Shown here: one piece after another, positions 1 through 52,661 of the stretch
Layout: the number at the start of each line of letters is the position of its first letter
Position numbering within the stretch: position 1 is the first letter of the stretch
NCBI GenBank assembly: GCA_902767775.1
Contig: CACXIP010000023.1
Span: 1 to 52,661, forward strand
Origin: an uncultured Prevotellaceae bacterium
Lineage (GTDB): Bacteria; Bacteroidota; Bacteroidia; Bacteroidales; Bacteroidaceae
Direction: 5' to 3'
DNA length: 52,661 nt
Program-made: the position numbers and the translations under genes
The notes under the pieces: generated by a model
The model's input: only the letters and a program-made list of their open reading frames with translations
Database searches by the model: none
Told to the model about the DNA's origin: nothing

Positions 1-403
1 TATCAGAAGTGGCGGTGGCATAGTCGCCGAAATCAAGGATAGCAACGAAAAGGTTAATCGGAAGTATAGCCGAAAGTTCCAATATCAATATCCATAAAAT
101 CAACCCTTTGTCAAAAGATGCCATTGCCGTCCTACAGCAAGATTTGTTGACATTGGTATATCCCTTTTTAATGAATAGTAATATTATGAGCAGGTTTCCC
201 AATATAAGAATGGTGTCGTCAAGGACACTGTTTTTTAAAATTTGCTCAAAAGAAACACTCCGTCCGAATAAATAATTTTCCGACAAAAAAGAAATCAGAT
301 ACACGCCAAGAGGGGTAGCTATTAGAACTATTGAGACATAAAATAGGTAAAATTTTATAACGTTAAGCAAATTGGAGTTTCGACTTTTCATTTTTTGGTC
401 CAT
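1..403 (-). CDS. Multi-pass membrane protein, N-terminal part; resembles CPBP-family intramembrane protease
   Basis: The reading frame is open from an ATG at 403 (MDQKMKSRNS; a second in-frame ATG lies at 391) to the window edge, giving about 134 residues with the C-terminus missing. Three hydrophobic segments are visible, around residues 15-40, 63-82 and 105-130, with a basic loop between the second and third. The layout and the stretch ending IPINLFVAILDFGDY resemble the region before the EExxxR motif in CPBP (CAAX-like/abortive-infection) proteases. That catalytic motif would lie beyond the edge, so the family call is inference. A promoter-like TATTTTTG (minus strand, 429-436) lies just upstream and supports a real gene start. 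Confidence 0.55.
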   Translation of the reverse strand, partial: MDQKMKSRNSNLLNVIKFYLFYVSIVLIATPLGVYLISFLSENYLFGRSVSFEQILKNSVLDDTILILGNLLIILLFIKKGYTNVNKSCCRTAMASFDKGLILWILILELSAILPINLFVAILDFGDYATATSD

Positions 404-428
404 TTTTCGGTTTAAATAAAATTGAACA

Positions 429-459
429 CAAAAATACATATTTAACATTACACCACCAA
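429..459 (-). promoter_or_regulatory. Bacteroidetes-type promoter for the CPBP-like gene
   Basis: On the minus strand TATTTTTG (429-436) matches the TAnnTTTG -7 box. A TTG lies about 20 bases further upstream at 457-459. The predicted start of transcription is close to 421, about 18 bases before the ATG at 403. Confidence 0.5.
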
Positions 460-478
460 CTAATATTGTATATGATTG

Positions 479-562
479 TTACTTCTGGTCGAGAAACTCT
501 CTTGCCATTCGCGTAAGTTCATCGGTGTCTATCATCCATCGAGGCGGTATTTCCGTAGCCAT
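479..562 (-). CDS. Possible 27-aa small protein
   Basis: A minus-strand reading frame begins MATEIPPRWM and ends EFLDQK before TAA at 479-481. It sits in the gap between the lipoprotein gene and the CPBP-like gene, 20 bases after the lipoprotein stop. The composition is protein-like (charged, amphipathic C-terminal helix). There is no promoter of its own, so it would depend on readthrough from the lipoprotein gene. It may equally be chance or a gene remnant. Confidence 0.2.
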   Translation of the reverse strand: MATEIPPRWMIDTDELTRMAREFLDQK

Positions 563-581
563 TGAAGAGGGGTGATGGCTA

Positions 582-1937
582 TTATCTTTGCCTATGAAAA
601 ACGACCGGGTGCTTGCCGAAGTTGGCGTCGCCCCAATCCCATCCTTCCAGTTCCAACAGATTGTCAGTAATCTTGGCTTTCATTGTCACCCCTTTCGGAA
701 GGAAGGTGGGGTCAAAATCAGCTATCAAGGGATTATTGCAAAATCCCTCGTCGGCGGTAAAGCCTAAGCCATATTGGTAAATCGTCACTTGTGCTTCATT
801 TTTTGAATAACTGACGGTATATGCAAACGAATAATAGTACTGACCGTCAAGCATCAAGTAGCCGGTTTGGTCGGAGCGGAACACCCAAGTATAATTTATT
901 TCGCCCGTAGCAATGATATAGTCTATGCAACCGCCTTTCCATTTACCAACTATGCTGTTGGAGGCATCGGGTTGTGGGGTGCCATATTTTGACCCTATGA
1001 CGGATTTCTCGTCGTAGTCGTATGAGGTAATGGCACGCCAGGGATAGTTGACGAAGTAATTCGCTCGATTGAACGTTTTAAAACCGTCGCTGCTTCGTGC
1101 CAAGTAATCTATGGTGTCGCCCGCCTCAAAATAGCACTTGTATTCATAGGAGCTTGGGGCGGTGTAGTCTATCACCTCATACTTGAATTCGTCAATGCTA
1201 ATGTCCTTTCTCCCGTCATTATAGGTCTTCTCTGTAATCAGCCGGCCTTTGCCGTCATCCTCAAATTTGCAGATTTCGGTAATGCTGAATGGCAAATTGG
1301 GGTAGAGCTGTATGACATCAGTTCCATAGCCGTCTGTTGTCGAGTATGTCATGTGCTGCCAGTCATTGCACCACATTCCCACCAAATCGTTTTTTGCACC
1401 TGAGCTATCTTTGATGATTTCTCCCTTAAGGATTAGCACACATTCTGTATCCTTTTGCTCTTCAATGAATGCAACATATTGGCCTGGGTTCTGGTACAAA
1501 TTGTAGTTCTCGCCTGATTCATGGAAGACGCCATAATCCTCATTCTGTAGCATCGAAAGAAGATGATACACAGTCTCACCCTTCCATTTGGTGCGGAATA
1601 CCCTGGTGGGGAATGAGATACCCCATTTCTGGATAGTCTCTTTCAGTCCCTGTGGTAGTTTCTCAAAAGCAATGTGGTTGACCGCCTTGCCACTCAGAGG
1701 ATAGACATAACTGATGCTATTGTAATAGTCTGTAATGTCAAGCAATTTTATTCTCTTTCCATTATGCCATTCATACTCACCAACGACTATCGTTTCACCA
1801 TTTACATGTTGAGGATTATCTATCGGTTGCTGAGTATTTGTTTCATCGTCATCTTTGTTGCAACTCATCAACAACATTGCAAGACAAGGAAAGATGAGCA
1901 ACTTTATCCATACACAGAAGAATTTATTCCTTTTCAT
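582..1937 (-). CDS. Secreted lipoprotein of unknown function with repeated lipocalin-like C-terminal units
   Basis: The 451-residue product starts with a lysine/arginine-rich n-region, a hydrophobic core and the lipobox LMSC. An acidic stretch NKDDDETN follows, so it should be lipidated and, with acidic residues after the cysteine, probably surface-exposed as in Bacteroides surface lipoproteins. Two segments begin with similar W-containing motifs (NDLVGMW near 185, NSIVGKW near 330) and are rich in beta-strand patterns, as in small lipocalin-like domains. The N-terminal 160 residues are not recognised. No enzyme motif was seen. The function is unknown; the lipoprotein call itself is firm. Confidence 0.8.
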   Translation of the reverse strand: MKRNKFFCVWIKLLIFPCLAMLLMSCNKDDDETNTQQPIDNPQHVNGETIVVGEYEWHNGKRIKLLDITDYYNSISYVYPLSGKAVNHIAFEKLPQGLKETIQKWGISFPTRVFRTKWKGETVYHLLSMLQNEDYGVFHESGENYNLYQNPGQYVAFIEEQKDTECVLILKGEIIKDSSGAKNDLVGMWCNDWQHMTYSTTDGYGTDVIQLYPNLPFSITEICKFEDDGKGRLITEKTYNDGRKDISIDEFKYEVIDYTAPSSYEYKCYFEAGDTIDYLARSSDGFKTFNRANYFVNYPWRAITSYDYDEKSVIGSKYGTPQPDASNSIVGKWKGGCIDYIIATGEINYTWVFRSDQTGYLMLDGQYYYSFAYTVSYSKNEAQVTIYQYGLGFTADEGFCNNPLIADFDPTFLPKGVTMKAKITDNLLELEGWDWGDANFGKHPVVFHRQR

Positions 1938-2096
1938 TTCTCAATTATTTATAGTTTCAATTGTATATAGATATAAACGTTGATTTTTGAAAATCTTGCA
2001 TCGTTATATTTTTTTTAATACACAAAAAAAATTGAGTCCACTTTAAAAAGAATTCGGGAGTTGCCGAAAATGGGATAGCCCAGAATTGTGATGTGT

Positions 2097-2276
2097 TTAT
2101 GGGTCTAATTTCTTAATGATGAAAACAATGGCGCAGGATGTCAGGCCCGTCACGATGAGAAGCAACGTGATGAAAAGTTTCATGGGAATAATTCCCTTCA
2201 CAAAGAGCAGCGTAATGACAAAGATGAGTATCATCTCAATGACTGACATCAATAGTAAACCTCTTTTCCTGTTCAT
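2097..2276 (-). CDS. Small two-helix membrane protein, 59 aa
   Basis: Starting at the ATG at 2276 (MNRKRGLLLM) the product has two transmembrane stretches with a short loop containing KGIIPMK, and ends KKLDP. A longer frame with a TTG start at 2306 is possible, but that TTG is part of the TATATTTG promoter box (2304-2311) and so would not be in the mRNA body. An overlapping plus-strand frame of 67 codons is a less likely gene because it lacks a promoter. No family was recognised. Confidence 0.5.
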   Translation of the reverse strand: MNRKRGLLLMSVIEMILIFVITLLFVKGIIPMKLFITLLLIVTGLTSCAIVFIIKKLDP

Positions 2277-2303
2277 AATGATTATAATTGTAGTTCTGGT
2301 CTG

Positions 2304-2311
2304 CAAATATA
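2304..2311 (-). promoter_or_regulatory. -7 promoter box TATATTTG for the small membrane protein
   Basis: The minus-strand octamer TATATTTG is an exact TAnnTTTG match. No good -33 TTTG is present at 19-20 bases; the nearest TTG is only 11 bases upstream. The box helps fix the start at 2276. Confidence 0.4.
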
Positions 2312-2475
2312 GAAAATAAATACAACATCCTTTTAATTTAGTTCAACTAACTGAAGTTTCACGTTTATAAATCTTGTTTGAAATTGTTACCAACGGCCAA
2401 TGATATCATTACAAAAGGGCTGTGCAACATAAAAGAGACGTGAATCACGTCTCTCCAAGAATGCAATAAAAAGCC

Positions 2476-2534
2476 TGTATATCACTGAGACGCAATATAT
2501 TGCGTCTCTACAGAATGAACACAGACATTCTCGT
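2476..2534 (+). repeat. Palindromic repeat element, copy 1
   Basis: The copy runs from TGTATATCACT through a perfect 22-bp palindrome (GAGACGCAATATATTGCGTC plus TC) to CACAGACATTCT. The partner is at 2724-2780. Related cores and tails occur at 15359-15400 and 46159-46200. Confidence 0.8.
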
Positions 2535-2723
2535 ATTGTGGAGAGAGACTTCGATTATTTAAATTCTTCAATTCGCCAATTCGAGACCATATTATCAGAA
2601 GCTCTCTCCATCCAAGTTATCTCATTCACGAATTTTCGAATTAGAGAATTGTTTTTATCTGAATTCTTCAATTCGCTAATTCGGGACAATAACGTCTCCC
2701 ATTAAAAATGCCATTGAAATCCA

Positions 2724-2780
2724 TGTATATCACTAAGACGCAATATTGCGTCTCTACAGACTGAACACAGACATTCTTGT
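2724..2780 (+). repeat. Palindromic repeat element, copy 2
   Basis: It has the same order as copy 1: TGTATATCACT, a shorter palindrome GACGCAATATTGCGTC (2737-2752), TCTACAG, then CACAGACATTCTTGT. Palindrome length differs while the flanks are kept. Confidence 0.8.
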
Positions 2781-2898
2781 GTCATGGTGGGAAACTTCAT
2801 TAACTAATGACTCAAAAGTATGGCATCCGTAAAAGTAAAGTTAAGGGCACATAGAAACAAAAAAACTCTGTATCTCTGTGCCTCTGTGTTGATATTAT

Positions 2899-3047
2899 TA
2901 CTCCCGTTCGGGAAAGCAAATTAAAAAACTGACGTTTTTTTTGCTTTCCACTCACTTATTCTATACTTTGGCTACGCCGAAAGTACTCTCGCTCGGGAAA
3001 GCAAATTAAAAAACTGACGTTTTTTTTTGCTTTCCACTCACTTATTC
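2899..3047 (+). repeat. Tandem duplication of a palindrome-promoter unit
   Basis: Two copies about 85 bp apart (2899-2961 and 2984-3047) each contain a long near-perfect palindrome: GGAAAGCAAA at the left arm and TTTGCTTTCC at the right arm, with AAAAAAC-TGAC-GTTTTTT inside. Each is followed by ACTCACTTATTC. Only the second copy runs into an exact TACCTTTG box; the first has TATACTTTG, with the TA one base too far from TTTG. Confidence 0.85.
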
Positions 3048-3056
3048 GTACCTTTG
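3026..3056 (+). promoter_or_regulatory. Promoter of the XRE-cupin gene
   Basis: TTTG at 3026-3029, a 19-base spacer, then TACCTTTG at 3049-3056, which is a full match to the Bacteroidetes consensus. The -33 TTTG lies in the right arm of the palindrome at 2996-3035, so a protein bound to the palindrome, or hairpin extrusion, would compete with polymerase. The expected leader is about 25 bases. Confidence 0.75.
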
Positions 3057-3087
3057 CACCCCATAAGGTGTTAAATTATTATTTATC

Positions 3088-3672
3088 ATGTCGAATCAAC
3101 AGACAATTGTAGGACACAAAATCAAAGGTATCCGTGAGTCCAAGAACATCTCCATCGAAGAGATTGCCGAGCGCAGCGGACTCTCCATCGAACAAATCAC
3201 ATCCATCGAGAACGACCAAAACCTGCCGTCACTCGGACCGCTCATCAAAATAGCGCGCGCCCTGGGAGTGAGGCTGGGCACCTTCCTTGACGACAACGAC
3301 GAACTGGGGCCTGCCGTGTGCCGCGCCGAAGAGCGTGAGCAGAAGAGCAGCATCAGTTTCTCCAACGACGCCGCCGACGCTCGCAAGCACATGGAGTATC
3401 ATCCGTTGGCACAGCAGAAGGCAGGGCGCCACATGGAACCCTTCATCATCGACATCAACCCCACGAAGAACCAGGAGTTCAATCTCTCTGCTCACGAGGG
3501 CGAGGAGTTCATCTACGTGATGAGCGGCGAAGTGGAAGTGGAATACGGCAAGCAGAAGTACACCCTGAAGGAGGGCGACAGCATCTTCTACGACTCCATC
3601 GTGAAGCACCACGTCCATGGCGCTCCCGGGAAGTCGGCCAAGATTCTCGCTGTGGTGTATATACCGTTTTAG
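3088..3672 (+). CDS. XRE-family transcriptional regulator with C-terminal cupin domain
   Basis: The 194-residue protein has a helix-turn-helix of the XRE/Cro type at about residues 9-63 (IAERSGLSIEQITSIEN is the recognition region). A linker follows, then a small cupin barrel at about 115-190 with HEGEEFIYVMSGEVEVEYG and EGDSIFYDSIVKHHVHG. Proteins of this build sense a small ligand in the cupin and repress or activate nearby genes. It sits 138 bp upstream of an acyl-CoA synthetase gene on the same strand, so regulation of that gene in response to an acyl or carboxylic ligand is a fair inference. Its promoter overlaps a palindrome, consistent with autoregulation. The ATG at 3088 fits the domain start. 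Confidence 0.9.
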   Translation: MSNQQTIVGHKIKGIRESKNISIEEIAERSGLSIEQITSIENDQNLPSLGPLIKIARALGVRLGTFLDDNDELGPAVCRAEEREQKSSISFSNDAADARKHMEYHPLAQQKAGRHMEPFIIDINPTKNQEFNLSAHEGEEFIYVMSGEVEVEYGKQKYTLKEGDSIFYDSIVKHHVHGAPGKSAKILAVVYIPF

Positions 3673-3810
3673 ATTTGAGATTTGAGATTTGAGATTTAAG
3701 ATTTAAGCTACGCTTGATTGTCGGCTGCACCTCGGCATACTGAAAGCAAGCTTTCGTCTGCACTCGGTTTGCACGACAATTGAGTTTTGAGATTTGAGAT
3801 TTAAACTGAT
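3673..3810. repeat. GATTTGA word array plus 79-bp structured element (copy A)
   Basis: GATTTGA-type words (3671-3705 and 3782-3805) flank a 79-bp element (3704-3782). It begins TAAGCTACGCTTGATTGTCG, has a central hairpin GAAAGCAAGCTTTC, and ends GCACGACAATTG. Its ends form imperfect inverted repeats (ATTGTCG and CGACAAT). A perfect reverse-complement copy lies at 9494-9572. Confidence 0.85.
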
Positions 3811-5463
3811 ATGATGCAATTATCAGAACGCACACTTGGCGGGTGGCTCGAGTATTGGGCCGAGAAAACGCCCGACAAGGAATATATCGTCTATTCAGAC
3901 CGTGACCTCCGCTTCACATGGAGCAAGTTCAATGAGCGCGTGGACAACCTCGCGAAAGGACTGCTCGCTATCGGTGTGAAGAAGGGGTCGAACGTGGGCA
4001 TCTGGGCCACCAACGTGCCCGACTGGCTCACTTTCCTCTATGCCACGGCAAAAATCGGCGCCGTGCTAGTGACCGTCAACACCAACTACAAACAGGCGGA
4101 GCTGGAGTACCTGTGCAAGGACTCCGACATGCACACCCTCTGCATCACCGACGGCACATGGGACTGTGACTATGTGGACATGACCTACAAGATGCTGCCT
4201 GAACTGCGCGACTGCGAGCGCGGCCATCTCAACAGCGAGCGCTTCCCTTATATGAAGAATGTCGTCTTCATCGGCATGGAGAAGTACCGCGGCATGTACA
4301 ACACCGCCGAACTCCTGCTGCTGGGACAGAACATCGAGGATGAGGAACTCAACGAGGCGAAGAAGAACGTGTCGTGCCACGACGTGGTGAACATGCAGTA
4401 CACCTCGGGCACAACAGGATTCCCCAAGGGAGTGATGCTCACCCACTACAACATCAGCAACGACGGATTCATCACCGGCGAGAACATGGGATTCACCCAG
4501 GACGACAAACTATGCGTCTGCGTGCCCCTCTTCCACTGCTTCGGCGTGGTGCTTGCCACGATGAACTGCCTCACCCACGGATGCACGGAGGTGATGGTGG
4601 AGAAGTTTGACCCGCTGGTGGTGCTCGCCTCCGTACACAAGGAGCGCTGCACCGCACTCTATGGCGTGCCTACCATGTTCATCGCCGAACTGACGCACCC
4701 GATGTTCGACATGTTTGACATGAGTTCGCTGCGCACCGGCATCATGGCTGGCTCACTCTGTCCTGTGGAACTGATGAAGCAGGTGAGCGAGAAGATGTTC
4801 ATGACCATCACGAGTGTCTACGGACTAACGGAGAGTTCGCCGGGCATGACACAGACCTGCCTCACCGACACCTTTGAGCAGCGCTGCACCACCGTGGGGC
4901 GCGACTTCCCGTTTGTGGAGGTGAAGGTGCTTGACCCCGAGACGGGCGAGGAATGCCCCGTGGGCGTTCAAGGCGAGATGTGCTGCCGTGGCTTCAACGT
5001 GATGAAGGGCTACTACAAGAACCCGGAGGCGACGGCGGAGGTCATCGACAAGAACGGTTTCCTGCACTCAGGCGACCTCGGCGTGAAGGACGAGCAGGGC
5101 TACTACCGCATCACCGGCCGCATCAAGGACATGATTATCCGTGGCGGTGAGAACGTCTACCCGCGTGAGATAGAGGAGTTCCTCTATCATATGCCGGGCA
5201 TCAAAGACGTGCAGGTGGCTGCCGTACCATCGAAGAAATATGGCGAGGAGGTGGGTGCCTTCATCATCCTCCAGGAGGGGGCGAAGATGACCACCGAGGA
5301 CGTGCGGGAGTTCTGCCGTGGAAAAATCGCACGCTACAAGACACCGAAATACGTATTCTTTATCGATGAGTTCCCGCTCACTGGTTCGGGAAAAATCCAG
5401 AAGTTCAAACTCAAGGAAATGAGTCTGAAACTATGTGAGCAGTTGGGAATTGAGGTGATATAA
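3811..5463 (+). CDS. AMP-forming acyl-CoA synthetase (fatty/organic acid-CoA ligase)
   Basis: The 550-residue protein activates a carboxylic acid with ATP and CoA through an acyl-adenylate. All family motifs are visible: the P-loop-like [16 protein letters not shown] near residue 195, YGLTESSPG near 340, [20 protein letters not shown] followed by SGDLG near 400-420, [20 protein letters not shown] near 435, and the C-terminal catalytic lysine motif [15 protein letters not shown] near 520. The length is normal for medium-chain or general acyl-CoA synthetases (FadD-like). The substrate cannot be read from sequence. The upstream XRE-cupin gene is the likely regulator. A strong terminator follows at once. 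Confidence 0.92.
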
Positions 5464-5495
5464 AAAAACAAGGGGCGTGTGCCCCTTGTTTTTTT
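5464..5495 (+). terminator. Rho-independent terminator after acyl-CoA synthetase
   Basis: A GC-rich stem AACAAGGGGC / GCCCCTTGTT with a GTGT loop is followed by seven T and preceded by seven A, so it could act in both directions. It begins directly at the stop codon. Confidence 0.9.
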
Positions 5496-5499
5496 ATGG

Positions 5500-5608
5500 T
5501 CGTTTGGGGGGTTGGTTGTTTGGTCGTTTGGGGGGTTGGTTGTTTGGTTGTTTGGGCGTTTAGTTGTTTGGGCGTTTGGGGGGTTGGTCGTTTAGTCGTT
5601 TGGGGGTT
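5500..5608 (+). repeat. Octamer array (GTCGTTTG / GTTGTTTG variants)
   Basis: The array is about a dozen imperfect units, GTCGTTTG, GTTGTTTG and GGCGTTTG, broken by GGGGGGTTG. It is the same family as the arrays at 9306, 12728, 15474, 19847, 31487, 46303 and 52355. It lies between the terminator and the ATPase promoter. Confidence 0.85.
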
Positions 5609-5619
5609 ATATCATTTTA

Positions 5620-5659
5620 TGATAATTATTTTTTGATAATTATTTTTTGATAATTACGG
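5620..5659 (+). repeat. 14-bp iterons at the ATPase promoter
   Basis: TGATAATTATTTTT occurs twice in tandem (5620-5633 and 5634-5647) and is followed by a third partial unit TGATAATTA (5648-5656). The third unit overlaps the -33 box, which suggests an operator. Confidence 0.75.
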
Positions 5660-5676
5660 CAAAAATTCTATCTTTG
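5646..5676 (+). promoter_or_regulatory. Promoter of the AAA ATPase gene
   Basis: TTTG (5646-5649), a 19-base spacer and TATCTTTG (5669-5676) give an exact consensus. The start codon is 20 bases further on. Confidence 0.75.
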
Positions 5677-5696
5677 CAGAAAAATATGCAAAGAAT

Positions 5697-6827
5697 ATGA
5701 TTGAAAATCCTTTTGTAACAAATGGCTACGTCGGACCTGAGTACTTCTGCGACCGGGTGGACGAGACGGCTATGCTTATCAATCTCCTGACCAATGGCAA
5801 TAATATTGCCCTGATGTCACCACGCCGTGTGGGCAAGACAGACTTGATAAAACATTGTTTCCAACAGAAAGGCTTAAAAGAGGATTACTATTGTTTCCTC
5901 ATCGACATCTATGCCACCAACTCATTTCGCGACTTTGTCAGTATGTTTGGAAAATCCATCCTTGATGTCTTAAAGCCCAAAGGGAAAAAGGTATGGGAAG
6001 GCTTTTTGAACACCTTGTTGTCGATACGTTCAGAAATTTCCTTCGATATCAACGGCAATCCCCAATGGGGCTTGGGTGTTGGAGCAATGGTTCCTCCGCA
6101 GACAACGCTCGATGAGATATTCACCTATCTGCGTAAAGCAGACAAACATTGCTTCGTAGCTATAGACGAGTTCCAACAGATTCTTTATTACAATGACAAC
6201 AAAAATATAGAAGCGGCACTGCGCACTCAGATTCAGCAATGTTCTAATGCAAACTTCGTCTTTGCTGGTTCTCAACGTCACCTTATGAGCGAGATGTTCC
6301 TGTCTCCTTCACGTCCTTTCTACCAGTCTGTGGTGCCTATGAGTCTTGGGGCAATACCTTTAGATCGTTATTGGGCTTTTGCTGAACCGCAGTTTGCCAA
6401 AAATGGTGACAGACAAATATCCTACGAAGTTGTAGCATCAGTATATCAGCGTTTTGAAGGAATTACAGCCAACGTGCAACGCATCATGAACATGCTCTAC
6501 ATGCTGACACCGAAGGGCGAAACCTGCACGATGGATATGATAGACAGGGCCATTGACACTTACCTGCAATTGTCTTCGGCATATTATGGGGATCTTTTGC
6601 GCCAGATGCCAGAGAGACAGCGCAATGTCTTTTTGGCCATTGCAGCGGAAGGGCAGGTGAAAAGTATCTCAAGTGGCAAGTTTGTCCACAAATATCATCT
6701 TCCTTCAACTAGCTCCGTAGTTTCTGCTGTTAAAGGGCTATTGGAGAAAGATTTCATCACAAAGGACAATAATGTCTACAGCATCTACGACCGTTTCTTC
6801 CAATTGTGGTTGGAGAATGGTAGATGA
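5697..6827 (+). CDS. AAA ATPase of the ATPase_2 / archaeal-type STAND-like family
   Basis: The 376-residue soluble protein opens with IENPFVTNGYVGPEYFCDR, typical of Bacteroidetes ATPases of the ATPase_2 family. Walker A is SPRRVGKTDLI near residues 41-51 and Walker B is CFVAIDEF near 150-158. A sensor-like region AGSQRHLMSEMF follows, then a C-terminal winged-helix-like part (KYHLPSTSSVVSAVKGLLEKDFI). These proteins are usually of unknown role, sometimes linked to defence or mobile DNA. Here it stands alone under an iteron-bearing promoter, facing prfC tail to tail with a 20-bp gap. The protein is intact. The biological role is not known. Confidence 0.88.
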   Translation: MIENPFVTNGYVGPEYFCDRVDETAMLINLLTNGNNIALMSPRRVGKTDLIKHCFQQKGLKEDYYCFLIDIYATNSFRDFVSMFGKSILDVLKPKGKKVWEGFLNTLLSIRSEISFDINGNPQWGLGVGAMVPPQTTLDEIFTYLRKADKHCFVAIDEFQQILYYNDNKNIEAALRTQIQQCSNANFVFAGSQRHLMSEMFLSPSRPFYQSVVPMSLGAIPLDRYWAFAEPQFAKNGDRQISYEVVASVYQRFEGITANVQRIMNMLYMLTPKGETCTMDMIDRAIDTYLQLSSAYYGDLLRQMPERQRNVFLAIAAEGQVKSISSGKFVHKYHLPSTSSVVSAVKGLLEKDFITKDNNVYSIYDRFFQLWLENGR

Positions 6828-6847
6828 TGAACTTCCTGAAAATTGAG

Positions 6848-8416
6848 TTAGAACTCTGAGGTGAAGTGGAACTTGATGTGCTTGAAGTCCTCCTGCGCCA
6901 TGGAGAGGACATAGCCGCTGTCGGCAAGGAACACATCGCGGCCCTCACGGTCTTTTGCCATATACTGGTATTTGCGGCGCTTGAAATTCTCCAGTTCCGC
7001 CTCGTCGTCAGACTCTATCCAACATGCCTTGTGCAGATGGACGGGTTCCCAACGGCACTTGGCACCATATTCGTTCTCCAAACGGTATTGGATGACCTCA
7101 AACTGCAGTTGTCCCACGGTGCCGATGATTTTGCGGCCGTTGAACTGGTTGACGAACAGCTGCGCCACACCCTCGTCCATCAGTTGCTCGATGCCCTTGG
7201 AGAGTTGCTTCGCCTTCATCGGGTCGTCGTTCTCGATATATTTGAACATCTCCGGCGAGAACGACGGCAGTCCACGGAAATGCAATTGCTCACCCTCCGT
7301 CATCGTGTCGCCAATCTTGAAGATGCCGTTGTCGGGCAGACCGATGATGTCGCCCGGCCATGCCTCTTCGACGGTCGACTTGCGCTGCGCCATGAACTGT
7401 GTGGGCGAACTGAATCTCAGCGTTTTGCCCAGACGCACATGGCAGTAGGGCTGGTTGCGGACGAACCTGCCGCTGCACACCTTGCAGAAAGCGATGCATG
7501 AGCGGTGGTTGGGGTCGATATTGGCGGTGATTTTGAAGATGAAACCCGTGAATTTCTGCTCATCGGGTTGCACATCGCGCTCCTCTGCCTTCGTGGGCCG
7601 CGGGCACGGAGCAATTTTCACGAAGCAGTTGAGCAGTTCCTGCACACCGAAGTTGTTGAGCGCACTGCCGAAGAAAACCGGAGCCACGGTGGCGGCACGG
7701 TAGTCCTCCACATCGAAGTCGGCATAGATGCCATCGATGAGTTCGAGGTCGTCGCGCAGTTGCTGAGCATCCCGCTCCCCTACCCTTGTGTCCAGTTCAT
7801 CGCTGTTGATGTCCACCTCCACTTTCTCGGTCACCCTCTGCTTGTCGGGTGTGAAGAGGTCGAGTTTCTGCTCATAGATGTTGTAAACGCCCTTGAACTT
7901 TGCGCCCTGGTTGATGGGCCACGACAGCGGGCGCACCTGTATCTGCAGTTCCTTCTCCAGTTCGTCGAGCAGGTCGAAGGGGTCGCGCCCCTCACGGTCC
8001 ATCTTGTTGATGAAGATGATGACCGGCGTGTTGCGCATGCGGCAGACGTTCATCAGTTTGCGTGTCTGTGTCTCCACACCCTTTGCCCCGTCGACCACGA
8101 TGATGGCTGAGTCGACGGCGGTGAGTGTGCGGTAGGTGTCCTCGGCGAAGTCCTGGTGACCCGGAGTGTCAAGGATATTGACCTTGTAGCCCTCGTAGTC
8201 AAACTCCATGACGGAGGTTGACACCGAGATGCCGCGCTGCTTCTCTATCTCCATCCAGTCGGAGGTGGCAGTCTTGCGTATCTTGTTGCTCTTCACGGCA
8301 CCTGCCACCTGAATCTGTCCGCCGAAGAGGAGGAATTTCTCTGTCAGCGTGGTCTTGCCCGCATCGGGGTGTGATATGATGGCGAAGGTGCGTCTTCTTT
8401 CTATTTCCTGATTCAT
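6848..8416 (-). CDS. prfC: Peptide chain release factor 3
   Basis: This 522-residue translational GTPase recycles RF1/RF2 from the ribosome after peptide release. The G1 motif [10 protein letters not shown] (residues 15-24), the G3 motif DTPGHQDF and the G4 motif NKMD are visible, followed by a beta-barrel domain ([19 protein letters not shown]) and an EF-G-like C-terminal part. The length matches the family. It is the last gene of a minus-strand group with rfbD (21-bp gap), the DUF4924 gene and a lysE-like gene, an order seen in other Bacteroidales. No terminator is evident before the convergent ATPase gene. Confidence 0.96.
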
Positions 8417-8437
8417 TATTCTTTTTCCAACTATGCT

Positions 8438-9298
8438 CTATGATTGATGTTCGATGCACTGAATACACTCCGCCAGCGACTCCTCCCAATGGGGGATATC
8501 AATGCCGTACTCGCTCTTGATTTTGGTCTTGTCGAGAATGGAGTAATGTGGACGTGTGGCGGGAGTGGGATAGTCCTCGGTATGCAAGGGCTTGACATGG
8601 CAGCCGGTGATGCCGCAGAGGCGGTGGATGGCTTTGGCGAAGTCATACCAGCTGGCGGCACCCTCGTCGGTGAAATGATAGACACCCGGGCGAATGCCTT
8701 TCTCGACGATGGTCATGATGGCGACAGCAAGGTCGCGCGCATAGGTAGGTGTGCCCACCTGGTCGGCCACCACACCAAGTTCGCTGCGCTCACGTCCGAG
8801 TCGCATCATGGTCTTGACGAAGTTGTGTCCGAAACTGCTGTAGAGCCATGCAGTGCGGATAATCATCGAACGTTTGCAGAACTTCGACACGCCCAGTTCG
8901 GAAGCCAGTTTGGTGCTCCCATATACGCTGTCGGGCGACGGTGTGTCGTCCTCGAGGTAGGGACGGTAGTTCTTGCCGTTGAACACATAGTCGGTGGAGA
9001 TTTGTATCATCCATCCTCCCCGCTGCTCGATAGCATTGGCGAGGTAGGCGGGCGCCATCATGTTGAGGGTGGTACACAGTTCCTTGTCGCTCTCCGCCTT
9101 GTCGACAGCGGTATAGGCGGCGCAGTTGATGATGCCGTCGATGTTGTTTTCCTTCACATATTGCTCCACGGCGTTCTGGTCGCAGATGTCGAGTTCATCC
9201 ACGTCGGTGTTGAAGAAGGTATGCTCTGCGTGAGCCTTTTGGAGCAGTTGCAGCTCGTTTCCGAGTTGGCCTTTACAGCCGGTGATAAGTATGTTCAT
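8438..9298 (-). CDS. rfbD: dTDP-4-dehydrorhamnose reductase
   Basis: This 286-residue NAD(P)H-dependent reductase carries out the last step of dTDP-L-rhamnose synthesis. The Rossmann motif GCKGQLG lies near residues 7-13, and the catalytic pair YGSTK (YxxxK) lies near 129-133, with STDYVFNG just before it. The gene is separated from the upstream DUF4924 gene by 285 bp of repeats. The mRNA leader directly before the ATG is made of CCAAACGACC-type octamers, so the ribosome must load on this A/C-rich sequence; there is no Shine-Dalgarno motif. The neighbouring genes are not sugar genes, so the pathway partners (rfbA, rfbB, rfbC) lie elsewhere. Confidence 0.95.
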   Translation of the reverse strand: MNILITGCKGQLGNELQLLQKAHAEHTFFNTDVDELDICDQNAVEQYVKENNIDGIINCAAYTAVDKAESDKELCTTLNMMAPAYLANAIEQRGGWMIQISTDYVFNGKNYRPYLEDDTPSPDSVYGSTKLASELGVSKFCKRSMIIRTAWLYSSFGHNFVKTMMRLGRERSELGVVADQVGTPTYARDLAVAIMTIVEKGIRPGVYHFTDEGAASWYDFAKAIHRLCGITGCHVKPLHTEDYPTPATRPHYSILDKTKIKSEYGIDIPHWEESLAECIQCIEHQS

Positions 9299-9305
9299 TT
9301 TATTT

Positions 9306-9353
9306 GGTGGTTTGGTCGTTTGGTGGTTTGGTCGTTTGGTCGTTTGGGGGTGG
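9306..9353 (-). repeat. Octamer array abutting the rfbD start codon
   Basis: In the rfbD mRNA sense this reads as CCAAACGA / CCAAACCA units and ends only about seven bases before the ATG at 9298. Confidence 0.85.
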
Positions 9354-9409
9354 ATGGGTCGCTGTAGTACAGCGACATACCGAACGAAGACGACGGGGAT
9401 TTTAAACTT

Positions 9410-9583
9410 TATTTTTCAAATCTCAAATTTCAAATCTCAAATCTCAAATTTCAAATTTCAAATCTTAAATCTCAAATCTTAAATCTTAAATCTCAATTGT
9501 CGTGCAAACCGAGTGCAGACGAAAGCTTGCTTTCAGTATGCCGAGGTGCAGCCGACAATCAAGCGTAGCTTAAATCTCAAATT
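9410..9583. repeat. TCAAATC word array plus 79-bp element (copy B, inverted)
   Basis: Words TCAAATC, TCAAATT and TTAAATC fill 9415-9490. The 79-bp element at 9494-9572 is the exact reverse complement of 3704-3782, again flanked by the words. It lies between the DUF4924 gene and rfbD, inside what would otherwise be one operon. Confidence 0.85.
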
Positions 9584-10129
9584 TCAATCAAATTCCAGTC
9601 CTTCCTTTTTGTCCTTGAGATAATAGTCCGACAGCATGCCGATGAGGGTGGTGATTTCGCTGACGGCATGTTGGGTATCGGGTGAGATGTCACGCTTCTG
9701 GAGGCGGAGCATCATCACGCCGTAGAGGGCATTGAGGCAGGTCTCCACCTCACTCATATTATTATTGCCGCCCTTGCGCCGCAGTTCCACGATGAAGGGG
9801 AGCACCTTGTAGTATTCTGCCCGATAGAACGGGAACTTCGGGCTGTCGATAAGGCGTACATGCAAGTCGTTGAGGTCATCCACCACAATCTTGTTGATTT
9901 GCAGGTGTCCTTGTTCGCGGCATCCCTCCTGTGTGAGCATGCGGATGAGGTTGGCATACCAGTCGGTGAGTTCCTCCATGTCCTCGGCTGAGTAGTCAAA
10001 ACGAGAGAGATACTCCCTCCGCAGTTTGGCGAGATTGCAGCCATAAGCTCGGATGATGTCCTCCACCTGCCACATATAGAGCACATATTCTGCTATGCTC
10101 TGTTTTCTGAGTTGCTGTGATACGAACAT
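9584..10129 (-). CDS. DUF4924 family protein
   Basis: A 181-residue, mostly helical cytoplasmic protein opening MFVSQQLRKQSIAEYVLYMW, which I recognise as the DUF4924 family of Bacteroidetes. No catalytic motif is visible. It starts 3 bp after the lysE-like stop, so the two genes are surely cotranscribed. The rfbD and prfC genes follow after a repeat-filled gap. The function is unknown. Confidence 0.85.
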   Translation of the reverse strand: MFVSQQLRKQSIAEYVLYMWQVEDIIRAYGCNLAKLRREYLSRFDYSAEDMEELTDWYANLIRMLTQEGCREQGHLQINKIVVDDLNDLHVRLIDSPKFPFYRAEYYKVLPFIVELRRKGGNNNMSEVETCLNALYGVMMLRLQKRDISPDTQHAVSEITTLIGMLSDYYLKDKKEGLEFD

Positions 10130-10132
10130 TTA

Positions 10133-10801
10133 TTAATAATGTATGGTGAAAAGGTTGAAAATCGTGCCCAGCAACACTATCAGTGAGAAGAGGATGACGA
10201 TGGTGCCGATGATTTTGTTGATGATGACAATGCCGTAATCATCAAAGATGTTCTTGATTTTGTCCACCAGCCAGGTGAGTCCCCACCACCAAAAGATTGC
10301 TCCAAGGATAATGCTCAGATAGCCGATGAACATCTCGAACGGGTGTCCTGGGATGATGAATGTCAACTGGGCAAAACATGCCATGAACAGCAGGATGATG
10401 AGGGGATTGGAGAGGGTGACGAGGAATGCCGTTAAGCCGTTGTGGAAGTATGTTCCCTTAGTCGTGCCGCTGCGGTGCATATTCTTCATCGGGTTGGACC
10501 TGAAACTGATGATGCCGAAGACAAGCAGCATGATGCTTCCCATAATCTGCAGGAAGAAGCGGTTTTGCGCATTGTTGATGAGGTCCATCACGAAACTCAT
10601 GCCCAGACCTGTGATCATCGCATAGAAGAGGTCGCTGGCGGTGGCGCCCAGTCCGGTGACGAAGCCATACCACCTGCCTTTGTTGAGTGTACGCTGCACA
10701 CAAAGTATCCCCACCGGACCCATCGGGGCCGATGCCAAGACACCGATAATCAGACCTTTGAAGATGGTGTCGACAATATCGATGTGGAACTCAAAGGGCA
10801 T
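10133..10801 (-). CDS. LysE-family amino-acid exporter
   Basis: The 222-residue membrane protein has about six transmembrane helices. The N-terminal family motif is present: GLIIGVLASAPMGPVGILCV, with the GP(V/I) turn typical of LysE/RhtB transporters. The family exports amino acids or their derivatives; the substrate cannot be told. It is the first gene of the minus-strand group. Upstream on its strand TTTG-N20-CAATTTTG is a weak promoter match (10823-10842 region), one base off in the -7 box. Confidence 0.88.
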   Translation of the reverse strand: MPFEFHIDIVDTIFKGLIIGVLASAPMGPVGILCVQRTLNKGRWYGFVTGLGATASDLFYAMITGLGMSFVMDLINNAQNRFFLQIMGSIMLLVFGIISFRSNPMKNMHRSGTTKGTYFHNGLTAFLVTLSNPLIILLFMACFAQLTFIIPGHPFEMFIGYLSIILGAIFWWWGLTWLVDKIKNIFDDYGIVIINKIIGTIVILFSLIVLLGTIFNLFTIHY

Positions 10802-10850
10802 AACGTTTGCAAAATTGGCAATTTTTTATGAGGTGAGCAAATTTTGGCGC

Positions 10851-10889
10851 TTTTTTATTTTGCATTGCGTTCGATTTGCACTATCTTTG
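10851..10889 (+). promoter_or_regulatory. Upstream copy of the duplicated glucokinase promoter
   Basis: TTTG (10859-10862), a 19-base spacer and TATCTTTG (10882-10889). The 39-bp stretch is repeated exactly at 10941-10979. It lies 90 bp further from the gene than the second copy. Confidence 0.7.
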
Positions 10890-10940
10890 ATTTCCAGTCG
10901 AAGATAGGCGGCATCTCAGCAATGAAAACAAAAAAAAACA

Positions 10941-10979
10941 TTTTTTATTTTGCATTGCGTTCGATTTGCACTATCTTTG
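10941..10979 (+). promoter_or_regulatory. Proximal copy of the duplicated glucokinase promoter
   Basis: TTTG (10949-10952), a 19-base spacer containing GCGTTCGATTTGCAC, and TATCTTTG (10972-10979). Transcription should begin near 10986, about 39 bases before the ATG. Confidence 0.8.
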
Positions 10980-11024
10980 CCAAATAAACATTGAAAGCAC
11001 CAATTTCTAAAAACATCTATTGAC

Positions 11025-12002
11025 ATGAACGAACAAGAGACTTTGAAACCGTATGTTATCGGTTTGGATTTAGGAGGCACCAACTCCGTATTCGGTATTG
11101 TGGACAGCCGTGGCGAAATCAAAGCCACCACCGCCATCAAGACACAGGGCTACGACCGTGTGGAGGACTATGTGAACGCCTCTGTCGAGGCACTGCAAAT
11201 CATCATCGAGCAGGTGGGCGGCATTGACAAAATCAAGGCGATGGGCATCGGAGCCCCCAACGGCAACTACTACAACGGAACCATTGAGTTTGCACCCAAC
11301 CTGTCGTGGGGCCATAACGGCATCGTGCCCCTTGCCAAGCTGTTCAGCGACCGTCTGGGCATCCCCGTGGCACTCACCAACGACGCCAATGCCGCCGCTA
11401 TAGGCGAGATGATTTACGGCGTGGCACGCGGCATGAAAAACTTTATCGTCATCACCCTCGGAACAGGCGTTGGCTCAGGTATCGTCATCAACGGACAACT
11501 GGTATACGGATGCGACGGCTTCGCAGGTGAGCTCGGCCATGTCATCATGAAGCGCGAGAACGGCCGCAGCTGCGGATGCGGGCGCAACGGTTGCCTCGAG
11601 GCCTATTGCTCCGCCACCGGTGTGGCACGCTCAGCACGCGAGCTGCTGCTGTCCAGCGACCGCCCGTCGATTCTCCGTGAGATGAACCCCGACGACATCA
11701 CCTCGCTCGACGTGTCGATAGCTGCCGGCAAGGGTGACGAACTGGCAAAAGAGGTATTTGAGTTCACCGGCAAGATGCTGGGAGAAGCCTGCGCCGATTT
11801 CGCCGCTTTCTCCTCTCCCGAGGCATTCATCTTCTTCGGTGGTCTGGTAAAAGCAGGCGACCTCATCATGGATCCCATCAAGCGCAGTTACGAGAAGAGC
11901 GTGCTCCCCATCTTCAAAGGCAAGGCAAAATTCCTCGTCAGCGGCCTCGACGGCGCATCAGCAGCCGTGCTCGGTGCCTCCGCCATCGGATGGGAAGTGT
12001 AA
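11025..12002 (+). CDS. ROK-family glucokinase
   Basis: The 325-residue sugar kinase phosphorylates glucose (or a related hexose) with ATP. The ROK features are clear: phosphate motif GLDLGGTNSVFG near residues 13-24, LTNDANAAAIGE near 115 with the catalytic aspartate, GTGVGSGIVINGQ near 148, and the zinc-binding CGCGRNGCLEAYCS near 184. It is probably the main glycolytic glucokinase, as ROK enzymes fill this role in Bacteroidales. It is monocistronic, driven by two copies of a consensus promoter and convergent with upxY (21-bp gap) without an obvious terminator. Confidence 0.92.
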   Translation: MNEQETLKPYVIGLDLGGTNSVFGIVDSRGEIKATTAIKTQGYDRVEDYVNASVEALQIIIEQVGGIDKIKAMGIGAPNGNYYNGTIEFAPNLSWGHNGIVPLAKLFSDRLGIPVALTNDANAAAIGEMIYGVARGMKNFIVITLGTGVGSGIVINGQLVYGCDGFAGELGHVIMKRENGRSCGCGRNGCLEAYCSATGVARSARELLLSSDRPSILREMNPDDITSLDVSIAAGKGDELAKEVFEFTGKMLGEACADFAAFSSPEAFIFFGGLVKAGDLIMDPIKRSYEKSVLPIFKGKAKFLVSGLDGASAAVLGASAIGWEV

Positions 12003-12023
12003 GAAAAAAAGGAAGGAGGAACT

Positions 12024-12605
12024 TTACTGCATTACTTTGCAGCACCAGCGGGTGACCTTGAGCATCACTCCGATGCCAGGCACCTCCTTGAGCAGGAAAT
12101 ACTTGCGGTTTTCCCTGACCAAGCGGCCAGAGAGACCTTTGAGCGGACCATGACATACAAGGACAGGAGCGCCCACCTTATGGCGGGCCTCCTCTGCGCT
12201 GACAAACTTGCGCATCTCAATCTCAGGATTGCACATGGTGCGGAACTCAAACATCTGCTTGGCAGGAATCTCATAATACTCACGCGTATTGCGGTCGCGG
12301 GTGATGACTGACATCTTGAACTGGCTCTGCCACACCAATTCCTGCATCGCCTGGCTCGTCATCGTCTTCTTCACAAAAATGAGATTGCTCACCACCGGAC
12401 GGAGTTTCTTCTTCGGCCTGCCTTGCTCATCCTCATATATGCGATACTGCATAGGGATAAAGAATTCTATCCCATGCTCCTTGAAGTACTCACCCACCTT
12501 CATCTGGTTGTTGGTGAACAACCTGATGGCATACCAAGGGGTAGTATCCTCTGGAGAATATGTTTGCTGCTCCTGTGTTTTGGCGGGGGTTATTTCGTCT
12601 TGCAT
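12024..12605 (-). CDS. UpxY-family transcription antiterminator (NusG-like)
   Basis: The 193-residue protein has an N-terminal NusG-like domain beginning TPWYAIRLFTNNQMKVGEYF near residue 22, and a C-terminal KOW region near 145-180 (VGAPVLVCHGPLKGLSGRLV). UpxY proteins let RNA polymerase read through the long leader of the capsular or exopolysaccharide operon in which they are normally the first gene. Here no polysaccharide gene follows: the next gene downstream is the convergent glucokinase. It is therefore an orphan that may act in trans, or was left behind by a lost operon. It has a consensus promoter. Confidence 0.85.
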   Translation of the reverse strand: MQDEITPAKTQEQQTYSPEDTTPWYAIRLFTNNQMKVGEYFKEHGIEFFIPMQYRIYEDEQGRPKKKLRPVVSNLIFVKKTMTSQAMQELVWQSQFKMSVITRDRNTREYYEIPAKQMFEFRTMCNPEIEMRKFVSAEEARHKVGAPVLVCHGPLKGLSGRLVRENRKYFLLKEVPGIGVMLKVTRWCCKVMQ

Positions 12606-12627
12606 ATATGAATCTGATTTGGGGTTG

Positions 12628-12658
12628 CAAAGATACGAATAAGCGAGTGGAAAGCAAA
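12628..12658 (-). promoter_or_regulatory. Promoter of the upxY-like gene
   Basis: On the minus strand: TTTG (12655-12658), a 19-base spacer CTTTCCACTCGCTTATTCG, then TATCTTTG (12628-12635). The spacer differs from that of the XRE-cupin promoter (3030-3048) at one base, so the two genes share a promoter core. The leader is only about 15-20 bases. Confidence 0.8.
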
Positions 12659-12684
12659 ATAAAAAGCAGAGTATTTTTTATTGT

Positions 12685-12842
12685 TGGAGTTTAGGAGTTT
12701 AGGAGATTAGGAGTTTAGACATATGACTCTTTGGTTGTTTGGTTGTTTGGGCGTTTGGTTGTTTGGGCGTTTGGGCGTTTGGAGTTTAGGAGATTAGGAG
12801 TTTAGACAATAGTCCTACAAGAATGTCGGTGCCACCAGTAGG
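12685..12842. repeat. GGAGTTTA arrays and octamer array
   Basis: GGAGTTTAGGAGATTA-type words at 12685-12720 and 12780-12809 flank an octamer array (GGTTGTTT, GGGCGTTT) at 12728-12781. The right word array leads into GACAATAGTCCTAC and the half of a palindromic element ending GTGCCACCAGTAGGG. No gene is seen in 12606-13143. Confidence 0.85.
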
Positions 12843-13039
12843 GGGTGTGTCAAATATAATGAACGGCTTGAGAAAAGAACGCCGTGAGCCGAATGGAGCT
12901 CCCCTCCCCATGCGTGGGGAGGGGTTGGGGTGGGGAATTATTTTTCTGAAAAACAAGAAGTTACACACCACACCCCTGCCCCTCCCCTTCATGGGAGGGG
13001 AGTTGCTGGCGCACAAGGTTTTTCCTTTTTGACACACCC
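12843..13039. mobile_element. MITE-like 197-bp element with 12-bp terminal inverted repeats
   Basis: The ends are GGGTGTGTCAAA (12843-12854) and TTTGACACACCC (13028-13039), a perfect 12-bp inverted pair. Inside are two GC-rich hairpins, CCCCTCCCC-ATGCGT-GGGGAGGGG (12901-12924) and one at about 12979-13000. There is no coding capacity of note. It sits where other copies of the surrounding palindromic element carry the GACGCGAT...ATCGCGTC palindrome: the left flank CCACCAGTAGGG and right flank GGCTTGAGATGCCTGTCG are those of the copy at 46147-46190 in reverse. No clear target duplication was found. Confidence 0.6.
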
Positions 13040-13143
13040 TGGCTTGAGATGCCTGTCGTGTGCATCGTGGTGGAGTTTAGGAAATTAGGCATATGATTTT
13101 TTGAAAGTTGAGCAAAAGCGAGACTTGAATTAAAGAAAAAAAG

Positions 13144-15303
13144 ATGGAGCAAAACACACAACTGCGCACTGCCTGGGATTTTGTGGAAAACACTGGCAGG
13201 AGCATTTTCCTCACGGGTAAAGCCGGAACGGGGAAGACCACCTTTCTGAAGACTGTGGTGGAACGGTCGCGCAAGCGGTCGGTCGTCGTGGCACCGACGG
13301 GTGTCGCCGCCATCAACGCTGGCGGTGTCACCATCCACTCCTTCTTTCAACTGCCCTTCAGTCCCTTCGTGCCCAACACCCACATCAAGAGCAAGTTCGA
13401 CTTCAGCCGTGACAAACGACGCATCATCGCCTCAATCGACCTGCTCATCATCGACGAGATATCCATGGTGCGGAGCGACCTGCTCGATGCCATCGACGCC
13501 GTGCTGCGCCGGTTCCGCAACCGATACCTACCCTTCGGCGGCGTGCAGTTGCTCATGATTGGCGACCTTCAGCAACTCACCCCTGTGGTGACTCCCGAGG
13601 ATGAGACATTGCTCAACTCCTATTACGATACTCCCTATTTCTTCGGGTCGAAAGCCCTCGCCCAAACCGAATACGTCACCATCCAACTCGACAAGGTGTA
13701 CCGCCAACAGGATGACACCTTCATCAGTCTGCTCAACCATATCCGAATCGGCAAGCCCACAAAGGAGGACATCGACCTGCTCAACTCACGCAGCAGACCA
13801 GGATTTGTGCCACGGCCCGACCAAGACTACATCCGCCTGACCACCCACAACCGCTTCGCCGACCAATACAACGAGACGGAACTGGAGCGGCTCACCACAC
13901 CCAAGCACCTATACTCCGCCACCATAGAGGGTACATTCCCCGAATACTCCTACCCCACCAACGACACCCTTGAGCTCAAGGTGGGCACACAGGTGATGTT
14001 TGTCAAGAACGACCCGTCGGGCGACCACCTCTACTACAACGGGCGTATCGGCCATGTGACCTATCTTGACGACCGAACCATCCGGGTGCGCTGCCCAGGT
14101 GACTACAGCGACATCGAGGTGGAGCGGCTAACATGGGAGAATGCCCAGTATACCCTCAACCCTGAGACAAATGAGATAGAGACAAAGATACAAGGCACCT
14201 TCAGCCAATATCCATTGCGGCTGGCATGGGCCATCACCATCCACAAGAGTCAAGGACTCACCTTCGACCATGCCATCATCGATGCCAACAGGTCGTTTGC
14301 CCCAGGGCAGGTGTATGTGGCGCTGAGCAGATGCCGCACCCTGGAGGGGATGGTGCTCTCCTCCCCCATTGCCCCATATGCCATCATCTGCGACGGGAGG
14401 GTAGACGAATATATCGCCACACAGGAAGAGCGCGCCAAGCAAAGCATCACACAACTGCCTCAGCTCAAGGAGGAGTATTTCAGATACCTGCTCACCGAAC
14501 TGTTCGACTTCAGTGCCCTCCTCCACCTGCAGGAACAGATGGTGAGGCTGTTTATCGAACATTTCTCGCGGAGCCATCCCCAACTGGAGCAGTTGCACAA
14601 ACGCACCTTGGAGGGGTTCAAAGCCCAAGTGACCGATGTTGCCACCAAATGGACAGCCATCATCAGACAGGCACCAACCGACCAACTCCACTCCGAGGCG
14701 ATGCTGGAGCGCGTCAAGCACAGCGCCGACTACTTCGCCCAAAAACTTATCGAACTGATGACACAGCCCATCCGACTGACTGGTGACGTGCAGACCGGCA
14801 ACAAACAGTTGCGGGTAAGACTCGACAACCTTTTGCCAGAAATCAAACAGACTTGGCAGGCACGCAAACAGTTGCTCACCAGCATTGCGGAAGGAGGGTT
14901 CACCATCACTCATTACCTGAAGGAGAAACAACTTTCACTGCTCGACGCGATGGATGACGGAAAGAAACGCACCACTCGGCAGAAGCAGCCCAAGAAACCG
15001 AAGGAACCCAAGCCCAAGACGCAGGAGGTGACACTCAGTCTTTTCCGCCAAGGACTCACACCCAAACAGATTGCCAAAGAGAGAGGACTGACAGCCGGCA
15101 CCATCTTTGGTCACCTCGCCCAATATGTCGCCACAGGGGAGGTCAGCCTCGACGCCATCATCACCCCTGAGCACCAAAAGGCCATCCTGCGCATCATCCG
15201 CATGATAGCCCCCACCAACAACATCAATGCCATCAAGGCCCTATGCCCCGAAGATGTCACCTTCGCAGAAATCAAACTGATGCAAGAGAGTTTGAAGGGT
15301 TGA
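13144..15303 (+). CDS. PIF1-like SF1 helicase with C-terminal helix-turn-helix domain
   Basis: The 719-residue ATP-dependent helicase has Walker A GKAGTGKTTFLK (residues 25-36), Walker B LLIIDEISMV near 100, LMIGDLQQLTPV near 137, and motif VI-type YVALSRCRTLEGM near 395, preceded by AITIHKSQGLTFDHAIID. The C-terminal third carries a basic linker (KKRTTRQKQPKKPKEPKPK) and a helix-turn-helix-like part, RQGLTPKQIAKERGLTAGTI, near 640. This is the usual Bacteroidetes build of PIF1/RecD-like helicase fused to an HTH_40-type domain. Its role is probably in replication or recombination intermediates. It is monocistronic, with repeats on both sides. Confidence 0.9.
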   Translation: MEQNTQLRTAWDFVENTGRSIFLTGKAGTGKTTFLKTVVERSRKRSVVVAPTGVAAINAGGVTIHSFFQLPFSPFVPNTHIKSKFDFSRDKRRIIASIDLLIIDEISMVRSDLLDAIDAVLRRFRNRYLPFGGVQLLMIGDLQQLTPVVTPEDETLLNSYYDTPYFFGSKALAQTEYVTIQLDKVYRQQDDTFISLLNHIRIGKPTKEDIDLLNSRSRPGFVPRPDQDYIRLTTHNRFADQYNETELERLTTPKHLYSATIEGTFPEYSYPTNDTLELKVGTQVMFVKNDPSGDHLYYNGRIGHVTYLDDRTIRVRCPGDYSDIEVERLTWENAQYTLNPETNEIETKIQGTFSQYPLRLAWAITIHKSQGLTFDHAIIDANRSFAPGQVYVALSRCRTLEGMVLSSPIAPYAIICDGRVDEYIATQEERAKQSITQLPQLKEEYFRYLLTELFDFSALLHLQEQMVRLFIEHFSRSHPQLEQLHKRTLEGFKAQVTDVATKWTAIIRQAPTDQLHSEAMLERVKHSADYFAQKLIELMTQPIRLTGDVQTGNKQLRVRLDNLLPEIKQTWQARKQLLTSIAEGGFTITHYLKEKQLSLLDAMDDGKKRTTRQKQPKKPKEPKPKTQEVTLSLFRQGLTPKQIAKERGLTAGTIFGHLAQYVATGEVSLDAIITPEHQKAILRIIRMIAPTNNINAIKALCPEDVTFAEIKLMQESLKG

Positions 15304-15605
15304 GGGGGATTTTGGCTGTTGGCTTTTAGCCTTTGGCTTTTGGCTTTCCATCTCAAGCGGACGCGATACATCGCGTCCCTACTGGTGGCACAGACATTCT
15401 TTTAGGGGTATTGTCTAAACTCCTAATCTCCTATACTCCTAAACTCCTTGAAAAATCTCCTAAACTCCTAAAACCCTAAACGACCAAACACCCAAACGAC
15501 CAAACGACTAAACAACTAAACGACCAAACGACCAAATTTCTTTGCACAAAAACGGGCTTTTGTGCACATCCGACCCACGTATTGTGCATTTTACACTTAT
15601 TTTTC
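15304..15605. repeat. Repeat-filled spacer before the etf operon
   Basis: TTGGCTTT words (15311-15347) come first. A palindromic element follows, with GGACGCGATACATCGCGTCC (15359-15378) and tail CTACTGGTGGCACAGACATT. Then come CTCCTAAACTCC words (15413-15474) and an AAACGACC octamer array (15474-15537). No gene is present. Confidence 0.85.
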
Positions 15606-15636
15606 TTTGCCACGCGACAAAAAATGAGTAATTTTG
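15606..15636 (+). promoter_or_regulatory. Promoter of the etfBA operon
   Basis: TTTG (15606-15609), a 19-base spacer and TAATTTTG (15629-15636). It lies upstream of the ATG at 15703 and overlaps a possible TTG start at 15634, which it rules out. Confidence 0.8.
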
Positions 15637-15702
15637 CCGCTCAAAAGAACTTTATTCCACGGTGGAGACAATATGTCTCACCCTTTTAACAAATTACTTT
15701 TT

Positions 15703-16578
15703 ATGAGTTTGAAAATTGTAGTGCTTGCCAAGCAAGTACCCGACACAAGAAACGTGGGCAAAGACGCCATGACCGCCGAAGGCACTGTCAACCGCGCTGC
15801 GCTGCCCGCCATCTTCAATCCAGAAGACCTTAACGCACTCGAACAGGCACTCCGCCTGAAAGAACAGTATCCAGGCTCAACCGTGGGACTGCTCACCATG
15901 GGTCCTCCCCGTGCCGGTGAGATTATCCGTCAGGGACTTTTCCGTGGAGCCGACACCGGATGGCTGCTCACCGACCGCCTCTTTGCTGGTGCCGACACCC
16001 TCGCCACCTCCTACGCCCTCGCCACTGCCATCCGCAAAATCGGCGATGTGGACATCGTCATTGGAGGACGCCAGGCCATTGATGGCGACACCGCCCAGGT
16101 GGGTCCGCAGGTAGCTCAGAAATTAGGACTTAACCAAGTGACCTATGCTGAGGAGATTCTCGGCATCAAAGACGGGAAGGTGACCATCCGCCGCCATATC
16201 GACGGTGGTGTGGAGACTGTGGAAGCCCCGCTGCCCGTTGTCATCACTGTGAACGGAAGTGCAGCCCCCTGCCGTCCGTGCAATGCCAAACTGGTGATGA
16301 AATACAAATATGCCACCTGTCCGATGGAGCGCCCCGCCGACCTCGACGAGCGCATGGCACGCCTCTATGCCGAGCGTGACTACCTGACCCTCAACCAGTG
16401 GTCGGTGGCTGACGTCGACGGCGATGTGCAGCAGTGCGGACTCGCCGGTTCACCTACCAAGGTGAAGGCCGTGCAGAACATCGTGTTCCAAGCCAAGGAA
16501 AGCAAGACGCTCTCCAGCAGCGACGCCGATGTAGAGGGACTGATACAGGAATTGTTGAACGAGAAAATCATTGGATAG
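15703..16578 (+). CDS. etfB: Electron transfer flavoprotein beta subunit
   Basis: This is the 291-residue beta subunit of the FAD/AMP-containing ETF heterodimer, which takes electrons from acyl-CoA dehydrogenase. The start MSLKIVVLAKQVPDT is the family's N-terminus. The longer frame from 15634 would begin on a TTG inside the promoter -7 box, so it is rejected. The beta signature region VIGGRQAIDGDTAQVGP lies near residue 120. It is the first gene of a four-gene operon with etfA (9-bp gap), a small membrane protein and an acyl-CoA dehydrogenase. Confidence 0.94.
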   Translation: MSLKIVVLAKQVPDTRNVGKDAMTAEGTVNRAALPAIFNPEDLNALEQALRLKEQYPGSTVGLLTMGPPRAGEIIRQGLFRGADTGWLLTDRLFAGADTLATSYALATAIRKIGDVDIVIGGRQAIDGDTAQVGPQVAQKLGLNQVTYAEEILGIKDGKVTIRRHIDGGVETVEAPLPVVITVNGSAAPCRPCNAKLVMKYKYATCPMERPADLDERMARLYAERDYLTLNQWSVADVDGDVQQCGLAGSPTKVKAVQNIVFQAKESKTLSSSDADVEGLIQELLNEKIIG

Positions 16579-16587
16579 TTGACGGTT

Positions 16588-17610
16588 ATGAACAACGTAT
16601 TTGTATATTGCGAGATAGAAGGCACCAAGATACAGGAAGTATCTCAGGAATTGCTGACCAAAGGCCGCAAACTGGCCAATGAACTGAATGTGGAACTTCA
16701 CGCTGTGGTCATCGGCACCGACATCAAGGGTAAGGTGGAAGACCAAATCCTGCCCTATGGAGTAGACAAGCTGTTTGTCTTCGACGGCGAAGGACTGTTC
16801 CCCTACACCTCTGCACCCCACACCGACATCATGGTCAACCTCTTCAAGGAGGAGCAGCCGCAGATTTGCCTGATGGGTGCCACCGTCATCGGCCGCGACC
16901 TCGGTCCGCGCGTGTCGTCATCGCTCACCAGCGGACTGACAGCCGACTGCACCGAACTGGAGATTGGCGACTACGAGGACAAGAAGAGTGGAAAGACCTA
17001 TAAAAACCTGCTCTACCAAATCCGTCCCGCCTTTGGCGGCAATATCGTGGCCACCATCGTCAATCCCGACCACCGTCCACAGATGGCCACCGTGCGCTCA
17101 GGCGTGATGCAGAAAGCCATCTATGAGGGTGAGTGCCGCAAGGAAGTGGCCTATCCCGAAGTGGGCAAGTATGTCTCTGCCGAGGCATTCGTGGTAAAAG
17201 TGCTCGACCACCATGTGGAGGCAGCCAAGCACAACCTCAAGGGTGCTCAGATTGTCGTGGCCGGCGGTTACGGCATGGGTTCGAAGGAAGGCTTCGACAT
17301 GCTGTTCGACCTCGCCAAGGTGCTCCACGCTGAGGTAGGTGCCTCACGTGCTGCTGTCGATGCCGGTTTCTGCGACCATGACCGTCAGATTGGTCAGACA
17401 GGTGTCACCGTCCACCCGAAGGTGTACATCGCCTGCGGCATCTCCGGTCAGATTCAGCACATCGCCGGTATGCAGGACTCAGGTATCATCATCTCTGTGA
17501 ACAGCGACCCCGATGCCCCCATCAACAGCATCGCCGACTATGTGATTGTTGGAACTGTAGAAGAGGTGGTGCCGAAACTCATCAAATATTACAAGCAGAA
17601 TTCGAAATAA
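16588..17610 (+). CDS. etfA: Electron transfer flavoprotein alpha subunit
   Basis: This is the 340-residue alpha subunit, which binds FAD in its C-terminal domain. The signature GQTGVTVHPKVYIACGISGQ and the following IQHIAGMQDSGIIISVNSDP are complete (near residues 268-310). Translation should start at the ATG at 16588 (MNNVFVYCEIEG); a TTG at 16579 directly after the etfB stop is less likely. The next gene starts on the base after its stop codon, so translation is probably coupled. Confidence 0.94.
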   Translation: MNNVFVYCEIEGTKIQEVSQELLTKGRKLANELNVELHAVVIGTDIKGKVEDQILPYGVDKLFVFDGEGLFPYTSAPHTDIMVNLFKEEQPQICLMGATVIGRDLGPRVSSSLTSGLTADCTELEIGDYEDKKSGKTYKNLLYQIRPAFGGNIVATIVNPDHRPQMATVRSGVMQKAIYEGECRKEVAYPEVGKYVSAEAFVVKVLDHHVEAAKHNLKGAQIVVAGGYGMGSKEGFDMLFDLAKVLHAEVGASRAAVDAGFCDHDRQIGQTGVTVHPKVYIACGISGQIQHIAGMQDSGIIISVNSDPDAPINSIADYVIVGTVEEVVPKLIKYYKQNSK

Positions 17611-17784
17611 ATGAAAAAAGAAGTCTTATATCTGATTTTCTATGGTTTAGCCGTAGTGGTCTTGATGGTCTTTTCGCTGAAAACAGACCACCCATTGTGG
17701 CATAGAATATTGGATGAGGTATTTGCAATCTTCTTTGCAATACGTTTTTACGATACCATCAAAGACTTCATCAATAAAGAATAA
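17611..17784 (+). CDS. Small membrane protein in the etf operon, 57 aa
   Basis: The frame starts with ATG on the base after the etfA stop and ends 5 bases before the acyl-CoA dehydrogenase ATG. The product begins MKKEVLYLIFYGLAVVVLMV, a single strong transmembrane helix. It then has a charged middle (KTDHPLWHRILDEV), a second weaker hydrophobic/aromatic stretch (FAIFFAIRFYD) and a basic end (KDFINKE). No family was recognised. The tight packing and good coding-like composition make it very likely real; it may anchor or modulate the ETF-dehydrogenase complex at the membrane, which is inference only. Confidence 0.7.
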   Translation: MKKEVLYLIFYGLAVVVLMVFSLKTDHPLWHRILDEVFAIFFAIRFYDTIKDFINKE

Positions 17785-17789
17785 GAATT

Positions 17790-19499
17790 ATGGCAAACTA
17801 TTATAGTGATCACCCCGAAATCGCGTTCCATCTCGATCATCCGCTGATGAAGCGCATCGTTGACCTGAAAGAGCGCGGCTATGCCGACGCCAAAGACTAT
17901 CCCGACGCCCCCGTGGACTACGAGGACGCCATTGAGAACTACAAGCGCATCCTCGACATCACCGGCGACGTGGCAGCAAACATTCTGGAGCCCAATTCTG
18001 AGAGCGTGGACCTCGAAGGTCCGCATCTCGAGAACGGCAGAATGATTTATGCCTCCAAGACCTTTGAGAATATCGAAGCCACCCGCAAGGCAGGGCTTCA
18101 CGGCGTCTCCATGCCCCGTCGCTACGGCGGTCTCAACCTCCCCAACGTGACATTCTCGATGCTCAGCGAGGTCATCTCAGCAGCCGATGCCGGTTTCCAG
18201 AACATCTGGAGCCTGCAGTCGTGCATCGACACCCTCTATGAGTTTGGCTCCGAGGAGCAACGCCAGAAATACATCCCGCGCGTCTGTGCCGGCGAGACCA
18301 TGTCGATGGACCTCACCGAGCCTGATGCCGGCAGCGACCTGCAGCGCGTGATGCTCAAGGCCACTTATGATGAGGAGGCTGGTTGCTGGCGTCTGAACGG
18401 TGTGAAGCGCTTCATCACCAACGGCGATTCCGACATCCACCTGGTGCTCGCCCGTTCCGAAGAAGGAACCCGCGACGGCCGCGGTCTGTCGATGTTCATC
18501 TACGACAAGCGCGACGGCGGTGTCGACGTGCGCCACATCGAGCACAAACTCGGCATCCATGGCTCTCCCACCTGTGAGTTGACCTACAAGAATGCCAAGG
18601 CAGAGCTCTGCGGCAGCACCCGCCTGGGTCTTATCAAATATGTGATGGCACTGATGAACGGTGCCCGTTTGGGTATCGCCGCACAAAGTGTCGGTGTGGA
18701 GCAGGAAGCCTACAACGAAGGACTGAAATATGCACGTGAGCGTGCTCAATTTGGCAAGAAAATCATTGAGTTCCCCGCTGTCTACGACATGCTCTCACGC
18801 ATGAAGGCAAAGCTCGACGCTGGTCGCTCGCTGCTCTACCAAACCGCCCGCTATGTGGACATCTACAAGGCTTTGGAGGACATCCAGCGCGACACGAAGC
18901 AACTCACTCCCGAGGAGCGTCAGGAACTGAAGAAATACACCCGTCTGGCAGATGCCTTCACACCGCTTGCCAAGGGAATGAACTCAGAGTATGCCAACCA
19001 AAATGCCTACGACGCCATCTCCATCCACGGCGGTTCGGGCTTCATCATGGAGTACAAGAGCCAGCGCCTCTTCCGCGATGCCCGCATCTTCTCCATCTAT
19101 GAGGGAACAACCCAGTTGCAGGTGGTGGCTGCCTCACGCTACATCACCAACGGCACCTACCTCGGTATCATCAAGGAGATGCTGGAGAGCGAGGTTGCCG
19201 ACGACCTGAAGGCACTGAAGGCCCGCGTAGCCGCCATGACCGCCCTTTATGAGGAGGTGCTTGCTGAGGTGAAGGCAGAGGACAACGCCGAGAAGACCGA
19301 CTACGTGCTGCGCCGCCTCTATGAGATGACCGCCGACATCATCATGTCGCTGCTCATCCTCGACGACGCCACCCGTTCGCCCGAGCTCTTCACCAAGAGT
19401 GCTCAGGTGTATGTGCGCCATGCCGAGGCAGAGTGCAACGGCCACTACACCTTCATCAAGAACTTCAAGGCAGAGGATTTGGACGCCTACAGGCAGTAA
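17790..19499 (+). CDS. Acyl-CoA dehydrogenase, long form
   Basis: The 569-residue flavoenzyme oxidises acyl-CoA to enoyl-CoA and passes electrons to ETF. Motifs: MSMDLTEPDAGSDLQ near residue 171 (FAD contact), GARLGIAAQSVGVEQEAY near 290, RAQFGKKIIEFP near 318, and IYEGTTQLQ near 435, holding the likely catalytic glutamate. It is longer than the usual ~380 residues, with an N-terminal extension and about 120 extra C-terminal residues, as in the large acyl-CoA dehydrogenases linked to etfBA in Bacteroidetes. Being in one operon with both ETF subunits, it is their probable electron donor (or acceptor, if run as an enoyl-CoA reductase). Confidence 0.92.
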   Translation: MANYYSDHPEIAFHLDHPLMKRIVDLKERGYADAKDYPDAPVDYEDAIENYKRILDITGDVAANILEPNSESVDLEGPHLENGRMIYASKTFENIEATRKAGLHGVSMPRRYGGLNLPNVTFSMLSEVISAADAGFQNIWSLQSCIDTLYEFGSEEQRQKYIPRVCAGETMSMDLTEPDAGSDLQRVMLKATYDEEAGCWRLNGVKRFITNGDSDIHLVLARSEEGTRDGRGLSMFIYDKRDGGVDVRHIEHKLGIHGSPTCELTYKNAKAELCGSTRLGLIKYVMALMNGARLGIAAQSVGVEQEAYNEGLKYARERAQFGKKIIEFPAVYDMLSRMKAKLDAGRSLLYQTARYVDIYKALEDIQRDTKQLTPEERQELKKYTRLADAFTPLAKGMNSEYANQNAYDAISIHGGSGFIMEYKSQRLFRDARIFSIYEGTTQLQVVAASRYITNGTYLGIIKEMLESEVADDLKALKARVAAMTALYEEVLAEVKAEDNAEKTDYVLRRLYEMTADIIMSLLILDDATRSPELFTKSAQVYVRHAEAECNGHYTFIKNFKAEDLDAYRQ

Positions 19500-19517
19500 G
19501 ACCAATCATCCGATACT

Positions 19518-19560
19518 AAAAAGAATCGGCAGTAACCCATGGTTATTGCCGATTCTTTTT
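19518..19560 (+). terminator. Strong, probably bidirectional terminator
   Basis: A ~20-bp stem AAAAAGAATCGGCAGTAACC / GGTTATTGCCGATTCTTTTT with a CAT loop. It ends the etf operon and, read in reverse, the convergent 89-aa gene. Confidence 0.92.
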
Positions 19561-19574
19561 ATTGCGGGGAGCGT

Positions 19575-19844
19575 CTACTCCTCCACAGTCCAGGGAGAAC
19601 CTTTGCTCAGACGGATGGCGTCCTGCCCTGGCTGCAGGTCGGGCATGTCATTCAACGTGGGGTCAAGGAGAAGGATGTCTTCCACAGACACGACATCCAA
19701 GTCATCGTCTGAACAGTCAAGAACACCAAGGGCTGTCCAGTCACTCTCGTCATCGAGGGCAACACAGACAATGTCGTCCTCACCCGTCAATATCTGTCGG
19801 GTGGTGACAACGGGTTTCCAAAAATCATCGGTTTTTAAGGTCAT
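19575..19844 (-). CDS. Acidic hypothetical protein, 89 aa
   Basis: The product MTLKTDDFWKPVVTTRQILT... is short and rich in Asp/Glu (about a quarter of residues), with no signal peptide or membrane segment. It shows beta-strand-like stretches (DIVCVALDDESDW, VVSVEDILLLDP). I do not recognise the family; some immunity-like small proteins look similar, but there is no toxin partner nearby. The octamer array CTAAACGACCAACCC touches its ATG. It ends 14 bases from the shared terminator, which supports a real transcription unit. Confidence 0.6.
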   Translation of the reverse strand: MTLKTDDFWKPVVTTRQILTGEDDIVCVALDDESDWTALGVLDCSDDDLDVVSVEDILLLDPTLNDMPDLQPGQDAIRLSKGSPWTVEE

Positions 19845-19846
19845 GG

Positions 19847-20095
19847 GTTGGTCGTTTAGGGGGTTGGTCGTTTGGTCGTTTGGGTTTTAGGAGTTTAGGA
19901 GTTTAGGAGATTAGGAGTTTAGACATATGACTTTTTGGTCATTTAGTCGTTTGGTCGTTTGGGTTTTAGGAGTTTAGGAGTCTAGGAGATTAGGAGTTTA
20001 GACATATGACTTTTTGGTCGTTTGGGGGGGTGGTCGTTTGGGCGTTTGGGCGTCAAGCGTAGCTTAAACCTCAAATCTTAAATCTCAAATCTTAA
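19847..20095. repeat. Mixed octamer, GGAGTTTA and TCAAATC arrays
   Basis: Octamers (19847-19887, 19938-19968, 20018-20053) alternate with two near-identical GGAGTTTAGGAG...GACATATGACTTTTTGG blocks (about 19888-19936 and 19969-20018). The stretch ends with AAGCGTAGCTTA, the edge of the 79-bp element, and TCAAATC words. No gene is present. Confidence 0.85.
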
Positions 20096-20104
20096 ATCTC
20101 AAAT

Positions 20105-21313
20105 CTACCTGCACAATGCCTCGCAGATGCGGTCTTGGAAGTCGCGGCCATCGGAAGCCTTGATGACACCTTGGTTGAGGATGGCGAAACACATTTCGTG
20201 ACCATTGGAACCCACACAATAGCCCGCAAGGGTGGAGACACCCGACACGGTGCCCGTCTTCGCATGGACATTGTTGTAGCAGGCGCCCTTCTTCATCCTG
20301 TTGCCCAACGTGCCATCCACACCAGCGATGGGGAGAGCGGGATACAGGTGGGTGAAGATAGCCTTGTTGTCATAGGCATAGCGCAAGAGTTTCACCAGCA
20401 TCTCCGCCGTCACATAACTATAAAGAGACAGTCCGCTGCCATCGGCAATGGTATAGTTGGTCGGGTCGAGTCCCAACCGTGAGAGCAACCGCTTCACCGC
20501 CGCAGAGGCATCTGCCGCGCGCCCCGGATTGGTGGAATTGGCGCGTGCCACCTGATAGAACATCGACTCAGCATATAGATTGTCACTGTCCTTCATCATA
20601 CGCGAAAGCACCTTGTCTATACCGGTGCGGTAGCGCACCACCTCAGTACAGTTCTGAGGCACCTTGCCTTTGCCCAGCATGACATTGAGTCCGATGCCCT
20701 GACTTCTCATCTCGCGCAGCAGCACAGTGAGAAACTGGTCTTTCTTATCCACCAGCAAAGGTGTGAGCCGGTAGTTGTCGTCGTCCCAGCACCATCCGCT
20801 GCCGTAGGTGAGCGTGTCTTTCATCGTCAGGTCAGCCACCACCATTCCGTCTATGTTGGAGATGCCAGCCCGCCTGATGTCGTTCACCATATAGCGGATA
20901 TCATCCTGATTGACGGTAGGGTCGAAGCCCCCGACGCAATATAGTGACCCCCTGAGCGTATCGCCCACTATGGTACCTTTGTAGCAAAGACTTGTATAAT
21001 AGCAATAGTCACCCCCAAGCATATCGAGGGCGGTGATGGCCGTCACCAATTTCATGACCGAGGCGGGACGCTGCCGCTGGCGCTCATTGAGGGTATACAC
21101 CACTTCATTGTCGGTGAGGTCGTATACCATCAGCCCCAATTGGGTGGACTGCAGCAGGCGGTCGCTCATCATGTTGTCGAGGCGTGTCCTCACCTGGTCG
21201 ACCCATCTGGGTTCCTGCATCGCTGCAGGGAATTCGGTGATGTAGCCATCCACAATCTGTCCCTGAGCAGTCAGGGACAGCAGAAGGAGCAAAAAGGGAA
21301 TCAGTTTGCGCAT
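20105..21313 (-). CDS. dacB: D-alanyl-D-alanine carboxypeptidase/endopeptidase (PBP4 family)
   Basis: The 402-residue exported penicillin-binding protein trims peptidoglycan cross-links. A signal peptide (MRKLIPFLLLLLSLTAQGQ) leads, then the three active-site motifs: SVMK (residues 85-88), SDN near 247, and KTG in HAKTGTVSG near 354. The order and length fit the S13 family. It lies 32 bp downstream of the cohesin-like gene on the same strand, so the two may be cotranscribed. Confidence 0.93.
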   Translation of the reverse strand: MRKLIPFLLLLLSLTAQGQIVDGYITEFPAAMQEPRWVDQVRTRLDNMMSDRLLQSTQLGLMVYDLTDNEVVYTLNERQRQRPASVMKLVTAITALDMLGGDYCYYTSLCYKGTIVGDTLRGSLYCVGGFDPTVNQDDIRYMVNDIRRAGISNIDGMVVADLTMKDTLTYGSGWCWDDDNYRLTPLLVDKKDQFLTVLLREMRSQGIGLNVMLGKGKVPQNCTEVVRYRTGIDKVLSRMMKDSDNLYAESMFYQVARANSTNPGRAADASAAVKRLLSRLGLDPTNYTIADGSGLSLYSYVTAEMLVKLLRYAYDNKAIFTHLYPALPIAGVDGTLGNRMKKGACYNNVHAKTGTVSGVSTLAGYCVGSNGHEMCFAILNQGVIKASDGRDFQDRICEALCR

Positions 21314-21345
21314 GACCTAACGTAAGTCAGTAGAGGCTGCCGCCA

Positions 21346-22032
21346 TCATTCCTTGTGGAGAATAATGTCCACAATTCTCATGCCATCGGTAATGTTGACA
21401 ATGCCATTATTGTCCATATCGGCATACTTGAAGATGAACTCGGGATAGATTTCGCCAAGGACGTAGCTGACCACCAGCATGACATCTGTCACATCTACAT
21501 TCTTGCTGAAGTTCACATCACCCATCATCGTCTGAGTTATGTTGATGTCGAACTCAGAGGGTTCACAATCAATGGCAGCCCCATCGACACGGCTGAGGAC
21601 GACCTCTGACAGCTTGCCCGTCAATACATCCTCTGCTGTCCACTCTTCTGGCGCTTTCATGGTGAATGTCATCAATGGTCCTTCATTTCCATTGATGAGC
21701 ACATTGATCATGGAATAGGCCATCACCCTATACCAGCCCTCACCGAGGTCGCGTATAGAAGCGGTCATGTCCGAGTTGCTGTATCTGTCGGAAAAAGTGT
21801 AAGTAAAACGGTCATTTTCATCCGTCGTCAATGTGATTCCATCAGGCAGGAACAGGTCAAACTGAAAACCATTATACTTATCATCCCCCTCATTAGTCAT
21901 TGATATGACCAATGAAGAAGAACCTCCAGCAAAAATGTCTTCAGCCTGAGCAGAAACTGATATTTTATTGGTTGTCTGGCTCCATGCCATCACCGGAAGA
22001 ATCACAGCGAGCAACAGTATGTACTTTCTCAT
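21346..22032 (-). CDS. Secreted cohesin-like protein with C-terminal dockerin-like repeats
   Basis: The 228-residue product has a signal peptide (MRKYILLLAVILPVMAWSQ), a beta-rich domain of about 140 residues, and a dockerin type I-like pair at about 170-226. The beta-rich part (KISVSAQAEDIFAGGSSSLV, FQFDLFLPDGITLT) has the look of cohesin or related adhesin domains. In the dockerin-like part the first loop, GDVNFSKNVDVTDVM, has lost some calcium ligands; the second, ADMDNNGIVNITDGM, keeps the DxDxNG pattern. It is divergent from the giant protease gene, which also ends in dockerin-like repeats. The cohesin call rests on fold pattern only and is less certain than the dockerin call. Confidence 0.72.
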   Translation of the reverse strand: MRKYILLLAVILPVMAWSQTTNKISVSAQAEDIFAGGSSSLVISMTNEGDDKYNGFQFDLFLPDGITLTTDENDRFTYTFSDRYSNSDMTASIRDLGEGWYRVMAYSMINVLINGNEGPLMTFTMKAPEEWTAEDVLTGKLSEVVLSRVDGAAIDCEPSEFDINITQTMMGDVNFSKNVDVTDVMLVVSYVLGEIYPEFIFKYADMDNNGIVNITDGMRIVDIILHKE

Positions 22033-22075
22033 AACTCCCTATCCAAAAGTATTTTCACTATTTCCAACATATAAA

Positions 22076-22112
22076 AAACTGCACATAAGAGCAGTTTACG
22101 GCGGTAAAATTA
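22076..22112 (-). promoter_or_regulatory. Hairpin leader and weak -7 box of the cohesin-like gene
   Basis: On the minus strand a TAATTTTA box (22105-22112, one base off TAnnTTTG) is followed by a stem AAACTGC / GCAGTTT (22076-22097) and a T run, 44 bases before the ATG. It could be an attenuator or an mRNA-protecting 5' hairpin. Confidence 0.3.
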
Positions 22113-22174
22113 CTACTTTTTTACGAGTAAGCCAAAAAAAATCGTTGAATAATCATTTTTTCTTAATTTTTATG

Positions 22175-22182
22175 TATCTTTG
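22175..22182 (+). promoter_or_regulatory. -7 promoter box TATCTTTG of the giant protease gene
   Basis: This is an exact -7 box. No TTTG lies at the usual distance. The leader of about 80 bases to the ATG at 22270 is free of other features. Confidence 0.5.
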
Positions 22183-22269
22183 CGAACTAATGTATAGGAT
22201 TATTCATTCCACCATGTGAATGGGCAGAATCCAACTTAAGAAAAAGGAACACAGCAAACTACATCATAT

Positions 22270-25200
22270 ATGAGAGACAGAGTAAGCACGATTATCATCG
22301 TATCGGCTTGTCTGCTGACCATGGGTTGGGGCAATCTGCATGCCAATCCTATTTCAGCAGAGGAGGCCATGCAGAAAGCCATGTCGATGATGAACTCGGG
22401 GCAGACACATCGAATTCGCGGCAACAGACAGCTCACACTCGCCTATGCCCATGCCGACAGGAGCAAGTCCGACCAACCGTTGTTGTATGCTTTCAACATA
22501 TCCGATGACAATGGTTTTATCATCGCCTCAGGCGACGACCGTGCAGAACCAATCCTGGGATATTGCGACCAAGGACAGTTCAACCCCGACTCCATCCCCG
22601 TCAACATGAGGGAATGGATGGACGGATTGGCCGAAGAAATCGCCTGGGCACAGGACAACGGATACGCATCAGCCACCAGCAGCACACCCTCAAATGCCAA
22701 GTCGACCATCAACTATCTGGTGAAGTCCACATGGGGGCAGAACACCCCTTTCAACAATCTGTGCGCCTTTAATGGGACAATCTGTGCGGCAGGATGCGTG
22801 GCCATCTCCATGGCACAAATCATATATTACTGGGCTTCTGTTGGCAAAAATGGCCAATATTTCCGCAGAGGCAGCAAGGCACTGCCTGCCTACACCACAA
22901 AGACTATGGGTTACTCTGTAGGAGCTCTAAGTGCGTTGAGCAGTTTCAGTTGGACGGACATGACCGATGAAAAGCCCACCACCAGCGCCTCCAAAAAAGC
23001 CGTGTCACAACTTATCCGCTACTGTGGGCAAGCCGTACAGATGGACTATGCGGAAGGCACCTCCATCGCCTCGAGCAGCAAAATAGCGCCAACACTGAAG
23101 GATATCTTCGGCTTCAACTTCAGCATGAAAACCGCCAATGCCAACGACATGACCACCACCCAATGGAACGACTTGATCTATAACGAACTGGCAGCGGGCA
23201 GGCCTGTCATCATGAATGGCTCAAACCCCAACGGCGGTGGCCATGCCTTCATCTGCGACGGCTACAATGCCTCCAACAGCAAGTTTCATTTCAACTGGGG
23301 ATGGGCTGGATATTGTGATGGATGGTTTGCGATGAACGCCCTCGTTGTCGACGGATCCTCTTACAACAACAGCAAGACGGCAATCTACAACATCGATCCC
23401 TTTGACATCAGTGCCTATGCCTTATTGTCATCCGATGCGACCACATTGACATTCTACAACGACGCCAAGCGCAACAGCCGCACCGGCACAGTATATGAGC
23501 TCAACACAGGGCAGACCGCCCCGGGATGGAGCAGCAAGAAAACCATCAAGAAAGTAGTGTTCGACAGTTCGTTTGCCTCTTATACCCCCACCTCCACCTA
23601 TGGATGGTTTCTGGAACAGAGCGTACTGACCACCCTGACCAATCTTGCCAACCTCAACACATCGCAGACAACCAACATGGCAAGGATGTTCAAAGGATGC
23701 ACCAGTCTAAAAGCCATCGACCTCAGCAAGTTCAGCACCGCCAAGGTCACCACTATGGCCGAGATGTTCTACGGCTGCACCGGACTGACGAGCCTCGACC
23801 TCACCCCGCTCAACATGTCGGCAGTCACCAACACCACCTCGTTGGCATCGGGCTGCACAGGAGTGCAATCCGTCACCCTCCCATCCACCGCCCCCACCGA
23901 CCTCAACGCCTATGCCTTCAGCAATGTTGGCACCTCGGCAGCGCCCTGCAAAATCACGGCACCATCAGGTTTCAATTTCGGTGTCAACACCGCTGTTATC
24001 AGTTTCAAGTGGAAAAGTGGATATTTCTATCTGTCAGGAGCAAAAGCCCCATATGCTTATATGGAAGGCACACAAATCAATTTCTGCTATGATGCCAATG
24101 CGTGGACACGTTCCAGCACACCCTACCCCTTGAACTCAGGCACCACCAACCCAGGATGGTATGGTCAGGACGAAGCTATCACCACCATCGTCTTCAACAG
24201 CGCATTCGCATCAGTCAGACCCACCAGCACCTACCGATGGTTCTCCGGCATGGCAAATCTCACCAAAATCACAGGCCTCTCCTACCTCAACACCTCTGAG
24301 GTGACCAACATCACAGCCATGTTCTACCAATGCGGCAAGCTGACCGACATCGACCTCAGCACCATGGACTTCAGCAAGGTGACTTCCTCGAGCTATTTCA
24401 TGAGCAGTTGCAGCGGCCTGACCAAACTGACCCTTCCCGCATCGGCTACCGGACTATACACCAACGCCTTCTCGGGAGTAGGCACCGCCTCTGCGCCCTG
24501 CATCGTCACGGCACCCAACGGTTTCAACTTCGACACCGACACCTCCGGGCTCACCTTCAAGTGGAAGGGCGGAGTATTCTATCTCACAGGCACCAAGACG
24601 CCATATGCCATCCTGTCGGGCAACCAACTCACATTCTATTATGACGACACAGCATGGTCGAGAGGCACCACCTTCTATTCCCTCAACACAGGCAGCACCA
24701 ACCCAGGATGGTATGGTCAGGTCGAAGGAGTCACCACCGTTGTCTTCAACAGTGCTTTTGCGTCAGCCCGTCCCACATCCACCTACCGTTGGTTTGCCGG
24801 CATGTCGAATCTCACCAAAATCACAGGCCTCACCTACCTCAACACCTCTGAGGTGACCAGCATGGTTTATATGTTCTACAACTGCAGCGCCCTGACCAGC
24901 ATCGACCTCAGCAAATTCAACACAGCCAAGACCACCAGCATGGCATATATGTTCTTCGGTTGTCAATCGGTCAAGAGCCTTGACCTGAGCAAGTTGAATA
25001 CAGCCAACGTCACCTCTTTGAACTATATGTTCAGCGGTTGCAGCGCACTGACCAGTCTCGACATGAGCAGTTGGGACATGGGCAAAGTCACCTCCTGCTC
25101 CTATATGGCTAAAGACTGCAGTCAGGTGAGCAGCGTCAACATCCCCGCCTCCATGCCCAACCTCAGTGCAGCCTCCTTCTACGGGATAGGCAGTGCCTCG

Positions 25201-27606
25201 TCGCCCTGCACCATGAACGCCCCTGCCTCATACGACTTTGGAACAAGCACCAACGGACTCTATTTCAAATGGAACAACGGCATATTCTTCCTCAAGGGTT
25301 CCAAGACGGCATATGCCTATGTCTCTGGTAACCAACTGACGTTCTGTTATGATGCCGACCCATGGACACACGGCAGTCCAATCGCCTTGAACGCCGGTGC
25401 CACCAACCCCGGATGGTTTGGAGAGAAAGAGAACATCACAACAGTAGTCTTCAACAGCGCATTCGCATCGGTCCGTCCCACATCCGCCTACCGATGGTTC
25501 TACGGTATGTCGAATCTCACCAAAATCACTGGTATCTCCTACCTGAATACCTCAGAGGTGACCAACATGCTGTCCATGTTCTACGGCTGCAGTGCCCTGA
25601 CCAGCATCGACCTCAGCAAGTTCAACACTGCCAACGTGACCAACATGTCGTATATGTTCTACAACTGTGGGGCACTGACGTCACTCAACCTGAGCACGTT
25701 CAACACTGCCAAAGTGACCACCATGGCCTATATGTTCTATGGTTGCAAGTCGGTCAAGAGCCTCGACCTGAGCTCGTTCAACACTGCCAACGTGACCAAC
25801 ATGGACCAAATGCTCTACAATTGCAGTGCCTTGACCAGCATGGACTTGAGCAATTTTGACATGGGCAATATCACCACCATGAACTACCTGTTGGGTGAAT
25901 GCAAAAATGTGAAGAGCATCAGCATCCCATCCACCATGCCCAACACCACTTCCTACGCCTTTTACAACATAGGAAGTGCCTCTGCACCATGCATCCTGAC
26001 CGCTCCCGCCTCATACAATTTCGGAATCGACACCAACGGACTTTACTTCAAATGGCAGAGTGGTGTCCTCTTCCTCAAGGGGTCTAAGACATCGTATGCC
26101 TACATCGACGGCACCCAACTCAATTTCTGCTACGATGCAGAACCGTGGGCACACGGTTCCACCCCCTATCCCATGAACACGGGCAGCAACGCTCCCAAAT
26201 GGTCGACGAGCAATCCAGACATCACCTCCGTGGTATTCAACAGCAACTTCGCTGCCGCCCTTCCCACCTCTACCTATATGTGGTTCTCCGACATGGCCAA
26301 AATCACCAAAATCACAGGTCTGAACTACCTCAACACGGAAGAGGTCACCAACATGGGCAAGATGTTCTACAACTGCAGTGCCCTGACCGGCATCGACCTC
26401 AGCCAGATGAGCACCCTCAATGTGACCAGCACCAACTCGATGTTCTACGGATGCAGTGCCCTCAAGACTCTTGATGTAACCAATTTCAACACGAGCAACA
26501 TGACCAATTTGGGGTATATGTTCAGTGGCTGCACCAATCTTGGAACTCTCGACGTGAGCAATATGGAAATCAACCCATCAGCCACCACCTCATACATGTT
26601 CAGAAACTGCACCTCACTTGCGTCCGTCAAACTGAACAATTCCTTCAGTTTCGTCAACGAAAATGCATTCTATGGCGTGGGACTGAGCACGGCACCCTGC
26701 ATCATCACCTCGGCCGATGGTTGCAATTTCGATACTGATGTCATCCAACTTTACTTCAAATGGAAGAGCGGATATTTCTTCCTCAGCGAAACCCGGGTGC
26801 CCTATGCCTACATCGACGGCACGGAGTTTATCCTCACTTTCGATGACAAGCCATGGACACACAACACCACTGTCTACAAGATGAACAGCGGCACCACCTC
26901 TCCCGTATGGAAAACGGCAGTCAGCACCATCAAGAGTGCCAGCATAGATGAAAGCTTTACCGACTACTATCCTGTCAGCACCTATCAATGGTTCTACGGC
27001 ATGAGCGAGATGACGGAAGTCAAGGGACTGGAATACCTCAATATGCAGGAACTGGAAAATTCCAACCAGATGTTTATGGGTTGCAGTTCACTGAAAAGCA
27101 TTTCAGTGCCCTCTAACTTCAACACCATCGGCCTCCATATGTTCCGCGATTGCACGTCGCTCGAATCGGTGGAGATTCCGTCGAGCGTCACCAGCATTGG
27201 CAACTATGCCTTCTATAATTGCAGCAACCTGACTTCCGTGACTGTCGACATCACCATGCCGCTCGACATCACCACCTATGTGTTCAGCAACCGCAAGAAT
27301 GCCGACCTTTATATTCCAGCCGGCTACAAGTCATTGTATGCCCAGGCGGCCTATTGGAAAGAGTTCAAAAACATGATGGAGTTTGGATTTGCTCCTGGTG
27401 ACGTCAACCATGATGGCAGAATCAACATCGCCGATGTCATGTGTGTTGTCAACAACATATTAGGAAAAGAAAATGTCATTTGCTATGTCAGCGAAGGTGA
27501 CTTCAACCACGACGGCATCATCAATGTGACCGATGTCATGGATATTTTGCATGTCGTCTTGAACAATAGTCCCAACGATGCTGCCAACAATCAGAAGAAT
27601 AATTGA
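22270..27606 (+). CDS. Giant secreted C10 (streptopain-type) cysteine protease with DUF285/BspA-like repeats and dockerin
   Basis: The 1778-residue exported protease has a signal peptide (about 1-25) and a propeptide of the streptopain inhibitor-like kind (about 26-130, including LLYAFNISDDNGFIIASGDD). The C10 catalytic domain spans about 140-380, with nucleophile Cys176 in AAGCVAISMAQIIYYW and His325 in GGGHAFICDGY. From about 385 to 1590, six tandem modules follow, each with a PYAYxxGxxLxFCYD strand block and DUF285-type repeats (LNTSEVTNMxxMFxxCSALTSIDLSKF). A leucine-rich-repeat segment (about 1610-1700) and two dockerin-like repeats (GDVNHDGRINIADVM, GDFNHDGIINVTDVM) end the protein. BspA-type repeats bind host or bacterial surface partners. 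The histidine catabolic genes start 30 bp downstream. Confidence 0.92.
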   Translation: MRDRVSTIIIVSACLLTMGWGNLHANPISAEEAMQKAMSMMNSGQTHRIRGNRQLTLAYAHADRSKSDQPLLYAFNISDDNGFIIASGDDRAEPILGYCDQGQFNPDSIPVNMREWMDGLAEEIAWAQDNGYASATSSTPSNAKSTINYLVKSTWGQNTPFNNLCAFNGTICAAGCVAISMAQIIYYWASVGKNGQYFRRGSKALPAYTTKTMGYSVGALSALSSFSWTDMTDEKPTTSASKKAVSQLIRYCGQAVQMDYAEGTSIASSSKIAPTLKDIFGFNFSMKTANANDMTTTQWNDLIYNELAAGRPVIMNGSNPNGGGHAFICDGYNASNSKFHFNWGWAGYCDGWFAMNALVVDGSSYNNSKTAIYNIDPFDISAYALLSSDATTLTFYNDAKRNSRTGTVYELNTGQTAPGWSSKKTIKKVVFDSSFASYTPTSTYGWFLEQSVLTTLTNLANLNTSQTTNMARMFKGCTSLKAIDLSKFSTAKVTTMAEMFYGCTGLTSLDLTPLNMSAVTNTTSLASGCTGVQSVTLPSTAPTDLNAYAFSNVGTSAAPCKITAPSGFNFGVNTAVISFKWKSGYFYLSGAKAPYAYMEGTQINFCYDANAWTRSSTPYPLNSGTTNPGWYGQDEAITTIVFNSAFASVRPTSTYRWFSGMANLTKITGLSYLNTSEVTNITAMFYQCGKLTDIDLSTMDFSKVTSSSYFMSSCSGLTKLTLPASATGLYTNAFSGVGTASAPCIVTAPNGFNFDTDTSGLTFKWKGGVFYLTGTKTPYAILSGNQLTFYYDDTAWSRGTTFYSLNTGSTNPGWYGQVEGVTTVVFNSAFASARPTSTYRWFAGMSNLTKITGLTYLNTSEVTSMVYMFYNCSALTSIDLSKFNTAKTTSMAYMFFGCQSVKSLDLSKLNTANVTSLNYMFSGCSALTSLDMSSWDMGKVTSCSYMAKDCSQVSSVNIPASMPNLSAASFYGIGSASSPCTMNAPASYDFGTSTNGLYFKWNNGIFFLKGSKTAYAYVSGNQLTFCYDADPWTHGSPIALNAGATNPGWFGEKENITTVVFNSAFASVRPTSAYRWFYGMSNLTKITGISYLNTSEVTNMLSMFYGCSALTSIDLSKFNTANVTNMSYMFYNCGALTSLNLSTFNTAKVTTMAYMFYGCKSVKSLDLSSFNTANVTNMDQMLYNCSALTSMDLSNFDMGNITTMNYLLGECKNVKSISIPSTMPNTTSYAFYNIGSASAPCILTAPASYNFGIDTNGLYFKWQSGVLFLKGSKTSYAYIDGTQLNFCYDAEPWAHGSTPYPMNTGSNAPKWSTSNPDITSVVFNSNFAAALPTSTYMWFSDMAKITKITGLNYLNTEEVTNMGKMFYNCSALTGIDLSQMSTLNVTSTNSMFYGCSALKTLDVTNFNTSNMTNLGYMFSGCTNLGTLDVSNMEINPSATTSYMFRNCTSLASVKLNNSFSFVNENAFYGVGLSTAPCIITSADGCNFDTDVIQLYFKWKSGYFFLSETRVPYAYIDGTEFILTFDDKPWTHNTTVYKMNSGTTSPVWKTAVSTIKSASIDESFTDYYPVSTYQWFYGMSEMTEVKGLEYLNMQELENSNQMFMGCSSLKSISVPSNFNTIGLHMFRDCTSLESVEIPSSVTSIGNYAFYNCSNLTSVTVDITMPLDITTYVFSNRKNADLYIPAGYKSLYAQAAYWKEFKNMMEFGFAPGDVNHDGRINIADVMCVVNNILGKENVICYVSEGDFNHDGIINVTDVMDILHVVLNNSPNDAANNQKNN
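23415..27050 (+). repeat. Six tandem coding repeats (DUF285 modules) inside the protease gene
   Basis: Module starts lie near 23415, 24045, 24595, 25305, 26090 and 26795. They share recurring segments coding for FNSAFASVRPTSTYRWF, GMSNLTKITG and YLNTSEVTNM. Modules 3, 4 and 5 are longer because they hold extra 23-24-residue units. High DNA similarity between modules should allow recombination that changes copy number. Confidence 0.85.
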
Positions 27607-27636
27607 AGATTGATATACAACACAAAAAGAGACTAA

Positions 27637-29340
27637 ATGAAACAGAGACAGATTGTGGAATGCGTGCCCAACTTCAGCGAGGGCCGCAACCCAGAGACCA
27701 TCAGGCAGATTGCCGCAGAGATAGAAGGCACCGCCGATGTGCGGTTGCTCAACATCGACCCGGGCGAGGCCACCAACCGCACTGTCATCACCTTCGTTGG
27801 CAGTCCTGATGCCGTGGTGGAAGCCGCCTTCAAGGCTGTACGCCGCGCCGGTGATTTGATTGACATGCGCAAGCACCATGGTGCCCATCCCCGTATCGGT
27901 GCGACCGACGTGCTCCCGTTGATTCCCGTCAGCGGCATCACCCTCGAGGAATGCGCCGAACTCGCGCGCCAACTCGCCAAACGTATCGCCGATGAACTTC
28001 TCATCCCCTGCTACTGCTATGAGGCTGCCGCATTCACTGAGGAGCGCCGCAACCTCGCCGTATGTCGCGCAGGTGAGTACGAGGGAATCCCCAAAAAACT
28101 TAGCACACCCGGCAAGGAGCCTGATTTCGGCAGCCGTCCGATGGATGAAGTCATTGCCCGCAGCGGTTGCACCGTAGTGGGTGCCCGCGACTTTCTCATT
28201 GCCGTCAACTTCAACCTCAACACCACCTCCACACGCCGTGCCAACGCCATCGCCTTCGATGTGCGCGAGAAAGGCCGTCCCCGCCGTGAAGGACATCCCA
28301 TCACCGGCAAACCGATGAAAGATGCCGACGGCAACACCATCATGATACCCGGCACGCTGAAGAAGACCAAAGCCATCGGATGGTACATCGACGAATATGG
28401 CATCGCACAGGTGTCGATGAACATCACCGACATCAACGTGACCCCACTGCACAAGGCTTTCGACGAGGTGTGCCGATGCGCCCAACAGCGCGGCATCCGC
28501 GTCACCGGTACCGAGATAGTGGGTCTTGTGCCCAAGCGCACGCTGATAGAGGCAGGGCGCTATTTCCTGCAAAAGCAGCACCGCTCCACCGGCATCCCCG
28601 AGGAAGACATCATCCATATAGCCATCCACTCCATGGGACTCTCCGACCTCCGTCCGTTCAATCCCCGCGAGAAAGTTATCGAATACTTGCTGGAGGACGC
28701 CAACCGACAACCATTGCTCGCCGACCTTACCGTAAAAGCGTTCGCTGAGGAGACTTCACGTGAGTCGCCAGCCCCCGGCGGCGGCACCATCGCAGCCTAT
28801 ATGGGTGCGCTGGGCGCAGCCTTGGGCACCATGGTAGCCAACCTGTCGGCTCACAAGGCAGGATGGGACGAGCGGTGGGAGGAGTTCTCCATCTCCGCCG
28901 ACAAAGGACAGCAACTCATGAGCGAACTGCTCCACCTCGTGGATGAAGACACCGCAGCCTTCAACCGCATCATGGCAGCCTTCGGCATGCCGCGTGGCAC
29001 TGAGGAGGAGAAAGCACTCCGCAGCAATGCCATTCAGGAAGCCACATTGTATGCCACCGAGGTGCCCCTGCGCACGATGAAAGCCGCCGCTGCAGCCCTC
29101 CCCCTCTGCCGTCTGATGGCAGAGACCGGCAACCCCAACAGCGTGTCGGATGCCGGCGTGGGAGCCCTTGCCGCCCGTTCCGCTGTTCTCGGTGCCGGAC
29201 TCAACGTGAAAATCAATGCCGCCCAACTGAAGGACCGCCAGAAAGCAGAGGCCCTCATCGCCGAGGCGAATGCACTTATCGCTCAAGCCATTGAGGCAGA
29301 GCGCGACATCCTTGCCATAGTGGAAAAATTGATCGGATGA
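27637..29340 (+). CDS. ftcD: Bifunctional glutamate formimidoyltransferase / formimidoyl-THF cyclodeaminase
   Basis: The 567-residue enzyme moves the formimino group from formiminoglutamate to tetrahydrofolate (N-terminal ~330 residues, opening RQIVECVPNFSEGRN) and then releases ammonia to give methenyl-THF. The cyclodeaminase part is C-terminal, from about residue 370, with ESPAPGGGTIAAYMGALGAA. It is the mammalian-type fusion, giving the end step of the hut route without hutG. The gene starts 30 bp after the giant protease stop and leads hutU, hutH and hutI. Confidence 0.94.
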   Translation: MKQRQIVECVPNFSEGRNPETIRQIAAEIEGTADVRLLNIDPGEATNRTVITFVGSPDAVVEAAFKAVRRAGDLIDMRKHHGAHPRIGATDVLPLIPVSGITLEECAELARQLAKRIADELLIPCYCYEAAAFTEERRNLAVCRAGEYEGIPKKLSTPGKEPDFGSRPMDEVIARSGCTVVGARDFLIAVNFNLNTTSTRRANAIAFDVREKGRPRREGHPITGKPMKDADGNTIMIPGTLKKTKAIGWYIDEYGIAQVSMNITDINVTPLHKAFDEVCRCAQQRGIRVTGTEIVGLVPKRTLIEAGRYFLQKQHRSTGIPEEDIIHIAIHSMGLSDLRPFNPREKVIEYLLEDANRQPLLADLTVKAFAEETSRESPAPGGGTIAAYMGALGAALGTMVANLSAHKAGWDERWEEFSISADKGQQLMSELLHLVDEDTAAFNRIMAAFGMPRGTEEEKALRSNAIQEATLYATEVPLRTMKAAAAALPLCRLMAETGNPNSVSDAGVGALAARSAVLGAGLNVKINAAQLKDRQKAEALIAEANALIAQAIEAERDILAIVEKLIG

Positions 29341-29438
29341 AAGATGAAGGATGAAGGATGAAAGAATAATTGTCTGACCTGTCTGACTTGTCAGAATTGT
29401 CCGACTTGCCAGAATTCCAACTATAAAAACCAAACGCC
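29341..29438 (+). repeat. Nonamer word repeats between ftcD and hutU
   Basis: GAAGGATGAAAG-type words are followed by TGTCTGACT, TGTCAGAAT, TGTCCGACT and TGCCAGAAT in a row (about 29371-29417). The stretch ends AAAACCAAACGCC just before the hutU ATG, resembling a single octamer unit. Confidence 0.7.
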
Positions 29439-31451
29439 ATGACCTTTTCAGATGAAATCAGAGCCGGCATACCCGACACATTGCCTCAGGCAAAAGCCTA
29501 TGACACCGAAATCAATCACGCACCACGGCGAAAAGATATACTGACGCAGGAAGAGAAAATGCTCGCCCTGCGCAATGCCCTGCGCTATTTCCCAGAGCAC
29601 CTGCACGCCCAACTGGCAGAGGAGTTTGCTGAAGAACTGCACCAATACGGCCGCATCTATATGTACCGCTATCGTCCGGACTATGCCATCCACGCCCGTC
29701 CCATCGACGAATATCCACACCGGTCGCGCGAGGCGGCAGCCATCATGTTGATGATACAAAACAACCTCGACCCCAGTGTGGCGCAACATCCCCACGAACT
29801 CATCATCTATGGTGGCAACGGTGCCATCTTCCAGAACTGGGCACAGTATCGGCTCACCATGAAATACCTCAGTGAGATGACCGACGAGCAGACCCTCGTG
29901 ATGTACTCGGGCCATCCGCTGGGACTGTTCCCCTCACACAAGGGAGCACCACGTGTGGTGGTGACCAACGGAATGGTCATCCCCAACTACTCCAAGCCCG
30001 ATGACTGGGAGCGGATGAATGCCCTCGGTGTGAGCCAGTATGGTCAGATGACCGCAGGTTCATACATGTATATCGGTCCGCAGGGCATCGTCCACGGCAC
30101 TACCATCACCGTGCTCAACGCCGCCCGCCGCAAGTTCCGTCCAGGTCAGACCGATGCCCGTGGCATGCTCTTCGTCTCCTCAGGTCTTGGAGGCATGTCG
30201 GGGGCACAGCCGAAGGCAGGCAATATCGCCGGCGTGGTGAGCGTGGTGGCAGAAATCAATCCCAAAGCCGCCACAAAGAGATATGAGCAAGGGTGGGTAG
30301 ACGAAATGCACGACAACCTCGACGAACTGCTGCCCGCCATCCGCAAAGCTGTGGAGGAGCGCCGCACCGTCTCCATGGCATACGTCGGCAACGTAGTCGA
30401 CCTGTGGGAGCGTCTGGCAGCCGACAACATCCACGTCGACCTCGGCAGCGACCAGACCTCGCTCCACAACCCATGGGCTGGCGGTTACTATCCCGTGGGA
30501 CAGAGTTTGGAGGAGTCGAAGCGGATGATGGCGGAAGACCCCGACACCTTCCGTGAGCGGGTGCGCGAGTCACTGCGCCGACAGGTGGCAGCCATCAACC
30601 AACTCACAGCTCGCGGCATGTATTTCTTCGACTACGGCAACGCCTTCCTTCTGGAGTCGAGCCGCGCCGGAGCCGATGTGCTGCTGCCCGACGGCAGGTT
30701 CCGCTACCCATCCTATGTGCAGGACATCATGGGACCGCTGTTCTTCGACTACGGCTTCGGTCCATTCCGCTGGGTATGCACCTCGTGCGACCCCGCCGAC
30801 CTTGCCCTCACCGACCAACTCGCCACCGAGGCGCTTGAGGAAATCCGCAAGACCGCCACGGCAGACATCATCGGACAGCTCGACGACAACATCCACTGGA
30901 TACGCGAGGCCGGACGCAACCACCTCGTCGTAGGTTCACAAGCCCGTATCCTCTATGCCGACGCACAGGGACGCACCGCCATCGCCCTCGCCTTCAACAA
31001 GGCCATCCGCGAAGGCAGACTGAAGGCTCCCGTAGTGCTCGGGCGTGACCATCACGACGTGTCGGGCACCGACTCACCCTTCCGTGAGACCAGCAACATC
31101 TACGACGGTTCGCAGCGCTGCGCCGACATGGCGGTGCAGAATGTCATCGGCGACGCCTTCCGAGGTGCCACCTGGGTGTCGCTGCACAACGGCGGTGGTG
31201 TCGGTTGGGGAGAGGTCATCAACGGTGGTTTCGGCATGGTGATTGACGGCAGCGAGGAGAGCGACGCCCGCATCCGCGAGATGCTCTTCTGGGATGTGAA
31301 CAACGGCATCGCCCGCCGCAGTTGGGCACGCAATAGTGGCAGCATCGATGCCATCCGCCGAGAGATGGAGCGCACGCCCAACCTCACCGTCACCCTCCCT
31401 CACCTGGCCGATGACCAAATCGTGGAGAAGGCGATAAGATTTGAGGTTTGA
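29439..31451 (+). CDS. hutU: Urocanate hydratase (long form)
   Basis: The 670-residue NAD-dependent enzyme turns urocanate into imidazolone propionate. Clear family stretches are YGGNGAIFQNWAQYRL near residue 124, VSSGLGGMSGAQPKAGNIAG near 245, DLGSDQTSLHNPWAGGYYPV near 333 and SLHNGGGVGWGEVINGGFGM near 580. It is about 110 residues longer than the ~555-residue proteobacterial HutU and closer in size to the animal enzyme, as is usual in Bacteroidetes. It lies between ftcD and hutH, with repeat-filled gaps of 98 and 121 bp. Confidence 0.95.
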   Translation: MTFSDEIRAGIPDTLPQAKAYDTEINHAPRRKDILTQEEKMLALRNALRYFPEHLHAQLAEEFAEELHQYGRIYMYRYRPDYAIHARPIDEYPHRSREAAAIMLMIQNNLDPSVAQHPHELIIYGGNGAIFQNWAQYRLTMKYLSEMTDEQTLVMYSGHPLGLFPSHKGAPRVVVTNGMVIPNYSKPDDWERMNALGVSQYGQMTAGSYMYIGPQGIVHGTTITVLNAARRKFRPGQTDARGMLFVSSGLGGMSGAQPKAGNIAGVVSVVAEINPKAATKRYEQGWVDEMHDNLDELLPAIRKAVEERRTVSMAYVGNVVDLWERLAADNIHVDLGSDQTSLHNPWAGGYYPVGQSLEESKRMMAEDPDTFRERVRESLRRQVAAINQLTARGMYFFDYGNAFLLESSRAGADVLLPDGRFRYPSYVQDIMGPLFFDYGFGPFRWVCTSCDPADLALTDQLATEALEEIRKTATADIIGQLDDNIHWIREAGRNHLVVGSQARILYADAQGRTAIALAFNKAIREGRLKAPVVLGRDHHDVSGTDSPFRETSNIYDGSQRCADMAVQNVIGDAFRGATWVSLHNGGGVGWGEVINGGFGMVIDGSEESDARIREMLFWDVNNGIARRSWARNSGSIDAIRREMERTPNLTVTLPHLADDQIVEKAIRFEV

Positions 31452-31572
31452 GATTTGAGATTTGAGATTTAAGCTACGCTTGACAACTAAACGACCAAAC
31501 GACTAACCCCCCAAACGACCAAACGACCAAACGACCAAACGACCAAACGACTAAACAACCAAACGACCAACC
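31452..31572 (+). repeat. GATTTGA words, edge of the 79-bp element and octamer array before hutH
   Basis: TTTGAGATTTGAGATTTAAG is followed by CTACGCTTGA, the border of the 79-bp element without its core. An array of about ten AAACGACC-like units (31487-31570) then runs straight into the hutH ATG at 31573. Confidence 0.85.
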
Positions 31573-33063
31573 ATGATACATCATATCAGTTCGGCGCATC
31601 TCACCCAAGACCTTATCGATGAGATCATCACCAAAGACTACAAACTGGAACTTGACGAAGATGCCCGTGAGCGCATCGTAAAATGCCGCGAATACCTCGA
31701 CCGCAAGATTGCGGAAACCGATAAGCCCATCTATGGTGTCACCACCGGTTTCGGTTCGCTGTGCGACATCACCATCAGCGCCGACCAGATGGCGGAACTG
31801 CAGGTGAACCTCATCAAGTCGCACGCCTGCGGCATCGGAGCCCGCGTCGACAACCACATCGTGAAAATCATGCTCCTGCTCAAGGTGCAGTCGCTCAGCT
31901 ACGGGCACTCCGGCTGCCGGTTGGAGACCGTGCAGCGCCTCATCGATTTCTTCAACAACGACATCTACCCCATCGTCTATGAGCAGGGGTCGGTGGGTGC
32001 CTCCGGCGACCTCGTGCCACTTGCCCACCTATGCCTTCCCCTCGTAGGACTCGGCGAGGTGGAATACCAGGGAGAGCGGATGAGCGGAGCAAAGATATTA
32101 CAATTGATGGGATGGGACCCCATTCGTCTGGGTCCCAAAGAGGGACTGGCACTGCTCAACGGCACGCAAAACATGAGTGCCTTCGCCGTGTGGTCGCTCA
32201 TCAAGGCGAAGCGCATCACCGCCTGGGCAGACACCATCGCCGCTATGTCACTCGACGCCTTCGACGGCAGACCAGAACCCTTCAACATCGCCGTCCACCT
32301 CGTACGCTTCCACCGCGGACAGATTGCCACTGCCGCCCGCATCAACGAGATTCTACGAGGCAGCCAACTGCTCAACCAACCGAAGAAAAACGTGCAGGAC
32401 CCCTACTCCTTCCGCTGCATTCCACAGGTGCATGGCGCGGTGAAGGACACCCTGTCGTACGTGAAATCGGTGGTCGACATTGAAATCAATGCCGCCACCG
32501 ACAACCCCACCATCTGTCCCGACGAGGACCTCATCATCTCCGCAGGCAATTTCCACGGCGAACCCATCGCACTGCCGATGGATTTTCTGAGCATCGCCAT
32601 GAGCGAACTGGGCAACATCTCAGAGCGACGCACCTACAAACTCGTTTCGGGAAAGCGCGACCTGCCCAGTTTTCTGGTGGCTGAGCCAGGCCTCAACAGC
32701 GGATTCATGATACCACAATACACGGCGGCATCCATCGTGAGCCAAAGCAAAACATTATGCATGCCCTCGTCGGCAGACAGCATCCCCACCTCGCAGGGTC
32801 AGGAGGACCATGTGAGCATGGGCGCCAATGCGGGCACCAAACTGCTGCGCATCACCGAGAACACAGAGCGGGTGCTCGCCATCGAACTCTTCACTGCCGC
32901 CCAAGCACTGGAGTTCCGCCGGCCGATGCTGTCGTCGCCGTTTGTAGAAAACGTCCATAAGGCCTACCGTGCGGTGGTGCCGTTCATCGACCACGACGTG
33001 GTGATGTATCCCTTTATCGCCAAGACCGTGGACTTCATGAAAAACTATGAGTTGAATCTATGA
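31573..33063 (+). CDS. hutH: Histidine ammonia-lyase
   Basis: The 496-residue enzyme removes ammonia from histidine to give urocanate. The Ala-Ser-Gly triad that forms the MIO cofactor sits in SVGASGDLVPLAHL near residue 142. YGVTTGFGSLCD near 55 and NAATDNPTI near 305 are also family stretches. The octamer array touches its ATG. The stop overlaps the hutI start (ATGA). Confidence 0.96.
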   Translation: MIHHISSAHLTQDLIDEIITKDYKLELDEDARERIVKCREYLDRKIAETDKPIYGVTTGFGSLCDITISADQMAELQVNLIKSHACGIGARVDNHIVKIMLLLKVQSLSYGHSGCRLETVQRLIDFFNNDIYPIVYEQGSVGASGDLVPLAHLCLPLVGLGEVEYQGERMSGAKILQLMGWDPIRLGPKEGLALLNGTQNMSAFAVWSLIKAKRITAWADTIAAMSLDAFDGRPEPFNIAVHLVRFHRGQIATAARINEILRGSQLLNQPKKNVQDPYSFRCIPQVHGAVKDTLSYVKSVVDIEINAATDNPTICPDEDLIISAGNFHGEPIALPMDFLSIAMSELGNISERRTYKLVSGKRDLPSFLVAEPGLNSGFMIPQYTAASIVSQSKTLCMPSSADSIPTSQGQEDHVSMGANAGTKLLRITENTERVLAIELFTAAQALEFRRPMLSSPFVENVHKAYRAVVPFIDHDVVMYPFIAKTVDFMKNYELNL

Positions 33064-34310
33064 GCTCCAAACTATTCATCAACATAGGACTGCTCTGCTG
33101 CATCCACCCACGGGAGAAACTGTTTCTTCAAGGGGAAGAGATGAGGCAAATGGGCGTGCTCCACAACGCATGGCTCGCCATCGATGGCGACCGCATCAGC
33201 GACTTCGGCACGATGGACAACCTCGACCAATCCACCATGTCAACAGCAAAGGTCATCGATGTTCATGGCGGTGCGGTGCTGCCCTGCTGGTGCGACCCCC
33301 ACACACATCTGGTCTATGCCGGAAGCCGCGAGGGGGAGTTTGTTGACAAAATAGAAGGACTCACCTACGCTGAGATAGCCCGCCGTGGCGGCGGCATCCT
33401 CAACTCCGCCGACCTGCTGCATGAGATGACAGAAGACGAACTGTATGAGGCTGCCATGGGACGGCTCCGTGAAATGGCAGCGGCTGGTACGGGCTGTGTG
33501 GAAATCAAGAGCGGATATGGTCTCACCACAGAGGATGAACTGAAAATCCTGCGCGTCATACGTAGGATGAAACAGACCTCACGGGTGCGCATCATGTCCA
33601 CCTTTTTGGGCGCACATGCCGTGGGGAGAGCATACACCGGACGGCAAGACGAGTATGTAGACCTGGTGGTCGACGAAATGATTCCTGCCGTAGCAGAAGA
33701 GCATCTCGCCGACTTCATCGACGTATTTTGTGATGAGGGATTCTTTACCCCAGAGGAGACCGACCGCATCCTGGCAGCAGGGGCACGTTATGGCGTGCGT
33801 CCCAAGATACATGCCTGTGAACTCGCGTCATCGGGCGGTGTGGAGATAGGAGTGAAACACCATGCCCTGTCGGTGGACCATCTGGAGAGTGCGAGCGACA
33901 ACGACCTCGCCCTACTGAGGGGAACAGCCACGATGCCGACGCTGCTCCCCGGCACCTCTTTCTTCCTCAACATGCCCTATGCCCGCGGGCGACAAATGAT
34001 TGACAGCGGACTGGGCATTGCACTCGCCTCTGACTGCAATCCCGGCAGCACGCCATCCTCTGACATGAAATTCGTAGTGTCATTGGCTTGCATCAAGATG
34101 CGGCTGCTGCCCACTGAGGCCATCAATGCCGCCACGCTCAATGCCGCCTATGCCATGGGCCTCGCCGAGGACTATGGTTCAATTGCTGTGGGGAAGAAAG
34201 CCAATCTGCAGATTACCGTCCCCATCCCCTCCATCGACTATATCCCCTATGCCTACACACGACCTATCGTGCAGCAGGTGATATTGGATGGAGAATCACC
34301 TTGTGAGTGA
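33060..34310 (+). CDS. hutI: Imidazolonepropionase
   Basis: The 416-residue metal-dependent amidohydrolase opens the imidazolone ring to give formiminoglutamate, which FtcD uses. The metal motif DPHTHLVYAGSREGEF is near residue 78, with GTGCVEIKSGYGL near 143 and the later LASDCNPGSTP near 322 holding the metal aspartate. It overlaps hutH by four bases (ATGA), so translation is coupled. Its last 15 bases overlap the end of sprA on the other strand, leaving no room for a terminator. Confidence 0.95.
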   Translation: MSSKLFINIGLLCCIHPREKLFLQGEEMRQMGVLHNAWLAIDGDRISDFGTMDNLDQSTMSTAKVIDVHGGAVLPCWCDPHTHLVYAGSREGEFVDKIEGLTYAEIARRGGGILNSADLLHEMTEDELYEAAMGRLREMAAAGTGCVEIKSGYGLTTEDELKILRVIRRMKQTSRVRIMSTFLGAHAVGRAYTGRQDEYVDLVVDEMIPAVAEEHLADFIDVFCDEGFFTPEETDRILAAGARYGVRPKIHACELASSGGVEIGVKHHALSVDHLESASDNDLALLRGTATMPTLLPGTSFFLNMPYARGRQMIDSGLGIALASDCNPGSTPSSDMKFVVSLACIKMRLLPTEAINAATLNAAYAMGLAEDYGSIAVGKKANLQITVPIPSIDYIPYAYTRPIVQQVILDGESPCE

Positions 34311-37300
34311 GAACTTCAGGCTAAGGCCGAAGTCGCGGGTGGTGGTGGGATAGCTGCTGCTGGTGAGCAACGGCGTGTTGGTCTGCTGGTCGTAGTAGAA
34401 GGTCATGGTCATGAGCTTCGAGATGGTGTAGTCGGCATTGAAGGAGAACTTGAACGCGTTGTTTCCGCTGCTTGCCTGACTCGTCATGGTGGCGATGTCA
34501 CGCGTGATGCTCGCCTGCTTGCGGTAAGAGAGGTCGAAACGCAAATTGAGGTCGTGGTTGAAGTTCTTGGAGTTGGAGTTTGACTTCGACGACGACTGCT
34601 TGTTTGTATTGCTGTTCTCGTTTTCGTTACCATTGTTCTTTTTCTTGGCTCCCCTCACCTTGCGTCCTCCGCTGCTGCCGAAAAGTTTGAAGTCATTGAT
34701 TTTATAGCCCATGCCGACCACCCAGTCGTGGCTGGAGGTCTCATTGATCTGCATACTGGTGGTGCTCAGGTTGAGCGAGCGTGTCGACTTGTACTCCAGT
34801 TTGCAAGTCATGTTGTTCTGCAGTGTCACCTCAAGACCCAGCAGCGGTGAGAACGACTCGTTGATGCTCACGGTAGAGATGTTGAACATGCTGTTGGGCA
34901 CAGGATTGCTTGTGGTGGCGTCGGTGATGAAGCCCAGGTTGCCCATATACTCCTGCCAGGTGCTGAAACTGGCGTAAGAACCAATGGCGAAGACACTCGT
35001 GTATTTGTGGTTGAGGTTGACGCTCTTGAAGAGGTCTTGGAACAGCGACAACTTGCTCAGTCCGCTGTATCGGATGTTCCAGTTGGGCAGCATGCGGCTC
35101 ACGGCAGGGAAGAGGTCGAGCGACGAACCGCCCATGTTGGTGTAGGCAGAGAGGAATGCCGGTATCATAACATCCGAACTGTAGAGCCCCACCCCTCCGT
35201 TGGCGGCATCGAAAGTCTCACCAGCCCTTGATGTTCCGGCAGGATAGGTGGCACCCACATACTGGCTCTCCACCCTTTGGCGGAATGACTCCAGCGAGTT
35301 GCAGAAACGCTCAAACGACTTGCTGTGGTAGCCGTCGTTGGCGTTGCCCATGCTCTCTAACGAGCTCTTCAGGGATATGGTGGTCATGGTGAACTGCCCG
35401 GTGCGTGTGGTGGGATTGCCCTGATACATATACTGCACGCTGCGGTTGTCGGTCAGCGTGTGGCTTGCGTTGAGGTCAATCTTGAAGTCACGGGCAGGTT
35501 CGAGCGTCACCTTCAGCTGCAGGTCCTTGGTGAGGCTGGTGGTGGCAGGTGTCGCCACATTCTCGTTGTTCAGCAGCCAACCGTTCTCACGCGCCTTCTC
35601 GATATAGCTCTCATCGTTGAAACCGAAGGCGAAGTCGAGTCCCGGACTCAGAATGTCGCCACCGCGCTGTCCAAAAGCCTTGCCGATGGTGGGCATGAAT
35701 CCCGGCAGCGACATCTGCCGCTGGTTGCGGTAGGTGAAGTTGATGTTGCGCACCATCATGAGTGCTCGTGCGAACACCTGTGCCGTCTTATACCATGTCT
35801 TGTCGTCGAGCGGTTCCTTCGGGGTGACCGACAGTTTGATGGTGACCGCCGAGTCGAGTTTGTTGAACACGTTGATTTTGTTGTCGTCCACCACCTTGTA
35901 TTTCACAGGGATGGTCTTTCCGTCCTTGTCCTTCGCAGAGACGATGAGCCTGCGGCTCTTCTTGCTGTGCGTCACGGTGATAGACGTGTCGGCCTTGATG
36001 GTGATTTCCTTCTCAAACGTATTCTTGTTCTTGGGCAGGTTGGACTTCTGCTTGTCGTCCTCCGCCTTCTCCTTGTCGTCCTTGCCCTTCTGGTTCTTCG
36101 CCTGGTTGTTCTTTGCCTGGGTGCTCTTTGTCTGCTGCTTGCTCTTGTTGCTTGAGCGGCTGGTCGACTTGTTGAAGCGCTCGTTGGTCTTCTTCAGGAA
36201 CGGTATGTGGTCGTAGAGTTTCTGCATGTTGAACGTACCGTTGATATTGAACGTACGCGCGTTGGAGATGGTGTTGCCCAGCGACGTGCCGTCCTCCAGG
36301 TCAGTGCCGCGCACCCATCTGTAGTTGGAGTCGTAGGTCAAATCGGAGGTGACCCAATCAAAGATGGGCAACAGGTTGAGCGGCACATGGTAGGATGCCT
36401 TGAAACTCTGGCCATAGTCGAGAGGAGCTCCGAAGTTCTTGATGGAGGTCCATACGGAGTCCTTCCATGCCGAGTACTCATCGGGATAAAGGCTTTTGTT
36501 GACCGGGGTATAGGGTTCCTCTATCTCCGCATGGGTGCCGCTGTTGAAGTTCACGTGCAGGTTCTTGGTGAAGTCCCATCTCAGCGAGAACTCCCTGTTC
36601 CAGAGGAACTGTTCGCTGAAGGTGAGCGGCAGTTGCGCTCCCTCGAGGTTCTCCATGTCGCGCTCCTGCAGTTCGTAGTAGATACGGCGTAGGTCGGTGT
36701 TGAACGTGATGTTCTGCGGCATATAGTTGAGGCCGAACTTCTTGGCTATCTCCAGCCATTTCGACTTCGACTTGAGTTTCTTGAATGGTTCCCATGCCTT
36801 GTATACCGGAGTCCATGAATAGGACATAGACCCGTTCCAAGAATCCTCATTCTCATAGATGGTCGTCTCGCCCGATTTGTGGCTGTGTGCATGGCTGTAT
36901 GAGAAGGAGAAGTTGGCTGGGTCGTAGGGCATGGGATGTCCCTTGGTGGCGATGCCCACCCTGACATTGGAGAGCGAGAAGTTGGTGTTGGTCGACTGTG
37001 TCACGGCGATGGACTCGATGGAGTCGCGCTCATGTTTCGACTCGGTAGCCTCAAGGGCGTCTTTCAGCCTCATGTCGGTGTCGAGCGGATTGTATTTGGG
37101 CTTGCTTTTCTCTTTGGTGACGGAGTAGTAGAGCGGTGCCGACACCTTCGCCTTGTCGGGGAAGAACTTGCCCAGTTCGAGGCTGGTGGTGACCGACACG
37201 TTCTGGAAGTCATCCTGTGCCCTGGCAGCCACACCGTCCTCCAGACCTCCGAATCCCTCGCTGCGGAGGCGTCCGGTCATGTTGACGGTACCGAAGTCAG

Positions 37301-40300
37301 ACAGTTGCACATTGAGGTTGCCCTGTGCAGCCCATCCTCCCTCGTTGGTATATTCCTTCATTCGGAGCTCGTTGACCCATACTTCGCCCGACTTCACCTC
37401 TCCTGAAAGGTTGCGCACACCGATAATCATCGTCTTGACCTCTCCGAGCGACGGGTTACCCATGATGCTCACCTTGTTGGAGGGCTTGTCTTCATCGTAG
37501 GCGGTATAGAGCTGGTTGTAGGACGCTGCCCCCGCTGCCTTCGCTATATTGCGCTCCTTCTTGAGCGAGGTGAAGATGCTCAGTGGGATGTCGAGCATAT
37601 TCTCCTCCGGCCACACGATGCGCTTGTCGGCGACGGAGTATTTGTCATAATGTCCTTCTGGAGTCAGTTTGAGCGGTATCTCATACTCGTAGTAGTTGCT
37701 CTTGTAGTCGCTTCCGAGTCTGATGAATACCGCCAGCTGGTTGTCGGCGAGGTTGGTGATGTTCTCATTCAGCGTATTGGCGTGTACGAACATCTGCAAC
37801 CTCTTGTATTGTCTCAGGTCGAGCGTAGTGTTCTTGTAGACGCATTTCGACTCACCTGTGCCCAGGTCATTGACGATGATGTCGAGTGCCTGCTCATTGC
37901 TCTCCACCAACTGCGGCTGGGTGGGGTCCTGCACACGTGAGATGCCCGGCGGCAGGATGTAGTTGACCGGCGTCTTGTCGTTGTTCTCCTCGATGTTGAC
38001 CGCACTCACCGACATATAGCCTGAGTTGGACGCGCTGCTGGTGAGGTTCTGCGAATAGACGCGCCACTCGCCGCGCACGAGGTCGAGGCTTCCGAAACGC
38101 ATGACGATGGGGTGCTTGAAATTGGTGAGGAACATACGCATGAAGCGCACGGAGGTGAAGTCGCTGATGGAGCCTATGCGTTTCTCGAATCGGTCGAGTG
38201 GGATGCGGAACTGATACCACGTCACATCGTAGTGGTCGCCGTTGCGCAGCGAACCGCTTCCCACGCGGCTGTCGACGATGAAGTTGTGGCCCACCACCAT
38301 ATCCTCGGGCCTGACGGAGATATGATACTGGTAGTATTTCTCATACTCGTTGAGGGTGAAGTCCTGGTTGATATCCTCCACATCCGGGGTGGTCTTGTAC
38401 GACGTGTCGTAACTCTCGCTGCGCATGTCGGAGTCGGGCGAGTTGCCCTGCGGGTTGTTGATGCGCTTGTAGCGCTGGAGGATGGATGCCTGCACCTGGT
38501 CGTAGTCTCTGCCCCTGAAATAGTGGTAGTCGTCGTTGGCGGGGTCTGCCCAGATGCTGTCGAACACCTCGGGCGACACCTTCCCCTGTATGGCGGTGAG
38601 GAAGTCCTGATAGGACTCGTAGCTCTGCTCCTCTTGGTCGTTGAGACCATTGAAGCCCACGTCCTGAACAATTCTCGACCCGCTGGTGGTGACGAAGGCG
38701 TAGGTCTGGTCTGTCGTCTGAGTTGGAATCTTGCCCCACTGGGTGAAAGAGTATTTCCCAGACCCATCGACCATCAGTCCGCTCTCATGGAATTTCTTTC
38801 CGTCGTGGAGGATGTCCTCGCTTACCTCACCGAGGTTGATGTAGAAGTCGCCGCCATACTCTGAAGCATCGGCCTGACCATTGGTGTAGATGAAGGGGTC
38901 GAGGAGCCAGAACTCGATGTACTCGATGTTGGCGGTCTCGAAGTCGTTGGTGTCGAGTTTGCGCATCATGCCACCCCACTTCGTCTCCGGCTGGTCGAAT
39001 CGTCCTGCGCTGTTGAGGTCTGGGTTGAAGTTGTAGGGACCACGCTCATTGGGATAGAAGGCGAGGTTGAGCACGGGCAGTGTCGAGGTGGCGCCACTAT
39101 ACGAGCTTTGGTCGCGGTTGGGGTACAACTCGCGCACATACACCTCGCGCACATAGTGGTTGGACAACTGGTTGAGGTCGCTCTTGATGTGGCTCGGTGT
39201 GAGCGACGAACTGCGGCGTGTGAAGAGCGGGTCGATGTTGTACCATGCCAGGAGGCTTCGGTTGAATCCGCTGGAGAGTCCCGTCTTGTCCTTGTACTCA
39301 TTGAACATGGTGGGCACGCTGGAGATGACCCATGAGGTGGGCGTCGACACGTCGATGGTGTTCTTGGTGTTCTCGAAGTCATCGAGATAGGAGGCGTTGT
39401 CCTGTGTGCCGTGCGCCTTTCCTGCGATGAGGTGGGCAAACTCAGCCGAGAGCGATATGTTCGACGGCTGTGTGACATGGAGCAGCGGTATCTTGTTGAG
39501 CATGTTGGTGAGCCACTGGCTCTCCTTCTTCCAGTTGAGGTTGACACCCCACAGCGTGTTGTTGAGGGGTTCAGCTCCCATCGCCACCTTGGTGGTGAGT
39601 GCCTGCTCTGAGATATGGCGCAGCGTACCGCTCATCTGGAAGTTCTTGCTGAAGTCATACTCCCAGTTGACGCCGAACATGGTCTTTCGCGACTGTCCGT
39701 AGTCGGTATTGCTCTCATACGACGCACTGACCGGTGTTTCCGCATCGAGGATGCTTTGGTTGATGATGGTCACCTCGCCGGCTGAATAGTCGACCGTATA
39801 GTCGGAGTTCTCGGTGAGGGTGACACCACCCGCCGTGACGACGACCGACCCCTGCGGCACGTTGTATGCGCCCAGCGGGATGACATTGGCAGCAGAACCT
39901 CTGAACTGTCCCGTGAGGATATACTTGTCTTTCTCGGCTATCTGCTTCGCCACCGTCCTGGTGGAGTCATAGAGTTCGGTATAACTGTATTTGGCTGCCT
40001 TGTCTGCCGACACGCCCTTGCTCACGAGGAAGTTATAGAGGAATTCGCCGAACGGTTCGACTTTGGGGAGGAAGACACGTCCGTTGGTCACGGTATACCC
40101 TTCCACATAGTCGAAATAGCCGTTGGGGTGGGCCTTCATGTTGTTGTCGAGTCGGTCGGCGTCGATGTCCTTGATGATGGTCTGGTCCTTCACCTGCGGT
40201 TCGGGAATATAGGAGATGTAGACGCCGGCGGTATCGCTTTGGAACTTGATGTCGAGGCGGAACTTATCCTTCTCCACGTTGGAGGCGAGGTAGTAGACGT

Positions 40301-41957
40301 TTTTCATCATCAGGTCCCAGTTGGACTGCATGGGGTTGTTGCTCGTATTCTTGAGCGACTTGACGAAGAGCGCCTTGGTGACATCGGGCACATCGCTGGC
40401 AAACTCACCCACCTGATAGGTGACACCGCCGTAGGTATACTCAAAGGCGATGGCCAGCACCTGGTCGGTCTGGAGGGCGGTCTTCAGCGAGATATATCCG
40501 AGGGCTTTGTTGATGGTGTATTCCGACGAGCTGAGCAGGCGTGCGCTCTCCAACTTCTCATAGTCGGTGCCGCCCACAAACTGCGCATCGAGTATTGTGG
40601 AGGTCTGGTCTATCTCACGTGCGCCGACATACTCACCCACCATCTGCGAGTAGAGCGGGTTGGCGTTGTTGGCCGGCGGCATCGCCCCACCCTCACCCAG
40701 GTCAGCCAGAGCGATGATGTTGCGGGTGTTGTTGGCCGTACCGCTTTTGTTGGTCACCCATATCTCCACGCGGTTGATGGTCACTCCCGTGGTGAGGTTG
40801 GGCAGTGTCTTCATCGCACCGTCGTACTTGTCGCGGAAATAGCGTGCGAGGAAGAAGTGGCGGTTTTCCTCGTAGTTGGCGACATCTATCTCAAAGGGAG
40901 TGTAATGCTTGCCACCCTTCGACGACACGCTTCCCGTCGACGACTTTTTCTGCGACACGACGGTCTGCAGCTTGAGTTTGCCAAACTGCATGTCGGTGCG
41001 GAGGCCGAAGAGAGAACTGGCACCGGTGACGAGTGACGAGTTGCTGGGGAACGACACGTTGCCACCCTCCACGAGTTTGATAATCTCGTCCTCCTTGCCC
41101 TCGTATTTGAGTTTCATGGTCTGGGCATCGAAGTCAAAGGTAGCATCCGTGTTGTAGTTGAGGTTCATGTTGACCTTGTCGCCCACCTTGCCGTTGACGC
41201 TGAGGTTGATTTTCTCATCAAAGTCCATCGTCGTGGTCTTGCGGTTGCGGATGGGCAGCGAGGGGTTGTCGATGTTCTTGAAGGTAGCGCCGAACTTCAG
41301 TTCTGCCGTTCCCTGGGTCTTGATGCGCACGCCACCGGGACCGAAGATTTTCTCTGCGGGTCCGAGGTCGAAATGCATGTCGGTGAAGTCAAACTTCTCC
41401 TTGCCCTTGGTTTTGACCGCCTCCTCATTCTTGGAGTGGAAGAACTTCTGCATCGCCTGTTTCTCGCTCCACTTGAAATACTCGTCGTAGGTCATCATCG
41501 TAGGCGCTCCCACGTAAGACCCACCGATTTTGTTGCCGAAGATATAGCGGTCGATGGTGTCATTGTAGACGACGGTCTGCTGCATGTTCTCAGGCCTTTT
41601 CAGGTCGGCTGGATTCTGTGTGAGGTCGTCATCGGTGATGGGTGTGGTGCGCTGGATGGGCCAGCGGGTGTTGAGCAGTGAATCGGGAATTTCCTCCTCA
41701 TCATCGAGGATGGGCTGCGCCTTGACAACGGGTTTATTCTTGTCATCCGGTTTGTCGTCCGCCGCCTGGTTGTTGGCATTGTTGCCCCGCGCATTGCCGC
41801 GCTGGCGGGTGCGGTCATCCTGATTTCCGGGCCTTGCCTGCTGGTTTTGGCGCTGCCGTGTGCGGTCGTCCTGAGGCACGGAAAGAGCGTTGCCCGCCAT
41901 GATGCTGATGGCGCACAATAAAAAGACAAAGCTCCAAATCCGATGCCTGATATTCAT
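34296..41957 (-). CDS. sprA: SprA, outer-membrane translocon of the type IX secretion system
   Basis: The 2553-residue beta-barrel forms the export pore through which T9SS substrates leave the cell. A signal peptide (about 1-26) leads, followed by an Arg/Gln/Asp-rich stretch with DDRTRQR twice (about 30-55). The family part begins NTRWPIQRTTPI near 95, with long motif-matching stretches such as LDLGPAEKIFGPGGVRIKTQ-like sequence near 200 and LGEVKTMIIGVRNLS near 1505. A lysine-rich low-complexity linker (about 1930-1990) precedes the last barrel part. The C-terminus DFGLSLKFSLTR ends in a barrel strand. It lies 66 bp after ruvA, the usual neighbour in Bacteroidetes. Confidence 0.95.
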   Translation of the reverse strand: MNIRHRIWSFVFLLCAISIMAGNALSVPQDDRTRQRQNQQARPGNQDDRTRQRGNARGNNANNQAADDKPDDKNKPVVKAQPILDDEEEIPDSLLNTRWPIQRTTPITDDDLTQNPADLKRPENMQQTVVYNDTIDRYIFGNKIGGSYVGAPTMMTYDEYFKWSEKQAMQKFFHSKNEEAVKTKGKEKFDFTDMHFDLGPAEKIFGPGGVRIKTQGTAELKFGATFKNIDNPSLPIRNRKTTTMDFDEKINLSVNGKVGDKVNMNLNYNTDATFDFDAQTMKLKYEGKEDEIIKLVEGGNVSFPSNSSLVTGASSLFGLRTDMQFGKLKLQTVVSQKKSSTGSVSSKGGKHYTPFEIDVANYEENRHFFLARYFRDKYDGAMKTLPNLTTGVTINRVEIWVTNKSGTANNTRNIIALADLGEGGAMPPANNANPLYSQMVGEYVGAREIDQTSTILDAQFVGGTDYEKLESARLLSSSEYTINKALGYISLKTALQTDQVLAIAFEYTYGGVTYQVGEFASDVPDVTKALFVKSLKNTSNNPMQSNWDLMMKNVYYLASNVEKDKFRLDIKFQSDTAGVYISYIPEPQVKDQTIIKDIDADRLDNNMKAHPNGYFDYVEGYTVTNGRVFLPKVEPFGEFLYNFLVSKGVSADKAAKYSYTELYDSTRTVAKQIAEKDKYILTGQFRGSAANVIPLGAYNVPQGSVVVTAGGVTLTENSDYTVDYSAGEVTIINQSILDAETPVSASYESNTDYGQSRKTMFGVNWEYDFSKNFQMSGTLRHISEQALTTKVAMGAEPLNNTLWGVNLNWKKESQWLTNMLNKIPLLHVTQPSNISLSAEFAHLIAGKAHGTQDNASYLDDFENTKNTIDVSTPTSWVISSVPTMFNEYKDKTGLSSGFNRSLLAWYNIDPLFTRRSSSLTPSHIKSDLNQLSNHYVREVYVRELYPNRDQSSYSGATSTLPVLNLAFYPNERGPYNFNPDLNSAGRFDQPETKWGGMMRKLDTNDFETANIEYIEFWLLDPFIYTNGQADASEYGGDFYINLGEVSEDILHDGKKFHESGLMVDGSGKYSFTQWGKIPTQTTDQTYAFVTTSGSRIVQDVGFNGLNDQEEQSYESYQDFLTAIQGKVSPEVFDSIWADPANDDYHYFRGRDYDQVQASILQRYKRINNPQGNSPDSDMRSESYDTSYKTTPDVEDINQDFTLNEYEKYYQYHISVRPEDMVVGHNFIVDSRVGSGSLRNGDHYDVTWYQFRIPLDRFEKRIGSISDFTSVRFMRMFLTNFKHPIVMRFGSLDLVRGEWRVYSQNLTSSASNSGYMSVSAVNIEENNDKTPVNYILPPGISRVQDPTQPQLVESNEQALDIIVNDLGTGESKCVYKNTTLDLRQYKRLQMFVHANTLNENITNLADNQLAVFIRLGSDYKSNYYEYEIPLKLTPEGHYDKYSVADKRIVWPEENMLDIPLSIFTSLKKERNIAKAAGAASYNQLYTAYDEDKPSNKVSIMGNPSLGEVKTMIIGVRNLSGEVKSGEVWVNELRMKEYTNEGGWAAQGNLNVQLSDFGTVNMTGRLRSEGFGGLEDGVAARAQDDFQNVSVTTSLELGKFFPDKAKVSAPLYYSVTKEKSKPKYNPLDTDMRLKDALEATESKHERDSIESIAVTQSTNTNFSLSNVRVGIATKGHPMPYDPANFSFSYSHAHSHKSGETTIYENEDSWNGSMSYSWTPVYKAWEPFKKLKSKSKWLEIAKKFGLNYMPQNITFNTDLRRIYYELQERDMENLEGAQLPLTFSEQFLWNREFSLRWDFTKNLHVNFNSGTHAEIEEPYTPVNKSLYPDEYSAWKDSVWTSIKNFGAPLDYGQSFKASYHVPLNLLPIFDWVTSDLTYDSNYRWVRGTDLEDGTSLGNTISNARTFNINGTFNMQKLYDHIPFLKKTNERFNKSTSRSSNKSKQQTKSTQAKNNQAKNQKGKDDKEKAEDDKQKSNLPKNKNTFEKEITIKADTSITVTHSKKSRRLIVSAKDKDGKTIPVKYKVVDDNKINVFNKLDSAVTIKLSVTPKEPLDDKTWYKTAQVFARALMMVRNINFTYRNQRQMSLPGFMPTIGKAFGQRGGDILSPGLDFAFGFNDESYIEKARENGWLLNNENVATPATTSLTKDLQLKVTLEPARDFKIDLNASHTLTDNRSVQYMYQGNPTTRTGQFTMTTISLKSSLESMGNANDGYHSKSFERFCNSLESFRQRVESQYVGATYPAGTSRAGETFDAANGGVGLYSSDVMIPAFLSAYTNMGGSSLDLFPAVSRMLPNWNIRYSGLSKLSLFQDLFKSVNLNHKYTSVFAIGSYASFSTWQEYMGNLGFITDATTSNPVPNSMFNISTVSINESFSPLLGLEVTLQNNMTCKLEYKSTRSLNLSTTSMQINETSSHDWVVGMGYKINDFKLFGSSGGRKVRGAKKKNNGNENENSNTNKQSSSKSNSNSKNFNHDLNLRFDLSYRKQASITRDIATMTSQASSGNNAFKFSFNADYTISKLMTMTFYYDQQTNTPLLTSSSYPTTTRDFGLSLKFSLTR

Positions 41958-42023
41958 TGTTCTGTTAAGTTTCGCTCTCGCTCAACTATCAAGTAGTTAA
42001 GGAGTTAAAGAAGTTAAGCGAAT

Positions 42024-42638
42024 TTATTTTATCTGTTTGAGTGCCAGTTTCACCACCTGCTCCACAGGAAGGTTGGGTTGCTGACGCAGTATTTCTGTCA
42101 CCACTTTCGACGTGGGAGCCGGGGAGAATCCCAGCATGGTCAGGGCACTGATGGCCTCCTGACGCACCTCCTTGTTGATGGGGTCTGGTGTTGCCGGTGC
42201 ACCCGACTGCTGCGGACCGATTTCGCTGACGGCAATCTTGTCCTTGAGGTCGACGATGATGCGCTGGGCGGTGCGCTGTCCGATGCCCTTGACGGCCTTG
42301 AGCGTGCGCTCGTCGCCGCTGGCGATGACATTGCCCAGTTCGGCGGGTGTCAATGCCGAGAGAATCATCCTCGCCGTGTTGGCACCCACGCCCGACACGG
42401 TGATGAGCTGCCGGTAGAGTTCGCGCTCCTCCTTGTTGGCGAAGCCATAGAGAGAGAATGAGTCGTCTCTTCCTCCAGTGACCAAAGCCTCGTGCACATA
42501 CAGTTTCACCTCTTTCTTGTTCTGTATGGCAGCATACGTGTTGAGAGAAATATTGAGGGCATAACCTACCCCGGCCGCCTCAACAACAGCCATTGCGGGG
42601 GTGATTTCTGTCAATTCGCCCCTGATGTATTCAATCAT
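42024..42638 (-). CDS. ruvA: Holliday junction branch-migration protein RuvA
   Basis: The 204-residue DNA-binding subunit of RuvAB has an N-terminal OB fold (MIEYIRGELTEITPAMAVVE), helix-hairpin-helix motifs in domain II (SGVGANTARMILSAL near 78 and VKGIGQRTAQRIIVDL near 115), and a C-terminal domain III that contacts RuvB (LGFSPAPTSKVV...). The length is normal. The gap to sprA contains GAGTTAAAGAAGTTAAG words. Confidence 0.95.
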   Translation of the reverse strand: MIEYIRGELTEITPAMAVVEAAGVGYALNISLNTYAAIQNKKEVKLYVHEALVTGGRDDSFSLYGFANKEERELYRQLITVSGVGANTARMILSALTPAELGNVIASGDERTLKAVKGIGQRTAQRIIVDLKDKIAVSEIGPQQSGAPATPDPINKEVRQEAISALTMLGFSPAPTSKVVTEILRQQPNLPVEQVVKLALKQIK

Positions 42639-42789
42639 TGATGTCGTTTTTTGTATATATACGATAGAATAACGTGAGAAACGGGCGGTTTATTGCATTT
42701 CGGGGGACAAATAAGATGAATCCGCGTCGGCAGATTGAGCATACCATGCCATCTTTCGTCGAACATCTCAGATTTATTTTTTCAACATT

Positions 42790-42821
42790 TTTGCTTGGGT
42801 GAAGATATTTTTGTAACTTTG
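42790..42821 (+). promoter_or_regulatory. Promoter of the pectate lyase gene
   Basis: TTTG (42790-42793), a 20-base spacer and TAACTTTG (42814-42821). A second -7 match, TATTTTTG (42806-42813), is directly upstream. The leader to the ATG is about 55 bases. Confidence 0.65.
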
Positions 42822-42883
42822 TTGGCGTATGATGAGCTTGGCTATTCACATTCTCATCACGTAACAACCAATTGTAAACCATC

Positions 42884-44926
42884 ATGAAAAAACTGCTTTC
42901 GTTCATCCTGATATTATTCTGCGTCACTATGGTCCAGGCAAGTGATGTCCTGTCAGAGGATTTTGAAACAGGCCTGCCCTCGTCACCATCCTCATCAGAG
43001 ACTCAGGCATCACTGGCATCGGGCATTTGGCTCACCAAGGATGTATATGGCAAAAATGACAATGGAAGCAAAAGGGCTACCATGAGCAGCAATGCCTATC
43101 TCATCACGCCTGTCCTGCCACAGCCAGGTCGTGTCTCATTCAAGCACCGCGCCTCAGGCAGCGGGAAAAAGCTGAAAGTGGAAAAATCTGTCGACGGAGG
43201 AAACACATGGACAGAGATTGGCACGGCCACCATGTCGTCGTCGACGCCCTACGGCAGCAGCTCTTTTAAGACCAATTGTACAGAGGAGGATACCGAGGTC
43301 AGGATACGTTTCACTTGTCTGAGCGGCACAATCTATCTTGACGACATAGAGATTACCCTCCATGTTACTGGAGGAACGCCCGTAGAACCTAACGACTCCA
43401 CCTATATCACAGAGGGAGTGCCGGTGCCTACAAAGCCCTTCCCCGAAGCATTGCACACTTATTACATCTCGCCTGATGGCAGCGACACAGCCGGGGACGG
43501 TACGTTGGAAAAGCCATGGTATAACCTTCAATATGCTGTTGACAAAACAGTGGCAGGCGACCATATTGTATGCCGAGGTGGGACGTACAAACCCACCATG
43601 AAAAAGGATGGCAAGAAATACACCGTGCGCATCAGCTCCTCTGGTACGGCCGACGCCCCCATTATCATCAGAAGCTATGAGGATGAGAAGCCTGTGTTTG
43701 ACTTCGTGCAGCAGCTGACCGACCAAAGCATTGGCGACAGAGGTATACTCCTTACCGGCAATTACTGGTGGCTTTTCGGCCTGCATATCACACATGCGGC
43801 TGACAACGGTATCAAACTTGAAGGTTCACACAATAGGATAGAACGCTGCGAGTTTTCCTATAATCTTGACACAGGACTTCAGTTAGGCTTCGGCCACAAA
43901 TTCAGTGACACCTTCCCCAACATGAGCCAAAACGACGGCACCTATTGTGCCTACAACGACGTGATTGACTGCGACTCACATCACAACTGCGATTATGACA
44001 CCAATTACGGCTCCGACGCTGACGGTTTTGCCTGCAAGATGCACAACGGCAAGGGCAACCGGTTTATACGCTGCCGAGCATGGCACAACAGCGACGACGC
44101 CTGGGATCTTTACGAGACCGACTACGATGTCGTGCTGGCTGAGTGCTGGGCATGGGATTCGGGAAAGGCTGAAGACCATCAGTGGGTAAAGGACTATATC
44201 AAAAAAAGTGGGTCGATGTCGTTTTCAGGGAATGGTAACGGCATCAAACTTGGTGGGAATGGAACCGGCGGTTCGTCCAAAGGCATCCACTATGCCTACA
44301 ACTGTGTGGCTTTCAACTGTAATGCCGGCAGCAGCGTGAAAGGTTTCGACTGCAACAATCACAAGGGCGGACATGTGCTCATCGGATGCCTGGCATTCAA
44401 CAACAGCTATGATTTCATGTTCGAGTCGGGTGGTTCCGACGCCAACACCAAATTCTACAACAACATCTGCCTGGGCAAACAGGAGATTTGTGTAGGGGAA
44501 GACGATTACAATGCCATCTCCTCGCCAATGTCGAAAAATGGATGGACCCATCATTTGGTGACGGGCATCGGTGCCGATGACTTTGTCTCTCTCGACGAGG
44601 ATGACGCGCTTATGCCAAGAGCAATTGACGGTTCGCTGCCACGGCGTTTTGCACGCCTTGCCGCCGACAGCAAGATGGTGGATGCCGGCGATGCAAGTCA
44701 CGATATACCTGAAAGTTTGCTTGCCGACTTCCCCTTCCTCAGACGCACTGTCACAGGACTTCAACGTGACATGGGACCTTATGAGCGCCCTGCCACCACC
44801 GATGCAGTGTCAAGCCCTATCAAAGAAGATGCAAAGACTGACCTTCCACAGAAATATCTTCGCAATGGGCAACTGATTATAGTGAATAATGGGAAAAGAT
44901 ACAATGCCGTCGGACAAAATTTGTGA
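42884..44926 (+). CDS. Secreted PL9-family pectate lyase
   Basis: The 680-residue exported polysaccharide lyase should cleave homogalacturonan by beta-elimination. A signal peptide (about 1-19) is followed by a beta-sandwich-like domain (about 20-165, opening DVLSEDFETGLPSSPSS). The right-handed beta-helix lyase starts near 190 (YYISPDGSDTAGDGTLEKPW). The PL9 hallmark is DADGFACKMHNGKGNRFIRC near 385, with NSDDAWDLYE after it; the lysine here is the likely base. The C-terminal tail (KYLRNGQLIIVNNGKRYNAV) resembles the short tail of many Prevotella secreted proteins, probably a T9SS-type sorting signal. The nuclease gene follows 5 bp after the stop. Confidence 0.9.
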   Translation: MKKLLSFILILFCVTMVQASDVLSEDFETGLPSSPSSSETQASLASGIWLTKDVYGKNDNGSKRATMSSNAYLITPVLPQPGRVSFKHRASGSGKKLKVEKSVDGGNTWTEIGTATMSSSTPYGSSSFKTNCTEEDTEVRIRFTCLSGTIYLDDIEITLHVTGGTPVEPNDSTYITEGVPVPTKPFPEALHTYYISPDGSDTAGDGTLEKPWYNLQYAVDKTVAGDHIVCRGGTYKPTMKKDGKKYTVRISSSGTADAPIIIRSYEDEKPVFDFVQQLTDQSIGDRGILLTGNYWWLFGLHITHAADNGIKLEGSHNRIERCEFSYNLDTGLQLGFGHKFSDTFPNMSQNDGTYCAYNDVIDCDSHHNCDYDTNYGSDADGFACKMHNGKGNRFIRCRAWHNSDDAWDLYETDYDVVLAECWAWDSGKAEDHQWVKDYIKKSGSMSFSGNGNGIKLGGNGTGGSSKGIHYAYNCVAFNCNAGSSVKGFDCNNHKGGHVLIGCLAFNNSYDFMFESGGSDANTKFYNNICLGKQEICVGEDDYNAISSPMSKNGWTHHLVTGIGADDFVSLDEDDALMPRAIDGSLPRRFARLAADSKMVDAGDASHDIPESLLADFPFLRRTVTGLQRDMGPYERPATTDAVSSPIKEDAKTDLPQKYLRNGQLIIVNNGKRYNAVGQNL

Positions 44927-44931
44927 ACAGC

Positions 44932-45783
44932 ATGAAGGCATTCACACACACCCTCATCATCTCGTTGCTGCTAGCCAACTTAGTCATCGCCGGCACCAAA
45001 CTCTCTGCCGCACAAGACACAAATAGCAATGACGGCGACACCTATTCGCTAAAGAGCGACGCGACCGACGAAAGCACACGCAAAAATCTTCCCGACCTGC
45101 ACGGCATAGATATCCCGTCGCCCCTAAAAGATAGACCCGAACAAATCCTTTCCCGGAAAGGTTATGTGACGTCATACAACAAAGACACCAAGTTGCCCAA
45201 CTGGGTGGCATGGCGCCTCACGGCAGCACACATCAGCGGTGAGGCGCGGCGGCCCGGCAACGCATGGCATGAGGACACCGACGTCCCTATGCCAAGGGCG
45301 ACATACAGCGACTACAAGGGAAGCGGATGGTCGCGCGGACATATGTGTCCTGCGGGAGACAACAAATGGGACAGCGATGCGATGTATGAAACTTTCCTTT
45401 ACACCAACTGCTGCCCCCAGAATGCCAATTTGAACTCCGGCACATGGAACCAAATTGAAATCTCCTGCCGACGGTGGGCGGAGAAATACGGTGAGGTAGA
45501 CATCATTTGCGGTCCCCTCTTCTTCCGCCAGTTCCAACAGACCATTGGCGACAACAAGGTGGTTGTCCCCAATGCTTTCTTCAAGGTGATTGTCTGCCGG
45601 AGCGGCGGCAGTCCCAAAGGCATTGGCTTTATCTGCCGCAACACCGACGGCAACACCAAGAAAGACCTCTATGTCAACACCATCCACGAGGTAGAGCGCA
45701 TCACCGGCATCACCTTCTTTCCCCATCTGCCCAAAGCCCTGGAAGATTCCGTCAAAAACAAAGCCGACCTCAGCGACTGGTAA
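44932..45783 (+). CDS. Exported DNA/RNA non-specific endonuclease
   Basis: The 283-residue metal-dependent beta-beta-alpha nuclease (NUC1 family) has its active site in RGHMCPAGDN near residue 135, followed by TNCCPQNANLNSGTWNQIE with the metal-binding asparagine. A signal peptide (MKAFTHTLIISLLLANLVIAG) sends it out of the cytoplasm. A GTG at 44923 overlapping the lyase stop would add three residues, but the ATG at 44932 gives a better signal peptide. Its position 5 bp after the pectate lyase gene suggests joint expression of two extracellular degraders. No T9SS-type tail is seen. Confidence 0.92.
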   Translation: MKAFTHTLIISLLLANLVIAGTKLSAAQDTNSNDGDTYSLKSDATDESTRKNLPDLHGIDIPSPLKDRPEQILSRKGYVTSYNKDTKLPNWVAWRLTAAHISGEARRPGNAWHEDTDVPMPRATYSDYKGSGWSRGHMCPAGDNKWDSDAMYETFLYTNCCPQNANLNSGTWNQIEISCRRWAEKYGEVDIICGPLFFRQFQQTIGDNKVVVPNAFFKVIVCRSGGSPKGIGFICRNTDGNTKKDLYVNTIHEVERITGITFFPHLPKALEDSVKNKADLSDW

Positions 45784-46562
45784 AGGGGCTGGGTTCTGGG
45801 GAAGCCAGAAAAAGTGGCAAGGCACTCGCAAAAGGAAGAAAAAATTTTTGACAAATTCGTGAGCCATTTATGGTTATTTATGTGAAAAGAAAAACATAGA
45901 ATTGCCATATAATGGGTCATAAATTCCATATCAAGCAGCCTTCGGCTGGAAATCTTACAAATCTATTCAAATCAAACAAATCTTCGCCGCTGGCGGCGAT
46001 ATATAATTAATGAAAAAGTCGTGAGCCATTTGTGGTTATTCATGTGAAAAGAAAAACATAGAATTTAGCACAAATTGACGTCATATCACAGCATTTGTGG
46101 CTGGGAGACGCCATATATGGACGTCTCTACTACGTTGCACACGACAGGCATCTCAAGCGGACGCGATACATCGCGTCCCTACTGGTGGCACCGGCATATT
46201 TGTAGGGGTATTGTCTAGACTCCTAAAATCCTCTAATCAACGCCCCCTGACCCCCTCTAATCTTAGAGGGGGAGCCCATTCGGCTCATGGCAGGCATGGC
46301 TAATTGATGCCCAAACGACTAAACGGCTAGACCACCAAACAACTAAACGACCAAACCACCAAACGACTAAACGACCAAACGACTAAACGACTAGACCACC
46401 AAACAACTAGACCACCAAACGACTAAACGACCAAACGACTAAACGACTAAACCACCAAACAACCAAACAACCAAATTGCGTCAGCTTTTGAGGGTATCTT
46501 GGTGACTTGTCGCAAATGAGGTGGTGTGTCGCACACAGTGTGGGAGAAATAAAGGAAAAAAC
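45784..46562. repeat. Long repeat-filled spacer
   Basis: This 780-bp stretch shows no convincing gene. It holds a 46-bp direct repeat (45858-45903 and 46020-46065, about two mismatches) and a perfect stem TCGCCGC-TG-GCGGCGA (45984-45999). A palindrome GAGACGCCATATATGGACGT plus CTC (46105-46127) is followed by a second one, GGACGCGATACATCGCGTCC (46159-46178). A hairpin CCCCCTCTAATCTTAGAGGG lies near 46251. An AAACGACC/AAACGACT octamer array runs from about 46303 to 46472. Confidence 0.85.
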
Positions 46563-46593
46563 ATTGCGGGTATTCAAAACCACCCTACATTTG
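46563..46593 (+). promoter_or_regulatory. Promoter of the 59-aa small protein gene
   Basis: ATTG (46563-46566), a 19-base spacer and TACATTTG (46586-46593). The predicted leader is about 110 bases and contains AAATTAAAGATTAAAGATTA-like words and GTTGGAGGAAAG. Confidence 0.6.
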
Positions 46594-46711
46594 CATCAGA
46601 AACAACGAAGACAGGGAAAAAATAAAATTAAAAATTAAAGATTAAAGATTAAAAATTGAAACCTGTTGGAGGAAAGAAAAAGAAAATAATAATAACAAAA
46701 AAGATACGATT

Positions 46712-46891
46712 ATGAAGACAATGGAATTAACCCCAACAACAGTTGCCAATTTCGACAACACAGCAATGGCAACACGAGTGAGCAACTTCAAAAAGGCTGC
46801 AAAGAAATTCTTCAAGGCCACGTACAGATTCCTCATGGTAATCAGCCCGGTCTACCCGCAGTATGTTGAGAGCCAGAAGAGAATGGCATAG
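46712..46891 (+). CDS. Small basic protein, 59 aa, unknown
   Basis: The frame begins MKTMELTPTTVANFDNTAMA, has a lysine/phenylalanine-rich middle (NFKKAAKKFFKATYRFLMVI), and ends PQYVESQKRMA. It is preceded by a consensus-like promoter. The middle can form a basic amphipathic helix, so membrane or nucleic-acid contact is possible. I do not recognise a family. The opposite-strand frame over the same DNA is hydrophobic and lacks a promoter. Confidence 0.5.
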   Translation: MKTMELTPTTVANFDNTAMATRVSNFKKAAKKFFKATYRFLMVISPVYPQYVESQKRMA

Positions 46892-46916
46892 ATTTTTAGT
46901 AAAACATAAGTTAACA

Positions 46917-46970
46917 ACAACATCCTTATTTATTTGATTCAGTACAACATCCTTATTTATTTGATTCAGT
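46917..46970 (+). repeat. Perfect 27-bp tandem duplication
   Basis: ACAACATCCTTATTTATTTG plus ATTCAGT occurs twice without a gap (46917-46943, 46944-46970), between the small protein gene and the acyltransferase gene. Confidence 0.9.
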
Positions 46971-46981
46971 AATTCCAGCGC

Positions 46982-47013
46982 TCCCCCTCTGAGACCAGGT
47001 CTTGGAGGGGGAG
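46982..47013 (+). terminator. GC-rich hairpin between the small protein and acyltransferase genes
   Basis: CTCCCCCT ... AGGGGGAG forms a stem with an ~14-base loop; there is no T run on the plus strand. It is of the same kind as the hairpins near 46251 and at 12901-12924, so it may be a dispersed repeat rather than a terminator. Confidence 0.35.
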
Positions 47014-47045
47014 ATTGGTTATGTCGATATAATTGTTTAATTTTG
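47014..47045 (+). promoter_or_regulatory. Promoter of the acyltransferase gene
   Basis: ATTG (47014-47017), a 20-base spacer and TAATTTTG (47038-47045). The ATG is only seven bases after the -7 box, so the transcript should have little or no leader. Confidence 0.65.
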
Positions 47046-47051
47046 CACCCC

Positions 47052-48194
47052 ATGAAACGTGAAACGATTATATCCATCTGCAAAGGCATTGCCATCATCC
47101 TGATGGTGGTTGCCCACGCAGAAGCGCCGGGCTGGCTCTGCCATTTCATTTTTGAATTCCATATGCCCCTTTTCTTCATCACAGCAGGCTATTTCTTCTC
47201 ATTGAAATACCTGAATGATGAGGCGACATTTATCAAGAAACGGATTAAGGGTCTTTATTGGCCATTCGTCAAGTGGTCGGTGTTCTTTTTGATTATCCAC
47301 AACTGGATGTTTGACATCGGGATACTGAATGAACAATATGGCAATGAGACGGGTGGCGTGACACACCCCTACACATGGCATCAGATACAACAGAATCTAT
47401 GGAACATCTTCACGGCAATGGGCGGATACGACCAGTTTCTCTGTGGAGCATTCTGGTTTTTCAGAGGATTATTCGTGGCAAGTATCCTGTATCTGTTTTT
47501 ATATAAAGTGCTGAACCTATGCGTTTCCAGAGTTCCGAAACTCTCCCCCAAGACCATCCCCTACCTCATCTGCCTGGTGATGCTGCTCCTATGCGGATGG
47601 AAGACATACGAGAGGCTGAATGTCATCACACTGGTTCAAGGAGGCTATCGCGACATGATGGGCTGTTTCTTCTTTGGCTGTGGTTTCATCTTCCGACAGT
47701 ATGTTGACAAATACCGCGAATTCATCTCACATCATCACGCCCAACTTTGGACGACCATCATCTTCGGTGCCATTGTATATCTGTTCTCGGTATATCTGAT
47801 AGCCAACATGAACTGGCGTTCTACATTTACACAGTTCCTCTCCCTGCCAATACCTGCTCTGCTTGGATTCCTGATGACTTATAACATCAGCCTATGGATA
47901 GACCGCCGTGAAGGATGGTTGAAACAGTCTCTCATCTACATCGGTGACCATACACTCTACATCTTCATCTTCCATATCTGCACCTACAAAGCAGTAAGCC
48001 TTTTGAAGATATGGTATTATGGACTTGATATTCACCAGATAGGCTGCCATATGGTCATCCATGACTATTCACAACAAGATTGGTTCTGGGTGGCATACAC
48101 CATTGCCGGTGTAGGAATACCCCTCGCACTCTACTGGTTGCAAGAACGTATCTCCTGCAAAATCAAATCATTCAGAACCTCAACATCGGAATAG
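47052..48194 (+). CDS. Membrane acyltransferase (acyltransferase_3 / OafA-like)
   Basis: The 380-residue protein has about ten transmembrane helices. The first carries the family signature SICKGIAIILMVVAHAEAP with the catalytic-type histidine. The next has FEFHMPLFFITAGYFFS and the usual Arg/Lys-rich loop (KKRIKGLYWPF). Such enzymes add acetyl or other acyl groups to surface sugars. No polysaccharide genes are close by, so the substrate is unknown. An in-frame TTG at 47043 is inside the promoter -7 box, so the ATG at 47052 is preferred. Confidence 0.88.
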   Translation: MKRETIISICKGIAIILMVVAHAEAPGWLCHFIFEFHMPLFFITAGYFFSLKYLNDEATFIKKRIKGLYWPFVKWSVFFLIIHNWMFDIGILNEQYGNETGGVTHPYTWHQIQQNLWNIFTAMGGYDQFLCGAFWFFRGLFVASILYLFLYKVLNLCVSRVPKLSPKTIPYLICLVMLLLCGWKTYERLNVITLVQGGYRDMMGCFFFGCGFIFRQYVDKYREFISHHHAQLWTTIIFGAIVYLFSVYLIANMNWRSTFTQFLSLPIPALLGFLMTYNISLWIDRREGWLKQSLIYIGDHTLYIFIFHICTYKAVSLLKIWYYGLDIHQIGCHMVIHDYSQQDWFWVAYTIAGVGIPLALYWLQERISCKIKSFRTSTSE

Positions 48195-48196
48195 AC

Positions 48197-48295
48197 CTAA
48201 TGACACTGGGGGATGGATAGTACTTCCGGGTCATGGTATTTGGTAGAGGAGATGCCATCAAAGGAAGTTTCTTCCATGTCGTATGCGGCAATCAT
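48197..48295 (-). CDS. Possible 32-aa small protein or gene remnant
   Basis: The minus-strand frame begins MIAAYDMEETSFDGISSTKY and ends PEVLSIPQCH, starting just after an in-frame stop. The composition is protein-like, but no promoter or family was found. It could be the end of a decayed gene. Confidence 0.2.
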   Translation of the reverse strand: MIAAYDMEETSFDGISSTKYHDPEVLSIPQCH

Positions 48296-48356
48296 CCGTG
48301 CTTTTTTTCATTAAAATACAAGCAGTTTTTTGATAGAAACAGCGGTTTCAACAACT

Positions 48357-48408
48357 CAAATAGATACTTGTTAGTGATAACTCAATTGGATACTTAACTA
48401 GTGACGGC
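48357..48408 (+). repeat. Imperfect 26-bp tandem repeat upstream of ftsA
   Basis: CAAATAGATACTTGTTAGTG (copy 1, from 48357) and CAATTGGATACTTAACTAGT (copy 2, from 48383) share GATACTT and TAGTGA at the same spacing. They lie 45-100 bases upstream of the ftsA start, so they may be part of its regulatory region. Confidence 0.5.
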
Positions 48409-48454
48409 CCAATAAAGAACAACAAGCAGCAAAAAAATATAACTTACAACAAAT

Positions 48455-49888
48455 ATGGCAGCAAAGGATTTCATAGTAGCAATTGAACTGGGCTCTTCGA
48501 AAATCACCGGTATCGCCGGCAGAAAGGGCACGGACGGGAGCATTCATATACTCGCCGTCGAGAGAGAGGATGCCACATCCTGCATCCGCAAGGGGATAGT
48601 TTACAACATCGACAAGACCAGCGCTTGTCTGACCAACATCATCCAGAGACTGAGGAAACGCCTCAAATCGGAAATCACACAGGTGTTTGTTGGCGTGGGA
48701 GGACAGTCCATACGCAGCATCCGCAACAGCAGCGTGAAGACACTCCCCGAGGATACCATCATCTCGCAAGAGATAGTCAACGAACTGATGGACAACAACC
48801 GCAGCACACAGTATCCCGACCTTGAGATACTGGATGCCGCCACTCAGGAGTTCAAAGTGGGAACACTATACCAAGTAGACCCCGTGGGTATCCAGAGCGA
48901 CAAGATTGAGGGCAATTTCCTCAATATCGTCTGCCGCAAGGCTTTCTTCCGCAGTCTGAACAAATGTTTTGAGAAAGCTGGCATCTCCATCGCCGAAATG
49001 TATCTCTCCCCCATCGCCCTGGCGCAAAGCACGCTCACAGAAGCAGAGATGCGCAACGGCTGCCTCCTCGTCGACCTTGGTGCCGACACCACCACCGTCG
49101 CTGTCTATTTCAAGAATATACTACGTCACTTGGTTGTCATTCCTCTCGGCGGCAACAACATCACCAAGGACATCGCCACCCTTCAGATGGAGGAAAACGA
49201 GGCTGAAGAGTTGAAAATCAAGTATTCCAAAGCCTTCATAGAGCCCTCTGAAATCGACACCGACGAGACACTGCCCATCGACGGCGGGCGCTCTGTGCCA
49301 ACAAAGGTGTTCAACGAACTGGTGGAAGCCCGTGTCAATGAAATCATCCACAACATATGGTTCGGCCAGGTACCACCGGAGTACTGCGACAAACTCATGG
49401 GCGGCATCATCCTCACCGGAGGCGGTTCGAAGATGAAGGAAATCATGAAAGCATTCACCACCATCACCCGTATCAAGAAAATCCACATCGCAAGCAGTGT
49501 GCAGCAGAAGGTTACCTCCGCCGACAAGGATACCGACTTACACGACGGCACGATGAACACCGCCTTGGGCCTGCTCGCCAAAGGTGACATGAACTGTGCC
49601 GGTGCGGTCGTCAAGCCAACAGCTGACCTCTTCGACACCAAAATCCCCCCATCCAATCCGACAACAGATATCCCTAAGCCGCAAACGGACAAGACCGACA
49701 AACCAGGCCGGGTGGAGTCGCCTGAAGAGAAACATAACCGCGAAAGGAGACACCAAGATGAACATGTCGTCCCAACTCAACCAAGTCAACCTCGCAAAGG
49801 CGGTTGGCTCTCACGAGGATACCAATACTTGGTAGAACTTGGCAAAAATATTATCGCCGAAGAGAACGAGAATACCGTCAACCGTTAA
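48455..49888 (+). CDS. ftsA: Cell division protein FtsA
   Basis: The 477-residue actin-like ATPase tethers FtsZ to the membrane. Phosphate motif 1 IELGSSKITGIAG lies near residues 10-22, a second, LLVDLGADTTTVAV, near 205, and the adenosine motif GGIILTGGGSKMKEI near 310. A proline/charged linker (about 390-450) precedes the C-terminal membrane-binding amphipathic helix GGWLSRGYQYLVELGKNII. It is followed directly by ftsZ. The genes that normally precede it in the dcw cluster (murC, ftsQ) are absent here. Confidence 0.95.
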   Translation: MAAKDFIVAIELGSSKITGIAGRKGTDGSIHILAVEREDATSCIRKGIVYNIDKTSACLTNIIQRLRKRLKSEITQVFVGVGGQSIRSIRNSSVKTLPEDTIISQEIVNELMDNNRSTQYPDLEILDAATQEFKVGTLYQVDPVGIQSDKIEGNFLNIVCRKAFFRSLNKCFEKAGISIAEMYLSPIALAQSTLTEAEMRNGCLLVDLGADTTTVAVYFKNILRHLVVIPLGGNNITKDIATLQMEENEAEELKIKYSKAFIEPSEIDTDETLPIDGGRSVPTKVFNELVEARVNEIIHNIWFGQVPPEYCDKLMGGIILTGGGSKMKEIMKAFTTITRIKKIHIASSVQQKVTSADKDTDLHDGTMNTALGLLAKGDMNCAGAVVKPTADLFDTKIPPSNPTTDIPKPQTDKTDKPGRVESPEEKHNRERRHQDEHVVPTQPSQPRKGGWLSRGYQYLVELGKNIIAEENENTVNR

Positions 49889-49926
49889 TCATGCCCCCAT
49901 CCATAACACATCAAATAAAAACCAAT

Positions 49927-51261
49927 ATGCAAAACGACAAACTCCCCAACAAAAATGAAGTCCTCGACTTTGAAGAACTTTCCGATGAGAACTGCATCAT
50001 CAAGGTCATCGGCGTAGGTGGCGGCGGTGGCAATGCCGTCAACCACATGTACCGCACGAACATCGAAGACGTGTCGTTCGTTCTCTGCAACACCGACCGC
50101 CAGGCCCTCAACGCCTCTCCCGTACCCGTCCATATCCAGTTGGGCAAAGAAGGACTCGGGGCAGGCAACATACCGGAAGTCGCCCGCAACGCTGCCGAAG
50201 AGAGCGAGGACGACATCCGCCGAATGCTCAACGACGGCACCAAGATGTCGTTCATCACCGCCGGTATGGGCGGCGGTACAGGAACCGGTGCCGCTCCCGT
50301 CATTGCACGCATCTCCAAAGAACTCGGCATCCTCACAGTGGGCATCGTCACCATCCCCTTCCAGTTTGAGGGTCCCCACAAGATTGACCAGGCTCTCGAC
50401 GGTGTCGAGGAGATGGCCAAGCATGTCGATGCGTTGCTCGTCATCAACAATGAGCGTCTGCGTCAAATCTATACCGACGTTTCCGTACTCAACGCTTTTG
50501 CCAAGGCCGACGACACCTTGAATATCGCTGTCCGCAGCATCACCGAAATCATTACCGTCCATGGACTTATCAACCTCGATTTCAACGATGTGCGCACCGT
50601 ATTGAAAGACGGCGGCGTCGCCATCATGAGCACCGGTTACGGTGAAGGCGAGGGACGTGTGAAGAAAGCCATAGAAGACGCGCTCCACTCTCCCCTGCTC
50701 AACGACAACGACGTGTTCAACTCCAAGAAAATCCTGCTGAACATCTCTTTCGCCGAGGACAAGGAAAACGAAGGACTGATGATGGAGGAGATGAACGACG
50801 TCCACGAATTCATGGGCAAATTCGGCAGTGACTACAAAATCAAATGGGGACTGGCAGTCAATCCCGAACTGGGAAAGAAAGTGAAGGTGACCATCCTTGC
50901 CACTGGCTTCGGCATAGAGCATGTCGACGGCATGGACGTACGTCAGAACCAACTCTCACAATCCGACTCCGTCCTCATGGCCGAAGAGGAGGAGAACCGC
51001 CAGCGCCTCATCAATCGCCGCGGGGTTTACTATGGAGAAAGCGCTTCTTCTCACAACAAACGTCGCCCGAACATTTTCATATTCAAGCAAGAAGACCTCG
51101 ACAACGAGGACATCATCCTGGCAGTGGAGAGCAGCCCAACCGCAAACCGCTCACGCAAATCACTCAGTAAGATATGCCTCATCTCTGATGGCGACGAGAC
51201 GGACATCACACCTGAGAATGTGATAGAAAATGCTGGCAGCAACAATAGAATCGTATTCTAA
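49927..51261 (+). CDS. ftsZ: Cell division GTPase FtsZ
   Basis: The 444-residue tubulin-like protein forms the division ring. It has IIKVIGVGGGGGNAVNHM near residues 22-40, the GTP signature GGGTGTGAAP near 115, and the synergy part NPELGKKVKVTILATGF near 312. I chose the ATG at 49927 (MQNDKLPNKNE), which follows an A-rich leader; an ATG at 49891, 2 bp after the ftsA stop, would add 12 residues. The C-terminal tail (about 345-444) has no clear form of the usual conserved end peptide. The gene is followed by a 130-bp AT-rich gap. Confidence 0.95.
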   Translation: MQNDKLPNKNEVLDFEELSDENCIIKVIGVGGGGGNAVNHMYRTNIEDVSFVLCNTDRQALNASPVPVHIQLGKEGLGAGNIPEVARNAAEESEDDIRRMLNDGTKMSFITAGMGGGTGTGAAPVIARISKELGILTVGIVTIPFQFEGPHKIDQALDGVEEMAKHVDALLVINNERLRQIYTDVSVLNAFAKADDTLNIAVRSITEIITVHGLINLDFNDVRTVLKDGGVAIMSTGYGEGEGRVKKAIEDALHSPLLNDNDVFNSKKILLNISFAEDKENEGLMMEEMNDVHEFMGKFGSDYKIKWGLAVNPELGKKVKVTILATGFGIEHVDGMDVRQNQLSQSDSVLMAEEEENRQRLINRRGVYYGESASSHNKRRPNIFIFKQEDLDNEDIILAVESSPTANRSRKSLSKICLISDGDETDITPENVIENAGSNNRIVF

Positions 51262-51346
51262 GGCCCAAAATGGCAGGCTCAATGATAAAAGTTGGCAAAA
51301 ATACAAGAAAATTTGCCTAAATGATAGTTATTTCTCAAAAAAGATG

Positions 51347-51354
51347 TATTTTTG
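51347..51354 (+). promoter_or_regulatory. -7 promoter box TATTTTTG of ddh
   Basis: This exact -7 box is 40 bases before the ATG at 51395. No -33 TTTG lies at 19-20 bases. Confidence 0.4.
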
Positions 51355-51394
51355 CAACCGAATTTGAGATTTCAACAACAAAAATAACACTTTT

Positions 51395-52294
51395 ATGAAG
51401 AAAATCAGAGCCGCCGTTGTGGGCTACGGCAACATCGGCAAATACACAATCGAAGCACTGGAGGCATCGGATGACTTCGAGATTGCGGGCATCGTGCGCC
51501 GCAAGGGAGCGGAGAACTGTCCTCCTGAACTCGCTGCATACGAGGTGGTGAAGGACATCACCGACCTGCGTGACGTGGATGTCGCCATCCTTTGCACCCC
51601 CACACGCAGTTGTGAGGAGTATGCCAAGAAAATCCTCCCGCTGGGCATCAACACCGTCGACAGCTTCGACATCCACACCAGCATCCTCGACTACCGTGCC
51701 TCACTCATGCCGATATGCAAGGCATCGGGCACCGTCGCCATCATCTCCGCAGGATGGGACCCGGGCAGCGACAGCATCGTGCGCACCCTGATGGAGAGTC
51801 TGGCACCGAAAGGACTGTCATACACCAACTTCGGTCCGGGCATGTCAATGGGCCACTCCGTATGCGTGCGCTCCAAGGCTGGTGTGAAAAACGCGCTGTC
51901 GATGACCATCCCCAAAGGTGAGGGCATCCACCGCCGCATGGTGTATGTGGAACTGGAGGAAGGTGCCACCCTCGAGGAGGTGACCGCCGCCATCAAGGCC
52001 GACCCGTATTTTGCCAGTGACGAGACGCATGTGTTTGCCGTGCCGTCGGTGGATGCCGTCCGCGACATGGGCCATGGCGTCAACCTGGTGCGCAAGGGCG
52101 TAAGCGGCAAGACGCAGAACCAGCGCATCGAGTTCAACATGAGCATCAACAACCCGGCGCTCACCGCACAGGTGCTGGTGAATGTGGCTCGTGCCTCACT
52201 GAAACAGCAGCCAGGATGCTACACGATGATAGAGGTGCCGGTGATAGACATGCTGCCCGGCGACCGCGAGAGCATCATCGCACATTTGGTGTAA
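51395..52294 (+). CDS. ddh: meso-Diaminopimelate D-dehydrogenase
   Basis: The 299-residue NADP-dependent enzyme makes meso-diaminopimelate from tetrahydrodipicolinate in one step, for lysine and peptidoglycan. A Rossmann start KIRAAVVGYGNIGKYTIEAL is followed by AILCTPTRS near 65, SAGWDPGSDSIVR near 125 and FGPGMSMGHSVCVR near 150, all typical of Ddh. The length is normal. It is monocistronic, downstream of ftsZ, with a strong terminator. Confidence 0.94.
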   Translation: MKKIRAAVVGYGNIGKYTIEALEASDDFEIAGIVRRKGAENCPPELAAYEVVKDITDLRDVDVAILCTPTRSCEEYAKKILPLGINTVDSFDIHTSILDYRASLMPICKASGTVAIISAGWDPGSDSIVRTLMESLAPKGLSYTNFGPGMSMGHSVCVRSKAGVKNALSMTIPKGEGIHRRMVYVELEEGATLEEVTAAIKADPYFASDETHVFAVPSVDAVRDMGHGVNLVRKGVSGKTQNQRIEFNMSINNPALTAQVLVNVARASLKQQPGCYTMIEVPVIDMLPGDRESIIAHLV

Positions 52295-52310
52295 GGAGGT
52301 GTTTTTTATA

Positions 52311-52354
52311 ACAAATCGGAGGTCAGAATTTTTTTCTGATCTCCGATTTGTTTT
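52311..52354 (+). terminator. Rho-independent terminator after ddh
   Basis: An 18-bp stem ACAAATCGGAGGTCAGAA / TTCTGATCTCCGATTTGT (one G-T wobble) has a T-rich loop and ends in TTTT. Confidence 0.9.
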
Positions 52355-52480
52355 GGTCGTTTGGGGGGTTGGTCGTTTAGTCGTTTGGGGGATTTTTTTA
52401 GGAGTTTAGGAGATTAGGAGTTTAGACAATACCCCTATAAAATGTCGGTGCACAGTTCATTGGGATTTGTAATCATGGGT
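52355..52480. repeat. Octamer array, GGAGTTTA words and truncated palindromic element
   Basis: GGTCGTTTG octamers (52355-52393) are followed by GGAGTTTAGGAGATTA words (52398-52426). Then comes GACAATACCCCTATAAAATG with TCGGTGCACAG, which matches the tail of the elements at 15359 and 46159 but lacks the palindrome. Confidence 0.8.
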
Positions 52481-52522
52481 GGTCGAAAGATGTTTTTTCT
52501 CACGCTGTTACATCTTTGATTT

Positions 52523-52661
52523 TTAGGGGATTCTGATTCGGTTAGACATCATTGCTTTCCTATGGTCAGTTTCGCCTGTCCTGATAGCCACATTTAAGTC
52601 GATAATCCAGTCCTCCAGTTGCATTTTGAAACAGAACTTTGCCTCCTCGAATCCGATGCCG
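52523..52661 (-). CDS. C-terminal end of an unidentified protein
   Basis: A minus-strand frame enters from the window edge and stops with TAA at 52523-52525. The visible 45 residues (GIGFEEAKFCFKMQLEDWII ... MSNRIRIP) are helix-prone and charged. I do not recognise the family from this piece. Confidence 0.5.
   Translation of the reverse strand, partial: GIGFEEAKFCFKMQLEDWIIDLNVAIRTGETDHRKAMMSNRIRIP

What the first reader, a model, noticed from the sequence alone, without database searches (positions are those of the whole stretch)
22270..27606. C10 protease fused to a >1200-residue DUF285 repeat array and dockerin-like end
Seen: a streptopain-type catalytic domain (Cys176, His325), six large tandem modules with DUF285/BspA-type repeats, a leucine-rich segment and two dockerin-like repeats in one 1778-residue chain. 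Known: DUF285/BspA repeats act in adhesion, and C10 proteases are secreted virulence or nutrition enzymes. Inference: a surface-docked adhesive protease whose repeat number could vary by recombination among nearly identical modules.
Basis: partly seen in the sequence, partly recalled or inferred. Interest (0 to 1): 0.7.

Follow-up and report, generated by a model that had tools for sequence, protein, structure and literature searches.

The report
Dockerin-tailed protease beside cohesin-dockerin adaptor
A rumen-type, Prevotella-like bacterium carries a large secreted protein-cutting enzyme whose tail is a 'dockerin' plug, next to a gene for a small protein with the matching kind of 'cohesin' socket, which suggests that this group of bacteria builds plug-and-socket enzyme complexes much as cellulose-eating Firmicutes do.

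Summary
In detail: 22270-27606 encodes 1778 aa: Spi-type propeptide, C10 protease domain (Cys176, His325), six modules of a ~78-aa cap plus DUF285/PARCEL leucine-rich repeats, and a dockerin. The modules are not nearly identical (35-66% protein); relatives have 1-4, and caps 2-5 are this gene's own expansion.

Most likely the protease plugs into surface cohesin proteins: a Bacteroidota cohesin-dockerin system carrying proteases, a nuclease, LRR proteins and two pectin-type lyases. Binding is inferred. A 2026 paper calls such co-presence in Bacteroidetes 'surprising' and in need of study.

The parts
22270..22347 (+). signal peptide of the protease (residues about 1-26)
   Evidence: read by eye from the translation; no signal-peptide program run
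22342..22641 (+). Inhibitor_I69 / Spi propeptide (residues 25-124): zymogen part
   Evidence: Pfam PF13734 E 2.3e-22
22732..23328 (+). C10 (streptopain-type) catalytic domain, residues 155-353; Cys176, His325, Asn342, Trp343
   Evidence: Pfam PF01640 E 2.3e-50; 155/155, 155/155, 152/155 and 133/155 conserved
23371..24009 (+). module 1: cap (368-447) + PARCEL/DUF285 repeats; its cap is shared with the relatives
   Evidence: profile; 12 of 15 first caps have another first cap as nearest neighbour
24010..26760 (+). modules 2-5 (caps at residues 581, 765, 1001, 1262), a gene-specific expansion
   Evidence: caps 2-5 form one clade; model of module 4 + cap 5: pLDDT 95.1, BspA-type LRR
26761..27375 (+). 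module 6: diverged cap + BspA-type LRR_5 segment
   Evidence: Pfam LRR_5 best stretch 1599-1691; identity to the other modules 35-39%
27376..27564 (+). C-terminal dockerin, residues 1703-1765 (two calcium-loop repeats)
   Evidence: Pfam PF00404; alignment of 34 own-genome dockerins
21535..21975 (-). cohesin domain of the divergent neighbour P0002 (228 aa; its signal peptide, by eye, lies at 21976-22032)
   Evidence: AF2 pLDDT 92.1; Foldseek and VIA top hits are cohesins; family profile hits PDB cohesins
21355..21543 (-). dockerin of P0002
   Evidence: Pfam PF00404 E 3.1e-7
34296..41957 (-). SprA, outer-membrane translocon of the type IX secretion system (inferred anchor route of cohesin proteins)
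   Evidence: TIGR04189, 2561.6 bits at C23:34305-41612

Best explanation
The gene encodes a secreted C10 cysteine-protease zymogen whose catalytic domain is carried on an LRR (DUF285/PARCEL) array of six modules and which ends in an intact-looking dockerin instead of a T9SS sorting tail. The dockerin plugs into a Bacteroidales-type cohesin. Candidate partners in the same genome are (a) cohesin proteins with a T9SS-like tail (DOC-COH-tail or COH-DOC-COH-tail) that would sit on the cell surface and (b) small cohesin-dockerin adaptors such as P0002, divergently encoded 237 bp away, which could extend or branch the chain. The result is a cell-bound, mainly proteolytic cohesin-dockerin assembly, with the LRR array reaching out to or gripping the substrate. 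Shown here: domains, active-site residues, cohesin homology and predicted fold, co-occurrence and linkage of cohesins with dockerins, tail distribution in this genus. Inferred: that dockerin and cohesin bind, that the short tail is a T9SS signal, surface location, LRR ligand, and nutritional role.
Against: No binding was or could be tested. PF00963 finds no cohesin in the own genome, and P0002 itself does not reach PF00963. The own genome has no multi-cohesin scaffoldin; the most is two cohesins in one ORF. Only 3 of 10 tails scanned match the T9SS sorting models, all under the cut-offs. The tail rule fails outside this genus: of 13 dockerin ORFs without cohesin in the order-wide loci, one (L224) matches the tail profile and others end, by eye, in classical sorting-tail-like sequence. 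How a dockerin protein without its own sorting tail crosses the outer membrane is not explained. 26 of 119 genomes have one or two dockerins and no cohesin. Co-occurrence is confounded by phylogeny, genome size and COH-DOC fusions, and A2 contains sequences from some of the genomes counted. On the C10 tree the end labels are only weakly clustered (24 of 500 shuffles as low) and the tree is a quick one with 19 of 43 inner branches open.
Confidence: 0.6

Rival explanations
1. A free or self-attached secreted adhesive protease; the dockerin is only a calcium-binding stabilising end with no cohesin partner.
For: PF00963 finds no cohesin in the genome; dockerins without a defined role are reported in rumen Bacteroidetes (PMC7480376 passage); 26 of 119 genomes of the genus have 1-2 dockerins and no cohesin.
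Against: The cohesin family missed by Pfam has 15 matches here, one next door, and 34 of 34 genomes with three or more dockerins have it.
Confidence: 0.2
2. The dockerin is itself a sorting or retention signal that replaces the T9SS tail, read by some other machinery rather than by cohesins.
For: Dockerin end and tail are alternative ends of C10 proteases and swap repeatedly.
Against: Dockerins also occur inside chains that carry the tail, and in the loci these always have a cohesin too (17 of 17), which a pure sorting signal does not predict.
Confidence: 0.1
3. The dockerin serves heterologous cohesins, letting the protease ride on other species' scaffolds (for example rumen Firmicutes).
For: The dockerin is of the Pfam type I family; two of the closest named relatives come from goat omasum and water-buffalo rumen.
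Against: Own-genome cohesins exist, and fetched cohesin loci across the order are linked to dockerin genes.
Confidence: 0.05

Closest known systems
Peptidase family C10 (streptopain SpeB, interpain A)
   Same: Spi-type propeptide, Cys/His/Asn/Trp active site, secreted
   Different: followed by about 1330 residues of LRR modules and a dockerin
DUF285 / PARCEL repeat surface proteins (TIGR02167; Roske et al. 2010, PMC2996958)
   Same: 26-residue repeats, 14 stretches by TIGR02167
   Different: arranged as six blocks each opened by a ~78-aa cap and fused to a protease; no clear excess fold-back over synonymous permutations; the words Bacteroid, Prevotella, protease, dockerin and peptidase do not occur in that paper's main text
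Clostridial / ruminococcal cellulosome (dockerin enzymes, cohesin scaffoldins, cohesin-dockerin adaptors; adaptor role recalled)
   Same: cohesin fold, duplicated calcium-loop dockerin, cohesin-dockerin adaptor layout; R. flavefaciens dockerin proteins include putative proteases and leucine-rich repeats (PMC4081043 passage)
   Different: Bacteroidota; no cellulase among the cargo scanned; no long scaffoldin in this genome; anchor probably T9SS rather than sortase or SLH
Clostridium perfringens cohesin-dockerin toxin complexes and the Limousia mucinolysome (PMC12997984, passages)
   Same: non-cellulose use of cohesin-dockerin; dockerin-bearing peptidases in Limousia; best structural match of P0002 is a C. 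perfringens cohesin (2vo8)
   Different: both are Firmicutes; dockerin cargo mainly glycoside hydrolases in Limousia

Membership tests
Peptidase family C10 | catalytic domain with Cys-His (Asn, Trp) at the C10 positions | tested here: met
   PF01640 E 2.3e-50; conservation counts
Peptidase family C10 | Spi/I69 propeptide | tested here: met
   PF13734 E 2.3e-22
Peptidase family C10 | proteolytic activity | not testable with these tools
   needs expressed protein
DUF285 / PARCEL | tandem repeats over model cut-off | tested here: met
   TIGR02167 413 bits, 14 stretches; PF03382 271 bits, 6 stretches
DUF285 / PARCEL | DNA dyad symmetry of the repeats | tested here: inconclusive
   folding energy of 4 repeat tracts against 60 synonymous permutations each: z -1.29 to +0.61; not the published palindrome method
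Cohesin-dockerin system | type-I-like dockerin with two calcium loops | tested here: met
   PF00404; loop aspartates
Cohesin-dockerin system | cohesin in the same genome by PF00963 | tested here: not met
   0 matches at E <= 0.001
Cohesin-dockerin system | cohesin in the same genome by predicted fold and by a family profile | tested here: met
Cohesin-dockerin system | dockerin-cohesin binding | not testable with these tools
   no complex prediction or assay on hand
Cellulosome | multi-cohesin scaffoldin | tested here: not met
   most in the own genome is 2 cohesins per ORF; arrays of up to 10 exist in other genera of the order
Cellulosome | cellulases as the main cargo | tested here: inconclusive
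   no cellulase among the 18 own-genome dockerin or cohesin ORFs scanned, which show S8 and M6 peptidases, endonuclease I, LRR and two pectin-type lyases; 8 further dockerin ORFs are C10 proteases; not every one of the 38 dockerin places was scanned
T9SS cargo | C-terminal type-A sorting domain on the protease itself | tested here: not met
   ends in dockerin; no Por_Secre_tail
T9SS cargo | T9SS present in the genome | tested here: met
   SprA 2561.6 bits; Por_Secre_tail 8 matches, 4 over cut-off; other components not searched

The most novel reading that the evidence does not exclude
Bacteroidota have their own old cohesin-dockerin surface system that Pfam's cohesin model largely misses, and in this genus it is coupled to type IX secretion: enzymes with a dockerin and no sorting tail are carried out, or held, by cohesin proteins that own the T9SS-like tail (cohesin-mediated piggyback export and anchoring), producing a modular surface assembly of proteases to which this C10-DUF285 protein belongs. 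(Odds lowered from 0.2 because dockerin ORFs of other genera seem to have tails of their own.)
Probability: 0.18. Interest if true: 0.9.

Novelty: new variant of a known kind. Interest (0 to 1): 0.68.

Why it matters
[quoted passage not shown] Another says that the role of dockerin modules in polysaccharide loci of rumen Bacteroidetes is not defined, and found dockerin proteins in rumen Prevotella (PMC7480376, passages). This window supplies a specific pair (dockerin protease and cohesin-dockerin adaptor, 237 bp apart), a cohesin profile that Pfam-based surveys lack, and, for this genus, a tail rule (T9SS-like tail on about half of the cohesin bearers, on no dockerin-only ORF seen) that makes the question directly testable. 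It would add protein digestion, rather than only fibre digestion, as a job of such complexes in rumen-type bacteria.

Tried and rejected
Recombination among 'nearly identical' modules: rejected as stated, identities are 48-73% in DNA; module duplication on a longer time scale is kept.

PARCEL DNA palindromes as a driver of shuffling: four repeat tracts show no clear excess fold-back over synonymous permutations (z -1.29 to +0.61), so not used.

A nutritional operon with the histidine-use genes: ftcD starts 30 bp after the stop and hutU, hutH and a hutI-like gene follow, but BLAST of these against the ORFs of the loci fetched until then found them at no other place (E 1e-20), so it is treated as local context only.

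Cohesin absent: my first reading after one search was 'orphan dockerins'; the fold and profile of P0002 overturned it.

T9SS tail by library models: L150, L149 and L194 of 10 tails matched, all under cut-off. An own tail profile was used instead: 67 hits, 58 ending within 6 aa of the stop; 3 of 7 fetched Por_Secre_tail loci matched at E 0.001-0.03, one of them within 6 aa of the end. Its 11 seeds include five own-genome cohesin ORFs, hence the separate count for other genomes. Dropped before the counts: ORFs open at the 3' end (for example L154), repeats by the last 200 residues, and loci L001-L058 (short or duplicate stretches). Loci L212-L236 came later or served other ends and are not in those counts; the order-wide ones do not follow the tail rule. 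On the C10 tree C10 ORFs with neither dockerin end nor tail were left out: 97 non-own ORFs and own L151, plus L157_5371 (dockerin farther from the end) and L076_6010 (cohesin-like, no tail).

Rows given in part: A1 took 31 rows and A2 took 46 of 48 non-redundant cohesin segments; A3 took 37 of the modules listed.

Paper searches for this architecture or for Bacteroidota cohesin-dockerin systems: C10+dockerin+BspA+protease 0 papers; PARCEL+DUF285 4; dockerin+Prevotella+cohesin 53, 25 listed; C10 protease+leucine-rich repeat+Bacteroid 0; cohesin+dockerin+type IX secretion 7; non-cellulosomal+cohesin+dockerin+Bacteroidetes 8; cohesin+dockerin+Clostridium perfringens+toxin complex 4; C10 peptidase+Prevotella 2; scaffoldin+Bacteroidota+cohesin 7; at least 3 of dockerin, Bacteroidales, cohesin, T9SS 31, 15 listed. 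Most were judged from the listing only; only open-licence papers are held.

Full report

MODULES. Pairwise identity is 35-66% in protein and 48-73% in DNA, so 'nearly identical' is wrong. On a tree of 87 caps, 31 of 75 caps from multi-cap ORFs have their nearest neighbour in the same ORF (shuffled mean 3.4, maximum 13 in 1000 shuffles). Caps 2-5 of this protein form a clade, while 12 of 15 first caps behind a C10 domain pair with other first caps. Among the 16 C10+cap ORFs (three of them open at one end), cap number is 6 here, 4 in one, 3 in two and 1 in twelve. Repeat number thus evolves by within-gene duplication; strain variation is untested.

GENOME-WIDE. PF00404 has 38 matches (one with a stop inside) and PF00963 none in the genome. 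The new cohesin profile A2 finds 15, of which 11 were rows of the profile. The cohesin-bearing ORFs that I fetched are COH-DOC (P0002; 223, 227 and 205 aa; 602 and 620 aa with LRR), DOC-COH-tail (C2 1673 aa with six DUF285 caps, C28 1939 aa LRR, C8 1605 aa S8 subtilase), one COH-tail (C28 414 aa) and one C10 protease with COH-DOC-COH-tail (C5, 1005 aa); a C40 ORF with DOC-COH is cut by the contig end. Contig C28 has four of these in a row with a further dockerin ORF. Cargo with dockerin: C10 proteases (8 of 15 C10 ORFs, L144 included), M6 peptidase, endonuclease I, BspA LRR proteins, a pectate lyase with CBM77 and a rhamnogalacturonan lyase, besides several of unknown type; not all 38 places were scanned by Pfam.

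TAILS. The 15 C10 ORFs end in dockerin (7), in a short 'Y.L.G.RV...KGIYI.NGKKV..K' tail (6), in COH-DOC-COH-tail (1) or in a variant end (1, L151). Over all ORFs with a complete C-terminus in the window and loci L059-L211, the tail is on 23 of 43 cohesin ORFs and 0 of 60 dockerin ORFs without cohesin (Fisher 1.8e-11); outside the genome that supplied the tail seeds it is 18 of 32 against 0 of 33 (9e-8). The tail resembles the T9SS type-A domain weakly: 3 of 10 tails scanned match Por_Secre_tail models, all under cut-off. That it is a T9SS signal is inference; SprA is present, in this window. Dockerin end and tail have swapped repeatedly on a quick C10 tree (12 changes over 46 rows; at least 4 forced by starred branches; shuffled mean 15.2). 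In L060 a close relative of this protease carries DOC-COH-tail instead of a bare dockerin. Against the rule: in other genera 1 of 13 dockerin ORFs without cohesin matches the tail profile (L224), and others end by eye in classical sorting-tail-like sequence, so the partition is a feature of this genus, not of the order.

OTHER GENOMES. Of 119 genomes of the genus at least 90% complete (this one included), 77 have a dockerin match and 51 a cohesin match by A2. All 51 are among the 77, none of the 42 dockerin-free genomes has one; all 34 with three or more dockerins have cohesins, against 17 of 43 with one or two; Spearman 0.85. PF00963, independent of my profile, matches in 33 genomes (28 over its cut-off), all within the dockerin genomes. 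Counts at the cap of scored candidates (about 49 for dockerin, 34 for cohesin) are lower bounds. Relatedness, genome size and COH-DOC fusions inflate these numbers. In 295 genomes of the order, 32, this one included, have A2 cohesins. I fetched 18 such loci from 17 of the other 31 genomes, not the weakest hits; 18 of 18 have a dockerin in the same or a nearby ORF, and several have tandem cohesins, up to 10 in a 1728-aa ORF that runs off its contig (L219). Around the C10-cap proteases of relatives, 7 of 11 loci hold another dockerin or cohesin ORF; L060 is a 4.1-kb contig and L155 begins at a contig end.

MECHANISM. Zymogen secreted through the inner membrane, propeptide removed as in other C10 enzymes (recalled, established for streptopain), LRR array as substrate- or surface-binding arm, dockerin into a cohesin held at the surface by a T9SS-tailed protein, with P0002-type adaptors as extenders. 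The own-genome dockerins share one signature (mostly TDVM, TDAM or ADVM at the last aspartate of each loop), which would suit one binding class; that reading is mine. How dockerin proteins cross the outer membrane is open: either an unknown route, or together with a cohesin-tail carrier through T9SS (the novel case).

LITERATURE. Seen as passages: PMC12997984 ('surprising co-presence ... [quoted passage not shown] PMC2996958: abstract and the first part of one section. A survey by PF00963 alone finds none of this genome's 15 cohesins.

VERDICT. An ordinary-looking domain fusion turns out to be one piece of a probable Bacteroidota cohesin-dockerin system loaded with proteases. New variant of a known kind; binding is the missing proof.

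Noticed in passing
window 27637-34310: ftcD, hutU, hutH and a HutI-like amidohydrolase follow the protease on the same strand, 30 bp after its stop: protease and histidine use side by side; not found in the other loci fetched until.
   Followed up: partly
L219-L236, e.g. L219:4670-9853: ORFs with 3-10 tandem cohesins beside dockerin ORFs in other genera of the order: scaffoldin-like proteins in Bacteroidales.
   Followed up: partly
L174 (G000 C28:10500-23500): Run of ORFs made of cohesin, dockerin and tail parts: COH-DOC 223 aa, LRR-DOC-COH-tail 1939 aa, COH-tail 414 aa, COH-DOC 227 aa, DOC 152 aa.
   Followed up: partly
L194 / L149 (G000 C8:850-11000): S8 subtilase-DOC-COH-tail, then a 205-aa cohesin protein with only half a dockerin, then a C10 protease, in tandem. 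A half dockerin also ends L180:1268-1912.
   Followed up: no
window 19900-20110: Intergenic short direct repeats (14-bp unit at 20063-20106; recurring words such as 'taggagttta' upstream, seen by eye).
   Followed up: no
window 22175 (+) and 22051 (-): TAnnTTTG words of the Bacteroidales -7 promoter kind (motif recalled) in the 237-bp gap between the two divergent genes; chance not excluded.
   Followed up: no
L172 (G142 C48:90000-103000): A 1602-aa C10 protease lies beside a sprA-like ORF; many congeners have C10 open frames of about 1560-1620 codons.
   Followed up: no
L060: Record titled Lachnospiraceae carries a Prevotella-like C10-DUF285-DOC-COH gene: probably a misbinned contig.
   Followed up: no
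   Followed up: partly
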